NCBI GenBank assembly: GCA_963924555.1
Contig: OZ004584.1
Location: 3,843,001-3,907,000 of the forward strand
DNA: 64,000 nt
Direction: 5' to 3'
Source: Crambe crambe
Lineage: Eukaryota; Porifera; Demospongiae; Poecilosclerida; Crambeidae
Part shown: piece by piece, positions 1 through 64,000 of the stretch
Layout of the letters: the number at the start of each line of letters is the position of its first letter
Position numbering within the stretch: the stretch's first letter is position 1
Translations under genes and position numbers: made by a program
Notes under the pieces: generated by a model
What the model was told of the DNA's origin: nothing
Database searches by the model: none
Seen by the model: only the letters and a program-made list of their open reading frames with translations

Positions 1-689
1 ATATACTAAAAACTCTCTCTAACAGTTGCCCAAAACAGAATTGTGACAGCCAGTGAGTCAGTACGTTGATCTTATTTATAAGAAAATGAACAAAAGTCGA
101 TTTTTAGAGATTGTTTTATTCTTATGCTATCGATAAACATTCTTCCCTCTTCCATGTAGTTGTAGGGGTATAAGGGTAGAAGAGAAAGAATGGTACATAG
201 AGGCATATCTTTTTGACTAAGGTTCTACTTTGCAAATCCTATCAATAGCATGTGGAACACTAGTCTGGTGAATGCAGCATACATGAAGCACTCGAGTGGA
301 GACCACCTTTATGAGAAATGTTACCATTCAATGGGTTGATGTCCGTATGTCTCACAAAAGCTAGCATAGGGTAAAAACACATGCCCAGCTGTTAAAAATA
401 GAATCGGAAGATCCAGATAGTGAAAATATATTTACTCATAATTTCCTATCCACATACTCCCCAAAGACCTGACGACTTGGATGACATCTGCCTTTATGGT
501 TACAGTTGGACAGAATATACAAAAACTAGTGGATGTGCCACAAATTCCTCTAGTCAAGGAGTGCCTACTCAAAGAAGACAAGTCCCTTTACAACTAAGAA
601 AAGTGTCTTCATGTAAAATATACTCAAAAGCAGCAAGTGGAGTTGACATTAAAGAAATGAAGTGAAGAAGATGGGTAGCTTGAGGACTT
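1..689. other. No recognisable gene; presumed long 3' intron of integrin A
   Basis: I see no exon here on either strand. If integrin A is intact, its last three exons (about 125 residues including the membrane helix) lie further left. An 81-residue frame at 420-665 (plus) next to Tigger debris has no recognised domain. Confidence 0.5.
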
Positions 690-1539
690 TAGCATAGCTG
701 AACTGGCAATATGACTAGCAAGACAATAAAAGAACTGCAAAGAGCCAGATGCTCAATTCTTCAGGTGAAACCAAATGTAAACTTTCCATAAAGTATAGCG
801 CTATCAAAGAAAAGGTTGTAGCATTTATCAGTCTACTTTGCAATAGGACCAAGCCTCTGCCAGTTACACTCAGCATTGTCTGAGCAGGTTGCACAGATGC
901 TGGGGGAAAAAAGATTTTCATGCATCCTCAGGTAGGTAGGAGAAGGTGAGGAAAAGAAATAAAGTGTAAGGTTACATGGAGAGGCTGGTGAAGTTGTCAT
1001 GAGCAAATCAAGGATAGAATTCTTGAAATACTATAATCTAGAACTTATATAATTAATGAAACAGGTCTGTATTTTCCAATGCAACTTACGACACACTCCA
1101 AATGAAGCTAGAAAACATACACATGGAACCAAAGCACAAAAAGCAAAAGATCGTGCAACCATAACTACCTGTACCAATGCTATAGGGACCCTAGCAATGA
1201 TTGGTAAGGCCAAAGAATTTTAGGGAAAAACAATGTCCCCTTCTCTATAAGGCCCTTAATGATGGTTTATAAGTCAAATCGAAATGCAATGCTGAAGACT
1301 ACATACATGAATTTGACCATAGTTCCTTGTGACTTCTCACTCTGATGCTCCAAGCTGACGTAGCTCATCATATTCTTTACCATCACCTGTAATAGCTGGC
1401 TTTTGTACCTGCACTTTAAAGCAGCAATGATACCCTGATACATTGGCTGATGAACAGATGTACAGTTGGGTGGAAGGAGTATCCATGGATCCTGCAATAG
1501 TGGGTCATTGGCATCAAAGTTATCTGCAATCAGAGCCAC
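690..1539. mobile_element. Decayed Tigger/pogo transposase with halves in opposite orientation
   Basis: On the plus strand about 940-1300 encodes broken Tigger transposase (GTKAQKAKDRATITTC, AIGTL, MIGKAK). On the minus strand 1267-1539 encodes its downstream part: LIADNFDANDPLLQDP, LLPPNCTSVHQPMYQGIIA and LKCRYKSQLLQ, containing the second and third catalytic regions. Several stops and frameshifts break the plus-strand half. Either an internal inversion or two separate insertions explains the layout. It lies just downstream of the last visible integrin A exon. Confidence 0.75.
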
Positions 1540-1956
1540 TTTACTCGATGTTCTTTCTTAACCTCTGGTAGGAAGACATTATGAAAGCACCACTTAGTGA
1601 GTGTGTGACTATTTGTTGAATAATGTTGATCTTCAAGCAGCCAGTAAGCATTCAGTGGAAACCAACCCTTTAAGTGAATTTGACAACCACTTTCTTGGCT
1701 AAAATGATGTTAATCATTAATTTTAGCAACACTTTACAAGAGTGATTTATAATGATTTTGCGAAGAAAAATGAAGTTGAAAAAACCTTTTAATAGTCCAT
1801 GACCTACCGGTGGACTATTAGAGAGAATCCACTGGTGGACTATTAGAGAGAAATCACTGTATTACAATAATTCATGTAGTGCATCTCCACAATATATCTT
1901 GCGCATGTGCACAATTACGTTAGGAAAATTCAAAGTTAAAAGTGTAATAGGCTTAC

Positions 1957-4900
1957 CAATTCACCAAAGAATCTTTCATCAATGTGGGCATCAATAATTA
2001 TTCTAGCACCTTCAGTCGTGAGGTTCTGAATATCACATGTAAAGTTCGTGCAAGGTTGTTGAGCACAATCCTAAGAGAAGGGATTAGTTTAGTCAGTCTC
2101 TAAATTGTGGTAATTAGGCCTCACCAACATAATATCTGCAGGAGGAGGAGCTGATGAAGTCTGTCTTTTAATACGCAACAATTGCGAGTATAAACTTGTG
2201 TGATAGTGAGGCAACTGGAGCATTCTAGAACGCTTTTGTCTTCCACTCTAAATAAAAAGTGTCATGTTGATAATTGGTAATCAAATACTAAAAATGCACT
2301 CATACCATTCTTGATGGACCAAATTTTTCAGGATCAAGACCAACTCTAGAACAATTACCTCTCTGTGGAAATAGCAGTGTCACATCAATGCATCAACCCC
2401 TTACCAACAAGTGTGCATGTATTTAAGGTTCTCTGCCAATCATTGTACAAACATTTGAATTCATAGACCACATACCCTCCATTAAAACATGATCTACTAA
2501 ATTGGAGCACAATATTAGCCAAGGCTTATGTATGTATGTATGTATGTATGTATGTATGTATGTATGTATGTATGTATATTGTTAGCTAATTCTCTTGCCT
2601 CCTCACCCCATTCTCAATACTAATCTGCTGGGGATACAGGAAGAACCTGGAACCTGTGATATTAACCAATCGGTCAGGAAATTGAATCAGGACTCTAGCA
2701 TTGAGAATTGTAGATGGGCCATCATTTCCTATTCTGATAGTGAGAGATGCTGATCTCCCTAAATCTTCAGATGTCCTTACAGTGGTAGGAACCTGTACAA
2801 TAGGAAAATAGAATAAAGCCTCAAACAAGTCTATAAGATCAAATTCCAAGCACTATGTTGATTCAGCAAGCAAGCTGACTCTCAGGTTATAACGTGACTC
2901 TTTGAAATTGAGGACATGTATATCTATCTGCACTTGCAAATGAATACAAGATTCTCAACTTCAATTGAGAGCAGCAAAGATAATAGGTTTTAAAACACAT
3001 AAGATCTAGTGTTCATTTACTTGCTTGCTGTAAATATACCACTTACCATTCCTGTGTAAGTCAACCTAGTGCGGGAGAATCCTCTGAAGCAAAATACATA
3101 AAAATTAATTATGAAAACTCTTTGCACCCAAGAGTACTTACATATTCACATTAATGTTTGACTCTGAGCTGACAAAAAAACTGATAGCTTGATGGTTGTT
3201 GCTAAGATTAACGTCTGTGTTATTGCCATCCATATCAACTGCCATTTCTATGGTCACTGTTAAGTTATTCTCATTGCCTTTTAAGGAAGATGTGTCAACG
3301 AAAAGAGTAAAAATGGCCATTCTATTCTGAAGGAGATTTTGTGTGATACAATAATTACATAAAACTCAAAAATTACTGACCTCGTTAACTCGAAGACTTT
3401 GTTGGAGAACACATAAAAAATTTTCACTTTGTATACTGGAGCAATTAAATGCAGTATTCGACTCCTGTAGAGAAACCCTATCAATACTAGCACATGCCTG
3501 AATAATGTTAACTTACAAATGATGTCAAAGTGAATGTTCTAAAAACGACAGAAGATAATCCACTAAACTGTAATGTAAGGCCACGGGCATCTTCAGGTCC
3601 TTCATTAGAATACGTCAAATTGAATTGGATGGTGGCATCTCTACCACTGACCAATCTATATGATAATAATCTCATTAGGTGGTTGCTAGGCTGTTATTGT
3701 AGTGCATTTGGTATATCCAGGTACTCACACGTTAATATTATCTAATGTGCCCCCCCATAGATAAATAATGGTACTAATCCGCATCAGCTCCCCTAATCCA
3801 TTCCCAGGCTGTATTAAACTCACAGGATACTTCTGGGATTGATAGAAGTTAGGACAACATCACTTGCACATCCGTCAGTACCACATGGATCGATAACAGG
3901 CACCTAATATTAAATGTGGCGCAATCAAATGTGTCCTTGTACAGTTCAGGTACTAGTTCCCAGGACTTACAATAAAGGTGGCATTTCCTAGCAATCTAAA
4001 GCGAGGAAATAGTGAAAGGTTGGAGATGTTTTGATGACCAGTAACAGGGTTACGGTTCCTAGTGTCATTAAAATTCAACATCAACTGGTAGGGATCTAGC
4101 ATATCCGAATTCCTCTGCAAAATAAACAGGGAAAAAAAAAACAACTTTCTATGCTACATACAGTGTACCTCCAATAAAGTACACTGAATTATCATATATC
4201 CATGTCATTTCTGGACTGTTTGTTATCACAGGTACTCTAGCTGTGCTGCCAAATGAGTATCTATAAATACAGTGCTGCTGAGCACAACTCGCATCTGGTT
4301 CCACTATATATTAACTACTGTAGAGACGAATACTAGAATTTTTTTTGTAGAGCAGGGTACAGGTTCTACGTCTGTGATCTACGTAGGAGCCTGATTCCTA
4401 AAATCCTTACTATAGTGTAAACTTGAAAAATTATAATTGCAGTTTCAATTTCTTCTGAGAATTCAAGCAATTGTTCTCCGACATCATCACCCCGATCATT
4501 TCGTGAGAAGTAGAGTCTTCTTTCCCTTCCATTAATGACACTCTCAACCAGAGTGACTGACACATCTGCAGGTCATAAAGTGATGCCACATTAACTATAG
4601 ATATCAACTTTGTGCTCAGGTCATTGCAGATTTAGACATTTTAACAACAGTACAACCTCGAGTGTACAGTATTTATGTACATAACCTGGGGGGTGGGGTG
4701 CATAGGAGGCTGAGGGTGGGGGCTAGAGCCCCATAGAATCCTGAAAGGGGGGGCTCAGCCCCCTCAATTTTTTTTGCCTACATTACAATACATCTTTTTC
4801 ATTGAACCTTTCATTGAACTGCAGAAATGCTCTGTTAAAACAATCACATCTAATTAGGAATGAACTTGCATATAGCTGATGAAAAATTTGCAGCTGCTGT

Positions 4901-7900
4901 ATACTTTCAAGTTAGTGTTATGTATGGGCTACCACTGCATTGAGTGATACTGAGCTTGATGTTGTTAGCTTAGCAAAGCTTCTGCTTAGTAGCTACTTTC
5001 AATGACTAAAAGATCACGGCAAGTCAGCATATTTGATGTTCTGTCAAAAAGCAATGATCCTTCTACAAAACTGCTACCTATAAGCAGTGAAGAATTAGAA
5101 GAGGATTACTAAGAAGTAGAAATGAAGATCAGGCCACCACATCTTTGTTGGACTCTGAAATACCTCCTACTCATGTTGAAGAGTAAGAATGTGAGAGTCT
5201 AGATATATTACAGCCATTTCAGCCATAGGACGGAAAACCATTATGAGTATGACAAAAAATAAGCGTAATTTTATGGTTAACTGGTATGAAAAATATCCTT
5301 GGCTGATCGGTGGCCCTCAGAGTGTAGAGCAGTTATAAACCCACACTAGTTGTGGCGGGGTTCATCTACTACCTGGTGAAATTGAACTCAAAGTATCGTG
5401 TGAAAAGATATGGTAGTACTTACTTAAAGGACCTGTGATACTTGCACTTGCATAAGTTGCTCTCACAGTTACATTGAAACTGCAGTATTAAATATATTTA
5501 TGCCAGATCAGTGATGGTATGCAGCTCTATATTTAACGTATTCAATATTCCATCTTAATATTAAGAGACCATTATGGGCATCCTTTCCCATAACAACTGC
5601 AAAAAGTCTATTAAAAGTTATTAGCCCTGGACCAGGTGCCCCAGTGATTCCTCTGATATAATTATGACTATAGAGCCACTAGCCATCCTACTTTCCATTA
5701 TCCTTCAACTGAACAGGTAGTACTTCATCAATGGAAAAAGTTATGTTCACAACAGGGAGTGTCCTACAATAATATTATTTAAAGAATTAGAATGTTAGCT
5801 CTACACATTTCTATACATGAGTACATGCACTCTGGTAAATGTACTAAAAAGCTATTAATATACCTCAATACAACAACAGCTTGATCCATATATCCACCAA
5901 CCACCAGATCTATGTAGATGTTTAATACACACTTAAAGTGAGTTTTAACATTACAAGAAAAACAATACTAGCACTGAAAATCTACCTAGATACTAGAACA
6001 TTTGAGTCACAGTGAGCAAGCGAGCGAGCACGTATTCCTATAGGCTTTTGTGCTGATATTCATTTGTGCTTCAACTCCTTAGAAAGTTTTGCAGTGAGTT
6101 TATATGGCAGGCAGCTGCATACTACATAGAAAGCTGTAATGCTTACCTCAAAGCACTTAGATAAGCCTAGTGCCTACAATCCACTTAGAAATTGCAATTG
6201 TTCTATAATAGAACAATTTCAATGAGTCATGACATGAGAGTCAGCTGACAAAAAAGCTTAAATTATAGTGATAGTCATTACATATATATTACGAGTCAAC
6301 CATCACAATTGTCACTCTTGTCACTGTCACTCTATATAGGTCAAGCTAGTAGAGGTCATTATATTAGCAATGTGAACAAAAAGTTACTTTTTTCACTCTT
6401 TTTTTTTTTTGAGTGGCTTGATAGGTATGCATAATTATACCATGAATTTATTAAGCTTTGACACTGACAGTAATTTGGGAGAATTCAATTTGAAAATTTT
6501 TCTTGCATAGCTACTATACCTACACCTAGTTCATAAAGAGTTCAACAGTCATATTGGCCTCCCCCAGGTGAAATACACCTCTTGACCACTCTTCTTAAAA
6601 GACAACATTGGATGCATTTCTTCAGCACCATACAAATCTTGCTGCAAGACATCCAGTATAGCCGTTTTTGTGTTTCAGCTCTTTGCTAATAGCTACGTAT
6701 CTGTCCATTTCTTTCTGTTCTTCTCAGAGATTACAAGTTTAAAGGATGCATTAACTGACCAAAGAAAACCACTATCTGCCAAATGAAAGTGCTCTACAGT
6801 AGTGTTACAACTAGGCATGGGGCTAAAATGCTCTCTTTTTTTTGGCCTATTATTCTATTTTGCAGTGTTCCCCCAGCAGACCCATTATTCTTTTTATAGT
6901 AGCCTATTATTCTCAACAATATATTCAAAATGCCATGAAAGAGTACTTTTTGAACTGTGTGTAGCTAAAGTTGTACAATTTTCTTGCTGATCCCCAAAAG
7001 GAATTTTAAAAATCTCACACACAATTTTGTGCCTAGTCAAGATGCCAGCACTTGACAGTCATCATGTGCAGGCAATTAAGGGCTAGGGAGAATAATGACT
7101 GCAGCCAGTTTTTCAGCCTATTATTCTGGGATTCCAGTGAGGCCCTATTATTCCCTCCCCATGCCTAGTTGGAAGTCTGCCTGAAGTATAATTATGTAAC
7201 CACATACCATTATGTCCATTTTTGTCTATATCCATGTTACCAGAGAGGGAAAACCCAAAGGTCCTCAAAATAGACAAGGTACTCACTGAAGCAACTATGT
7301 CATCTGCATGAATCTAAAAATATACACAAAAAATATGACAGCCTACTGCAGCTTGAAATAGGTCCAGTCAACACTATCTACTTTTTGTGGTGTCTGTTCC
7401 ATGAATGCTTCCTTCGTGTTCCTCCCATAGTAAATGTAGACTGCACCAGAATTTTCTGTATCTGAACCCATTTCATATGGAGCAGAAACTGCAAAATCTA
7501 TGGGGGAAAAATAGTGATTATATTGTATATCATATCATATGGTATTTAACTTTTATAGGAAGTAGCTATGAGAGTTCATTTTGATTTTAAATCTTTGTAA
7601 CATTTCCCCGATAGTAATTCAATGAGAAAGTTGAGACTCAGCATAATAACTGATACTATCACGTATGTATAAAAAAATGAATGAATTAAGAATTGTGCTG
7701 ATTAGCCATAATCATGATCATTATTATTACTGTCCACAAGCCTTAAAGTACCTTCATGGCCATCAGCATCAAGATCTCCAGCATTGGCAACTGTAAAACC
7801 AAACCTACTACGAGCCATGAATCCATCAAGTGGAACTGGTGAGGGATCTATGACTCCCTATACAACAAAAATTGATATCTTTCACTTTTACATCATTATT

Positions 7901-10900
7901 ATATAACTAGATGTACTGCAATAGTTTCAATCCTTGGCCTTACAGCCTCTCACACCATCTCAATGCCAGCTAACATCATGCATCCAGATTTAAGTTGTCA
8001 GTTTTCTTGCAAACTATGGAAGAACTGATATGAGATACGATCAACAAAGGGTTGGGTGAAGATTGTCATAAAAGCACTACTTTGGTTAAATCACCCTTGA
8101 GAGAATCAGTATCCACTTGGCACTGAAATCTGGATGCATCTACAAGCATGTGCAAGGCCAACTATAGTCCAGACTATTGAAGTACAGTTTCTATAGCAGC
8201 ATACTGGCATACATGTAATTATAATTTGGTACATACAGTGGAACTTTTCTTTGAGAAGCAGTTCAGAGATACAGAATAAGTAAATTGGCTATCTTCTAGA
8301 AGCAGACAACCTTTCTACTCCATATATAACACTAGCTGACTCTAAAAAACAAAATCACCCAATGTACCCAGTGGTGGCCACCGAGTAAGTGATAGCTGTA
8401 GCTCATTCAGAACTGGTTAGGTCATAGATATATAGACTACGTAACCAGGATTGGAAACACCGCTCATGCGTGGACCATCCGGGTTTCGCCTTTATGTGCA
8501 TGCATACTATGAGTCAAAACGTGCGTGCATATCACTATATATTACACAATGATAAATGAATAAAATGGAAGCTAGTGCAATCTCTTCCAGATGCTATAGT
8601 GCTTTAAACTATGCCACAGGTTATGATACATTCCATGAGCATTGCACAGTGACAAATTCTTCCCACAATAAAAAGGAGGACTTGATTCTAGACTTGTTAG
8701 AAGACAGTGAAGCAGAAGCTGAGGACAGCTGTTCAATAAATTCTGAGGAAAGAGGTACAGTCATTCTACAAATGCTGACAGACTTGCTCATTAATGCATT
8801 TGCCAGCAGATAGATTGAGGAATACAAGATTGCCTGTCCAGAAGATGAAAGGGACAAGAAAATTTAAAAGGGATTGTAAAAAATAAACTGGATAATGTTG
8901 ATTGAATGTCAAACTATAACTAATTATGACATCTAGCTACTTAATTCTGTTTGCCAGGCCTCGCTGCAAGAAGGGTGATTTCATTTTCAGTTTCTTCATC
9001 ATCTCAAGCTGCTCTTTTCACTCTAGGCATCCCTTTAAAACAATTATTATATAATAAACCTAGCTACATCGCTATAGCTATAAACTACAATGTTGATGTT
9101 TGGAGCACAAAAACTCCATTCTAATAGCAAACTATGAGAAGAAAGTGTTCATCATATTATATGATCATGCTTTAGCTGTTAGCTTCATCATAAAGTTTAT
9201 CAAAAACACTTGAAAGCCTGACAAAGTTTATGCTTCTAAATGTCGTTGATGGCTTAATTTTATACAGATATTGCTATTGATGAAAATGATCCATGACATA
9301 TCATGTGTGTACATGCAAACTTCATAGTTTCTGCTTTATAGAAGAATATATTACTGCAACACAAGAGTGTGAAAGCTGCATAAATCTTTTTTGGTACATA
9401 ATGGACTATAATTTCCAAGTTGATCTACTAATTTCACGATAGAAGGCATCATATACAACTATAAAATGCTATAAAATAGTTCAAAACATTACTTTTTTGC
9501 CTACCGAAACTTGCTCACAAAGATATCTACTTCTTCCCAAATCTGACTATTGCATAGCAACCCAGATGTGCCACAAGGATTTGTATTAGCCCTAATTGGC
9601 GCATAAATCCTGGTTACGTAGTCTATATATATCTATGGTTAGGTACTCCTCATGCACGTGATTACTTGAAATTTCGACAGACGACATAAAACTATTCTCC
9701 TAGCCTGCTTATTTCATACCTGGTTGTTGAAGAATACGTAGAGCCTGCCATGTTCCACAATCAAGTCATGTTGAAGGGAACTATGAAAAGGAGCCCCAAC
9801 CAGTAACTCATCATATCTAGGCATATTTAGTGTATATCTTTAAAATAACTTGCAAAGTACTCCAGATACTTAGAGTAATAGCTATTGCTTATTATACTGT
9901 CCATTCTGTCCACACACACAGCTTACCCATCACCTGTAAGGTCACTAACTGCAACAGAATAGCCAAAGTACTCTCCCATCTATTAATAAAAAGTTTTATT
10001 ATCCATAATCTACTAAGCTACATATAAATTAAGAACAAGCTTAGTATTGTAGCCTATACACTGTGCTATTTATGGTATATCATTAATTCCCTGCAGTGAC
10101 ATGTTTCCATGCAAGTGTCATCCCTTCACTATAATTAATCATGCATGGACATTATATAAAGTGGGTGCTGTGCTTTATTTATGAATAAGTCATATGTTGT
10201 TAATAAAGTTGGTGATGCTCAAGTCTAGCTACAATGCTGGTATAAGATTAATGAGACACCTATGACAATATTATTATTAAAAAGTCCTGAGGCAAAAATA
10301 TTTTGTATAGGCAATGTAGTTCTTTTATTAGATAACCCTTTCTGGTTATCAAAATATCCATAAATCATTATCAAGAATCTACAGTAGTGTCCAGTATTGC
10401 CAAGTCCAATAGGATTGTGGGATGTCAATTAGTCCCATTGAGATCCCATTGGGATATCTACAAGCCCCAAGTCTGACTGTCCATCCCATCCCTAGAAAGT
10501 TAGAGAATTTCCAGAAGCTAAAAGTGCCCCAGGCTCTTAGAAAACCTACTGTTAGGCACTTAGAAAACCTACTGTTAGGCATTATCTTATTTATGTTACT
10601 ATAACTACTAATGTGATCACCAAGGAGATGTGAAAAAGTATAGACTGTTTCTTTTTGTGTTTTGTATAAGTAAATATAATGAATGATTAAGATAGCTAGA
10701 TTTAGCTACATACATAACTATAATATGATCGAAGTTTGTTCTATCTAAGTTACTGAGCTGATCCAGCATTGTAGTTGTTGAAGTTAATTCATCCGTTTCT
10801 TCATTCGAAGGTTCACTGCTTGCTACATGTACAATTACAAGCTACCTGGCCCCTCCCCTCACTTGCTGGTTCCTGCGCGCAGCCGTCTTCACAATATACC

Positions 10901-13900
10901 CCACCCACTGCACCAAGGCTCTCCCAAACAAGACAGTAGCTAATATCTCTGTTATTTATGTCGTAGAATCTTAGCATTATAGCTCTAGCTAGCTACGTAT
11001 CACTCCTGCTGTGAAGATATGGAAGGTTTGCTGTTGCTAGGTAGTTTTTGCTATGTTCTAAATAAGTTAGACAACTCAACCAACGGGATCTAAGTTATTT
11101 AGACACCCTCAGGCCCTTAGTAGCACCCTCGCTTCACTCGGGATGCTACAGCCTCGGGCCTTCGGGTGTCTAAATAACTTAGATCCCTCGGTCTTGCTGT
11201 CTAACTATTATTTAGATCCACTCATTCCGAGTTTAGCACTGCCTAGATGCTTATTCTATGTAACTGAAGTGCAATACAACACAGAGTTCTAGAATTGAAT
11301 GTATAAAATGAATATAATTTCCTCTCACAATGAACTCCACCAATTACTTGATTATCAGGAGAGTTCAACCTAGACGTCTAGTCAGGACGTACTGTTTAAT
11401 AATTATACTATCATTATTAAAAACTTATAATAAAGCAGTAAAATAGTCATAACCGCATGCACAAGGTTTAACTGTCTCTTTAACTTCATGCTGCACAAGC
11501 TAAAAAGGTGGAAACTAGCTATGTATGATAAATGTGTATCATAATCACATATATAGAAGATGTACATACACACGTTCCTTTATAACATACCTGTGTTCCT
11601 TTAGCAAGTGTATTGTTGTGTCCTGAACCAAGGTCACTCACAGTATAGGAATATATCCTTCCCAAGTAATCCTCTTGACTGTCCCGAGGGGCACTGACTA
11701 TAATATCTAGTGATGTACTTATCATTTCAAAAATGTGATCACAAATCATTGCAGATTTACATACCAGGAGGACCTTGTGTTCTGTCATTGGTCTGAATAT
11801 ACCCACTCACCACTTGATAACCTGATTGGAGAACCTTACATTATCAGTCATCATACAATTAATCTCTCACCATGGTTAACTCCGTGGTTTTGCCGAGAAT
11901 CTCTTAAAAATTGGATATTAGTGGGATTAATAGTAACTGTGTAAGTATCAGGAAGCATGGCTAGAAGTGAACGGGAAAAAACAGCACCTCCTGAGTATTG
12001 GTACTTTGGAGTTCCTATGTGAATCTGATCTCCCTAAACATATCAAATACTTTTTCTAATAAAAGTGTATCTTATCCCCCATGCACTCCTATGCATACCA
12101 CAATAGTAACACCATATCCAGTTGAACAGTAGCCTTCTATTCGTGCTGAGTCAGAACTCCCGCCTCCATCTACAAAATACAGAAACACTTAAAGAAGATA
12201 TGTATGCAGCAATGTTGCTGCTATAACTTGCTAGAATTCCCTCTCCAGCCCTTTCCTGTCAGAGTATGAAGTATTTTTTTAGTGTCTTATGCTTGAGGTG
12301 AAGGTGAATGTATGACAGGAGGTTGGACATCCATCATTACTCATTGTCCACAGTATTATAACAACCAATGGGCATATAAAACTATATCCAACCTTTTGAA
12401 TGATCAATGGCATCCCATGAAGGATCAGTAGCACAAATGTACTTTGATATGAGGGTGCCATGTGTCTCAAAACTCTGTATAACCATGTAAAATACGGTTA
12501 TTTTGAGGCCTGTTATAGCAGGTGAAGGTTTACATTGTAGTATGATGTCACTCCTCTGTGCATGCATGACGAGTTGTGTTGCTGAACGCTGGTACATACC
12601 AGTGGCTTTATAGTCGGGGGGGTTGAGAATCTAGTAGGTGTTGGCAGCAGGCCACCACTCTATATAGCTATGTATTGAGCACCCCCTAGTTTTTCAATTA
12701 GGGGCCCCCAGTCCCCCTTGTTCCTAATAGCTGTATGCAAATTCTTGGCTCAGTGCTCCACTTCATTTTGCATTTCATTTGAAACACACTGGAAATTCAC
12801 GGGTAGTGATTACATTCTTACTATGTGCCACCGCATGAGGTCCACTAATCAATTAAGGGTGGAGTAACACTGAAAGTACACCTGACCACAAATTTCCAGC
12901 ATAATATATAGAGTTTAATTGTGATTGATTTCTGGTATGGCTGGGCTCATGTGACTATTGTGAGATTAGTTAAATCTTATTCATGGCTAGTAAAATTTAG
13001 TATGACATTTAAAGTGTGGTTTAAAAGAGGTTAATAGCCCAGCCACACCCCTATCCATGAGCATGCACATAGTTTTAGTTAGTGAGAATCAGCATCATGT
13101 CATTCATAAGAGATCATGTACCATGCAGGAGCTCATGGTGGCCTCCTCTCTCACACAGTGACAGTGATTCGGTCAGACAGGACTTTCTTGTGTCAGCTGC
13201 TTACCTTGTTCCATCAACTGCAAGCCCCTGGTCCGTTCCATGTATGCTTTCACATAGATATGATACTGCAGTGGTTGAGGTGCTGAACACCCAAATTGAA
13301 AAACACTTTATGATGATACACCTGCTACGATGTTTTCTTTCTATTTTGGATTGCACAACACATTCTTGGGTTCTTAATGCTGTTGCAAATGCCAGTCAGG
13401 AGGTGTCACTGTTCTCTCCAGGATTCCCCAAGTTTCTGCATGACCTCCTGATTGCAGGCTGGGGGTCCTCCAGTTGGGCACAATAGTTTTTCAGATCCTT
13501 GGTAATGGGATTGCCCACTTCCACAAATCAAAATATCATATTAGGAAGTCGGTACCTGACTTCTGCTTCCTTCAGCTAAAACTGTTTTCAGCCACTTTAT
13601 TCCAATGTCTTAGTGCAGTTTGTCACCCCCAAATTATACCAGGGCTACCTGATCCTTCGCTTCAGTCCTTTCCCTACCTGAATCACATGCTTAGAGCCTT
13701 TAAGCGATTATCTTCAGGAGAAAGCATCCCAATTACCTCAGACAAATGCATGCAGTGCGATCCCAGATTCCACCCTCTTTGATACCTTTTTGGAGCTGGC
13801 ACCACACTACACCTAGATGGCCCCATCTATATCGTACTATGAGGGAAGTTTTATAGCAATGGCACCCGGCACCACACTCTAGCTTGCTGGGGGGGGGGGG

Positions 13901-16900
13901 GTGGCCTCTGAACACTACCAATCCGTCCCCCCTCCTATTGGTAGCTTGATCCTATAGTGTGAGTGAGGCATCCTGAAGTGAGGCAACTTCAACAAGGTGC
14001 AGTTTTACCTTACCTTCATAGAGAGCTATAAGACTTTTTAGGATTATAGTGTCACTTTAAAATCGCTCTGGTTCCCCCAGATATGGCTAACATCGAGGGT
14101 TTCATGATGGTGTTGTGTATGTTGGGTTTAATGGTTACTTGGTGGTTGAATATCTCCCCACAATACTTATCCAACCATGCCAGCACTTCCTTGATAGCCA
14201 CCAGTTTCCCCTCCAGTGGCTGGAGTGATGGTGCAATTTTTTTCTGACTACCCTCAAGTGCAGGGAGTTGTTACCCACAAAACGTCCAGAAGCAAGAAAA
14301 GCTTCAACTTGGCCACTACACTAGTATTATGTATCTGAGGCCATGCCTCTTTTAATTATTGTGTGCATGTCAATAGCCTACAACCTTAAGGGAACTAAGT
14401 AACATTAATTTTGTTTACAGCCACTCCAGAACTTGTATAACTGGTGGCCTTATGAGGATAAATAGAGAACTGTTACTTCATACCTAGTAGTTGTATGCAA
14501 AATATGGGCCCAGTAGAGATTCCATACCAGATTTCCTAACACCATTCATTTGTGACCACCACCCTTGCTCTCTACACTCATTTACTCCATGCTGTAAAGA
14601 TAGCTGTCAATAGTCTCTAAGTTATCAAGTTAAATGCTCCTCCATCTCATTTTAGCTAATATGGATCACTGTGAGAATGGACTCTACAGTATACTATGGT
14701 ATGTACTTACTACAGGGAAACAGTGTCTTGAAGTTGGTAAGGTTTCTGTCACCAATAAAACATATTCCACGAGGTTGTGCTTCAATAGTTGAACCAACAG
14801 TTGTAACCCAGCGAGGGGCACAAGCCTACATACAAAATACCTAGGTATATTTATACTCACTCACTCACTCACTCACCAATACTAATTATTACTACATACT
14901 GGTATTAAGCTTGTATACTCTGAGTCTTAACTCAGATACTGCCTTCAGAAGTAACACTATCATGGGTCGATTTTGTAGGTTAGCTAGCTATAGATAATTC
15001 ATGCTGACTCCTTTCATGCTATGCTGTTGATCAACGAAAACAAAAGGTACAATACAATAAAACAACAACAACAACAACAACAACAAAAACCTAGTTAATA
15101 GTTCCTGGAAATAATTCTGCAATGTTGACCATGCATTACTTTCCCCCACTAACATGTGTGGGTTGCTTCGCTCACCCTGCCCTAATTCATCTTATGAATT
15201 AATCTTTCCTCACCACAATATGGTCTCCATTGCTGTAAAGAAATGCCCCCATATGCTGGCCTTCTTTTACCTCATACCTCCCAAACTGACGAAATTCATT
15301 TGTAATTTTAGCATCGGCTGCAAGAAGAATAGTTATCATTATTATTGTTATATACATGCAATTCACTACTAGCTTGGAACCCATGAAAACTCCCTGATAA
15401 AAAAAATCTGGCACGAGTGTATGTGAAAAAGGAATGACAATGCTTTGTATTTCCCTAGTATCGTGGGTGATTTCATAGCTTCGTTAAAATTTTAATGGGT
15501 TAAAAAAATTAGTAGTGAATTGTAGTAGCTGTCCATGCCACCAGTTCTAATAATGTGTCAGTCTGACATAGGACATTTTCTGGCCATTTTCCCCACACAT
15601 CTGCCTTTATCTTGTATCAGTAGGTATAGGGATTGGAGTTATCATCAGGCACTATGTCTGCACAATATTGCTGGGTCATTTTGAGCACTGCCCTATTTTG
15701 GTCATTGATCTCCATGTAATGTATATAACTAGAACCTCTGAATTTAGAGATACTTAGTATTAGCTCAACTAACGGGATTGGTCAAATAAGCGTCCCTCGC
15801 TTATAGCCTGGATGAAAATATCTCTACCACGAGAAGAAGTGTATTGAATGCTATTGGTGAAGTTTGAATTTCCGAAATAACGTGAAGTATCTCCCCTGAT
15901 ACCCTCACAATCACCAGGACCTATAGGACAACTGTACACAAGACCAGTCTTGTTTACAGCAGGAAGAAGAGGGTCTGACAGATTCAGACCTCCAGGGTAT
16001 GTGCCTCGAGGAGCACTGATGATAACTCTGCATGGAAATAAGACACCGATCACCTCCCCCTTCAAACTAAACAACAATAACAAACAAACAAACAAACAAA
16101 CAACAAACAAACAAACAGTAATTCAGAACTGCAAGGACCAGATCCAGGGGTGGGATTGAAGTCCCTGCAGTCAGCACCCAGCATTTGGCTCGCTCCCCTC
16201 AAATTCTAATGTGCCCCCCCCCCCCCCCCAAAAAAAAATCCCTGAAAAGGAGTGAAGTCTATGCTATGTGCCCCCTCCGACATTCTCCCTGTGTGTTCAC
16301 TAGTTAGCTATCTAAAACTCCTGGATCCACCCCTAGCTGCAACCTATTACAGATAGTACTCAGATGTGATGCGTGGATCACCAGCTTCTGTTTACTAAAA
16401 TTTTTGTGGTTGTACATCTAACAATTGAATGGAATGCTAAATTTTTATGTGTAAACTTTCAGTATCCACAAAAAGATCATTCCACAGCAGTATATAACTG
16501 AACGAAAGTAGTTTAAGTTATAAGAATGACTTAAAAACAAGTTGTGAGAAAATCCGTTGATACTCAATACAATCAGTGAAAACTATCTCAAGCTTTGCAG
16601 CGTCAATAACAGTTGTTATCACCTGTGATGTGTGCAGGTACAACAAGGAGTTAACCTATCAACATCCATAATTCTGAAATATATCACTGTTAGGACAGCT
16701 GCAATGAACTAATGCTGAGAAGCATGCAGCTCTTCCAGGGTTGTTTTGAGGATTTAATAGTGCAGCCGTTTCTCAAAGAAAAAGAGACAGTATGCAAAAT
16801 ATATCACTTCATAGCATCAACAGATACAGTTTGTACATTATTAAGTGAGTGTCAACATCCCACACCTGTGCTTAATTAAGATTAAACTCCCTGGATAAAT

Positions 16901-19034
16901 ATGATCCAAATATTATGGTTTGTTTCAAATCCCATGACAAAATAGTATATGCTGCATGTAACTGTAACTAGATAAAGGAAAAAAGGATGGCTGTGTGTGG
17001 TTCAAAAAAGTTCAGCAACAAGAGAGTGAAGTTCAGTCAAGTATAGGCAACTGGATGGTGTGGTCCTGCTATCAAAGTTGAAATTCATGTACTGTAGCTA
17101 TGTAGTTCATTGGTTCATCATAATATTGTATGAGCTGAAATGAATTTAATCCGGAAGCTGATGGAGCTAGTTTATGATAATAAGATTGCCATTGTCATTT
17201 GTATAAGGCCTTCACTGGTGTTATGCATGTACCTGATATACTTGATTGGTATTGCATCGAGGCTTGATTCATAACCAGACTAGTGCCTAGGTTTTACGCT
17301 CTGAGCATCGACCATTTCTGAAATCAGTTGTTTGATGATGATGAACGACCAGATGAAACGGTGAAAATAGAAGTTGCTATAAAATGATACTGCTTTGTCT
17401 TCTGCTCTTCATACTTGAATCCTAGCACATTGAAGGTGTTTTGTTTTCAAACTAGGAGTTACTGACTGTAGGGGGGAAGTATTACAGAAAATACCAAGTA
17501 TATGTCCAATGGGGCAATCATATTATTATTCCTGGAGTGACAAATTAAGGCAAATTAAACTGAATTACAGGATATGCATAATAATTATGGATGCATGTTC
17601 TCTCAGACTTGAATACTGCATCAGATTCGCTCTTCTAGTTGTGGATGCCCTCATCTTATCACATGGCAGTTTAATCCTCTCAGTTGAAACATCCAATCAG
17701 ATATCAGACGTCTGAGTCACACAATGTCATAGAGGGCAAGTTGCTACATGTTTAAGTTAGCATAAGGTGCTGTAGAGATTGATGAAAGTTTTAGACCAGT
17801 GAGATATTTTGCTTAGATTACACTGTGGTGAAATTAATAATTACTAAAGACAAAACTTTTCCCAAGATTTTGGGTTTTCATATCCCCAAGTTATTATGAT
17901 AAATAACAACACATGTAGCTGTGCTGCTAGTGCACTCTACGTACCTCAATATGTAAACAGGTATACTAGAAAGAGATGCTCCAAAATAAGTGGTTGTACT
18001 TATGTACATCCACACTATCACTTTTAATAACTTCACACCATGCATCTTCCATTTTGTTGTATCAATGCTAAAGTTGATTTTATGAGACTCACAACATCAT
18101 CATTGCTTGATTGATTTGGCTTTTGGAATGTTTTTTGAAGTATCAAATTTCTCAATCTATTACCTAATTCCCTGAGGTCCCTTAGTAACTGCTGTACTTG
18201 GGGGGGGGGGGGTACTTCCTCCGCTTTATGGATCTCTGTTCTTGTTCTTGTTTATTGTTTCCAAACTAGCAGGTTCAATATCTTGACTGCTAGTGCCACA
18301 CCATGTTCAGCCTGGGACCCTCAGCTTATAGACACCATCCCCAATCCCCTCCCCCTGCTAAAGCCACTTTGAAAGGAGGCTATGTAAATTTGGTTTGGTG
18401 TTCTGAATTTCATGTGGGACTTTTTGGACTATATATAGGTGGCAGCCATATTGATTTGCTTCAACTTTCAAATGGCTAAATTGTTGTTGTTGTTTTTTTC
18501 AAGCTAAAACAACAACAGCCATACATGAATATTTCAATGGATTTTTGATAGCATGGATAGCAAAATATGGAACAACCCCCCCCCCCCCCCCCCCCCCCCT
18601 CAGCGTGGTGTTTCTGCCTCTGAGTAAAGAGAGTTATTTAGCATAATTCGCATAAATAATTTTTGTTCTACCTCCACAATGGCCCACTCAGTTACCCCAG
18701 TCACCCTGTTGAACTTAGCTATACATGCTATTTGAAGCCTCCTATTCTAAATATGGGGGTGGATCTTGTCAAACAATAATCCAACAATTTATTTTTATAG
18801 TCTTTGATATCTAGCTAAATACCTGGTTTTCCGGAGGACTTCGTTTATTGAGTCGGTTTCAAGGACAGGTTCTATCTGATGGAAGATAGCAGCCCAGCCA
18901 AAACCATCGTCGGGATCAGCCTCCGCTGGAGACCTTATGACAATGGGTTCTTCCGTATCAACATTATGCTGTGCCTCTAGTACGTTCCAAAGAAGGATCA
19001 CAATCAATATCGTTGAAAAGGCTCTCATCATCAT
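1957..19034 (-). CDS. Integrin alpha subunit, paralog A (27 exons visible, 3' end outside window)
   Basis: Integrin alpha subunits pair with beta subunits at the cell surface as matrix receptors. Exons: 18823-19034, 15774-16027, 15214-15317, 14711-14825, 12099-12169, 11871-12033, 11765-11821, 11591-11706, 9927-9979, 9720-9816, 7752-7857, 7382-7497, 7208-7313, 5864-5909, 5692-5763, 5424-5479, 4411-4565, 3971-4114, 3824-3903, 3517-3655, 3381-3464, 3142-3326, 3047-3083, 2607-2792, 2306-2362, 2125-2247, 1957-2070. All phases agree, giving 1016 open codons. Start: three tandem Met, then a signal peptide ending near LEAQ. Blade motifs include VIISAPRGTYPGG, DLTGDGYDELLVGAP, DLDADGHEDFAVSAP and DIDKNGHNDLVVGGY (calcium-loop pattern). 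There is no alpha-I domain. A furin-type site RQKRS is near residue 940. The last visible exon ends at a GT donor, so the transmembrane and tail exons are expected left of position 1 or are lost. Family call is secure; some splice edges are inferred. Confidence 0.9.
2527..2577. repeat. (TATG)n microsatellite
   Basis: About twelve TATG units in intron 24 of integrin A, starting 30 bp from the donor of exon 24. Confidence 0.95.
4681..5395 (+). mobile_element. Fragment of a hAT-type (TTF/ZMYM-like) transposon
   Basis: On the plus strand from about 5001 a short frame begins MTKRSRQVSIFDVLSKS. Further on, NFMVNWYEKYPWLIGG resembles the N-terminal TTF-type zinc-finger region of hAT transposases (usual form WYDKYEWLEY). 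The frame is interrupted and the catalytic domain is absent. Upstream at 4688-4770 there are G-rich blocks of the type seen at CAGGGG-ended hAT elements (GGGGGCTAGAGCCCC). It lies in intron 16 of integrin A. Confidence 0.45.
5996..6250. repeat. Short copy of the GCGAGCGAG-edged repeat family
   Basis: Begins near CAGTGAGCAAGCGAGCGAGC and ends in TTTCAATGAGTCATGACATG followed by AGAGTCAGCTGA, as in the longer copies at 25.9-35.4 kb and 60.2 kb. It lies in intron 13 of integrin A. Confidence 0.7.
6809..7171. mobile_element. MITE with CAACTAGGCATGGGG termini
   Basis: The inverted ends CAACTAGGCATGGGG and CCCCATGCCTAGTTG enclose about 360 bp that repeat the phrase CCTATTATTCT several times. Superfamily not clear. 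It ends only 37 bp from integrin A exon 13 (7208-7313). Confidence 0.65.
8423..9636. mobile_element. Sister of the nested 8-bp-TSD element, in integrin A intron 10
   Basis: The inverted ends start CATAGATATATAGACTACGT and include CCAGGATTGGAAAC. The 8-bp repeat GGTTAGGT flanks both sides (8415-8422, 9637-9644). It is 1.2 kb. Termini match the element at 53333-54438 (ATAGATATA, GGATTGGAAAC). It holds one small acidic ORF and no recognisable transposase. Confidence 0.85.
8556..8813 (+). CDS. Small acidic ORF inside the 8423-9636 element
   Basis: An 85-residue ORF with an acidic middle (DLLEDSEAEAEDS) and no recognised domain. It may be what is left of an element-encoded protein or a chance frame. 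It starts about 130 bp inside the left end. No start context or splice signal supports it. Confidence 0.25.
   Translation: MNKMEASAISSRCYSALNYATGYDTFHEHCTVTNSSHNKKEDLILDLLEDSEAEAEDSCSINSEERGTVILQMLTDLLINAFASR
10545..10592. repeat. Two-copy tandem repeat (about 24 bp)
   Basis: The unit CTTAGAAAACCTACTGTTAG plus four bases occurs twice in a row in intron 8 of integrin A. Confidence 0.8.
11055..11219. repeat. Fold-back element with about 55-bp arms
   Basis: The left arm (to 11110) contains GGGATCTAAGTTATTTAGAC; the right arm (from 11163) contains GTCTAAATAACTTAGATCCC. The roughly 50-base loop contains CCTCGG/CTCGGG blocks like those in the fold-backs at 27582 and 32420. No ORF. In intron 8 of integrin A. 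Confidence 0.8.
12170..13485. other. Left part of integrin A intron 4; repeats, no clear gene
   Basis: No exon is visible. Around 12970-13020 there is a match to 24795-24840 (ATGGCTAGTAAAATT), so a dispersed repeat begins here. A plus frame 13082-13486 (134 residues) shows no domain I recognise. Confidence 0.4.
13486..13800 (+). mobile_element. Fossil tyrosine-recombinase fragment (Crypton or DIRS-like)
   Basis: Plus-strand peptide pieces such as GLPDPSLQSFPYLNHMLRAF followed by KRLSS and IPIT resemble the core of transposon tyrosine recombinases just before the catalytic domain. The copy is decayed with several breaks, and no complete gene is present. Whether it came from a Crypton DNA transposon or a DIRS-type element cannot be decided from this piece. 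It lies in intron 4 of integrin A. Confidence 0.45.
13936..14420. repeat. Dispersed repeat, related to 24836-25140
   Basis: Shares GTGAGTGAGGCATCCTGAAG and neighbouring blocks with 24836-24925 in inverted orientation. Also shares TTGGCCACT...ACTAG and GAGGC(A)(A)(C)GCC blocks with 25055-25140 in direct orientation. No ORF. Confidence 0.55.
16145..16334. mobile_element. CAGGGG-ended MITE
   Basis: The left end CAGGGGTGGGATT is inverted at the right as TCCTGGATCCACCCCTA. The interior contains long C and A runs. The target duplication is not clear. It resembles the CAGGG family with 5-bp duplications elsewhere in the window. Confidence 0.5.
16985..17500. repeat. Dispersed repeat, copy 1 (partner 57764-58500)
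   Basis: Starts with ATGGCTGTGTGTGGTTCAAA, then about 400 bp matching 58170-58500, e.g. TGTAGCTATGTAGTTCATTG, TTGATTCATAACCA and GATGAACGACCAGATGAAA. Only one arm of the inverted repeat found at 57764-58027 is present here. Confidence 0.7.
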
Positions 19035-21094
19035 GTAGCTGCAACTGCTGCAAATCTAGTAGGCTACTTACGCATGCGCATTAGATATTAATTTTGTGCA
19101 CTTATTATGGATCTGGCCAGAGATATATCTCTTATGCTGCACATTTATTTAGATGTTTACATAGCTTACTGGGACTCTAGACTTACTTAGCTACATAGCC
19201 AAGCCCCTAAATAGGCAATAGCAGTTGTAGCTGCATTATTAAATACTCAATGACAGCTTCTAATCGAGTCTCTTGCCCAAACAAAAAAAAGGGAGAGCTT
19301 TAACAGTCAAGTTTCCACCGTTTGCCAAAGTTTGCCATAGCTGAGTTTCAGGAGGCAGTCGTTGAACTGGAAAATGAAGGCCTAGCCCCTTAGCCCCAGG
19401 CACTCTTGTCTAAATAGACTTTCAATAGAGCCTGGGAAAGGCTAGATATATATGTCATGGGAAACCAGTTAACTTACCCCTCAGCTAGCATGTGGTAGGC
19501 CCTACTTCATGTACCATTCAGAGAAGCTCACTCTTTCTTAAGAACCAATATTGTTTCATGCCACAAACTGATTGAAGCATGGGAGAAAGATTTGCTTCTA
19601 GATTTTCATCACTGATGTTTACCTTGTGCAAGAGGTTCGTAGCTAACACTCATATTTTTTGTGCTAGAAGATTTCAGCAAGTTGTACACACAACCATTGA
19701 AAGTCAGTTGTAGCATAATTTGGCATCATTGAAAACCTGGCGAGAAGATGCTTGGACTTCCAAACTGATTATCAAATTACTCTTGATGTTGGCATATGGG
19801 AATATCCACCATGCCATTGACATTAACAATGTGCTCAAAATTAAATGTAGCAGTCAAAGCATTTAAGAACTGTATAAAGCAGGACCTATTCCCCCTGTGT
19901 CACTGTACAGAGGCTGGTCTCCTCAGCCCTGCCAACCATGTTGAACACAGATATTACAAGAAGTGCTTCACTGGCTACAAATTTTACAGTGTTTCTGGAA
20001 TGGAGAGGCTTATTGTTGCATGGACATCACAGCTTGAGTACTTCCTATTAAATTAGCTAGTTTTCTGTTTTGGTTTTTTTTTTTTTTGTGTTGATAACTT
20101 TGAGTGCTTAGTACTATCAGTGCACACATAAGGCACAATATCTGCTGTTATACCATACATTTATAGTATCGGTGTGTTTGATCATTGATAAACAGAGTAC
20201 AACAGTCAGTCAGAGGTGTTGGAAGCAAGATTTGATTGGTCAGGTCTGAAATTGAAATGTAATCCCCCAGACCACTGAAGCTCTAAATTCACTATAATTT
20301 GCTATATTTAAACATCATAGAACACTTTCTTTTGATAGCCACTGAATAAATTATCGTTAACAAACCTTAACCCCTAGTTTTCCCCAAAATATTGGTCAGG
20401 CCTGGGCCTGACTGGCCTGACCTGTTCCACCGCCTACGAGTCTACAGTGCCACAGAATTAGAATCACTGTAAAATGATGGTACTTTGAGTCCTAGTATAC
20501 TGAAAATGTTTAGTACTACTCCCACGGGCCATCTATGCTATCCCTACAATTGATAATCTGCTGCATGCTGTGAAATGGTGGAAGACCTAAATATAATTTT
20601 TTGTTTTTGCCATTGAAACATGTTGGAGAATCTGAAAGTACACTGACTGTGACCATAAAGTACATACAGTATGGTACTTTATACCTAATTCTGATCACTT
20701 CCTGTCTGATGGCTTGTACTAGGTCAATGGAGTGGAATTTGACATTTGTATTTTACCTGTGATATCTCAGAAAGGCTGAACCAATGGCTATCTCTTGGTA
20801 CTATTAAAAATACAATAGGTCTAACCAATCATCTGAAACTACAAGGAGCCTGAATACAGTAGATGCAATGTCATTCATTATTAGAACAACCAGCAGAACT
20901 GGCCCAGGTACACACCATTATGTGATCACAAATGCCTCTCATATTGTACGATAACAGATTCCTTGCATGCAAGAATGTATAGGCGACAGAAATTGATTAT
21001 AATGGAGTAGATATGATAAGAAAAGAAGCAAGAGGTTAAAAATAATTATGCTAAATCTAATTATGCAGCCCTACTATGAAGACTGATAAGTCAA
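19035..21094. other. Intergenic gap between the two integrin genes
   Basis: Holds the promoter of integrin A next to 19034 and the 3' flank of integrin B. At 19300-20060 there is moderately complex sequence with a plus frame at 19796-20056 (86 residues) that I cannot assign; it may be transposon debris. A small inverted-end element may lie at 20212-20440 (GAGGTGTTGGAA against TTCCACCGCCT). Nothing else recognised. Confidence 0.5.
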
Positions 21095-24000
21095 CTAAAT
21101 CTTAGTGACAATTTCTCCCTCTTTAGCCTCTTTAGTCTCTTCAGGTTTCCCTTCAGGTTTTGGTGGATTGAAATCTCCATCAATTTCATCTCCATCTTCA
21201 CCAGGTTTCTTCTTGCGTCGGAAGAATCCAACCTATTGGTATGAGTTATCATTATACTTCTTGGTAGTATATACGTATTTCTTCATTACTAAATAATACC
21301 TAGACACTGAGACCTATAATGGTTATACATGAGACATATATAACAGTTAGTCACTGAAACTAAGGGATCTACGTAATATATAGCGGGAAACTTTCGAAGG
21401 AGAATACTTTCGCAAATAGCATGAATAGAAAAATTTGCAAAGAGATCTTTCACGATCAATCGATCACTTGGACTTGGTGTTCTTCTTCCTGTTCTCAGGG
21501 TAGTCTAATATTGTTTCATCTCCTTGTTAGCGGCTGCTATACTAGAAGAAGGAACTACTGATGACAGTGGTCCATCAGGCTTTGGAAGAGTTGGATTTTT
21601 CTGGAATACTTGAGCAGAGACATGACAACAAAGAATGAACAAGTGCATACACTGATCTAGCGTGGCACGTGCATGGTTTGTGCTTGCGTGTGCGCATGCG
21701 TTTGACCGAATTAATTGAATGTCGTGGAAAAAACTTTTACTGATTGTAGCAAACCAGCAAAATTCGTGAAAGTATACTCCCTCAAAAGCCCGCTATAGGG
21801 TACACTGAGACTCTGAGGGCATTAGCTAAATCCATTCTCAGGACCTAAATTCTGCTTGGAATGATATGGAAAACTGATGCTAGTGCAGACAAAGGGTGCA
21901 TTTGCAATGGGACAATTACCACCTCTTCCCATTTCCCTTTGAATTACACCACTGTTGCAGTAGATCCCATTCTGAGACTCACAAAATAAAGAATGACGAC
22001 CAGAATCACCAGAATCAACACACCACCAATACTAGGCCAGATGATAGCATGAATAATATCACCAGGTGGTGTTGGAGCCATAGGAGGACGCAGAGTCACA
22101 GTAGTCTATAGAAAATTGATAATAATAGGATAGTTAAAACAATCACAAATTTTATATAATTATACCAAATTAGAATTGTCAGCTAGATTGTCATCATCTC
22201 TTTGAAATTGATCACCAACAGTAACAGTAGCAGCAGCCACCAGAATGTATTCAGAAGAGTCCTCCTATCAAGTGTCATAACATGTGATGAAGAACACTCT
22301 GCTAAACTAATGTTAGATTTACCAAAGGCGCAAAGAACCTGTTGTCGACATGGGAATCTATGTTGATGGTGGCAGCAGAAGCAGATGTGAGTTTTTGAAT
22401 ATCACAAGTAAACTTCAAGCAAGCATCACTTGTGGAGGAGCAATTCTAGAGAAAGTGACAAAAATATTAATTTCAAATCAGTGATAAGAGCTAACTCACT
22501 AGTATCCTGTTGACAGCTTGTCTTCTAGTGCGTATTATCTCCATATCAGCTTTTCTTCTGGCACGACGATCTACTACATCCATGACAGAGCGTCTTCGCC
22601 TCCCCTACAGTTGAAGTAGTATTATATTTTGAACTGTAAATTTAATCATGGGGAGCAAAGGAGTGATATGAAAAGATGTCCCCTGTTGAGGTACCAAACT
22701 TGCTAGATTTCTCTTTCATTATCCTTTATGTTGGATTCTCCATGCATGAAGCTTTCATGGCTCTTTACACTATGTTAGAAGTCTGCATAAAGTCAATCTA
22801 CATAGCTATCTATGTAGAGAAAAGAAATTGGTGTCCTGTTTGTATCTGTGTTTTCTTAGAGAACTAGAAGATGGCGTATAGTTTTTGAGTAATGAGATGG
22901 GAAGAATAAGCTCTCTAGAGTGCCACTTCTTGTAAACCTATGTACGGAGAGGACTTATGGTCTGGCAAAGAGAGTGTATCAAAAATTACTCGAAACCTGA
23001 GGGTGGACAAGTCAACTTTCAGCTATTCCATTTACCTGCATTGATCGGGGAATCAGTCGATCTGGATCGATACCATTCATTGTACAGTTAATGTTCGCCT
23101 GCAAAGAATGATAACCATATTATATTTTGACATGACAAAGAAAGAGTATCAGATTCCTCTTTATATTGTGTGATATGCAATCGGGCTGAAATTTGGTGTA
23201 TTACCATTGAAAGTATGTTAGAGAAATGGCTGGTTAAAACTGTTAATTTCTACCTGGGTAGATATATAATTATACATACAGATGTGTGCATTGCACTCTT
23301 TTAAGATTGTGATTGGCATGATGGCTATGACCACTTCAGCCATATAAAGGTGACACACTGGGCAAACCGGTACACTAGAGAGAGGATTATGATTAGAGAA
23401 GGCTAGGGCTCCTCACTTTATATTTTATGGCCACCATTGAGCTAGAGATCAGAACATAAAACTTACTCCTGGACCAATTATTTCTCCATTTATAAAGCTG
23501 GGATACAAGTAGTAGAATTGTGAGTTCTCGCCAGCAGGTCGATTAGGATATCGAATTTCTACTTTGGAATTCAGAATGGTTGACGGACCATCATTTTGCA
23601 CCACAACTCTGAGTGGGACTGACTCTCCCAATTGTTGTCTATTGTTTAGAGGAAGAGCTGGAGCCTATAAAAAGTACATCACCATAAAATCACAGTACCA
23701 CTATAATAATGAATTAGGATATTACCATTGCGCTGTAAGTTGTGTCACCACGAGTGAAATCCCTGGGGGGGGAGGGGAAATGCCATGTGGTCACATCAGT
23801 ACATTTTATTTTGGATGTACGTAGCACTTACAGAGACACTTTTATGTTGGACATAGAGTCAGGATTTAACCTAAGTGTCTGTATGTTGTTGTTAGTATTG
23901 CTTTCAATATTGGGACTCCTCACAGTCACTACTATTTCGAAAGTCAGATCAAATGGAGGCTCATTACCAGCAAAGGTGGTGGCAGTAAATAATGTTAAGT

Positions 24001-27000
24001 TGGCACTTCGCCTCTGAAAATATCAAATAATTGTTAGAGTATACATACATAGATAATGGAAACCCCCCATTCACCATCAACTACACAGTTTCTCTTGCCT
24101 GCTCTCCTTTATGTTACACTGCTGGATTACTGACACACAAATATATACAGTGCCCACCTGACCAGGAATAAGCGTACTCTCTAGCATACAGGAAGCATTT
24201 CCTGCTGATCCTGCTTGCTGTATGGTATTACAGTCATATTGTCCTTCTCCTTGATTCATATTCTAAAATACCACACATATATGTGTGTAATACGTACTGT
24301 AATATTACACAATACAGATTACTTACATTATATGTAAGAGTGAAGCCAGTGAAGAAGTCATTGGAAAGTCCATTGATAACTAGCACAAGTCCACGTGCAT
24401 CCTCTGGCCCATTGTTTGTATACTCTAACTCAATGTTAATGGGACTCACTCCAGCCACCAAACTGTTGATAAGATACATGAGCACATAAATGTAATGGCT
24501 CATTTTCCTTCAATAAAACACTGTATACATACTGTAGATTTCAGGATGGTCGTCCATAAGGAATGAGAAATAGGTAGTGGCTTACAAGGACCTAAGAAAC
24601 CTGATCCTTTCATGTCCTATACAATCCATGCAGTTGTGTAAATCATAGAACAAAATGTATCCACCTATTCCCCAAACCTTCCTGACAACCAACCTGCAAT
24701 GGACAGTAATTCAGCCAACCATGTATTGATTAGTACACACTTAAGTGGTGGGCAAGTAAAATCTTACATCAAAATTTTTCCAAAATTTTTTTTCTTCATG
24801 GCTAGTAAAATTAGTATACAAATAGAATTAAAGTGACACTATATTCAAAAGTCTATGAAGGCAGGCACCCTGTTGAAGTTGCCTCACTTCAGGATGCCTC
24901 ACTCACACTAGGATCAAGCTACGATTCAGGAGCTAGCTATTTTGATATTGCAGGGGACTATGTATAGATTACATCATCATCATGCTTAATGATTATGATG
25001 GTAATGATGCCTCTCAGACCTGCTTTATGGAGCCTTTTACCAGAAGCTTCTATTTGGCCACTTCACTAGCACTATATACACGAGGCAACGCCTTTTTAAA
25101 TTATTGCGCACGTTTGTCACATATTGATTCCAGCAACTATGTACATTTTAGTAAGAATAATAATGGTAAGAAATTAGATAATATGAAGGGAAGCATAGGG
25201 CCTACTATGCTTTAAGACATCTGGAGAGAACCCTGTGTATACTGAAATGTCCAACTAGTGATAGATAGCTCTGTATACATAATACTCATGGATTCCAACT
25301 GCCATACGTTGCTTGATCAATTAACTCACCTTCGTGTGTTGGAATTGGGAGGTAATAAGGCTACATCACTAATACATCCAGCCTGCATATCAATGCTGCA
25401 TGGATCTTGAATTTCCACCTACATTTATGTACAATGAAATAACTCTCCACAGTCAGAATTTTATTAGGGCATCATATAATACATACATGCTAGCCTCGTA
25501 CCCAGGAAAGACAGAACAGTCTAGAGCTAGCTGCTGACTCAGTTCTCAATTACGATGATGAAATGTTTATTACGATTTGTGTAACGGACGTGCCCGAAAG
25601 TATAGCAAATCCCCCCTAATTGGGGGGATGGAGCGCATGCGCAAGCAACTTATACCAGGCCTTCGCTTTTCCACCGCCCCGTGAAAAAAACGGGCTGCAC
25701 TAGATTCAACTCACCTCACTCCCAGAAGCGTTCTGTGCAAGCTGTTTATGAAAGAAGTTATTTGTTTGTGTCGCTACCAACTGGTTAGACGAGAAGAGTT
25801 GCTGCTATCAAAGTATCATGTCTCTGTTCTTGTTTGTGTCTTAGTTTATTTCACTGATGTGGATAAGGTCTGGAGCCAGATCTAGCTAGCTTTAGGCTGC
25901 ACTGATTGAATGCGCATGTGCTACATACGTTTTTATGATTACATCATTCATCATACACGAAATTTTACGTACTAGGGCAATGTTCAACATTCAGTTGACA
26001 GCGAGCGAGCAAGCAAGTATTCTTTAGTGCTACAACTCTTTAGAAGATTTTGCTGTTTAATTTAGACAGTGAGCTGATAGGCTCCAGTGCTTTATATTGC
26101 ATCAGAGACAAGAGTCATGTAAGTGGTGGTTCCAACCAGAAATCTCCAGCATCAAAAGCTGTAAATACTTACCACAAGCACTTAGATAAGCCAAGCGCCT
26201 ACAATTCACTTTGATACATTAATTTTGATAGCCAGTGAGCAAGCAAGTTAGTGCTATAACTCTTTAGAAGATTTGCTGTTGAGTTTATATGTAACAAAGT
26301 ACCAGGCTAGAGCCTCTACAACTACTACTATAATAATGTGCAGCATTTGACAGTGAGCAAGTGAGTAGCTGATAGGCTCCAGTGCTTGCTGTCAGAGACA
26401 AGAGTCATGTAAGTTGTGGTTCCAACCGGGAAGCTCCATACATAGAAAGCTGTGGTTCCAACCAGAAAGCTCCACGCATCAAAAGCTGTAAATACTTACC
26501 ACAAGCACTTAGATAAGCCAAGCGCTTACAATTCACTTTGAAAAGCTGTAAATACTTACCACAAGCACTTAGATAACCCAAGCGCCTACAATTCACTTTG
26601 ATAAGCCTAGCGCCTCTATGACAAAAGGCTGTAGAAAACAATCTAGGCTTGATTACAATTATCGGAGCATGCGGAGCATGCGCATTATGCACGTGCAGGC
26701 GCTACTATACACGACATGTACTGTACCATACGTATGCCTGGGGCATTTTGGAGTGTAGACCTAGATACTAGGGCAATGTTCAACATTTGGTTGACAGCGA
26801 GTAGACCTAGATATATATATATATATCCCACCTAATACATTTACTCCCATAGAGAAAAGTGCTCTTACTGTCATAAATTCCCTCCCTTAGGGTAAAGTGC
26901 GTTATGACTCATAACGCACAGTCATAACGCACTGTTCCCCAGGCTATGAATAACAACAGTTTTAGGTTTTCTGAAGCTGACTGTTGGAAGAAGATGATAA

Positions 27001-30000
27001 TGAAGATAATCTATGAGATAATGATCAGATAACATTGTCATTACCTAGCTATTACTAAAGAGTTTATTTCTGTCTCTGTATTATGTTGGTAGTTTATAGC
27101 TGACTGTTGGAAGAAGATGATTATGAAGTTAACGATCAGTATATAACATTGTCATTAACTATTACTAAAGAATCTATTTCTGTCTCTGGGTAGTTTATAG
27201 CTGATTGTTGGAAAATGAAGAAGTCATCTGGTGCTGGGTCACAAGGAAACTTCTTTTCTTTTTTTGCAATTTTCCACAAGAAGAAATTATTTCTAAGGCC
27301 CATTGGTATTTGGCGTCATACCTTCCGCTAGCTTCGCTGTCGCTAGCAAACACAAAACGTGGGTGGAGGAACTCGTTAATAGCTGGGTGTGGTTGGCATG
27401 GGAGGAGCCTCGTAGTTCGTAGTCTTGCTTGAGAGCACGAGGCTTGAGTTGGCGTCTGAACAACGGCACACCACAGGACAGGGACAAGCCATGGCAGGAG
27501 TTTTCGTTTTGTTTCGTAACTAAGGGGTAGCTACGCTCTAGCTACAGACCGACCAATGAAATCGTGCGCCCTGGGGATATATAACAGTTAGAACACGGTA
27601 GTCCTGGTGATTATGGCCAAATAAACAACCTTATCCTCGGGCTGCGCCCTCGGATTCGGTTGTTTATTGGCCATAATCACCAGACTACCGTGTTCTAACT
27701 ATTACATATATATTTAAAATTTCAATGAGTCATGACCTGAGAGTCAGCTCGCTCGCTGCAATTATTTCATGTCTAATTAAGTGCATGCGCATGCAACTTG
27801 GCCCTCGCGTTTCCACCGCCCCACGAAAAAAGCGGGCCTGGGTACGAGGCTACATACATGCATACTGCAAGCTACTATAACAAAAAATGAGTTATGAATT
27901 TAATTCTGCTGCTGAGTTATCTCACTGCATGCATACTATTATGCACATATTCAGTGGTTTCATGCAGTGGAAGGGAATCCAACAAATTAAAAATAAAGTT
28001 GTAATGTGTCTGTTTTTGTTTAAAAAATCTCCAGCATGTCCTGAAAGGTCCTTCCATACATAAACTTTGTGGGATTTATAAAACAGCCACAACTTTGCTT
28101 TTAAGTGCACATGACAGTCATTAAAGTGGGTGTGGTCATCACGCTCACAGCCCCAAATTCCTGTATGAAACCCTGATTATGGAAACATTACACATTGGAA
28201 GCGCTCGCTCACTGAACTATGTGCATGCAAGCACTTACTGCAAGGTTAGGATTTCCAATCAAACGAAAGCGAGGGAATCCAGACAAGTCAGTGGGATCCT
28301 GTTCACCACTGACACGACCTGCACTCCTGTCAGTATTAGGGACACTCACCACAAATTCATATGGAGCAACTGATGATACACTCCTCTAAAACATCAAATC
28401 AGGTCAAGATAATTACAGGAAAATTATTCAAGAACTCTTGATATGGGATAGCACTAATTGGGGAGTGGACTAAATCCACCATCCACTTACGTATATTTAC
28501 TGTTTCTACTCTATTGGTAATAATTATTCGCTTACTATAAAACAAAACTTAACCCATATGATATATGTAATCAACACCCTCACACTCACAATAGTGTACA
28601 CAGTGATGTTAGCCATTGCTTGATTTCCTGCTCTCGAGAAACTTAATACTCCATTTCCGATTCTATCACTCTGATTATTTTGTGAGAAAAACACCCTCCC
28701 AGTCATCACTTTCTCAGTCAAGGTGAATGGTACATCTACACCATAAGTACAATTAATTAAGAGTATAAATGACTTTGGTGCTTAAAGTTCCCTTCCGTCT
28801 ACTTAAGTACTATCACGTCACATAATACTAAAAGTTCTAGTGATTGTAGGTACCTCTTGCGTCACTAATACTTGCACTGGTGTAATTTGCCCTCACTACC
28901 ACGTCAAAACTGCAAAACGTTACATAATTATTCAGTGGATACTGGAGAATATCACAAGTCTGTTGGCAATTGTATTCACATGAGTACCACAGGCCTCGTT
29001 CAGTGGTGGAGAACTGGGGGGGGGGGGGAGATTTTATTAACTTTATTTGGTTTTTAAGCACTTGGCATCCCCCCCTCACACTTTTTAGTAGCTGTCTCCA
29101 CCCCTGATGAGCCAATCACACATTCCAGTAACCACTGAACAAAAGAGTTAGATACACTGGTCTGAGTGCCCCAAAAGAATACTACAGCTAAAGAAACTGC
29201 AGCATCATTGGATGACAAAGAACCAAGACTGTCTGTAGAGTATTACATAATACATACATACATACATACATACATACATACATACATACATACATACATA
29301 CACATATATACATACATACATACATAGATACATACATACATACATCATACATATGTGCTTGAATTAAAAGAAATGACAGGTTTGTGTGTATATTACCTTC
29401 GGACAGTCCTCAGGTCCACTGCTGGCACTGGGTCCATGGTAACCCCAACGGTAATAATAGGTAGGGTCCTACAAACAAAATACATCACATGTTCATGTAT
29501 AGAATTTTCTATTGTCGAAATCCTGTAAGAGTCCTTTAGTAAGGATTGAACCTATACGGAAGAAGCATACTTATAATTGGCATTATACCTTAACACTACT
29601 ACAGTTTGGTCTTGATATGCACCAATTGCCACATCTACAATGATGAAACAAGTAAATATTATCAAAGCTGTTATTAATTACGTATGGAATTGCCATATTA
29701 CTCTGGATATGTACCTGGATGGTTATTGTTGTCTATATCAGTGTTGCCAATCAGAGAGAATCCAAATGTCCTTAGACGAAATGAGCCAGTCAGTCTATCT
29801 GTGATATCACTTGCAAAGATCTACATACACATAACTGATGTCACCACACATACAACCATAATTATATGTACACGTAGCTTCATGTCCTCTAAATTTTAAA
29901 TTTTGTGCCAGTATAGTTCAAAGGCTGCCTTTTTTGTCTTGGCACTGGAGTGCCAATTAAGACACAGTGGTGAAGGCATGCAATGGGTACATATGTATCA

Positions 30001-33000
30001 GCATGTGTGTAACAATTGTGCACATGCACACATGTGCATGTGCTCCTATAGGTCCTAAAAATGGAGTACAAAAATTTGGCCTTCAGATGCAGGGTTACAG
30101 TCAAAAGGTGCAGAGCGAAAGTCAGAAGATGCACAAGTGACTAGAACATAGTCAAATGAAACTACATAGATAACATAGCTTGTACTTGTAGGCCATCCCT
30201 ACTTGGTGCAAAGAAGCCAAAGAGTAAGCTATGAACAGAAATCATGTCAGCTGCCAGACTGTGGCATTTTCAAGTGTGTCAACCCTTTACCAACTTCAAT
30301 CATTAATCACGATTCCTAGCTAGCTAGATAACCAGCTAGGCAGCTGTCACTTAACAAACACATATCTCTCCATCAATGGTTGTCCAGAAGTAAAATTTGT
30401 CCACAATCTAATTGGCTGGGCCCTTGATGCCTGGCATCCAGTGTTAGCCTTGATTGTCACTATCATTTCCCTTGGCGGGTTTAATCTCTTTATTAAGTGT
30501 TCCTGACTAGGACCAGCTACTCTTTCTCAGACAGTATCAATTAGCCAGCCACCTGCTTTTTGCCCAAAAGTCAGCTTCCGATAAAGGATTGATACACTTG
30601 TACCCATTTTCTACGTACTACCTGGCAGGTAGAGGATGGCCCAAAAAACTAACTGCAGCAAGTGCAACAGGAACCCAGAGGAGTAGCTACCATTGATGCA
30701 ACTAATAAAGGCGCTCTGAAAAATTTAGGAAATTAGTACATGATCAACAGAGAGGTTTGCAGTGCCAGAGCATTGCTGACATCTCTTAACAATTGGCTAC
30801 GTACATCACTATAAATTATAGCTTAACTAACATGTTATAGAAATTGATCTATTTATGAGGATTGTTCTAGTACTTCTATTTACTAGGGCAATGTTCAACA
30901 TTCAGTTGACAGCGAGCGAGCAAGCATTCTTTAGTGCTACAACTCTTTAGAAGATTAGTTTATACAGGGGTGTATCCACCACTCTGGTTGGTCCGGTTTT
31001 CACCAGACCATTTTTATTATCCAATTAATAATTATAATTTCATCCCATGCCTGCAGAGTTAGCTAAGTGATTATATGAACCTTCAAGAATCATGATCACA
31101 TTAGCATCCTTGTGATAAGTGGGTTAAAGGATAAAGTGGGCGTGGTGATCCCACGCACAAGCACACTCAAAATTCTGTGGATACACCCCTGTTATATGTA
31201 TTAGATAAGCGACAACTACTATTTTAGCTTTAGACAGTGAGCAAGTGAGCATGATAGGCTCCAGTGCTTGATATTGCTTCAGAGACAAGAGTCATGTAAG
31301 TAACCAAAAAGCTCCACGCAACAAAAGCTGTAAATACTTACCACAATCACTTAGATAAGCCAAGTGCCTACAATTCACTTTGATAAGCCTAGGCCTCTAT
31401 GACAAAAGGCTGTAGAAAACAATTACAATTATTGCTAGGCTTATCTAAAGTGAATTGCTTCGTGGTGAGTATTACAGGTTCTCATAACAGCTTCCTACAG
31501 ATGTATGTTTATATGATGGTTATAAACACTCCCTAGACTTGTTAGTTGTGATATTATGTAGTGCACTGTAAGAATAAATCACTTATTACACTCGTCAGCT
31601 GTGAGATATGGCTGAGATATTTCACTTGCCTTCCACTCTGTGAAATATCTCCCCATATATCCCACCTAATACATTTACTCCCATAGAGAAAAGTGCTCTT
31701 ACTGTCATAAATTCCCTCCCTTAGGGTAAAGTGCGTTATGACTCATAACGCACAGTCATAACGCACTGTTCCCCAGGCTATGAATAACAACAGTTTTAGG
31801 TTTTCTGAAGCTGACTGTTGGAAGAAGATGATAATGAAGATAATCTATGAGATAATGATCAGATAACATTGTCATTACCTAGCTATTACTAAAGAGTTTA
31901 TTTCTGTCTCTGTATTATGTTGGTAGTTTATAGCTGACTGTTGGAAGAAGATGATTATGAAGTTAACGATCAGTCTATAACATTGTCATTAACTATTACT
32001 AAAGAATCTATTTCTGTCTCTGGGTAGTTTATAGCTGATTGTTGGAAAATGAAGAAGTCATCTGGTGCTGGGTCACAAGGAAACTTCTTTTTTTTTTGCA
32101 ATTTTCCACAAGAAGAAATTATTTCTAAGGCCCATTGGTATTTGGCGTCATACCTTCCGCTAGCTTCGCTGTCGCTAGCAAACACAAAACGTGGGTGGAG
32201 GAACTCGTTAATAGCTGGGTGTGGTGGGCATGGGAGGAGCCTCGTAGTTCGTAGTCTTGCTTGAGAGCACGAGGCTAGAGTTGGCGTCTGAACAACGGCA
32301 CATCACATGTACAGGACAGGGACAAGCCATGGCAGGAGTTTTCGTTTTGTTTCGTAACTAAGGGGTAGCTACGCTCTAGCTACAGACCGACCAATGAAAT
32401 CGTGCGCCCTGGGGATATATAACAGTTAGAACACGGTAGTCCTGGTGATTATGGCCAAATAAACAACCTTATCCTCGGGCTGCGCCCTCGGATTCGGTTG
32501 TTTATTGGCCATAATCACCAGACTACCGTGTTCTAACTATTACATATCTCATGCTGACTCTTAATAATAAATCTTATTATAATAATATGATTATTTGGTA
32601 CAATGACCTTTGACCCCACAAATGAAACATGCCCATAGCACTTAGAACAAACAGCTAGAGCTTATTGCTTCCTACAGCATTTTATCATAGAGGCGCTAAG
32701 TGGGTTGCAGGCACTTGGCTTTCTAAGTGCTTGTGGTAAGCATTATACAGCCTCCTGTGTATGTAGCTGCCACAACCACTGCAATATCTTAGCCCTAGTA
32801 AATGCTCTGTAGCATTGTTGGGCAAGCTATTCAGCAATTGAATTCCTTTTCTATTTTTGTTGTCCTTTTTATCCTTCTAATTGTTTAATTTTTTTTCCAG
32901 CTCATTTATAATTACTTTTGCAATGTTAATGTCATTGTATAAATGCACAGAAAGTTAGCTAACTCCTATAATGTAGCTGTCCTGGCTATAATATTGATCT

Positions 33001-36000
33001 AAATTGAATAATACTATGGTTTCCCAGCGGTCATCATATAAACATACGTCTGTAGGAAGCTGTTATGAGAACCTGTAATACTCACCTAGCAGCCTGGGGG
33101 GCCTACAAACAACAAACCACTGTAAGATTCAATTAAGCCTTGCCTATCATCTTCAGAAATGTCGGCCAAAAGGTTACTAGGCTAGTCTGCGCATGCGTAG
33201 TATACCGTTGAGTGGTCTGTAAGAATAATAAATATCACGAATCTCGATTGACATGATAAGTGTGTGTCTCGCTTGCTTCACTCGCTCGCCAACTAGGGCA
33301 ATGTTCAACATTCAGTTGGCAGCGAGCGAGCAAGCAAGTATTCTTTAGTGCTACAACTCTTTAAAAGATTTTGCTGTTTAGGTATTAGATAAGCTACAAC
33401 TACTACTTTAGTTTTAGACAGTGAGCAAGTGAGCATGATAGGCTCCAGTGCTTGATATAGAGATAAGAGTCATGTAAGTGGTGGTTCCAACCAGAAAGCT
33501 CCACCCATCAAAAGCTGTAAATACTTCCCACAAGCACTTAGATAAGCCAAGCGCCTACAATTCACTTTAAAAAGCTGTAAATACTTACCACAAGCACAGC
33601 CTAGCACCTCTATGACAAAAGGCTGTAGAAAACAATCTAGGCTTGATTACAATTATTGGAGCATGGCATGCACACAAGGCTACTATACACACACATATAC
33701 CGTACCTGGGGCATTTTGGAGTGTAGACCTAGATATTTAAAATTTCAATGAGTCATGACCTGAGAGTCAGCTCGCTCGCTCGCTGCAACTAGGGCAATGT
33801 TCAACATTCAGTTGGCAGCGAGCAAGCAAGCAAGTATTCTTTAGTGCTACAACTCTTTAGAAGATTTGCAAGTGAGCATGATAGGCTCCAGTGCTTTATA
33901 TTGCGTCAGAGACAAGAGTCATGTAAGTGGTGGTTCCAACCAGAAATCTCCATGCATCAAAAGCTGTAAATACTTACCACAAGCACTTAGATAAGCCTTA
34001 GTGCTACAACTCTTTAGTTGCTGTTGAGTTTATATGTAACAAAGTACCAGGTTAGAGCCTCTACAACTACTACTATAATTATGTGCAGCATTTGACAGTG
34101 AGCAAGTGAGTAGCTGATAGGGTCCAGTGCTTGCTGTCAGAGATAAGAGCGCCCTATGACAAAAGGCTGCATGTAGAAAACAATCTAGCTTGATTAATTG
34201 GAGCATGCGCATACATACGCCTGAGGCATTTTGGAGTGTAGACCTAGATATATATATATATATATATATTTAAAATTTCAATGAGTCATGACCTGAGAGT
34301 CAGCTCGCTCGCTGCAACTAGGGCAATGTTCAACATTCAGTTGGCAGCGAGCGAGCAAGCAAGTATTCTTTAGTGCTACAACTCTTTAGAAGATTTTGCT
34401 GTTTAGTTTATATGTATCAGATAAGCTACAACTACTACTTTAGTTTTAGACAGTGAGCAAGTGAGCATGATAGGCTCCAGTGCTTGATATTGCTTCAGAG
34501 ATAAGAGTCATGTAAGTGGTGGTTCCAACCAGAAAGCTCCACGCATCAAAAGCTGTAAATACTTACCACAAGCACTTACAATTCACTTTGAAAAGCTGTA
34601 AATACTTACCACAAGCACTTAGATAAGCCAAGAGCCTACAATTTACTTTGAAAAGCTGTAAATACTTACCACAAGCACTTAGATAAGCCAAGCGCCTACA
34701 ATTCACTTTGAAAAGCTGTAAATACTTACCACAAGCACTTAGATAAGCCAAGCACCTACAATTCACTTTGATAAGCCTAGTGCCTCTATGACAAAAGGCT
34801 GTAGAAAACAATCTAGGCTTGATTACAATTATTGGAGCATGCATGCGCATTATGCACGCACAGGCGCTACTATACAAGACACGTACTAGACTGTATAAGA
34901 CTTATTACATGAGTCAGCGTGAGATATGGGGAGATATTTCACAAGCCGAAGGCAGTGAAATATCTCCCATATCTCACAGCTGACGAGTGTAATAAGTGAT
35001 TTATTCTTACAGTGCACTACATATGTCACAACTAACAAGTCTAAGGAGTGTTTATAGCCATCATATAAACATACGGTCTGTAGGAAGCTGTTATGAGAAC
35101 CTGTAATACTCACCAAGAAGCACTTTAGATAAGCCTAGCAGCCTACCGGCCCTACAAACAACTTGACAAACCGCTGTAAGATTCAATTAAGCTTGCCTAT
35201 CATCTTCAGAAATGTCGGCCAAAAAGGTTACTAGGCTAGTGTGCGCATGCGTAGTAGACCGTTGAATATAACCGTTGAATATGAGGATTTATTCAATGGC
35301 TCGTCTATGGGGAAAATGTACTAGTGGGCGTGGTCTGTAAGAATAAATATACTAGTGGGCGTGATCTGTAAGAATAAATAATACATATATATTTAAAATT
35401 TCAATGAGTCATGACCTGAGAGTCAGCTCGCTCGCTGCATTATGCTTGAACTTTGAAGATACACATGCCCCATACACACAGTTGTGCAAAACTTACCCTC
35501 ACTGGTGGGTTTCTCATAAACTCCTCAGGAGTGCCCCTACCATAGTAGATATACACAGCACCAGTATCCGATGAATTAGGGTTGATTTTATAAGGTGCAC
35601 CCACTATCAAATCTGTAACAAAGGAATAATAATATTAATATTATACACACATACATACATACATACATACAATATATGTACAGAATTGCGATTTATGTAT
35701 GTACGTATGTGGAACCTTTCAGAAATTAAGGGGGTGCCCTTATGAGTTCTCTCACTCACATTGAGTGTAAAAGGGCTGAGGTCTGGGGTTCTCTCTTTTT
35801 TTGCCTCGGAACCGAAGTGCCGAGGCGCAGTGCTGGAAGCATCTATGGTGGTGGTACATACAGTCAAAATAGTAGCACACCCGTGTTCATACACCCACGC
35901 AATATATTGCATGCCTGAGCATGCAGTGAATGATTTAACCAGAAGCATGTAGAGCAAACTTGAGTTGAACAAAGACTACAGGCCACAGAAAGCTATGTAA

Positions 36001-39000
36001 GAGCACCTTGAGTCAACAGTCTAGGCTGTTGAATAACTACAAGCCATGATTAGCAAGGCGACTGGAAAGCCAAAAGCACCTAGAGAACGAAGCTGGCCTT
36101 CCATGGAAGTGAATATTCGAAACTCCAATCAGAGAGTGCTTACCAGAGAGTATAAATTCAGAAATCATTTCAGGAATTGACACCTAACTCTACCCTTCGA
36201 ATTGAGTGTGCACTATTAAGACATTGCCTACCTAAGTCCATATAGCTAGCTACCAGTGCCGAGGCATTAGTCTTCTTAAAGACTAATTTGTTATCTACAA
36301 AGCTGGCTTAATTCATGTAGTTTGCTACTATGGGGCAGGAATATTGTAAACACCAGATTCCCCTGTATGGGGATGCATTGAATAGGCTACAAGTTTAATG
36401 ACTAACCTTCCTTCCCATCATTATCTAGATCTCCAGCATTAGCAATGGAAGAACCATATCGATCACCTTCTACTTGTCCTTCAATAATGAGAGGATTTGT
36501 ATCATTGAGAGATCCCTATACATATGGAGAACATTTAGTGGTGACTGAAACACTGAGAATCATACAGCCTTGGTTGATACGCAAGTGATATATCATCTTC
36601 AAATACCAGAATCCTACTAGTCATAATTTCTAACCATGCATGGTACAAGTAGGAATTATTTCACTGCACACACACACACTGACTGAATGATTCATACCCC
36701 AGTATTGAAATATATGTAGATCCTGCCACGATCTGGCACAAGCTTCGGAGTGTATGTGGTGTATATTGGTGCTCCAACAATAAGCTCATCATAACTGCAG
36801 TAAATGATCACATTTTAACTTCTTTGTGTGCTGCATAATAATTATTGGACTTACCCATCACCTGTAAGGTCGCAAAGAGCCATTGAATAACCAAAGAATT
36901 CTCCCAACTGCATAATTCACATACAAACAACATGTCTACCATCTGTATGCACACAATAGATACACTTTTCTATTTGCTGCCAAAGTACACATAGGTACTG
37001 TAGAAAAGTATCAGTCAGCATATGTACACATTATTTTACGAGGTGTGTGTATATGAATTATATTTTAGTACCTGTGTTCCCATTATGGTGATACTAGCAA
37101 GTAAACGAGCGAGATTATGGTTGTAAAAGAAAACCATTCCTGTATATGATGTACCATTGTGACGAGGAGAGGTGATAACCACATCTAAGAGAATAATGAT
37201 AATACCTAATTATGGGGATCCCACACAGCAACACGTACTCCCTACTAGCTTACAGACTCAAATCATGAGTACAAGCCACATATAATCAAAGACCATAATA
37301 TAGTGTATAGAAATCATAAACTTACTTGGTGGAGGTTCTGATCTGTCATTATTTGTTACGTAGCCAGCTGCCATACTGTGACCTAAAACACACAAGAAGT
37401 ACTAGTCTATTATGGTAAGACCTACATACATAGCTTTGAAACCAGGGAATTTCCTAGGTACCAGCAAAGTCATAATAGTATTTTTTTTTTTTTTGGATTC
37501 AGCTAGATCCTTTACCTCCTGGACTACAGTGCTATCTCTTACCAAAGGTTTGCTCGAATGAACCAGAAGGTACTGGAGGGTCTACTGGAGGGCTGAAAGG
37601 TGTTTGTGAACCAATAATAGAACGTGAATAAACACTTCCTGTAAATTCATTTCTTCCTGGGGTACCAACGAAAACTTTATCACCCTGTGTGTGTAGAAAG
37701 ATTCAGAAAATAGGACAAAACCATGAAACTACACAGGCATGTAAATCCTGTACAAAATTAAAACCACTCCAGCATGATTATTAGGTATCCACACGCACAG
37801 GTTATAAGTGAGATGCACTCACATTGTTGTGTGAGTCAATGATTACATGTACGTATGTAGAATCATATAGACTAGCCACAGTGTGCAAAAAAATAATAAG
37901 AGTTTCAGTTTGATAGGACATTTTGTCCGACCAAATATAACTTTTATCAGACATTATAGCAATTTTGCTGGTCATTTATCATAGTGACTACTTGAATTTG
38001 TTCTGACAGAATGTCTGAATAAAGTTGGAATTGTCTGGCCAAAGAGAAAAAATGGTAGGAAAATGGCCAGTGGCCAGCAGTAATACTGCACACTGGCTCA
38101 ACCTGCACCTACAGATAATCTGCGGCAATCACATTTTGCATTTGAAATTGCATGCTATTGGGCTGGTTTTTAAGCTATACTCTTCTTCTCTAGCAATTTC
38201 AGTGAGGCACCTTGCTTGATGCTTACTGTAGTCTTTGGTCCCTTGCTTGTTGGTTTCTTTGCTGGCCTAGGCTTACTGCAGTCTCTGGACCTCGTTTCAC
38301 TGGTCTAGCTAGATTTACTGTGCCTTGAATCTACATAGCAACTTTGAACTGTATTTCTAGGTATTTCTTCCCCTTTCTTGGACTCTTAGAGCTTAGAGCG
38401 TCAAGGTTCATTGCTGACGAGCCCAAACCAATTTGCACTTGCCATGCAATGAGTGATATGCATGCACATACATAGCAATTGACCTTTGAACCAGTCTAGC
38501 ATACCGTATAGCCAGAAACATTGGCGGAAAATTTAATTTGGCAGTTTGGCGGTTGAAGACTCAACCACCAAAATTAATTCCGCAATAGTAAAGTTTTTAC
38601 ATCGGTATGGTAAAGGTTGTCAACATTACAAATCCGAAAATAACACCAATATTTCCAGCCATACGGTATTAATATATGTACAAGGAGATAACAAGGTAGT
38701 TAGGAGGATAAGTTGACTATGTAGTTCTCCCAAAAATTAATGATTACTAGTACCCTAGATTATTATAATTATACAGAATGAATTTTGCTGACTTACAGCA
38801 ATAGTAGCACCATATCCTGTTATGCAGTAACCATCGTTTTCAGTAGCACCATTATCACCCGACACTGTGTGTATCAAGTGTACATGTTAAGAATAGCTTC
38901 TGTAGTACGTACATTAAATGCACGAAATTGCATGGCCCTGTATCTACATTGATCCACAAAAATGCCACTCCAAAATTTATCATGCTGTGTACAATACACA

Positions 39001-42000
39001 AGGGATGATGCAGACTATAGGGGAGAGAGGAAATAGTAAGTGGACTCACATATGCATGGTAACAGTGTTTGAAAGTTTCTCAATTGTCTGTCACCAACAT
39101 AGCATATACCACGAGGTTGAGCTGCATCATTAAGTACATTGAAATCAGTTGTCACCCAGAGAGGAGCACAAGCCTGGATAGGATATGGTAGATTGCCCAA
39201 TACATAATGTACATACTGAAACTTTTCATACAAGAGACAGTAAGTGATGAATGGTCCAAGATTACATATTGACCCAGATGCATAATCCAATTCTTAACAC
39301 CTTCCCTAATTGAGCTAATTGCATATGGTTACAAGATCTCTGTGACTGCTATTTTTTTAGTATTGCACCAGTTTGAATCTAAATGTATTTGCTGGTACAC
39401 AATTACTGTTTAATAACAGGGACTAAACAGAATTATTCAATAACCCCATTTATTGATTGCTCTCACTTGAGGGGGTAAAAGATTTACAGCCCAGATCATA
39501 ATCATATGTTACCAGGGTTTCATCTAAGGAGGGGGGGGGGGGGGGCAGGGGAAGCTTCCCCCCCCCAAACAGCTCAACTTCCCCCTCAAACTTCCCCCCC
39601 CCCCCAGGTATTATAGGCTACTCCCTTTGGTGACCACAGGTTGTTACATGTAGCCACCAAAGGGAGTAATTAAGGACCAATTTGGAGTAGTAAGCATTTT
39701 TGGCTTTGCACTTTGCGCAGGAGGGGGCACATCCCCCTCCCGCACTGTGGCCTATGGCCATGCAATCGGTGAGCTTTCCCCCCCCCCCCCAAGGCGAAAT
39801 TCCTAGATGAAACCCTGGTTACTCAATAATGGTCAGCCATTTCATTACAAATAAGTAGTTCTAGCCCTGTTTCTACTAACCAATATGTAGTCTTGAGTGC
39901 TGTGAAGAAAAGAACCAAGAAGTTGATTTCTTTTCTCTTCAAATGGCTCTATTACATTGATGTTGTTGATTAAAGTATTAGCTGCAGAAAATCATGTAAT
40001 ATTATATCATTAGTTTGTTCTTTCATGCTTAAATCCATTACAATCAGTGACAGTGCTCTCTATGTAGGGATGACCACCCTCCATAGGATTAGTACAAATT
40101 GGAAAATTGCTTACACTGTATTTTATGCACATTCTTATCATGCAGGAGAGTCTTGGAGGCTGAAAGACTCAACATGGAAGAATAATAAAAGCACACTTTA
40201 TCATGATACTCTTAATTACCGTAATTTGGGAAATTTTCGACTCTAAAATTTTTTCGTGTGTTTTATTTTCGTGTTGAAAATTTTTCGTTGTTGACTCCAC
40301 CCATGAAAATTATATCACGTGCTATAGCACGCTTATACACTTAACTTACGCTCGAAGCCATGGCACTAGAGACTTGTGAAAGACCCTTGTGCATTAGAGG
40401 CTACCACATCTACAAAGAGATCTGGACAGCAGCCATAGGAGAAGTCCTTCCCTGTGAAAGAGAACCCACAAACCCTGAGGATAGGTATGCTGTGGCTGTC
40501 AAGAAGGATGATATAATAGTTGGCCATCTACCAAGGAAAGTATCTCGCATATGCACACTTTTCTTAAGGAGAGGAGGCTCTATTACCTGCACAGTTGCTG
40601 GAAGCCGGAGATACTCTCAAGATTTACCCCAGGGAGGCTTGGAGATTCCATGTGATGTTAAATTTGAAGGCAAGTCCAAGGAAATTCAAAAAGTCAAACA
40701 TTTATTTAAGAAGACTAAAGTAAAATCATTGTAAATCATGAATTAGCTAAGTAAATTACAACGTATCAAACAACATGGGAAATAATATTAAGCAGCAATA
40801 GGCTCAGTCTTCATCATTAGAACTTGCTGTGACTTCTTCAGGATCACTGTCACTGGCTGAGTCAGAAAACTCTGATAGAGAATGAAATTCTGCATCTTCT
40901 GGCTCTTGTTCATCCAGAGCATGGCTGATTCCAGAACAAATGAATCCACTGGTAATAAATTGAGGGTTGTCGCTGATGTAGTGAAACATTTCAACAAGCC
41001 ATTCTGCTCCAAGCTCCTTCAAAAGTGGTAGTCCAAGATTGATTGGTTCAAGATCACCTTCATCATCAAGTTGTTCTATAACCTTATCAGCATACCAGTT
41101 TTCAAATTTCTTCTTGATAAATTCCTTACCTGGCTTATTTACAGTAAGGTCCATAGGCTGTAGGAGGTCGGTGGTGTTTGGGGGAAGAAGACACACATGG
41201 ATATTATTGGAATCTAAAAGCTGGTTAACAGAATCAGTGACCTGTCCTTTGAAGTTGTCCATTATAACAATTGCTGCCTTCTCATCCTCATCCTCCTCCT
41301 CCCTCAGTTCTTGTCGTTTCGTCTTGATATATGGTATAATAATCTCTTCGATGTACTCCAGCATCGTTGTTTCCGTGGACCAGTGTTTTGGAGAGTGAGT
41401 AATGTTCCAGTCTGATGGAAACTTGTATCGAGGGTGACAGCGAGCTGTTTTGCCTTTATAAATCAATTGTACTGGAAGAAAATCACCAACTAAGCTTCCA
41501 CAAAAGACACCTGTTATTTGTCTTTTATCATTTGTGCCAATCATCTCCACTCTTCTTGCTCCCTGCTGATCCATTGTCCATGGAGAACAGGGCACAATCC
41601 GGATACCTGTCTGATCCCAGTTAAGTATCAGTTCAGGTGGGACTTCTTCCATAGTAGCAACAGTAACGACCTCATCAAGGAATGATTTTTTCACCCGATC
41701 AAAATCATCCACGGTGTATTTGCTCTTCGCCGTTGTTGCCTTCCTTCGTACAAACTTCATGCGATTCAAAAGAGCATAAGCCCAGTGCCTACTAAGATGC
41801 ACAGGCCCACCAAACTCATCAAGGCTCATCCTATTATACTTCAGCAGTAGCCCTCTAGCTGCTGCTATGGCTATACCAGCTGACACTGTCTCTCCTGCTT
41901 CCCGTACTTTTCTTAGGTAAAGCTGTACCTTCTCATCCAGAGCATCTCCCAGTAGAAGTGGTCTGCCACGCTTCTTCTCAGGAAGAGCTTCTATGTCTTC

Positions 42001-45000
42001 TAAATCTTCAACTCTTTTCCTTTTAGCTTCAATCAGGTAGCTATCTCGAATTGATCGAGCCGTACTTTCACTCACTTTCTTCTTTAACTTCCTTGAGAAG
42101 TGCCTCGCTGTTGCTGCTACTCCATGATAGCTGGCATACTTTCCTATTTCAGCTCGAAGCTCCGCGCTAAACTTATCAGATATCGTGGTATACCGTATAG
42201 TTCAATTTATCTAATAATTCGTCGTTTAATAATTTTCATTGGGAAATATTTTCATTGTAGATTTATTTTCAAGGGAAAAAAATTCGTTGATACAAGTGCC
42301 CCACAAAAAAATTTTAACAGCGAAAATTTCCCAAATTACGGTATAACGGCAGTTTGTTCACTCAGAAAAAACTGCTTTCTTAGTTTTATACAAAGAAGCC
42401 ATTACGCACATGCATATATAGCCATGGAGGTCAGAACAGAAGTTAATTTAGTAGCTATGCATATGGCTGTAATGAACTTTGAATGGTAAGTAACGCTCAA
42501 GCTCATGCTGCCCATGAGATGTGCATAAGTAGTATACTTAGTACATACTGTATGATTGTGTGAATTTTTGGTTTTCTATAGTTCTGAATCTACAATGTGC
42601 AACATTTGACAGTAAGCAAGTGGCAGGCAGCTAAAAGCTGTTAGGTTATATAAATACATGATAAATTGGGGAATATTTTCATCGTCGTGTTCAACAATGA
42701 AAATTATAACAGTATAAGAGCTAATTAGTCCCAATTTAGGTATCTCCACATGAACTGCCTAAAGTGACCAAGCAAACTATGCATGGCACATGGTGTCATG
42801 ACCATTCCTCACCAGACATATTATACATACATAATAATTAAGTCAAAAATTAATATCGACATGAATGTCTCTGAGAACTTACGAGCTTGATCAAACAGTC
42901 GTCCCTCTGTTATGTCAGGATTAAAAGCTTGACTAAAAGAAATAAGATCTAGTTGCACTCCATTAGTTATGTTGGCATTAACATCAGGACCAATATAGAT
43001 GGTGGTGTTTCCCCTGACTCCTTCACACATGTCTGAACCTGCAGAAGGGCAACTGTAGACTAAACCAGTACGGTTTTCGTGTGGTTTAGCAGGATCAGTC
43101 AGACTCAGTCCTCCAGGATATGTTCCTCTAGGAGCACCAACAATCAATCTAAAGTGTATGGTAGACATGTGGACATGATAAAATGTACTCACTGGAATAG
43201 TCAAAGAGAGTAAGTGATTTAAATTCACTGCATTAGTCAGGGAGTCAAACAGTCAGTGAGTGCTTTAAATTCACTGCATTAGTCAGGGAGTTAAAGAGTC
43301 AGTGAGTGATTTAAACTCATTGCATTAGTCAGGGAGTCAAACAGACAGTGAGTGCTTTAAACTCATTACATTAGTCAGGGAGTCAAACAGACAGTGAGTG
43401 ATTTAAATTCACTGCATCATATTACTCACGGTATTACTCAATAAAAGAAACTCACTGTATTACTCAGGAAGAAATCTAAACTCATTGTACTAATAAGGAA
43501 GCAGGGGCGGATTCAGGGAAGGTTCGACATAGTTCGTCTGAACCCCCCTTTTTTACTATATTTTATAGACTATAAGATCTGAAGAACGCCGACAGTTAGC
43601 CTCTCTCAGACTCTGCCTACTTAGCATAGTATAAGACTACTTATAACTTTTGCTTGATCGATCGATCGTACTATTCTAATTAACACACGCTCACGTGTAC
43701 AAAACATTAGTGTCCGTTGATAACCTGTAGATCAGCCAGCCAGCCATACTTTCGTAGTCTTAGAAACTGAGATGAGTTATTACCTAGCCATGATCTATAA
43801 ATAAGTCGTAGCTCAGCTCAGGTTGAGGCATTTAATATCTAAACCACCATTGTTTTAACATTTTTAATGTTTCAAATGTTAAGCCACTGTTACTGTTTAC
43901 AGCAAACGTCAGAAAACCATCACAGACCAAGCCCTGAGTCCCATAATCATCCTGATTCATCTTCTCAACCTGCTATTCATAGTGACCCTGTCACTGCCCT
44001 TGTCTCTCCCACATCTACTCAGTGTGTAAGTGCTAACTTTACCGACAAAGGGGCGTGGTTACGTAAAGTGGGCGCGTTCCAAAATTTTCGCTCAGAAAGA
44101 ACCCCCCATCTTATTTTTCTAGATCCATCCCTGGGAAGAGATGAAAACTCACTGCATTAGTCAGGGAGTGATTCAGGGGAAGTTGAGCTAAGAAAAACTC
44201 ACTGAATTATTCAGGGGGCAACCTATATCATTAGTGAGGGAGTGGTTTAAGCTCACTCTAGCTCAGGGAGTGATTTAAATATGAAGTCAGGGATTGATCT
44301 AAACTTACTACATTATTCATGCAGGAAGTAACTGCAGTAAGGTGCCTAGGTACATGGCACAAAGAATATAAAGAATGTTGCATTACACAACCCTTAAGTT
44401 ATACTATTGTGGCTCCGAAAATACATAGGGTATGTATGTATTTACTACAAACTGACAACATGGATGCTTGCATGTGGTCATGCACTGTTTCTCCACTTCT
44501 GGGTTACTCATTTTCTAGCCTACCATATGGTTGTTCAGTATACATAGGTTTACCATGCAAGGTTTACTACAAACTGACAACATGGATGCTTGCATGTGGT
44601 CATGCACTGTTTCTCCAGTTCTGGGTTACTCATTTTCTAGCCTACCATATGGTTGTTCAGTATACATAGGTTTACCGTGCAAGGTTTCACAAAAATGAGC
44701 CTGAACATGGGGCTGAAGCATTTATACAGGCAGCAATCAATCAAACATCTTTGAGTTGCTATAATAATCTTCTGAAGGGAATAGCTATACTTTTGGAGAT
44801 TCCATCGCTGTCAAATCTAACTGAAGTATACTCTGAATGATTTTGAACTTTGACCCAGGTACTGATTTTCACACTGTAGCTGAGGAAAACACAACTGAAA
44901 GATAATGCTGTGAGATTTATCGTGCCAAATCAACGCACACAGAGTGTAGATAAAGGCAGTGTTATCATAAACATACTGCAATACATGCACATAATAATGG

Positions 45001-48000
45001 AAAATTATTTATTCTACATGCTGTGTGTGGGATTTCAAAAGTTCACAAAACAAATATCACCCAATAATTGTACCCACACTATTTTGCTAACTACTTACCT
45101 CCCCTTTATGAGGATTAAGAGTTGGGTACAATTATTGAAAATGAAATGCAGGTCACAAGACTACATATTCCAAATAACCAACCCTAAGTGACAGCATAGT
45201 GCTTTAGAGCTCAAGAGACTCCAAATAACCTTCTTGTCTCCCACACAAGGTTCAATCAGAGCTATATAGAGCTAGCTAGCTACTACATCTGTGCTTCAAA
45301 ACAACCACTGTCCAGAACCAGATGGTTATCATAAAGTGTTCTGCTTTGAAGCCAGGAGTTGCTAGATGTACAAGTATTCCAAGGGCCACACAAGCACCAT
45401 ACTCAGGTCCCACAATGAAGGCATGTTAGGATGATGATGCCTCGTGTGAATAATTATGCAACACCACTCATGAAAAACAGGCACAGGCAATTACATTCTT
45501 ATAATTATAGTAACCCATTTCCTGGCCTGACCACTTTCTCTGGGCAGAGAGTACCTATTTCCCCAGAGGAAATGCTAGTATCCTTTCCCAAAGAGTCAAA
45601 TTAAAGGCCTTTTTTTACACTCCTCCCAATCCATCCCCTTAAAAAGAGAACAGGCATATATATTACTAGCTACTCCAACACACATGTACACACTACATAT
45701 ACACTGGTTACAGTTCTATGCAGTAAACAGACCAAGCTTCTTTACATGCACTTTCAGACTAAACATTGACAAGTGAATGAAGCAGTCAATATTTGTGTTT
45801 TGAATACAAATGATTATGAAAATGCATGAGCTCACGTACTCACTTTATCACTGCAACAGTTATTAAGACGATATATTTAAGTGGAGATCTACTACATCAT
45901 AAAAGGCTTGGGGATGATCCTGATTGTATGAGGATGCATTCTCATCTCCAGTATTCTATTGAAACTCCTTTTATAATAAAAATTGTATCTGCAGTATAGG
46001 GTATCTGGTTGTGTGTGTTGACAGCAGGTGGTCACATTATAAGTATTCTGGGGTCAAAGTGGAACATATGACTTCCCCTTTGTGTATGCACAGTGGTTAC
46101 CCTATTGGTGCCATTTCCAGGAAACTTGAGCCTCTTTATATGGCTATGTACACCTATGCTCATATATACCAAGGGTCTTGCAGAAGGGTATGGATCATCA
46201 TAGATGCACTGGCTGATGAATTGATCAATTGCACAAGCTAGCTGGAAGACTAGACATCATTTTGTTTTTATGATCATTCAGCATGTATAGCTAGGTGATA
46301 TAGTCACCAAAGCCACTCCCACCACTCCACTCCCACAATGTGTAGCTACTTCATGAGATCCAACAGCCACACCCATTAAGAAATGGGCAGACAGATCATA
46401 TGTATACACACGTTCTCCTTGGATTTGATTTGGGATTATAAAGGACCACACAAACACACAACGGAACAAGGAAGGAGACTCTTGGAGGTCGAAAGAAAAA
46501 AAAAAGGCAGTGTACCAAAACCAGCTGAAATAGAGTAGTAGTAGCTTGCAGATCAATCACTTGGCTGATAATGCCACTGGGCTACCCCTGTTGAACTTCC
46601 CTTCAGGTTTCCAAAACTATTGGCCAAGGTGTTACAGTACTAGTGTTACCATGCATGGAGAATTCACTGATTGCCATGGTATTCTGAAATACATTTGTGT
46701 TTTGATGTCTAAGTGCTGCAGGGTTTGTGGTTTTGATGTCTATCTAACAGAAGTACTCATTTAAGTGCATCATAGGCTAGGTCTACAGGAGTAGTAGTCA
46801 CATAAATGGTCTTGAGGTCATCCCTGTATGTAGATTGTGGAGTGCCTATTGTGACAGTGGCAACAATGTGTGATCACCTTAAAAAGCAATTTTACAAACC
46901 CCATCAAAAGGATGAGAAATTAACTGCATGACTGAAGATATATGCACTAAAGTACTGGACCACATCAAGGGAATTCAATCCACTTACTGTGGGAGTGCAG
47001 GTATCAGGTAATTTCATTAAGCGAAACTCTACTACACATTCTAATTAGGTCACTTCTGCAGTATGTGAGATATAACCAAGTTTCTTTGTGAATCCTCACT
47101 TTTGGGACCAAAAAAAGCATCTTGAGCTAAGAGAAGTGTCTCCATTTCTGTGGTGAACTACAGAGAGATAGCAACACTCTGACCCAGCACAATACAAGCA
47201 CAGAAGAATTGACATAATATTTCATGTAAAATCAACACACTCTGACATAGCACAAGAAGAGCAACCATACTATTTACCTAACTTCTCTGGCATTTCCTGG
47301 TTCTACCCTTATGTACTGGTGACTGGTCAATTTCTGACCATTGATACACCTCTCAAATTGGAGTTTCTATTTCTTGGTGCATATGTACTTTTACCCTGCT
47401 CTATTCTTTGACCTCTAAAAGGCAGGCTCAGGTTGCCAACAGCCTTCCAGATATGGTTTGAGTTCTCTCTTTTTTTGAAACCATAGTCCTAGTGCCATAG
47501 TCCTAGTGCCAACTGGAACCCAGTTATTACTGGCACATAAAATTAGATACTGGATATCATTCATGCTCATATCATTCATGGTGTTGACATCCAGCTAGCT
47601 AGCTCACTGTATGGTTGTGTGCAGACATGTTGATACAATAAGATACTCTCAACCTTCCATGTCACCATGATTATTATGTAAAGGTACAGGAAACATGTAG
47701 CTAATGTATTAAGAATGTATCTCTACATTTCACTGGTAAGATATCAGCACTTCAAAAAGTTACCTATCTACTGGAGCTTATCTCTGGCACTAGAATCACC
47801 TGAATCAATCAACACACCATCAATACTAGGGCATGACCAGGTGGTGTTTGAACCATAGCTGATACTTACAAGCCAGCCAATTATACCTCATTAAAAAAGA
47901 GTAGTCAAAATAATGCATGAATAACATAGAAAATTAGGCTATTGGCTATTTCTCACAAAGTGAATAAACGGTAGCACAGCAGACTTAATCTGGTAATAAT

Positions 48001-48219
48001 TTACCTGGTTTTTCGGATTGACTCAGCTATGGTGTCATTTGGAAAGACATCTTCTATCTGATGAAATACAACTGCCCACCCAAAGCCATCATCAGCGCTC
48101 ACTGAACGTGCTGGAGATCTTCTGATGATGGGTTCCAAGATATCAATGTTATCTATAGCTTGTGATCTAGCAATAGTATATAGGAGTAAAACTGCTGCAT
48201 GGCAGCATAAGAAGTTCAT
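21095..48219 (-). CDS. Integrin alpha subunit, paralog B (complete, 30 exons)
   Basis: Exons: 48005-48219, 42883-43148, 39881-39981, 39050-39173, 38797-38864, 37543-37684, 37326-37382, 37072-37184, 36855-36907, 36698-36794, 36407-36515, 35497-35612, 29715-29820, 29589-29634, 29397-29468, 28854-28909, 28590-28735, 28239-28385, 25330-25418, 24327-24462, 24158-24262, 23832-24013, 23726-23762, 23467-23664, 23036-23098, 22500-22604, 22323-22445, 22166-22264, 21983-22105, 21095-21232. They sum to 1143 residues plus stop with consistent phases. Order: signal peptide (MNFLCC...RSQA), beta-propeller with LIVGAPRGTYPGG, DLTGDGYDELIVGAP, DLDNDGKEDLIVGAP and DIDNNNHPDVAIGAY, then thigh/calf regions, RRRRS cleavage site (about 950-954), one membrane helix (about 1073-1098) and a 45-residue tail starting VGFFRRKKK, the alpha-subunit GFFKR signature. 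No alpha-I domain. Large introns hold transposons. The 5' end faces TEX10 across 138 bp. Ligand and beta partner cannot be told from sequence. Confidence 0.93.
21505..21600 (-). CDS. Candidate alternative terminal exon of integrin B (tail without GFFKR)
   Basis: This block lies between the transmembrane exon (21983-22105, ending phase 0) and the VGFFRRKKK exon. It follows a pyrimidine-rich tract and an AG and is open in phase 0 for 31 residues (KNPTLPKPDGPLSS...) up to a TAG at 21505. Its PKPDG echoes PKPEG in the regular tail, so it may be a duplicated tail exon. If used, it would replace the GFFKR-bearing tail. Human ITGA3 and ITGA6 have alternative tails, but those keep GFFKR. Inference only; it could be a chance open block. 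Confidence 0.4.
   Translation of the reverse strand, partial: KNPTLPKPDGPLSSVVPSSSIAAANKEMKQY
24795..25240. repeat. Dispersed repeat related to 12970-14420
   Basis: Shares CATGGCTAGTAAAATTAGTA, the CAGGATGCCTCACTCACAC block and the TTGGCCACTTCACTAGCACT block with the intron 4 region of integrin A. No coding capacity seen. In intron 19 of integrin B. Confidence 0.55.
25973..26765. repeat. GCGAGCGAG-edged repeat, extended copy
   Basis: Begins ACTAGGGCAATGTTCAACAT, followed by the block CTTTAGTGCTACAACTCTTT (26022-26041) and the AAAAGCTGTAAATACTTACC unit (from about 26155 and, twice in tandem, 26480-26600). It ends near CATTTTGGAGTGTAGACCTA. No transposase. Confidence 0.7.
26821..27709. repeat. 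Twin 0.89-kb segment, copy 1
   Basis: Nearly identical to 31655-32547, with only a few substitutions and indels seen. It contains a short palindrome (GTGCGTTATGACTCATAACG), internal imperfect repeats of about 120 bp starting CTGACTGTTGGAAGAAGATG, and a long fold-back at its right end (27582-27704). Frames inside match no known protein. Confidence 0.85.
27582..27704. repeat. Long-stem fold-back, copy 1
   Basis: The left arm TTAGAACACGGTAGTCCTGG and GATTATGGCCAAATAAACAACC pairs with the right arm from 27658, with one or two mismatches over about 47 bp. The loop contains CCTCGGGCTGCGCCCTCGG. Confidence 0.85.
27952..28175. mobile_element. Possible CAG-ended MITE
   Basis: The left end CAGTGGTTTCATGCAG partly inverts as CTGTATGAAACCCTG at the right. 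Flanks ATATT and ATTAT are not a clean duplication. Related in sequence to the element at 39513-39817. Confidence 0.4.
29001..29106. mobile_element. Small CAG-ended MITE with G/C runs
   Basis: The left end CAGTGGTGGAGA inverts as TCTCCACCCCTG. The interior has a G run (from about 29016) and a C run. No clear target duplication. It lies in intron 15 of integrin B, 91 bp upstream of exon 16. Confidence 0.4.
29249..29345. repeat. (CATA)n microsatellite
   Basis: About 95 bp of CATA/TACA units with a few interruptions, in intron 15 of integrin B. Confidence 0.95.
30882..31437. repeat. GCGAGCGAG-edged repeat interrupted by a CAGGGG MITE
   Basis: Starts ACTAGGGCAATGTTCAACAT, broken at 30965-31191 by a younger element, then resumes with the CAGTGAGCAAGTGAGC, AAAAGCTGTAAATACTTACC and AGCCTAGGCCTCTATGACAA blocks. 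Confidence 0.75.
30965..31191. mobile_element. 227-bp CAGGGG MITE with 5-bp target duplication
   Basis: The termini CAGGGGTGTATCCAC and GTGGATACACCCCTG are perfect 15-bp inverted repeats. The 5-bp direct repeat TTATA flanks both sides. CAGGG ends with 5-bp duplications fit the hAT5 group; that assignment is inference. Nested in an older repeat. Confidence 0.85.
31655..32547. repeat. Twin 0.89-kb segment, copy 2
   Basis: Near-identical partner of 26821-27709 in the same orientation, 4.8 kb away. It differs by a shorter pyrimidine stretch near 32087 and a small insertion near 32305. Its fold-back is at 32420-32541. It lies in intron 12 of integrin B, a different intron from copy 1. Confidence 0.85.
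32420..32541. repeat. Long-stem fold-back, copy 2
   Basis: Same hairpin as 27582-27704, with arms of about 47 bp around a CCTCGGGCTGCGCCCTCGG loop. Confidence 0.85.
33292..34880. repeat. Head-to-tail array of three GCGAGCGAG-edged repeats
   Basis: Copies start at about 33292, 33788 and 34318, each with CTAGGGCAATGTTCAACATT. At 33788 and 34318 the end of one copy (GAGTCAGCTCGCTCGCTGCA) joins the start of the next within a base or two. Each copy carries the blocks CTTTAGTGCTACAACTCTTT, CAGTGAGCAAGTGAGCATGA and AAAAGCTGTAAATACTTACC. The third is truncated at about 34880 beside a fold-back. In intron 12 of integrin B. Confidence 0.8.
34550..34770. repeat. 60-bp minisatellite inside a repeat copy
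   Basis: Unit AAAAGCTGTAAATACTTACC followed by ACAAGCACTTAGATAAGCCA and AGCGCCTACAATTCACTTTG, about four copies, the first shortened. Two copies occur at 26480-26600 and single units in other family members. Being a multiple of three, it keeps a 104-residue minus frame open that is not a gene. Confidence 0.85.
34901..34995. repeat. Fold-back with about 40-bp arms
   Basis: CTTATTACATGAGTCAGCGT and GAGATATGGGGAGATATTTC pair with GTGAAATATCTCCCATATCT and the following bases. The same sequence occurs inverted and decayed at about 31575-31650. Flanking sequence to 35390 matches 31440-31575 (inverted) and 33020-33240. Confidence 0.75.
35803..36266. mobile_element. Short element with GCCTCGG ... 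CCGAGGC ends
   Basis: Left part GCCTCGGAACCGAAGTGCCG; right end CAGTGCCGAGGCATTAGTCT. Internal blocks (GGAAGTGAATATTCGAAACT, CCAATCAGAGAG) recur in the larger element at 62268-63689. A 121-residue minus frame over the left part is not convincing. In intron 11 of integrin B. Confidence 0.5.
38504..38666. mobile_element. 163-bp MITE with CCGTA termini
   Basis: Imperfect inverted repeats of about 21 bp (left CCGTATAGCCAGAAACATTG, right read inward CCGTATGGCTGGAAATATTG) are flanked by TA. No ORF. The ends resemble the HIRAN transposons, suggesting mobilisation by a related transposase. It lies in intron 5 of integrin B. Confidence 0.75.
39513..39817. mobile_element. 305-bp CAGGG MITE with 5-bp target duplication
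   Basis: The ends CAGGGTTTCATCTAAGGA and TCCTAGATGAAACCCTG are inverted repeats. GTTAC flanks both sides. The interior has several long G and C runs. In intron 3 of integrin B. Confidence 0.85.
40360..40734 (+). CDS. Stand-alone HIRAN-domain protein of the small transposon
   Basis: This 124-residue intact ORF is essentially one HIRAN domain (about residues 12-105): RGYHIYKEIW, GEVLPCEREPTNPEDRYAVA, IIVGHLPRKVSRICTLFLRR, then a basic end. HIRAN domains, known from HLTF/Rad5 helicases and bacterial proteins, bind single-stranded 3' DNA ends. About 60 percent of residues match the N-terminal part of the HIRAN-peptidase protein at 50875-51855. There is no peptidase part here. A role in handling transposon ends or repair intermediates is inference. 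Confidence 0.85.
   Translation: MALETCERPLCIRGYHIYKEIWTAAIGEVLPCEREPTNPEDRYAVAVKKDDIIVGHLPRKVSRICTLFLRRGGSITCTVAGSRRYSQDLPQGGLEIPCDVKFEGKSKEIQKVKHLFKKTKVKSL
40804..42201 (-). CDS. pogo/Tigger-like DD35D transposase (small HIRAN element), start unresolved
   Basis: A DDE_1-type transposase. Catalytic aspartates lie in LNWDQTG, VIMDNFKGQ and LLQPMDL, with 35 residues between the second and third. Upstream are a KKRGRP AT-hook-like motif and a helix-turn-helix-like region (KYASYHGVAATARHF) aligning with residues 56-70 of the sister transposase. The frame is open from 42201, but no ATG precedes the conserved region: a GTG is at 42075, and the next in-frame Met is about 80 residues further in. An N-terminal exon may be missing or unseen, so this copy may not make full-length protein. 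The C-terminus is acidic and Ser-rich. Confidence 0.85.
   Translation of the reverse strand, partial: TIRYTTISDKFSAELRAEIGKYASYHGVAATARHFSRKLKKKVSESTARSIRDSYLIEAKRKRVEDLEDIEALPEKKRGRPLLLGDALDEKVQLYLRKVREAGETVSAGIAIAAARGLLLKYNRMSLDEFGGPVHLSRHWAYALLNRMKFVRRKATTAKSKYTVDDFDRVKKSFLDEVVTVATMEEVPPELILNWDQTGIRIVPCSPWTMDQQGARRVEMIGTNDKRQITGVFCGSLVGDFLPVQLIYKGKTARCHPRYKFPSDWNITHSPKHWSTETTMLEYIEEIIIPYIKTKRQELREEEDEDEKAAIVIMDNFKGQVTDSVNQLLDSNNIHVCLLPPNTTDLLQPMDLTVNKPGKEFIKKKFENWYADKVIEQLDDEGDLEPINLGLPLLKELGAEWLVEMFHYISDNPQFITSGFICSGISHALDEQEPEDAEFHSLSEFSDSASDSDPEEVTASSNDED
43205..43425. repeat. 46-bp minisatellite
   Basis: About four to five units of AGTGAGTGATTTAAATTCAC plus TGCATTAGTCAGGGAGTCAA and six more bases. 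CATTAG landmarks are exactly 46 bp apart (43231, 43277, 43323, 43369). Degenerate units continue to about 44320 around an inserted element. It lies just upstream of integrin B exon 2. Confidence 0.9.
43502..44133. mobile_element. 632-bp CAGGGG element with 5-bp target duplication
   Basis: The left end CAGGGGCGGATTCAGGG and the right end AGATCCATCCCTG are imperfect inverted repeats with inner GAACCCCCC blocks. GGAAG flanks both sides. Inserted into the decayed edge of the 46-bp minisatellite. A 97-residue frame over the right half has no recognised domain. Confidence 0.8.
44441..44684. repeat. 122-bp tandem duplication
   Basis: Two units starting TTTACTACAAACTGACAACA, almost identical, indicating a recent duplication. 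They create an open frame of 116 residues (44319-44669) that is not a gene. Confidence 0.9.
44685..47789. other. Remainder of integrin B intron 1: no gene recognised
   Basis: Several short frames (44910-45191 plus, 46278-46556 minus) show no domains. The phrase CATAGTCCTAGTGC occurs twice at about 47484-47510. I see no exon or complete element in these 3.1 kb. Confidence 0.5.
47790..47859 (-). pseudogene. Relic of an integrin transmembrane exon in intron 1 of integrin B
   Basis: On the minus strand this stretch matches the transmembrane exon of integrin B (21983-22105), sharing blocks such as AACACCACCTGGT and CTAGTATTG. It lacks about 23 bases from the middle (the IIHAIIW part) and has small indels. 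It sits some 150-200 bp downstream of the first exon of the same gene, in sense orientation. It is too decayed to encode a membrane helix. Probably debris of a partial duplication or of a third integrin gene copy. Confidence 0.65.
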
Positions 48220-48357
48220 CTTCGATGTCTCCAGCTAGCTACGATACACGTACACCCTTTGATCGCGTAAATTCAAATTTTTGAACGAACCCCGCCCACG
48301 CTTGGATTATTCGCGCGTGTACGCACGTGCGCTAGGCCCGGCCATGTGGCAAGTTCG
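48220..48357. promoter_or_regulatory. Short divergent promoter shared by integrin B and TEX10
   Basis: The start codons of integrin B (minus) and TEX10 (plus) are 138 bp apart, so both 5'UTRs and core promoters must lie here or overlap. The interval is CpG-rich for this AT-rich window. It holds a GC-box-like CCCCGCCCAC near 48292 and alternating CGCGCGTGTACGCACGTGCG near 48312-48331. No clear TATA box is visible. Divergent placement is seen; co-regulation is inference. Confidence 0.6.
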
Positions 48358-51300
48358 ATGCCTTCTCACAGAGCCAAGAAGGGGCAGGGAAAACGTTCCA
48401 AGCTCAAAGTGCAGTCAGATTTCCAGAAAAGAAAGAAGAAATTAGGGAAGGGAAAGCAAGTTCCTGAAAATGCAACAAGAATCAGCTTCAAGAGTAAAAG
48501 TATTGTGGTTCCTACCCAATTGGAAGACTCTGCTATAGAGGGTCCCACCACACACAGGAAACAGAGTCTACAGGTTCGTTTTCCTGCTAGCCGCTCCGTT
48601 GTTATAGTTTGTAACCCATTTCTGTGGTGGTCAATAAAAGCAGGAAGCAGAGACCAGCCAGCTCATTTAGTGGTACAGCCATAGGTCTGGGAAAAGCCCT
48701 CCAGTTATTATTGATTCAGTTTCAATCTGGTATGATCTAGGCAATAACTTATAAATATGCTAAAGCTTAGCATAAAGCTAAGCTACCCTGTTACTTGTTT
48801 ATTATAATTATAGCCACAAATTAAATTGCTCCTTATAGTTAATTCCTTTAAATCATTACTGTGCCTTTTGCAGGTATTATTGACACAAATAAAGCACTAC
48901 AATTTATCCATTCGTCATGATGCTCTAATCGGGTTGAAAGAAATCCTCCAGAGATATCCAGAGCTAATTACACCCAACCTTCCAAGGCTTATCGAACAGA
49001 TATTTTCCACCATGGTTGATGCCTCAGCACTCGTCCGTCAAGCATCACATGCACTCATCAAAACCTTGATGCATTTGTTGAGCAATGATCTTATTCGTCC
49101 TTTCTTTCAGACTGTAGTGGCACATATGAATTGTGGATTAACACACATAAGTGAAAAAATTCAGCTAGATTCTTTGAAAGTACTTGAAATCTATTTGCAG
49201 TGTTATCCAAATTTACTGGTTAAACATATTGGAGAAATTTTGCCTATATTGATTGGTTTATTATCTCGGCAGAGGATATCGGGGTCTGATCCCAGAACAG
49301 AGTGTAAGAAGAAGAAGAAACGTTTGCTAAGTATCGTTCAGAAAGCAAGAAGTGTTTCCACAACATCCCTGGTTACTAATCCCGATAGCAAGTTAGTCAG
49401 CAAGAACTCACGGCGTGATGTGTTTGGCATGATTAGCAAGCTTTTGGATATCACATACCAATCTTCTATCGCTACTACATTTGTGAGTGATGCATTCCAA
49501 AACAAAGGAAAGTTCAATTTATTGGAAGCACTGGTTTCAGTTTTAAAGGAGAGTTGGATGGAGTGCAATCCTTCTGATATTCTGTATAGCAAATCACCGC
49601 CTATCCAGTATTTAATGATCATGGAAGACATCATTCACATCCTTAATACGTTATTGAAACTAATACTGAGAGTCTTGCCAACCACTGAAGAAGAGCAAGA
49701 GAGATTATCCATTGCTGATGTGTGTGATACGATATATAGTGATAACATTATGCCCATGGCAAGTAATTTCCCTTTCATGATAATCGCTCACTCTTCACAA
49801 GTTCAGTTCAAACAAATGGAGTATGACATGAATTTGGCATTCTGTCATGTGGTATTACTTCTCAAGAGTTTAGTGAAAGGCAGTGTGGATGATACCTGTG
49901 TGCACAGTGTTTTGAAATATCTTGGTGAACTTAACTCTGAGGATGTGATGTATATTACATCATCTTCTCAAATCCTTCAAACCTGCTCCAGTGTTTTTAT
50001 CGGTTTGATCCCTCTCTTGTGTGAACTCTCTCACAAAGGAATTGTACAAGATGAGGTGTTGATGGGAGCATTCCAATCCATAAGAAACTTTTATGAAGCA
50101 TGCCATCCACAGTCAAAGAGCGTGCAATTGTTAGTGAAGTGTTTCAGTGAGATATTTATTGGTGAACTGGCCAAGGGAGATCATGGGTGCAGGTTAGATC
50201 CATTAAGTAGCTTGAACCATGAAACTTTATTAGACTATGCAAGTAAGAGTGAATCTAGCAAGGCGTAATATGCTGCATCATTGTATAATTATTTTAAATT
50301 GTATATAATGTATGCTTTGCAGCTGTTTGGCTATGAGAGAATTATTTCTTCCTTGGTGCAACACATTGGTCAACTTGTTTATGGAACTGGTGGACTCAAG
50401 TCCTGACACGTCTTTAACTGTGATCGATTCCATTGCTCGTGCAGCTCTTTATGGGAACATGACTATCTTATCAATACTCCAAGGAAGGTTGCTGACCCTG
50501 TTTTGTAAGTTCACTATCACTCACTGAGACAGCAGGGAGTGATCTTATATTGGAGGTGGCCTCTAAATGAAGGGATAAACAAAAAGGACCAATACCCATT
50601 CAAAGGTGGTCTAATAAGGCAGTGGTTTTATAATCCAGGGACTATTGTAGAATTATTTGAAGTTTGGTCTACAATGTTTTTAGGTTGGCATAAACAATTT
50701 TGATTAAATCCTAATTTGTATACCGTATGGGTAGATATTTTCGAGGGATTAAAATTTCGTGAATACCAGTACCAAGCTAGATTATAAAAATTTCGAGGAA
50801 TTTAATTTCGCTTCGTGCGCGCGCAATATATCACGAGCGCAGTGCACACGTGGCAATCGTGAGCAGCTGGAAGGATGACCAGTTTTAGTTACCCTTCAAT
50901 GGTTAGGGGATTTCATGTCTATAGAGAAATTTGGGAAGCTGCAGAAGGCGAAGTGCTGCCATGCACCAGGGAGGTAAATAACTTACATGATCCTTTTTCA
51001 GTCGCTGTAAAGAAGGATTCTATTATAGTCGGGCATGTGCCAAGAAAAGTGTCGGCAATAATATGTTCTCTATTCCTAAGAAGGGGTGGATCAATCATGT
51101 GTCGTGTTACTGGAAGTAAGAGATATTCTGCTGACCTACCACAAGGTGGTCTTGAAATTCCTGCTATTTTAACTTTCACTGGAGATCCCACTCGAGTTGA
51201 AAAAATCAAAAATCTTTTGAAGGTAGTGACAGTAATGGAAGAAAAAAGTGATGTTAAGAATCCTGGAAATGATAATAGTGATGAAAATGAAAGCAAGAAG

Positions 51301-54300
51301 AGAAAAATTGATGATGTAGACACTAATAGTCAATGGGTTTCAATTGAAAGACTAACCTTGACCATAGGTGATAAACAGGACATTTTAGAAGGTTCGGAAC
51401 TTAATGATAAGCATGTAAATGCTGCTCAGCTACTCCTACATAAGCAGTACCCGTCTATCAGGGGATTATGCTCAACATTGAAACCCGAAGTAATGGTCGG
51501 AGGTTGGGTCAGAGGTTATGTCCAAATTTTCCATTCCCGAAGCAATCATTGGATAGTTGCTAGTACAATTGGATGTGAAGATGGAGAGGTTAATATCTAT
51601 GATTCTCTGTACACAGATGTCGATTCCACAATCAGAAGTAGTATAGAGAAGATTTTTGCACCATCAAAGTTAAAATTTACAGTACCCAACAGTCCTAAAC
51701 AGAAGGGAGCACGAGATTGTGGATTATTTTCTATTGCTATAGCAACATTTCTTGTACTTGGAAAAGATCCAAACACTATGAATTTTGATCAGAGCCAAAT
51801 GAGAGCTCATCTTATTTCTTGTTTCGATAAAGCAAATCTGACCAATTTTTCTTAACACTAGCTAGCTAGCTAGGTGTGTATAATTATTGTAAACCATAAT
51901 AATAAGTCATTCATTAAAGTCTATACCTACTTTAATATATCTACTATAGCTACCTGCAGCACGAAAACCATTGATGATAATGTCAGGCCTAGATGAAAGG
52001 TAGTCAAATAAATCAATTGTCCACTTAGCTACTAGAGGCTTCATCAAACTTAATCTCATGTCCACTTCTTCTTCAACCTTATCTTCTAATTGCTTGCAGA
52101 TAACATTTCCATACCATCCCTGAAACTTTTGCTTCATATAATCTTTGGCAGGTTTATTGACACTTAAATCCAAGGGTTGGAGTTTATCTGTAGTGTTAGC
52201 AGGAACAAGCACGTAAAAAATGTTGTTTTCTTGCAGTAGTGTAAAGATGTCTTCAGTGCATTGACCTTTAAAAACATCAAAAAGTATAAGAGCAGGATAG
52301 TCACTACTTAATTTCAGTTGTTTCCGAGTTTCTATAACATATGGTAATATAATATGCTTTATATACTCCTTCATCGTAATTTCATTCGACCAATGATTTT
52401 CTGAGCAAGTAATATGCCAACTTGGTGGAAAAGGAACATTCTTTGGTAGGCAACGTGAAGTTGTTCCTTTGTAGATCAACTGCATGGGAAGAAACTTTCC
52501 AGTCAATGAACAAGCAAAAACTGCAGTGATCTGACGTTTATCATCAATAGCTGCAATTTCTACACGCTTGGTCCCCTTTTTCTCCATAGTCCACGATGAA
52601 GATGGGACTATCTTCATGGCTGTCTGATCCCAATTCAAAATCAATGCTTCTGGAATCTCTTCCATAACTACTACTGATTTTATATCAATCAAAAACTGCT
52701 GCTTGATTGCTTTGAAGTCAGCAGAGAAAACTTTCAACTTTGAGTTGGCCCTTCTTTTTGTATAGCCCATTCTTCGTAGCACATTCTTGGCCCAGTCTTT
52801 AGTTAGACGAACCGTACCACCAAACTCCTCTAAAGACGCTTTATCATGCTTGAGCAGCACCCCCCTACCTATACCAGCAACAATGCTGGTTCCAATGGCT
52901 GCACCTCTACTTCTCATTAACTGAATTAGCTCTTTTAAGTAGCTGTCACATTTCTCACCTAATAGAGGAGGCCTACCACGTTTTTTTGTTGGCAGAGATG
53001 ATATAACTACTTCTTTCCCAGCTACAGCCATTTTGCTCTTCTTCTTAATTTCATCTTCATACAACCGTTTCCAGTCCCTCACAGAGCTATCTTTAACATT
53101 CTTGTCTTTGAACTTTCTCACAGATCTGGCCACGCCATGTTCAGAAGCATATTTTGCTATAGTTAGCTTGTCCTTTTGCGATATCTTCAGATATTCACCC
53201 CGTTTTTTCCCTTTTTCTTGCACTTTCCTGACCTGTTGGTTAACTTCTTTGACCGTTTCAGCTGGTACAGAAGATGATAGTGGCAGCGCAGCCGGCTTGA
53301 AATACTTGTAGAGAGCCATCTGGAGGTCAAAGCATAGATATAAGAGGTTTTACGGGATTGGAAACGCCCAATGAACTGCACAACCGAGGCGCGTTGACAG
53401 ATGCGCACGCGCATGCAGCATTAATTAATAATGGCCGTGAAAGGAGATCAATATTCACTCCTTTCAAGGCAGTTAAAGTGATGTTCTGCCCCTACAGCTC
53501 ACAGAATAGTACAAGTAAGCTAAGGGGAAGGTATTGAAGAAGTGAAGAGTCAGAGAGTTGAAGTTGGAGAGTCTGAGGAAGGAAGTTATTAATTATTCAT
53601 AACTTTTTTCCTTGTAATTATAACTATGAGTACCTATCATTGCTCATTATACATTAATTTTATGTGATTGATTTGAAAGAAAGGCCAGAATGACTTTTGG
53701 TATTAAAATTAGACATAAATTCATCATTATTATAGCTAGATAATTTTGCCCCAAAGTTATCTGCCAGTTTCTGCTCAGTTCTCCCTCATCAGCATTATTG
53801 CAATACTTCCAGCTTTTGGCTGTTGGATTTTGACACCATCCACCTCAAGAATTCGGCTCAGTCAGCTGTCCTGTGGACCCTATGGATATTAGGGGGGAAA
53901 TATAGTAAGCTTGCCATCTCCATAGGATGACTATTGTATAGAAAACGAATGCACCAATTCCATTTACTGTTCTATCCTTTCCCTGAAATAACTAATACAG
54001 TTGCAATATTGTTAATCTATTTCTTGGGAGAGGGATTACAGTTTTAACACCACTTGCAAATGCTAGAGACAATATATGTCAGCTAATACAAAAACCAACA
54101 TTACTATTCCATGTAGCTAAAGTTTACATGCCTTTTGATCAGAAAATGGGCAACAGCAATTGATTCTATCAAGCGTGAGAGGGATTATAGTCCCATTAAC
54201 CACTACAGTAGTATTTGTAGGATTAAACTTGAAAATCTGAGCTAAAATTTATTTCATACAGTAAATCTATGCCCTAGTGTATTATAGTATCATTGGCATA

Positions 54301-57300
54301 AGTCTTACCTCATGGATCTTGTCAGAACAGCAACTTTGACAAAAGTGCTATGTCATTCAGCTGTCAACGCGCCTCGGTTATTAGTTGCTAACGAGAGCAC
54401 GTGATCCGTTTCCAATCCCGTAAACCTCTTATATCTATGGTCAAAGTACTCCGTAATGACTAATGCGCATGCGCTAAATATCTAGGGCTATCGAGTAAAA
54501 ATTCCGTGAAATCATAAGTGACCGCGAAAATCACGAAATTAAAATCCCTCGAAAATATCTACCCATACGGTATGTACTTGTTGATCATTGAGCCCTTAGC
54601 AAACCCAAAACCTCAATGCTTTCATCTCCCTCCTCTCTCTCTCTCTCTCTAGCTCCTACAGTTACTTTCCTTTCCAAGCTTCCTGAGCTTACTCAGAGAA
54701 AAGTTGTGGAACTGATCTGGCACCTTCCCTCATTGAAGGGAATAGATCTGACACTTTTGAGTAGATGTGTCCTGTCTGGCGAGTTCAGTCTGCGTGTTAT
54801 GTTGTACATGGTTCAAATTATTCATCAAAAGTAAGAACCAGACTATAATTATGGAGAGGCTCACTCACTTACCTAATTTATTTTCAATCATCAGATTCAT
54901 GCGGGAGAGTTCAGCTGAATCAACGCTATCTTGCATTTCTCCTTATCTGAGCTTTATGCTGACACTCCTAGTAGGTGAGTCTCTGCTAACAAGAACAAAG
55001 ATAACCATCTGGATGGATTGGGAAGGGCAATGATAATGTTTGTGCCTAAACGTCGTAAATGCCAATGCAGGGCATCAGCTGAAGTGTCGAGGTCAAAGGG
55101 GGGGGGGGGCATGGGGTCCATGTAGATTTTGTCACTTAGCATGGAGGGGCTGGTCTTGTGGGTGAACGGGTACCAGTTAATAGGCCAAATCTAAGCCTAT
55201 GTACGTAGTTTAGCCAATACACTACTAGTTTGAAGCCCATGAAAACTCATAAAAATCTAGTAGACTTTTCATGTGTTGTACGCCATGAAACGTTAACTAG
55301 CCCATGAGAACTCGTGTAAAAATCTAGGGCCATGAAACATTAGCATGAGTGTATGTGAAAAAGAAATGAAAAGGCAATGAATAACCAATGAAAAATTATT
55401 TTGCATGTCATTTTCATGTCCTTTTCATGGCCACCATTGTATTTTCATGCTATTTTCAAAGTTTTCTTAGCAGTTATGGGGGAAGCAGGGTTTCATTTAG
55501 GATTATGCCCAAGTGGGCACAAAATGAAGGTTGAGCAAAATAAGGGGGCAAGCGTATCTGTGCACTTGCACGCGGAAAATTGTGACCTAACCACCCCCAC
55601 TTTTGCCTGGCCACACCCTTTTGGATAAACTGCTTGATGATATTAATTAACAATGACTCAATGGACATTACCTGCACATCATATCACCTATCAATATGTG
55701 TGCAGAGGAAGCTATACCAGCTCTAAGGACCTTCAGAGCTGGTACCTATTCCTGGAAATTCTGATTTATTCTTTGTAATGGCTCTTATCCTTGGGGGGCT
55801 CAGCCATGCTTATCTAACTAAGAATAGAAGGCTTGTTGTATTAACTATGTCATTTAGTTAAATCCCAAATGCCCACCCCAAATGAACCCTTGGGAGGATG
55901 TAGTGTTTACAACTAACAAAATTGTTATTCAACTGAACGACTAACTGACAAAAATCACAAGTAACTACAAAAATGCATTAAAGTGATCACTATAATTACA
56001 GAAGGAGAAGGGTTCCATAGATTGTATGTAATGGCCTACTACTTCTTAACTTCTTGCACATGCTCATTGTTGTCATATTGCACATGCTCAGTAACTAGTA
56101 GTCACAAAACAGTATCCATTTTTCATGATAGAACGAGTATTCGAGTCTTGAGTAACTTCATTTAAAAGCTAGTTCTACCCTTTCTCACGTCCAAGGACCT
56201 AGACGTGACAATTGGTGACCACTGTCAGGACTGAGCGGTGTAGCAGTTGATGTCAACTTGAGAACTGAAGTTGCTGGACTGTTTACAAACTAGAACCCGT
56301 TATGGCAAGTTATGTCTGAAAGGAAGCTTCACTTCATACTATGGTTACGGAGTTGGAAGCTCAGTTGGTCAGTGTTCATGCTACTGGAAAGGTATGTGCA
56401 AACCTAGCAAATACTACTTGTACAATTTCTCCATGTCCCTTCCTGTTTCAACAGCAGAGTGAGATATTTCATCTACTCTGACTGTAGCTTTGACTTGTGA
56501 GCCCCCCACAATCTCTGCCTCATTCTATGGGAACCCCTTCTACTGTTGTATTACTCTCACTATGATGCATGGTTACTGTGTAGTTGAGACACCACCCAAT
56601 GGACATCACTGCTGAAGTATGCCATCCACATTTGTCTGGTTTCTGTTGTCTGTAAACATTAACTGTTGTGATCACTGCTCTCATGTGCAAGTCATTGAGC
56701 TTCTTTCCATTTTGAACGACTTCTCCTTGACCCACCACTTGTATTCTGGTGACAGACATAGTTTCATAACTGACCATCAAAATACTGTGACTGGCTTGAT
56801 CTCCAGTTGCAAACAGTTGTAGAGTGCACATGCATACCTTCATCCTTATTTTTGGAGGTTCTTCATCACTGAAATCTGGGGGAAGTTTCTGCTTCATTGA
56901 TTCCATCTTGCTAGACTTGAGAGGAGAGCTTTGTGCACATAATATATCACAGCCAGCACACCATACAATGTGTATTGTGTCGGGCCCATACACCCTTAGG
57001 GTTCACCCCCTCTTCAGATGGTTATTTTCCCTCACAAAATGCTGAATGGAGTAAGAGAGACATAAGTGGTGAACAGCAGTGGCAGCAAGTTTTTATGATG
57101 AGCAGACAAATTGAAAGTGGAGTGATGTGGTTGGAGGTAGTAGTGATGATTCTGCTTGGTTCTATTTTCACTTTCCCCAAAGTTTTTGATTCTGGAGTGT
57201 TCTGGTGAAATGGCTCAAACATGGCTCGTATGATTATGTGCATTTTTGTTGTTAAATAATTATAGGATGTTAAGTGGATGAAAGTAAGTTAAATACTTCT

Positions 57301-60300
57301 TCTAATACTTTGCTACTGATGCTTGACAATCCTAACTAAGCCATTGACAAAGTTAGAAATCCTGGAAATTTCATAACCTACATTGGCTGAGCATGATCCT
57401 GTGTCATTTTATTACAGAACCCTAAAATGAAGAATACAACATTTCTAGGATTGTAATTGGCCAACTAGTAATTCAGAAGTATGCACCCTAGTCCTAGCCC
57501 TAACTCTATCCCTAGCCCTATCCCTAGCCCTGTGAGGTTGTACTCACTGATATGAGAGAACATTTGGGATTTAGAAGGTATGTTTAGGACTTTGAAGGTT
57601 GTCTTTGGAACATTTGGGAGTTTATCTTTGCAGAGAGATTATTTCTATTATCAGAAGGCCCTTTATCAGAGTTATATTTGTGTTTGCAGAGGGAGAAGGG
57701 AATTAACCAATAATAGAAATGACTACATTATTGTACAAGTAAAGGAAAAAATATATTTGTTTTAAAGAGAAGTAGCAATGGCTGTGTACGGTTCAAAAAA
57801 AGTTCAGCAGCAAGGGAGTGAACTTCATTGAGGTAACCCCGTTCCCATCACCAATATGCAATATTACCAAAACTACGAGCTAACTATTCCTACTTCACTC
57901 CCTTTATATCATCTTGGCCTGTCATGGGAGTGAAGTAGGAATAGTTGTAAGGTTTACTTGACTGAAGTTCGCTCCCTTGTTACTAAACTTTTTTGAACCG
58001 CACACAGCCATCTCTACTTCTCTTTTTTATTTAGAATATTTTTTCCTGCCTTTTTCGATAATGTATCTAGAATAATTATAGTCTCAGAGATACTCATTAC
58101 TTTGTAACTATTTGTTTATTTTATTATAGGCAGCTGGCTGCTGTGATCCTCCTATATATCCATCCCAAGTATGTATTGTAGCTATGTAGTTCATTGGAGG
58201 TTTCATCATATTGTGAGCCGAAATGAATCTGATCTGGAAGGATGAATGCTGATGGAGCTCGTATCTATACATTGTCATTGACCATAATTTCTAAAGGCAT
58301 TTACATTTACATGTACGTTGTGTACTTGATTAGTGTTGCATCAAGGTTTGATTCATAACCAACTATTTTTTGAGTTAAAGGTAGTGTGGTATAAAAATCA
58401 TTTGAATGAACCATTTCTGAAATAATGACGTGAAAGATGATGAACGACCAGATGAAAACGGCGATCTTAGAAATCGCTGTAAATGACACTGGGCTCTAGT
58501 GAGCGTGGTGAACATGAGATAGCCTTGTTCCCAGGCCTTCCTCTCTATCTCATGAAGTAAAAGTATTGTGCAGGAGGAAAAGAAGAAGAGGAAATTAATT
58601 GGTAGTGGGCATAATGGAACTGTACCATGACAATGAATGCACATTAGTAGAGCTGCATACACTCTTAAGTTGCCCTTCTCTCGGGGAGTCACTCCTGCTC
58701 AAAACAGTCGAGGATAAACTGTCAATGACTCTTATCTATGGTAGTTTGTTGCAGACTAGCCTACACTGGCTGTAGTAAGCTAGCTAGCTAGCTACTAAGG
58801 CTTTATTATGACTGGACTGTAGCAGGAATTGCAGTCTCAAGCTAAACTCTGCCAGGAGAATGATCCAACTGGATAGTAGTACTGAAGAATGGATTGAATA
58901 TGATCGCCCAAACTGTAGTTAGTGCGCATGATCACGTACATGGGCAGTGCAGAGCATTTACATCGACACTGCCCACCAATTAAGTCCTACCTCCTTTCTA
59001 CCCTCATGTGATAACTTCCTCTCTCTTTCTTCTTTTACTTCCTCTCTCTTTCTTCTTTTCCTCCTGCTCAATACTTTAACTGGGAACGAGGAACGAGGTT
59101 AAGTATGTGGCTTTGATTCAACTTTGATTGTTTACACTACTTGTACAGGTCATTATTGGTTCCCTGTGACAAGGGGTGTAGTAGATAGGATAATGTACAA
59201 TTGAAAGAGAAACCTTAAATCTAATAGATAGTGATAACTGGCTGGGAATCAGGGCGGCAAGTTTTTTGGCACACTGAAAGTTGTTGAAATGTACTCTTGT
59301 GATATCAGGAAGTCAGTCAGTGGAAACATACTTTTAAAACAAATGTAGAGTAATGTACGTGTATAGGGATGGCTGTAATGGAACAAGGATGGGATACAGA
59401 GTGCTAGTGCACTCTCTGATAACACCTGCTCCTAAAAGGCCTAGTACTTGTGTCAGTGTTCTGAAACAATGTGAAAGTTCCATCTTCCCTAATACTCTCT
59501 GATAACACCTGCTCCTAAAAGGCCTAGTACTTGTGTCAGTGTTCTGAAACAATGTGAAAGTTCCATCTTCCCTAATGTGCATAGTAGGGTATGTCATCAT
59601 TCAATTCCTCTATGTCATAAATATCATCTTGTGCACTCATTTTGAATCAAGTTCCACGCTTCACAATCGGCTGATCTTCACTCAGTGGAATCTCCCCCTC
59701 CCTTTTAAAAAGCTGAAGAGCTGCATTTGGGCCTGTGATTGCTCTAATTGTTCGGGTTTTATCTTGACTTTGAATATTAAGTCTTGGGGAGTCAAGTCAT
59801 AACCAGTGGTTGGTTGATGCTTTAGTGCTTAATATTTTGGCCTGACAAAGACTTGTGATAACTCTATTTCTTGTTTATTTTATATTGAAGGTTATAACAA
59901 GGATCAGACACCATCCAGACCTGATGCAGGAATGTTAGTAAGAAAGTATTTTTACCTGTGAGTGTTATACATAAGTTCCTGTGATTTTCTGTTGTAGAGA
60001 TCAAGACACGAATCAATCTTGGATTGCCGTCACTCAGAAACATAACCTCAATATCTGTGCAGAGGATTATATTGAAATCCATAAGGTAAAGGGTTAGCTA
60101 TAATGATGCTCCATTGTAACATGGTATATAGTGTACAATATGATTTTATATTATGTGCCATAATCTAGATATGGTCAACAAAATTAATGGTACCACTTCA
60201 GTATCCTTTATGCAGCGAGCGAGCACAGCAAGCAAGCTGACTTTCAGGTCATGACTCATTGAAATTGTAAATATATATATCTATGTCTACACTCCAAAAT

Positions 60301-61539
60301 GCCCCAGACATATGTACTTGGCACAGCGAGCAAGCTGACTCTCAGGTCATGACTCATTGAAGTTATAAATATATATGTCTATGTCTACACTCCAAAATGC
60401 CCCTGGTAGTGAGAGCTTGATTTTAGGCGCTTGGCTTATCTAAGTGTTTGTGGTAAGCATTTACAGCTTTCTATGTATGGAGCTTTCAGGTTGGAACCAC
60501 TAATGACTCTGTCTCTGACAGCAATATCAAGCACTGGAGACTATCAGCTACTTTACTTACTTGCTTACTGTCAAATGCAGCACATTGCTATAGTAGTAGT
60601 TGTAGAGGCTCTACAGTCTTATCTAAGTGCTTTGTTACATATAAACTAAACAACATAATCTTCTAAAGAGTTGAAGCACTGCTTGCTCGCTCGCTGTCAA
60701 ATGTTGCACTAGTTATTACTGAAGTTATTTTTGTTAGCTAGATTGTGTGTGAATGTCTGATGTCCAGCTCCATATCTTCCTGTGTCCTGCTGTGTTTAGA
60801 AAAGGCACTGCTTGAATTGATGGTATGTTAAGTAATTATACATCAAAGACAACCACAGTACTCCATACTCTGAAATCATTGCCTTTTGGGAAGGATTCTA
60901 TTCCTTTAGAAACCACTATATTTACCATACATGTACCCTTTGTATTATGGATAAGCAATTTCGTAGGAAAAAAAACATTGACAGTTTTCTTGTTCAGCTA
61001 TTTTAATGAAGTTATCACTTGTGGGTTGTGACGTATCCTGCCCACGCATGATTGCTAGTGAGATTAACTCCAGAACTACTAGCAGCAGAGACAAAGTACT
61101 ACCGTACTCACGCATTATTAGGCGTATGTGCTTATATCTCCACAGGAAGCAAACCACCGCTTAACGAGTATGCGCCTAATAGCGAGATGGATAATTTAAT
61201 TTTGGTGGGCATTAATTAGAGTACCGCATGAAGCGGGCGTGAAGAACCAGCAGTAAGTGGCAGTTCCGTGCAGAAACACACTTTTAAGTGAGGTAAGCTT
61301 AGCAAAGAGTTGCTAAACCAGTAAGAAAACGAAGATAAGCAGAAGTAAGGAGCACTCAACAAAGGGTAGTTAGTGCAGCAAGAAAACTAGCGCCTAACAA
61401 TGAATGTGCGCTTATTAACGAGATGCGCCTAATAACGCGCGAGTACGGTATAGGACTAGAACATGTAACAAGAATGAAGGGATAAGATTTCATGACCATT
61501 TTATTTTCAATACTTCAGATGACATGCCTCGATCTATAA
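48358..61539 (+). CDS. TEX10: TEX10 / Ipi1-like ribosome-biogenesis protein (exons 1-5 firm, 6-9 tentative)
   Basis: TEX10 works in the nucleus with PELP1, WDR18, LAS1L, NOL9 and SENP3 in ITS2 processing of the 60S subunit. Exons: 48358-48573, 48874-50242, 50340-50504, 54653-54830, 54895-54974; tentative 59891-59933, 59998-60085, 60742-60822, 61519-61539. Phases agree throughout (746 residues plus stop; human about 929). The N-terminus is basic (MPSHRAKKGQGKRSKLK, DFQKRKKKLGKGK), then come armadillo/HEAT-like helices with LTQIKHYNLSIRHDALIGLK and ISEKIQLDSLKVLEIYLQCYP, matching human TEX10. Exon 4 (VELIWHLPSLKGIDLTLLSR) matches human LVQLVYFLPSLPADLLSRLSR. The first ATG in good context is 48358. 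The exon 3 acceptor is uncertain: phase forces 50340 rather than the nearer AG at 50322. Intron 3 carries a HIRAN transposon and intron 5 is full of repeats. The short C-terminus is the weak part. Confidence 0.85.
50505..50721. other. TEX10 intron 3, part left of the transposon
   Basis: Starts with a consensus GTAAGT donor at 50505. No other feature seen before the transposon begins at 50722. Confidence 0.6.
50875..51855 (+). CDS. HIRAN domain fused to Ulp1/SENP-like C48 cysteine peptidase
   Basis: A 326-residue intact ORF. Residues 11-103 are a HIRAN domain (RGFHVYREIW, EVLPCTREVNNLHDPFSVA, IIVGHVPRKVS). Residues 120-150 form an acidic linker with a KKRK nuclear-signal-like motif. Residues about 175-320 are a Ulp1-type peptidase of the kind common in transposons: LNDKHVNAAQLLLHKQYPSI, then His225 (SNHWIVAS), Asp243 (IYDSLY), Gln276 and Cys282 (PKQKGARDCGLFSIA), the complete set expected of the family. 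C48 enzymes cleave SUMO or similar conjugates. It is transcribed toward the transposase gene. Substrate and role in transposition are unknown. The ATG at 50875 is the first in the ORF, about 150 bp inside the left end. Confidence 0.9.
   Translation: MTSFSYPSMVRGFHVYREIWEAAEGEVLPCTREVNNLHDPFSVAVKKDSIIVGHVPRKVSAIICSLFLRRGGSIMCRVTGSKRYSADLPQGGLEIPAILTFTGDPTRVEKIKNLLKVVTVMEEKSDVKNPGNDNSDENESKKRKIDDVDTNSQWVSIERLTLTIGDKQDILEGSELNDKHVNAAQLLLHKQYPSIRGLCSTLKPEVMVGGWVRGYVQIFHSRSNHWIVASTIGCEDGEVNIYDSLYTDVDSTIRSSIEKIFAPSKLKFTVPNSPKQKGARDCGLFSIAIATFLVLGKDPNTMNFDQSQMRAHLISCFDKANLTNFS
51907..53319 (-). CDS. pogo/Tigger-like DD35D transposase (large HIRAN element)
   Basis: A 470-residue intact ORF starting with ATG (MALYKYFKPAALP). 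Residues 48-90 look like an N-terminal helix-turn-helix (KLTIAKYASEHGVARSVRKF). An AT-hook-like KKRGRPP is at 112-118. The catalytic core has Asp231 (NWDQT), Asp348 (LFDVF) and Asp384 (QPLDL), spacing DD35D. Conserved stretches DDKRQITAVFACSLTGKFLP and NHWSNEITMKEYI align with the small-element transposase. The last residues (SYSRYIKVGIDFNE) differ and may be read-through into non-conserved sequence. A nested element begins 14 bp upstream of the ATG and probably separates the gene from its promoter. Confidence 0.9.
   Translation of the reverse strand: MALYKYFKPAALPLSSSVPAETVKEVNQQVRKVQEKGKKRGEYLKISQKDKLTIAKYASEHGVARSVRKFKDKNVKDSSVRDWKRLYEDEIKKKSKMAVAGKEVVISSLPTKKRGRPPLLGEKCDSYLKELIQLMRSRGAAIGTSIVAGIGRGVLLKHDKASLEEFGGTVRLTKDWAKNVLRRMGYTKRRANSKLKVFSADFKAIKQQFLIDIKSVVVMEEIPEALILNWDQTAMKIVPSSSWTMEKKGTKRVEIAAIDDKRQITAVFACSLTGKFLPMQLIYKGTTSRCLPKNVPFPPSWHITCSENHWSNEITMKEYIKHIILPYVIETRKQLKLSSDYPALILFDVFKGQCTEDIFTLLQENNIFYVLVPANTTDKLQPLDLSVNKPAKDYMKQKFQGWYGNVICKQLEDKVEEEVDMRLSLMKPLVAKWTIDLFDYLSSRPDIIINGFRAAGSYSRYIKVGIDFNE
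53333..54438. mobile_element. Nested non-autonomous element with 8-bp target duplication
   Basis: The termini are inverted repeats beginning CATAGATATAAGAGGTTT and containing GGGATTGGAAACG. The element is flanked by the 8-bp direct repeat GGTCAAAG (53325-53332, 54439-54446). It is 1.1 kb with no convincing ORF. An 8-bp duplication fits the hAT or P superfamilies. It lies inside the large HIRAN transposon, so it is younger. A sister is at 8423-9636. Confidence 0.85.
55486..55892. mobile_element. CAGGG-ended element, about 407 bp
   Basis: The left end CAGGGTTTCATTTAGG and the right end CCCCAAATGAACCCTTG are imperfect inverted repeats. Flanks GGAAG and GGAGG differ by one base, consistent with a decayed 5-bp duplication. 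Confidence 0.6.
57764..58027. mobile_element. MITE with about 70-bp inverted repeats
   Basis: The left arm AAGAGAAGTAG...GGCTGTGTACGGTTCAAAAA and AGCAAGGGAGTGAACTTCA is inverted at 57953-58027. A second small inverted pair (GGAGTGAAGTAGGAATAGTT) lies inside. A one-armed relative is at 16985. Confidence 0.8.
58170..58500. repeat. Dispersed repeat, copy 2 (partner 17090-17400)
   Basis: Collinear with the integrin A intron 1 copy over about 330 bp, with many indels. In both places it follows the GGCTGTGT...GGTTCAAAA sequence, so the two form one family. Confidence 0.7.
59411..59576. repeat. 83-bp tandem duplication
   Basis: Two essentially identical units starting ACTCTCTGATAACACCTGCT, 83 bp apart. 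They inflate a minus frame (59334-59600) that is not a gene. Confidence 0.9.
60211..60711. repeat. GCGAGCGAG-edged repeat, full copy in reverse
   Basis: Read on the minus strand it follows the family order: AGTGCAACATTTGACAGCGA, CTTTAGAAGATT, the AAAGCTGTAAATGCTTACCA block, GGGGCATTTTGGAGTGTAGA and TTCAATGAGTCATGACCTGA. The right-hand end block is present twice. It lies in tentative intron 7 of TEX10. Confidence 0.75.
61102..61448. mobile_element. 347-bp MITE with CCGTA termini
   Basis: Inverted ends start CCGTACTCRCGCRTTATTAG and extend for about 30 bp with mismatches, flanked by TA. A further CGCCTAATAACG-type block repeats inside. No ORF. It lies in the tentative last intron of TEX10. Confidence 0.75.
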
Positions 61540-62267
61540 AAGCTGGAGACAGCTTACAATAAAATTATAGAAGCCTGCAATTTACTGCTATAAGGTCCCT
61601 CTGTAAAAAATTTTTCATTTGCATGGAAAATATGGGCCCAATCTTGTGTTTGGTTCCAAAGCTAGAGTATTAAGGGAACTCCATTCCAGCAGTGCCTGTG
61701 CTTTAGTGAGCCCACACAATCTCAGTAAGCCACACTTGCCAAGATTTGTAATTCACCTGTCATCAAGATGAAGTTATGATAGTGAGGCTGCTACAAAGCT
61801 ATATTATGTGTAGGTTGAATTTTAATCATTTATGGCAAGGATTGTCACACACAGTTGCTGGCACAGGTAAAGGTCATTGATTATTTGTGGCTATAAGAAA
61901 AGAAAATGGCGTCCAGCCTATCAGTGTTTTTTATTTGAGATAAAGTTCTGGAGTTCCTGTAAGAGCAGAAATAATGTAGGTTACAATCTTTCTAAGTTTA
62001 TCTTTCTTTCCAAGGGCAACCGCATACTAAGTACATACTATGTACACATGATTGGAAACCTGCCCCCACATGCACATATGGCAATGTTTCCAAGAGGAAA
62101 TTGACATTGAACCTTTGACTGTTGAGGTCATCACTACAATGTTAGGATGAATGGACATAGAACATATTTCTAATAGATTTTCATGCAAAAGTTTAGTATA
62201 TACTTATCCCCAAAGAGACCATTCAATGCCTGCTAATAATTTCACTATGACCAGAACATGCATTTTG
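61540..62267. other. Downstream of TEX10: nothing recognised
   Basis: No exon, element edge or repeat unit stands out. A 75-residue plus frame at 61877-62104 looks like chance. The TEX10 3'UTR would be here if the last exon is right. Confidence 0.5.
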
Positions 62268-63689
62268 CCTCGGCACTTTGCACAGTGCTGGAATAATTGG
62301 CGAGCGAGCGAAGCCCCACACTAATTGGTCAAAATGGAAAATTGCGATATTTATGTTACACGTACGTCACTCAAAATGCGCATGCGCATGAAATAGCTAC
62401 TAAGCAACGTCATAATAAGCAATCATTTTCGTTAAGCTTGAAGTTGAAACACTATTGTAGCGAGTATTATGGAACCCAGAGAACCAGAAAACAAGCGAAG
62501 GAGGGCCCCAGAACACCCTCTAGAAACTGACCAGCAAAGAAGAGCGAGACCTCATGAAAGAAATGAAAGAGACAGAGCTAGAAGGAGAACAGAGTCAAAG
62601 GAACAGAGAAAAACAAGACTAGCAAAGAAATGCGACAGATAGAGCCAGGAGGAGGGAATGTACAGAGTCAGCAGAAGATAATGCTGCAAGAGCAGAGCAA
62701 ATGCACCATACTCATCTCTGTGCTTCTCCATCACAAAGTTGTACATTCCTAGAATTATGACATCATGTTAGGAGCAGACGTAATGAGAGCCAGAAGGAGA
62801 GCAGAGTCAGCAGAACTCAGAGCTGCCAGATTAGAGCATATGAGGGCTCATTATTTGAGAGACTAGCTACTGAGTCTGAACAGGAGTGGTAGCCTGGGTT
62901 CAGAGAAGACACTCTAATGCTAACTGGGAATGCACCAAGTCAGTTAACAACGTGAATAGCTAGATATCGAAAGTCACTGTTGGGGCTATATAATCATAAG
63001 TGAGGGAGGAGCACATTGAAATGACCACTGGCTGCTTGCTCGCCCAACTAATGCTATACGAGCATCTCTAGTCTATGATGTTTGTGGTATGTATGTACGT
63101 CTTAATAGTAGTGCACTGCGTGTTCATGCACCCACAGTAATACACTTTTTTAAAAAATTGAGTGGGCCAGAAACAGCACAGAGAATGGACCAAGAGAGAG
63201 TGAAAAAGTGATGCAGAGACAACAGTCTAGGCGAATTTGTGAACATTTCAACAAGGTAGTGCACAATTAGTAGCCAAAGCCAAGAGCACTGTGAGAACAC
63301 TGACTACATACCAGAAAGCAGAAGCAGCAGAGATGACCACACATCATGTCAGATGATCAGCCAGACATCAGGAAAGGGAGAGATCATGTGTGGAAGTAAA
63401 CATTTGAGAATCCAATCAGAGAGCACCCAATGAGTATACTGGCATCACTTTTAGACACACAAACATGTCAGATGATCAGGAAAATGAGATCAAGGACTGT
63501 GCATGGAAGTGAACATTTGAGAAGCCAATCTGAGGGCACTGACCAGTGAATATATCCCTTCTAGACACACAAACAAGTTGTAATTCATCACAGTACATGC
63601 ATAAGCCCAGACCCTTCGAAAACTTGGCTAGAATTTACAACAGCATAAGACATTACCTAATATTTCCATATAGCTACCAGTGCCGAGGC
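62268..63689 (+). mobile_element. Element with TGCCTCGGCACT / AGTGCCGAGGCA ends
   Basis: Inverted 12-bp ends bound about 1.42 kb. Inside is a degenerate reading region rich in Arg-Glu repeats, at 62468-62640 and again near 62780-62860. The right third is shared with the short element at 35803-36266. Target duplication not clear. Class uncertain; Arg-rich repeats of this kind occur at the start of some Helitron-type proteins. Confidence 0.55.
62468..62641 (+). CDS. Arg/Glu-rich repeat protein fragment of the 62268-63689 element
   Basis: From an ATG at 62468 the frame reads MEPREPENKRRRAPEHPLET, then RARRRTESKEQRKTRLA and a stop. A second block near 62780 reads RARRRAESAELRAARLEHMR. The shared RARRR-ES-E-R-ARL pattern shows a repeated charged motif known from mobile-element proteins of animals. 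It is truncated and interrupted. Confidence 0.4.
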
Positions 63690-64000
63690 ATAAGTCTTTT
63701 TAAAGATTGATTTCTTATTCTATGTGTATGTGCCATAGTTATGAGTAGGCCTTGACAAAATTTACTTTTTTTCCTGCCTATTTTGCTTTGCTTTTATGCT
63801 TGATTAATCTAATTGCTTTCCTATTCACCCATTTTGCTCCCTCTTTCACCCATTTTGCTTTCTTTTTGCATACTGTAATTAAAATGCAGGCACAAATAAT
63901 TAGTGAACAAGGTTGTATTGCAACATAACAGAGAGTCTTCCAAGGATGACTGCTGCTGAGCTGTAAAGCGCTGTAGAATCGAAAAGATTCTCTCGGCTGC
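63690..64000. other. Right edge: no feature recognised
   Basis: Contains a short repeated phrase CACCCATTTTGCT (about 63826-63858). No coding signal. Confidence 0.5.

Follow-up and report, generated by a model that had tools for sequence, protein, structure and literature searches.

The 64-kb window, the whole stretch of DNA analysed here, contains two related transposons (elements 1 and 2; Table 1), in each of which a gene encoding a HIRAN domain lies beside a DD35D transposase. The evidence supports the identification of element 1 as a pogo-superfamily-like DD35D element with a HIRAN gene of its own. Both elements have the same layout, consisting of a CCGTA terminal inverted repeat (TIR), the HIRAN gene, a convergent transposase, and a second CCGTA TIR. 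HIRAN is therefore present in two of the two transposase elements in the window, and a C48 peptidase domain in one of the two.

Table 1. Positions of the elements, their genes, and associated repeats within the 64-kb window.
Feature	Position	Strand	Length	Remarks
Element 1, body	50723..54570		3848 bp	Includes nested 1107-bp insertion; TA-flanked
Element 1, left TIR	50720..50762	+	43 nt	Length includes flanking bases
Element 1, right TIR	54531..54573	-	43 nt	Length includes flanking bases
Element 1, HIRAN-C48 gene	50875..51855	+	326 aa	HIRAN within residues 1-120, C48 in second half
Element 1, transposase gene	51907..53319	-	470 aa	Pfam DDE_1, E 2.8e-12
Nested insertion in element 1	53333..54439		1107 bp	Inverted ends CATAGATATAAGAGG (three pieces found); GTCAAAG directly outside each end
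Element 2, body	40219..42341		2123 bp	TA-flanked; related TIRs beginning CCGTAATTTGGG
Element 2, HIRAN-only gene	40360..40734	+	124 aa	Without C48; convergent with transposase
Element 2, transposase frame	40804..42201	-	465 codons, stop to stop	DD35D
MITE-like sequence	38502..38668		167 bp	TACCGTA ends; 25-nt arm identity 80%
MITE-like sequence	61100..61450		351 bp	TACCGTA ends; 25-nt arm identity 92%

Structure of the two elements

The left and right arms of element 1 are 95% complementary over 43 nt, and the element is flanked by TA at 50721-50722 and 54571-54572. A search of the window with the first 25 bases of the ends, tolerating up to 3 mismatches, finds exactly two sites, compared to none in 100 shuffled sequences. 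The transposase and HIRAN-C48 ORFs converge with 51 bp between them and together occupy about 88% of the element when the nested insertion is left out. Without this insertion and one 7-bp duplication, element 1 would be about 2734 bp. A preliminary description of this DNA had reported CCGTA inverted ends, TA flanks, a DD35D transposase ORF, and a convergent HIRAN-C48 ORF, all of which are borne out by the 43-nt arms, the Pfam matches, and the ORFs; its start of the element, 50722, is one base off, the body beginning at 50723.

The non-coding stretch of about 1 kb at the right end was considered as a native part of element 1 and rejected, as its inverted ends and the GTCAAAG flanks identify it as a nested insertion. 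No ORF in it reaches 80 aa. A gap of 13 bp separates it from the transposase ATG, upstream of which it lies, so that the transposase ORF is intact but its leader or promoter is interrupted.

Element 2, absent from the preliminary description though present in the same window, has arms of 42 nt that are 88% complementary. The alignable part of its transposase begins only near 42190 (by eye), and this copy is therefore probably 5'-truncated. The sequence from 42191 to 42343 was also considered as a complete MITE and rejected, its 25-nt ends being 48% alike as against 92% for 40217-42343. TACCGTA is overrepresented in the window, with 10 sites compared to a mean of 2.1 and a maximum of 5 in 50 simulated sequences. 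Eight of these 10 sites are the ends of four elements: element 1, element 2, and the two MITE-like sequences.

The transposases of the two elements are 44-46% identical. The triad in element 1 is D231, D348, and D384, the second and third being separated by 35 residues (DD35D); the transposase of element 2 is likewise DD35D and matches DDE_1 at E 8.5e-15. Both elements have a DDE_1-type transposase with a DDD triad, TA target-site duplication, and TIRs, as expected of the pogo superfamily. Of the HTH/CENP-B-type DNA-binding domain that such transposases have upstream of the DDE domain there is a trace in one element: HTH_Tnp_Tc5 is sub-threshold in element 2 (E 0.069, 13.6 bits, cut-off 22.2) and has no Pfam match in the element 1 transposase, and BrkDBD was not detected by Pfam in either transposase. 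Neither of the element 1 proteins matched NCBIfam. A PDB sequence search with the element 1 transposase returned two cyclodiphosphate synthases (E 0.37 and 0.51), which were taken as chance matches.

Conservation and fold of the HIRAN protein

The HIRAN parts of the two elements are 59-63% identical. Across 113 codons, pS is 0.81 and pN 0.27, with the synonymous differences saturated; for the transposase, across 407 codons, the values are 0.84 and 0.38. That this protein identity is retained despite saturated synonymous sites indicates that HIRAN has been kept by selection.

The Pfam HIRAN match in the element 1 protein (residues 21-81, E 6.2e-4, 20 bits) falls below the 24.7-bit cut-off. It is strengthened by the element 2 copy, which is above this cut-off (E 1e-6, 28.9 bits), and by the structural matches. 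The HIRAN model has a pLDDT of 80.6; 13 HLTF HIRAN chains and 4 bacterial lp_0118 chains make up its 17 best PDB matches. Against the 12 HLTF HIRAN crystal chains among the matches listed, the element 1 model gives TM (query) values of 0.65-0.69. A HIRAN fold for the accessory protein is thus supported by structure prediction. Searched by sequence against the PDB, the element 2 HIRAN alone found only HLTF chains (5 sequences, E 0.22-0.31), and a profile search with a two-row HIRAN profile found no PDB matches at E up to 1.

In an alignment made by eye, the HLTF pocket residue Y72 corresponds to I in both HIRANs, and Y93 to H (element 1) or E (element 2); N91 is kept in both, and N90 in element 1 only. 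D94 of HLTF, which we take to be a further pocket position, is D in both, again by eye. Y72, Y93, N90, and N91 of the HLTF HIRAN are named in the literature (PMC4666394, PMC11237066). The HLTF HIRAN binds 3'-OH single-stranded DNA ends, and when isolated the domain inhibits HLTF in clearing Cas9 from cut DNA (PMC11237066). Neither of the HIRAN proteins from the two elements has a translocase domain.

The C48 domain of element 1

Pfam identifies Peptidase_C48 at residues 219-310 of the element 1 accessory protein (E 1.1e-5, 25.9 bits, cut-off 20.7), and the second half on its own scores 27.6 bits against the same cut-off. All of the His-Asp-Gln-Cys motif is present, located by motif as H225, D243, Q276, and C282, which are presumably the catalytic residues. 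There is a KKRK run resembling a nuclear signal in the linker (by eye). The whole protein found one Ulp1-like protease in a PDB sequence search (E 0.78). The C48 half found the same protease, 6dg4, at E 0.41, which is not significant, with the Q and C aligned, as well as an unrelated portal protein (E 0.67). The C48 half of the structure model has a pLDDT below 50. The domain is a putative C48 protease on the basis of its sequence, and the Pfam match together with the His-Asp-Gln-Cys motif would suggest deSUMOylase activity.

The preliminary description proposed the HIRAN-C48 pair as an accessory of the lineage, a proposal that stood to be contradicted by transposase copies never linked to HIRAN. 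In the one other copy, element 2, a HIRAN gene converges on the transposase and both lie within CCGTA ends. The HIRAN half of the proposal therefore holds, in two of two elements, and the C48 half holds only in part, C48 being found in one of the two and outside the recurring unit. The best reading is that the lineage acquired C48, or dropped it, in the course of its own history.

Searches for related sequences

The collections scanned for relatives contain prokaryote and viral DNA, so that misses in them say little about animals; the animal copies compared are the two in this one 64-kb window. Pattern scans built on the transposase alignment picked out 47 stretches in genome contigs and 31 in viral contigs, and one built on the HIRAN alignment picked out 68 in viral contigs, among none of which was a relative found by tblastn. 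Motif scans composed by hand yielded 6 stretches in viral contigs and at least 119 in genome contigs, with 0, 9, and 0 in further viral scans. The best tblastn result for the four proteins against 125 of these loci (the 6 viral and 119 among the matches listed) was E 0.017, and against the 9 viral loci E 0.33. HIRAN-C48 had no tblastn match at E 0.01 in 50,697 phage records. Pfam HIRAN is present in the one bacterial genome queried for it, and one of 14 control genomes has it as well, which shows only that bacteria have HIRAN.

Interpretation of the HIRAN gene

The explanation that we tentatively prefer, with something less than even confidence, is that these elements belong to a pogo-superfamily DD35D lineage in which HIRAN is an old and selected accessory gene that handles cut 3' ends, as opposed to chance cargo. 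Transposases of this type cut at the flanking TA and leave 3'-OH transposon ends. Here, the transposase would bind the CCGTA-type ends and cut at the flanking TA, leaving 3'-OH ends to which the small HIRAN protein would most likely bind in the post-cleavage complex. Bound HIRAN may shield these ends from host HLTF/Rad5-type translocases that strip proteins, or may compete with them, and integration could then be completed. In element 1, HIRAN would bring the C48 fused to it to the cut ends, and there C48 might free the transposase or repair factors of SUMO or a similar modifier. The anatomy of the elements, the recurrence in two of two within the window, the selection on HIRAN, and its fold were computed; 3'-end binding, competition with the host, the activity and substrate of the protease, and any continuing mobility of the copies are inferred.

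The same recurrence and selection would also fit a conserved HIRAN that serves regulation and not the handling of ends, controlling the transposase, for example as an inhibitor or as a replication-fork tether, with C48 clearing SUMO-dependent host silencing. Fork reversal at replication forks does require the HLTF HIRAN (PMC4666394), and the linker with the KKRK run joins C48 to a domain of DNA-binding type. The interaction with the transposase is conjecture, however, and HIRAN stands alone in element 2, which makes a SUMO-related role doubtful as the core function; we regard regulation as somewhat unlikely. Unlikely, too, is a more far-reaching form of the end-handling explanation, in which HIRAN is an obligatory 3'-end escort throughout a whole pogo lineage, countering clearance by HLTF/Rad5, and some members add C48 to rewrite SUMO or ubiquitin-like marks.

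DNA transposons can capture host sequences, and the presence of C48 in one of two elements might be taken to mean that a single element picked up a host HIRAN-C48 gene as passenger DNA. Set against this are the identically placed and oriented HIRAN gene of element 2, its saturated synonymous divergence and constrained protein, and the two genes filling about 88% of element 1 without the nested insertion, and chance capture is very improbable. It is possible, though less likely than not, that the lineage is already known to curators, either unpublished or in Repbase only, and is common in early-branching animals, which would be compatible with either functional reading. Small HIRAN-like proteins occur in invertebrate gene sets, in keeping with this. 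On the other hand, a literature search that excluded most subscription titles found neither a pogo-type transposon with HIRAN nor HIRAN with Repbase, nor, among the papers listed, any comparable element, and there are 0 occurrences of HIRAN in the main texts of two pogo surveys and of the Passer paper (PMC9976928).

Elements of the pogo group have mostly been described with a transposase only; a small number of relatives, among them the TBE and Tec elements of ciliates, are known to have further genes (PMC7325037). A selected second gene with a 3'-end-binding fold would give the group a dedicated end-handling factor, and would open to testing how transposons manage cut ends against host repair. 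If the more far-reaching form of the end-handling explanation is true, the C48-fused HIRAN would be a transposon-encoded modifier protease aimed at break sites. The natural fusion of HIRAN with a protease could also become a tool with which to act on modified proteins at DNA breaks.

Comparison with known systems

Among pogo elements, Passer is similar in its DD35D triad, its transposase of 400-500 aa, its TA duplication, and its total length of 1.6-4.0 kb (PMC9976928, PMC7386202). As described there, Passer has a single ORF (PMC9976928) and TIRs mostly under 30 bp, whereas the elements here have two genes and TIRs of 42-43 nt. Its domain set is BrkDBD plus HTH_Tnp_Tc5, or HTH_Tnp_Tc5 alone; here BrkDBD is not detected and HTH_Tnp_Tc5 is sub-threshold in one element. 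Fot and Fot-like elements share DD35D, have TIRs of 40-60 bp in most cases, and in most of the Fot-like have TA duplications, but those of Fot are mostly TAA (PMC7386202), and the Fot1 group is found mainly in fungi (PMC7325037). The Fot section of PMC7386202 mentions neither HIRAN nor C48. The ciliate TBE and Tec elements are Tc1/mariner-type and carry three ORFs, including a zinc-finger protein in TBE and a site-specific recombinase in Tec; they differ in having DD34E, other accessory genes, and ciliate hosts, and HIRAN and C48 are not named in their treatment in PMC7325037.

C48/Ulp1 proteases are encoded by Ginger1, Mutator, Crypton, NeSL, and Utopia elements (PMC2836005, PMC3212892, PMC4640811). 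Proteases of the Ulp1 or OTU type have turned up repeatedly in other transposons, with the suggestion that they act in transposition or help to direct repair (PMC2836005). The Ginger1, Mutator, Crypton, NeSL, and Utopia elements use other transposition enzymes, and Ginger1 has the protease joined to its transposase, whereas element 1 has it joined to HIRAN, in a gene of its own that converges on the transposase gene. The HIRANs of elements 1 and 2 have their fold and sequence profile in common with those of HLTF/Rad5 and with standalone bacterial HIRAN. Unlike HLTF/Rad5, they have no SWI/SNF or RING domain, the pocket tyrosines are not conserved (by eye), and they are encoded by transposons.

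Structure of element 1

The preliminary description had proposed a pogo-type element at 50722-54570 with a HIRAN-C48 accessory gene, and this is borne out by the terminal inverted repeats, the TA flanks, and both open reading frames of element 1, the larger of the two transposase-bearing elements in the window. It is bounded by a 43-nt inverted repeat that is 95% complementary; the outer 25 bases of this repeat are found at exactly two places in the window and at none in 100 shuffles of it. The transposase has the triad D231, D348, D384, which is DD35D, and its gene converges on the HIRAN-C48 gene with a gap of 51 bp. In Pfam, the accessory protein matches Peptidase_C48 (Ulp1/SENP-type protease) above the cut-off and HIRAN, the domain known from HLTF/Rad5, below it.

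Coordinates of the two transposons and of features within element 1
Feature	Positions	Strand	Details
Element 1 body	50723-54570		TA on either side
Element 1 HIRAN-C48 ORF	50875-51855	plus	326 aa
Element 1 transposase ORF	51907-53319	minus	470 aa, Pfam DDE_1 E 2.8e-12
Nested non-autonomous insertion in element 1	53333-54439		1107 bp; inverted ends CATAGATATAAGAGG; GTCAAAG duplication
Element 2 body	40219-42341		TA flanks; 42-nt inverted repeat, 88% complementary

The right part of element 1 is foreign to it, being a nested insertion in which 53333-53403 pairs with 54358-54439 as inverted repeats in three pieces. The target duplication, immediately beyond both ends, is 7 bp, or 8 bp with a shared G included. 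Without the insertion and one duplication, element 1 is 2734 bp and approximately 88% coding. The insertion is 13 bp upstream of the transposase ATG, leaving the frame uninterrupted and splitting its leader or promoter, which would mean that this copy may no longer have normal expression.

Genomic setting

Upstream of element 1 is an Ipi1/TEX10-like reading frame (48826-50265; Ipi1_N E 9.8e-15) and beyond it is an open exon-like stretch, a candidate exon, at 54655-54834, which together suggest that the element lies in an intron of this gene. The reading frame at 48271-48681 has no Pfam match. Gene content and introns suggest a eukaryotic host, probably an early-branching animal.

Elsewhere in the window, MITE-like sequences with TACCGTA inverted ends are present at 38502-38668 and 61100-61450 (80% and 92% arm identity, respectively, over 25 nt), and both were possibly mobilized by the same transposase lineage. 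Two similar minus-strand frames, 42824-43252 and 15772-16122, contain APRGTYPGGL and TGLVYSCP and by eye look like integrin-alpha exons; neither has a Pfam match at E 0.1. Related repeats of 40-300 nt, direct and inverted, are densely clustered at 26000-35500 and 60220-60620, with 26821-27120 and 31655-31954, for example, being 100% identical.

A second element with HIRAN

Element 2, a diverged transposon, has ends built like those of element 1, with CCGTA followed by a GG-containing block and an ATTTTCG block. Its minus-strand transposase frame is also DD35D, sharing 46% identity with that of element 1 over 356 aa by BLASTP and 44% in the full alignment. Convergent with it, on the plus strand, is a gene for a 124 aa protein that matches Pfam HIRAN above the cut-off (E 1e-6) and shares 60% identity with the HIRAN part of element 1. 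The two genes lie only 69 bp apart, so there is no space for C48. By eye, the element 2 transposase seems to have lost its N-terminal part near 42190, and element 2 is therefore probably a decayed copy.

When all four proteins were compared with the window by tblastn (E 0.01), only these two HIRANs and two transposases were found. The recurrence check proposed in the preliminary description, in what is the smallest possible sample, finds HIRAN beside the transposase in both elements and C48 in one of the two. No relatives were found in the prokaryote and viral sequence collections searched.

It might be supposed that HIRAN is passenger DNA in these elements. Between the HIRAN genes (113 codons) the proportions of synonymous and non-synonymous differences are 0.81 and 0.27, against 0.84 and 0.38 between the transposase genes (407 codons), the synonymous values being saturated so that dN/dS cannot be stated. 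In this pair the HIRAN protein has been constrained at least as much as the transposase across a long divergence, which argues against its being a passenger.

Possible roles of HIRAN and C48 at transposon ends

The HIRAN part of element 1 was modelled with a mean pLDDT of 80.6 in the model kept, two of the five models being poor (37.7 and 34.8). Its best 17 PDB matches comprise the human HLTF HIRAN domain (13 chains) and bacterial lp_0118 (four chains), a HIRAN-type protein whose match entry names no domain. Query-normalised TM scores reach 0.65-0.69 with the 12 HLTF crystal chains, 0.60 with the HLTF NMR model, and 0.51-0.54 with lp_0118; E exceeds 0.2 for matches ranked 18th and below. The full-length HIRAN-C48 model is poor (43.3), yet its HIRAN part brings up the same top 17 matches. 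Since residues 117-326 were modelled below 50, the putative C48 domain is assigned from Pfam and the motif residues H225, D243, Q276, and C282.

By eye, in the HLTF alignment and that of the two elements, the acidic residue matching HLTF D94 is conserved and the N90-N91 pair corresponds to NN in element 1 and to TN in element 2; tyrosine 93 is replaced by H and E, respectively, and tyrosine 72 by I in both. With the pocket thus kept in part, 3'-end binding by the element HIRAN is plausible.

The 3'-OH ends produced by cut-and-paste transposases lie in a tight post-cleavage complex. An element-made free HIRAN protein could occupy these ends, slowing their clearance, and a fused C48 would carry a SUMO-type protease to the same cut ends. 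The HLTF HIRAN domain is reported to bind 3'-OH single-stranded DNA ends, and HLTF to remove Cas9 from cut DNA by means of HIRAN, a removal inhibited by an isolated HIRAN domain (PMC11237066). Ulp1/C48 proteases are known in Ginger, Mutator, Crypton, NeSL, and Utopia elements, and a part in steering repair has been proposed (PMC2836005, PMC3212892, PMC4640811).

Relation to known elements

HIRAN does not occur in the main texts of the Passer paper (PMC9976928) or of the pogo surveys PMC7386202 and PMC7325037. A literature search for HIRAN with pogo transposons or Repbase, its coverage leaving out most subscription papers, found none; for HIRAN with transposon/Ulp1 or transposase, there is no such element in the titles or abstract openings among the matches listed. 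Given these results and the comparison with descriptions of pogo and Passer, element 1 is classed at the level of the pogo superfamily, as a DD35D element with an extra gene. Passer is described with a single ORF (PMC9976928), whereas elements 1 and 2 each have a HIRAN-bearing second gene; extra ORFs are also present in the ciliate TBE and Tec elements (PMC7325037).
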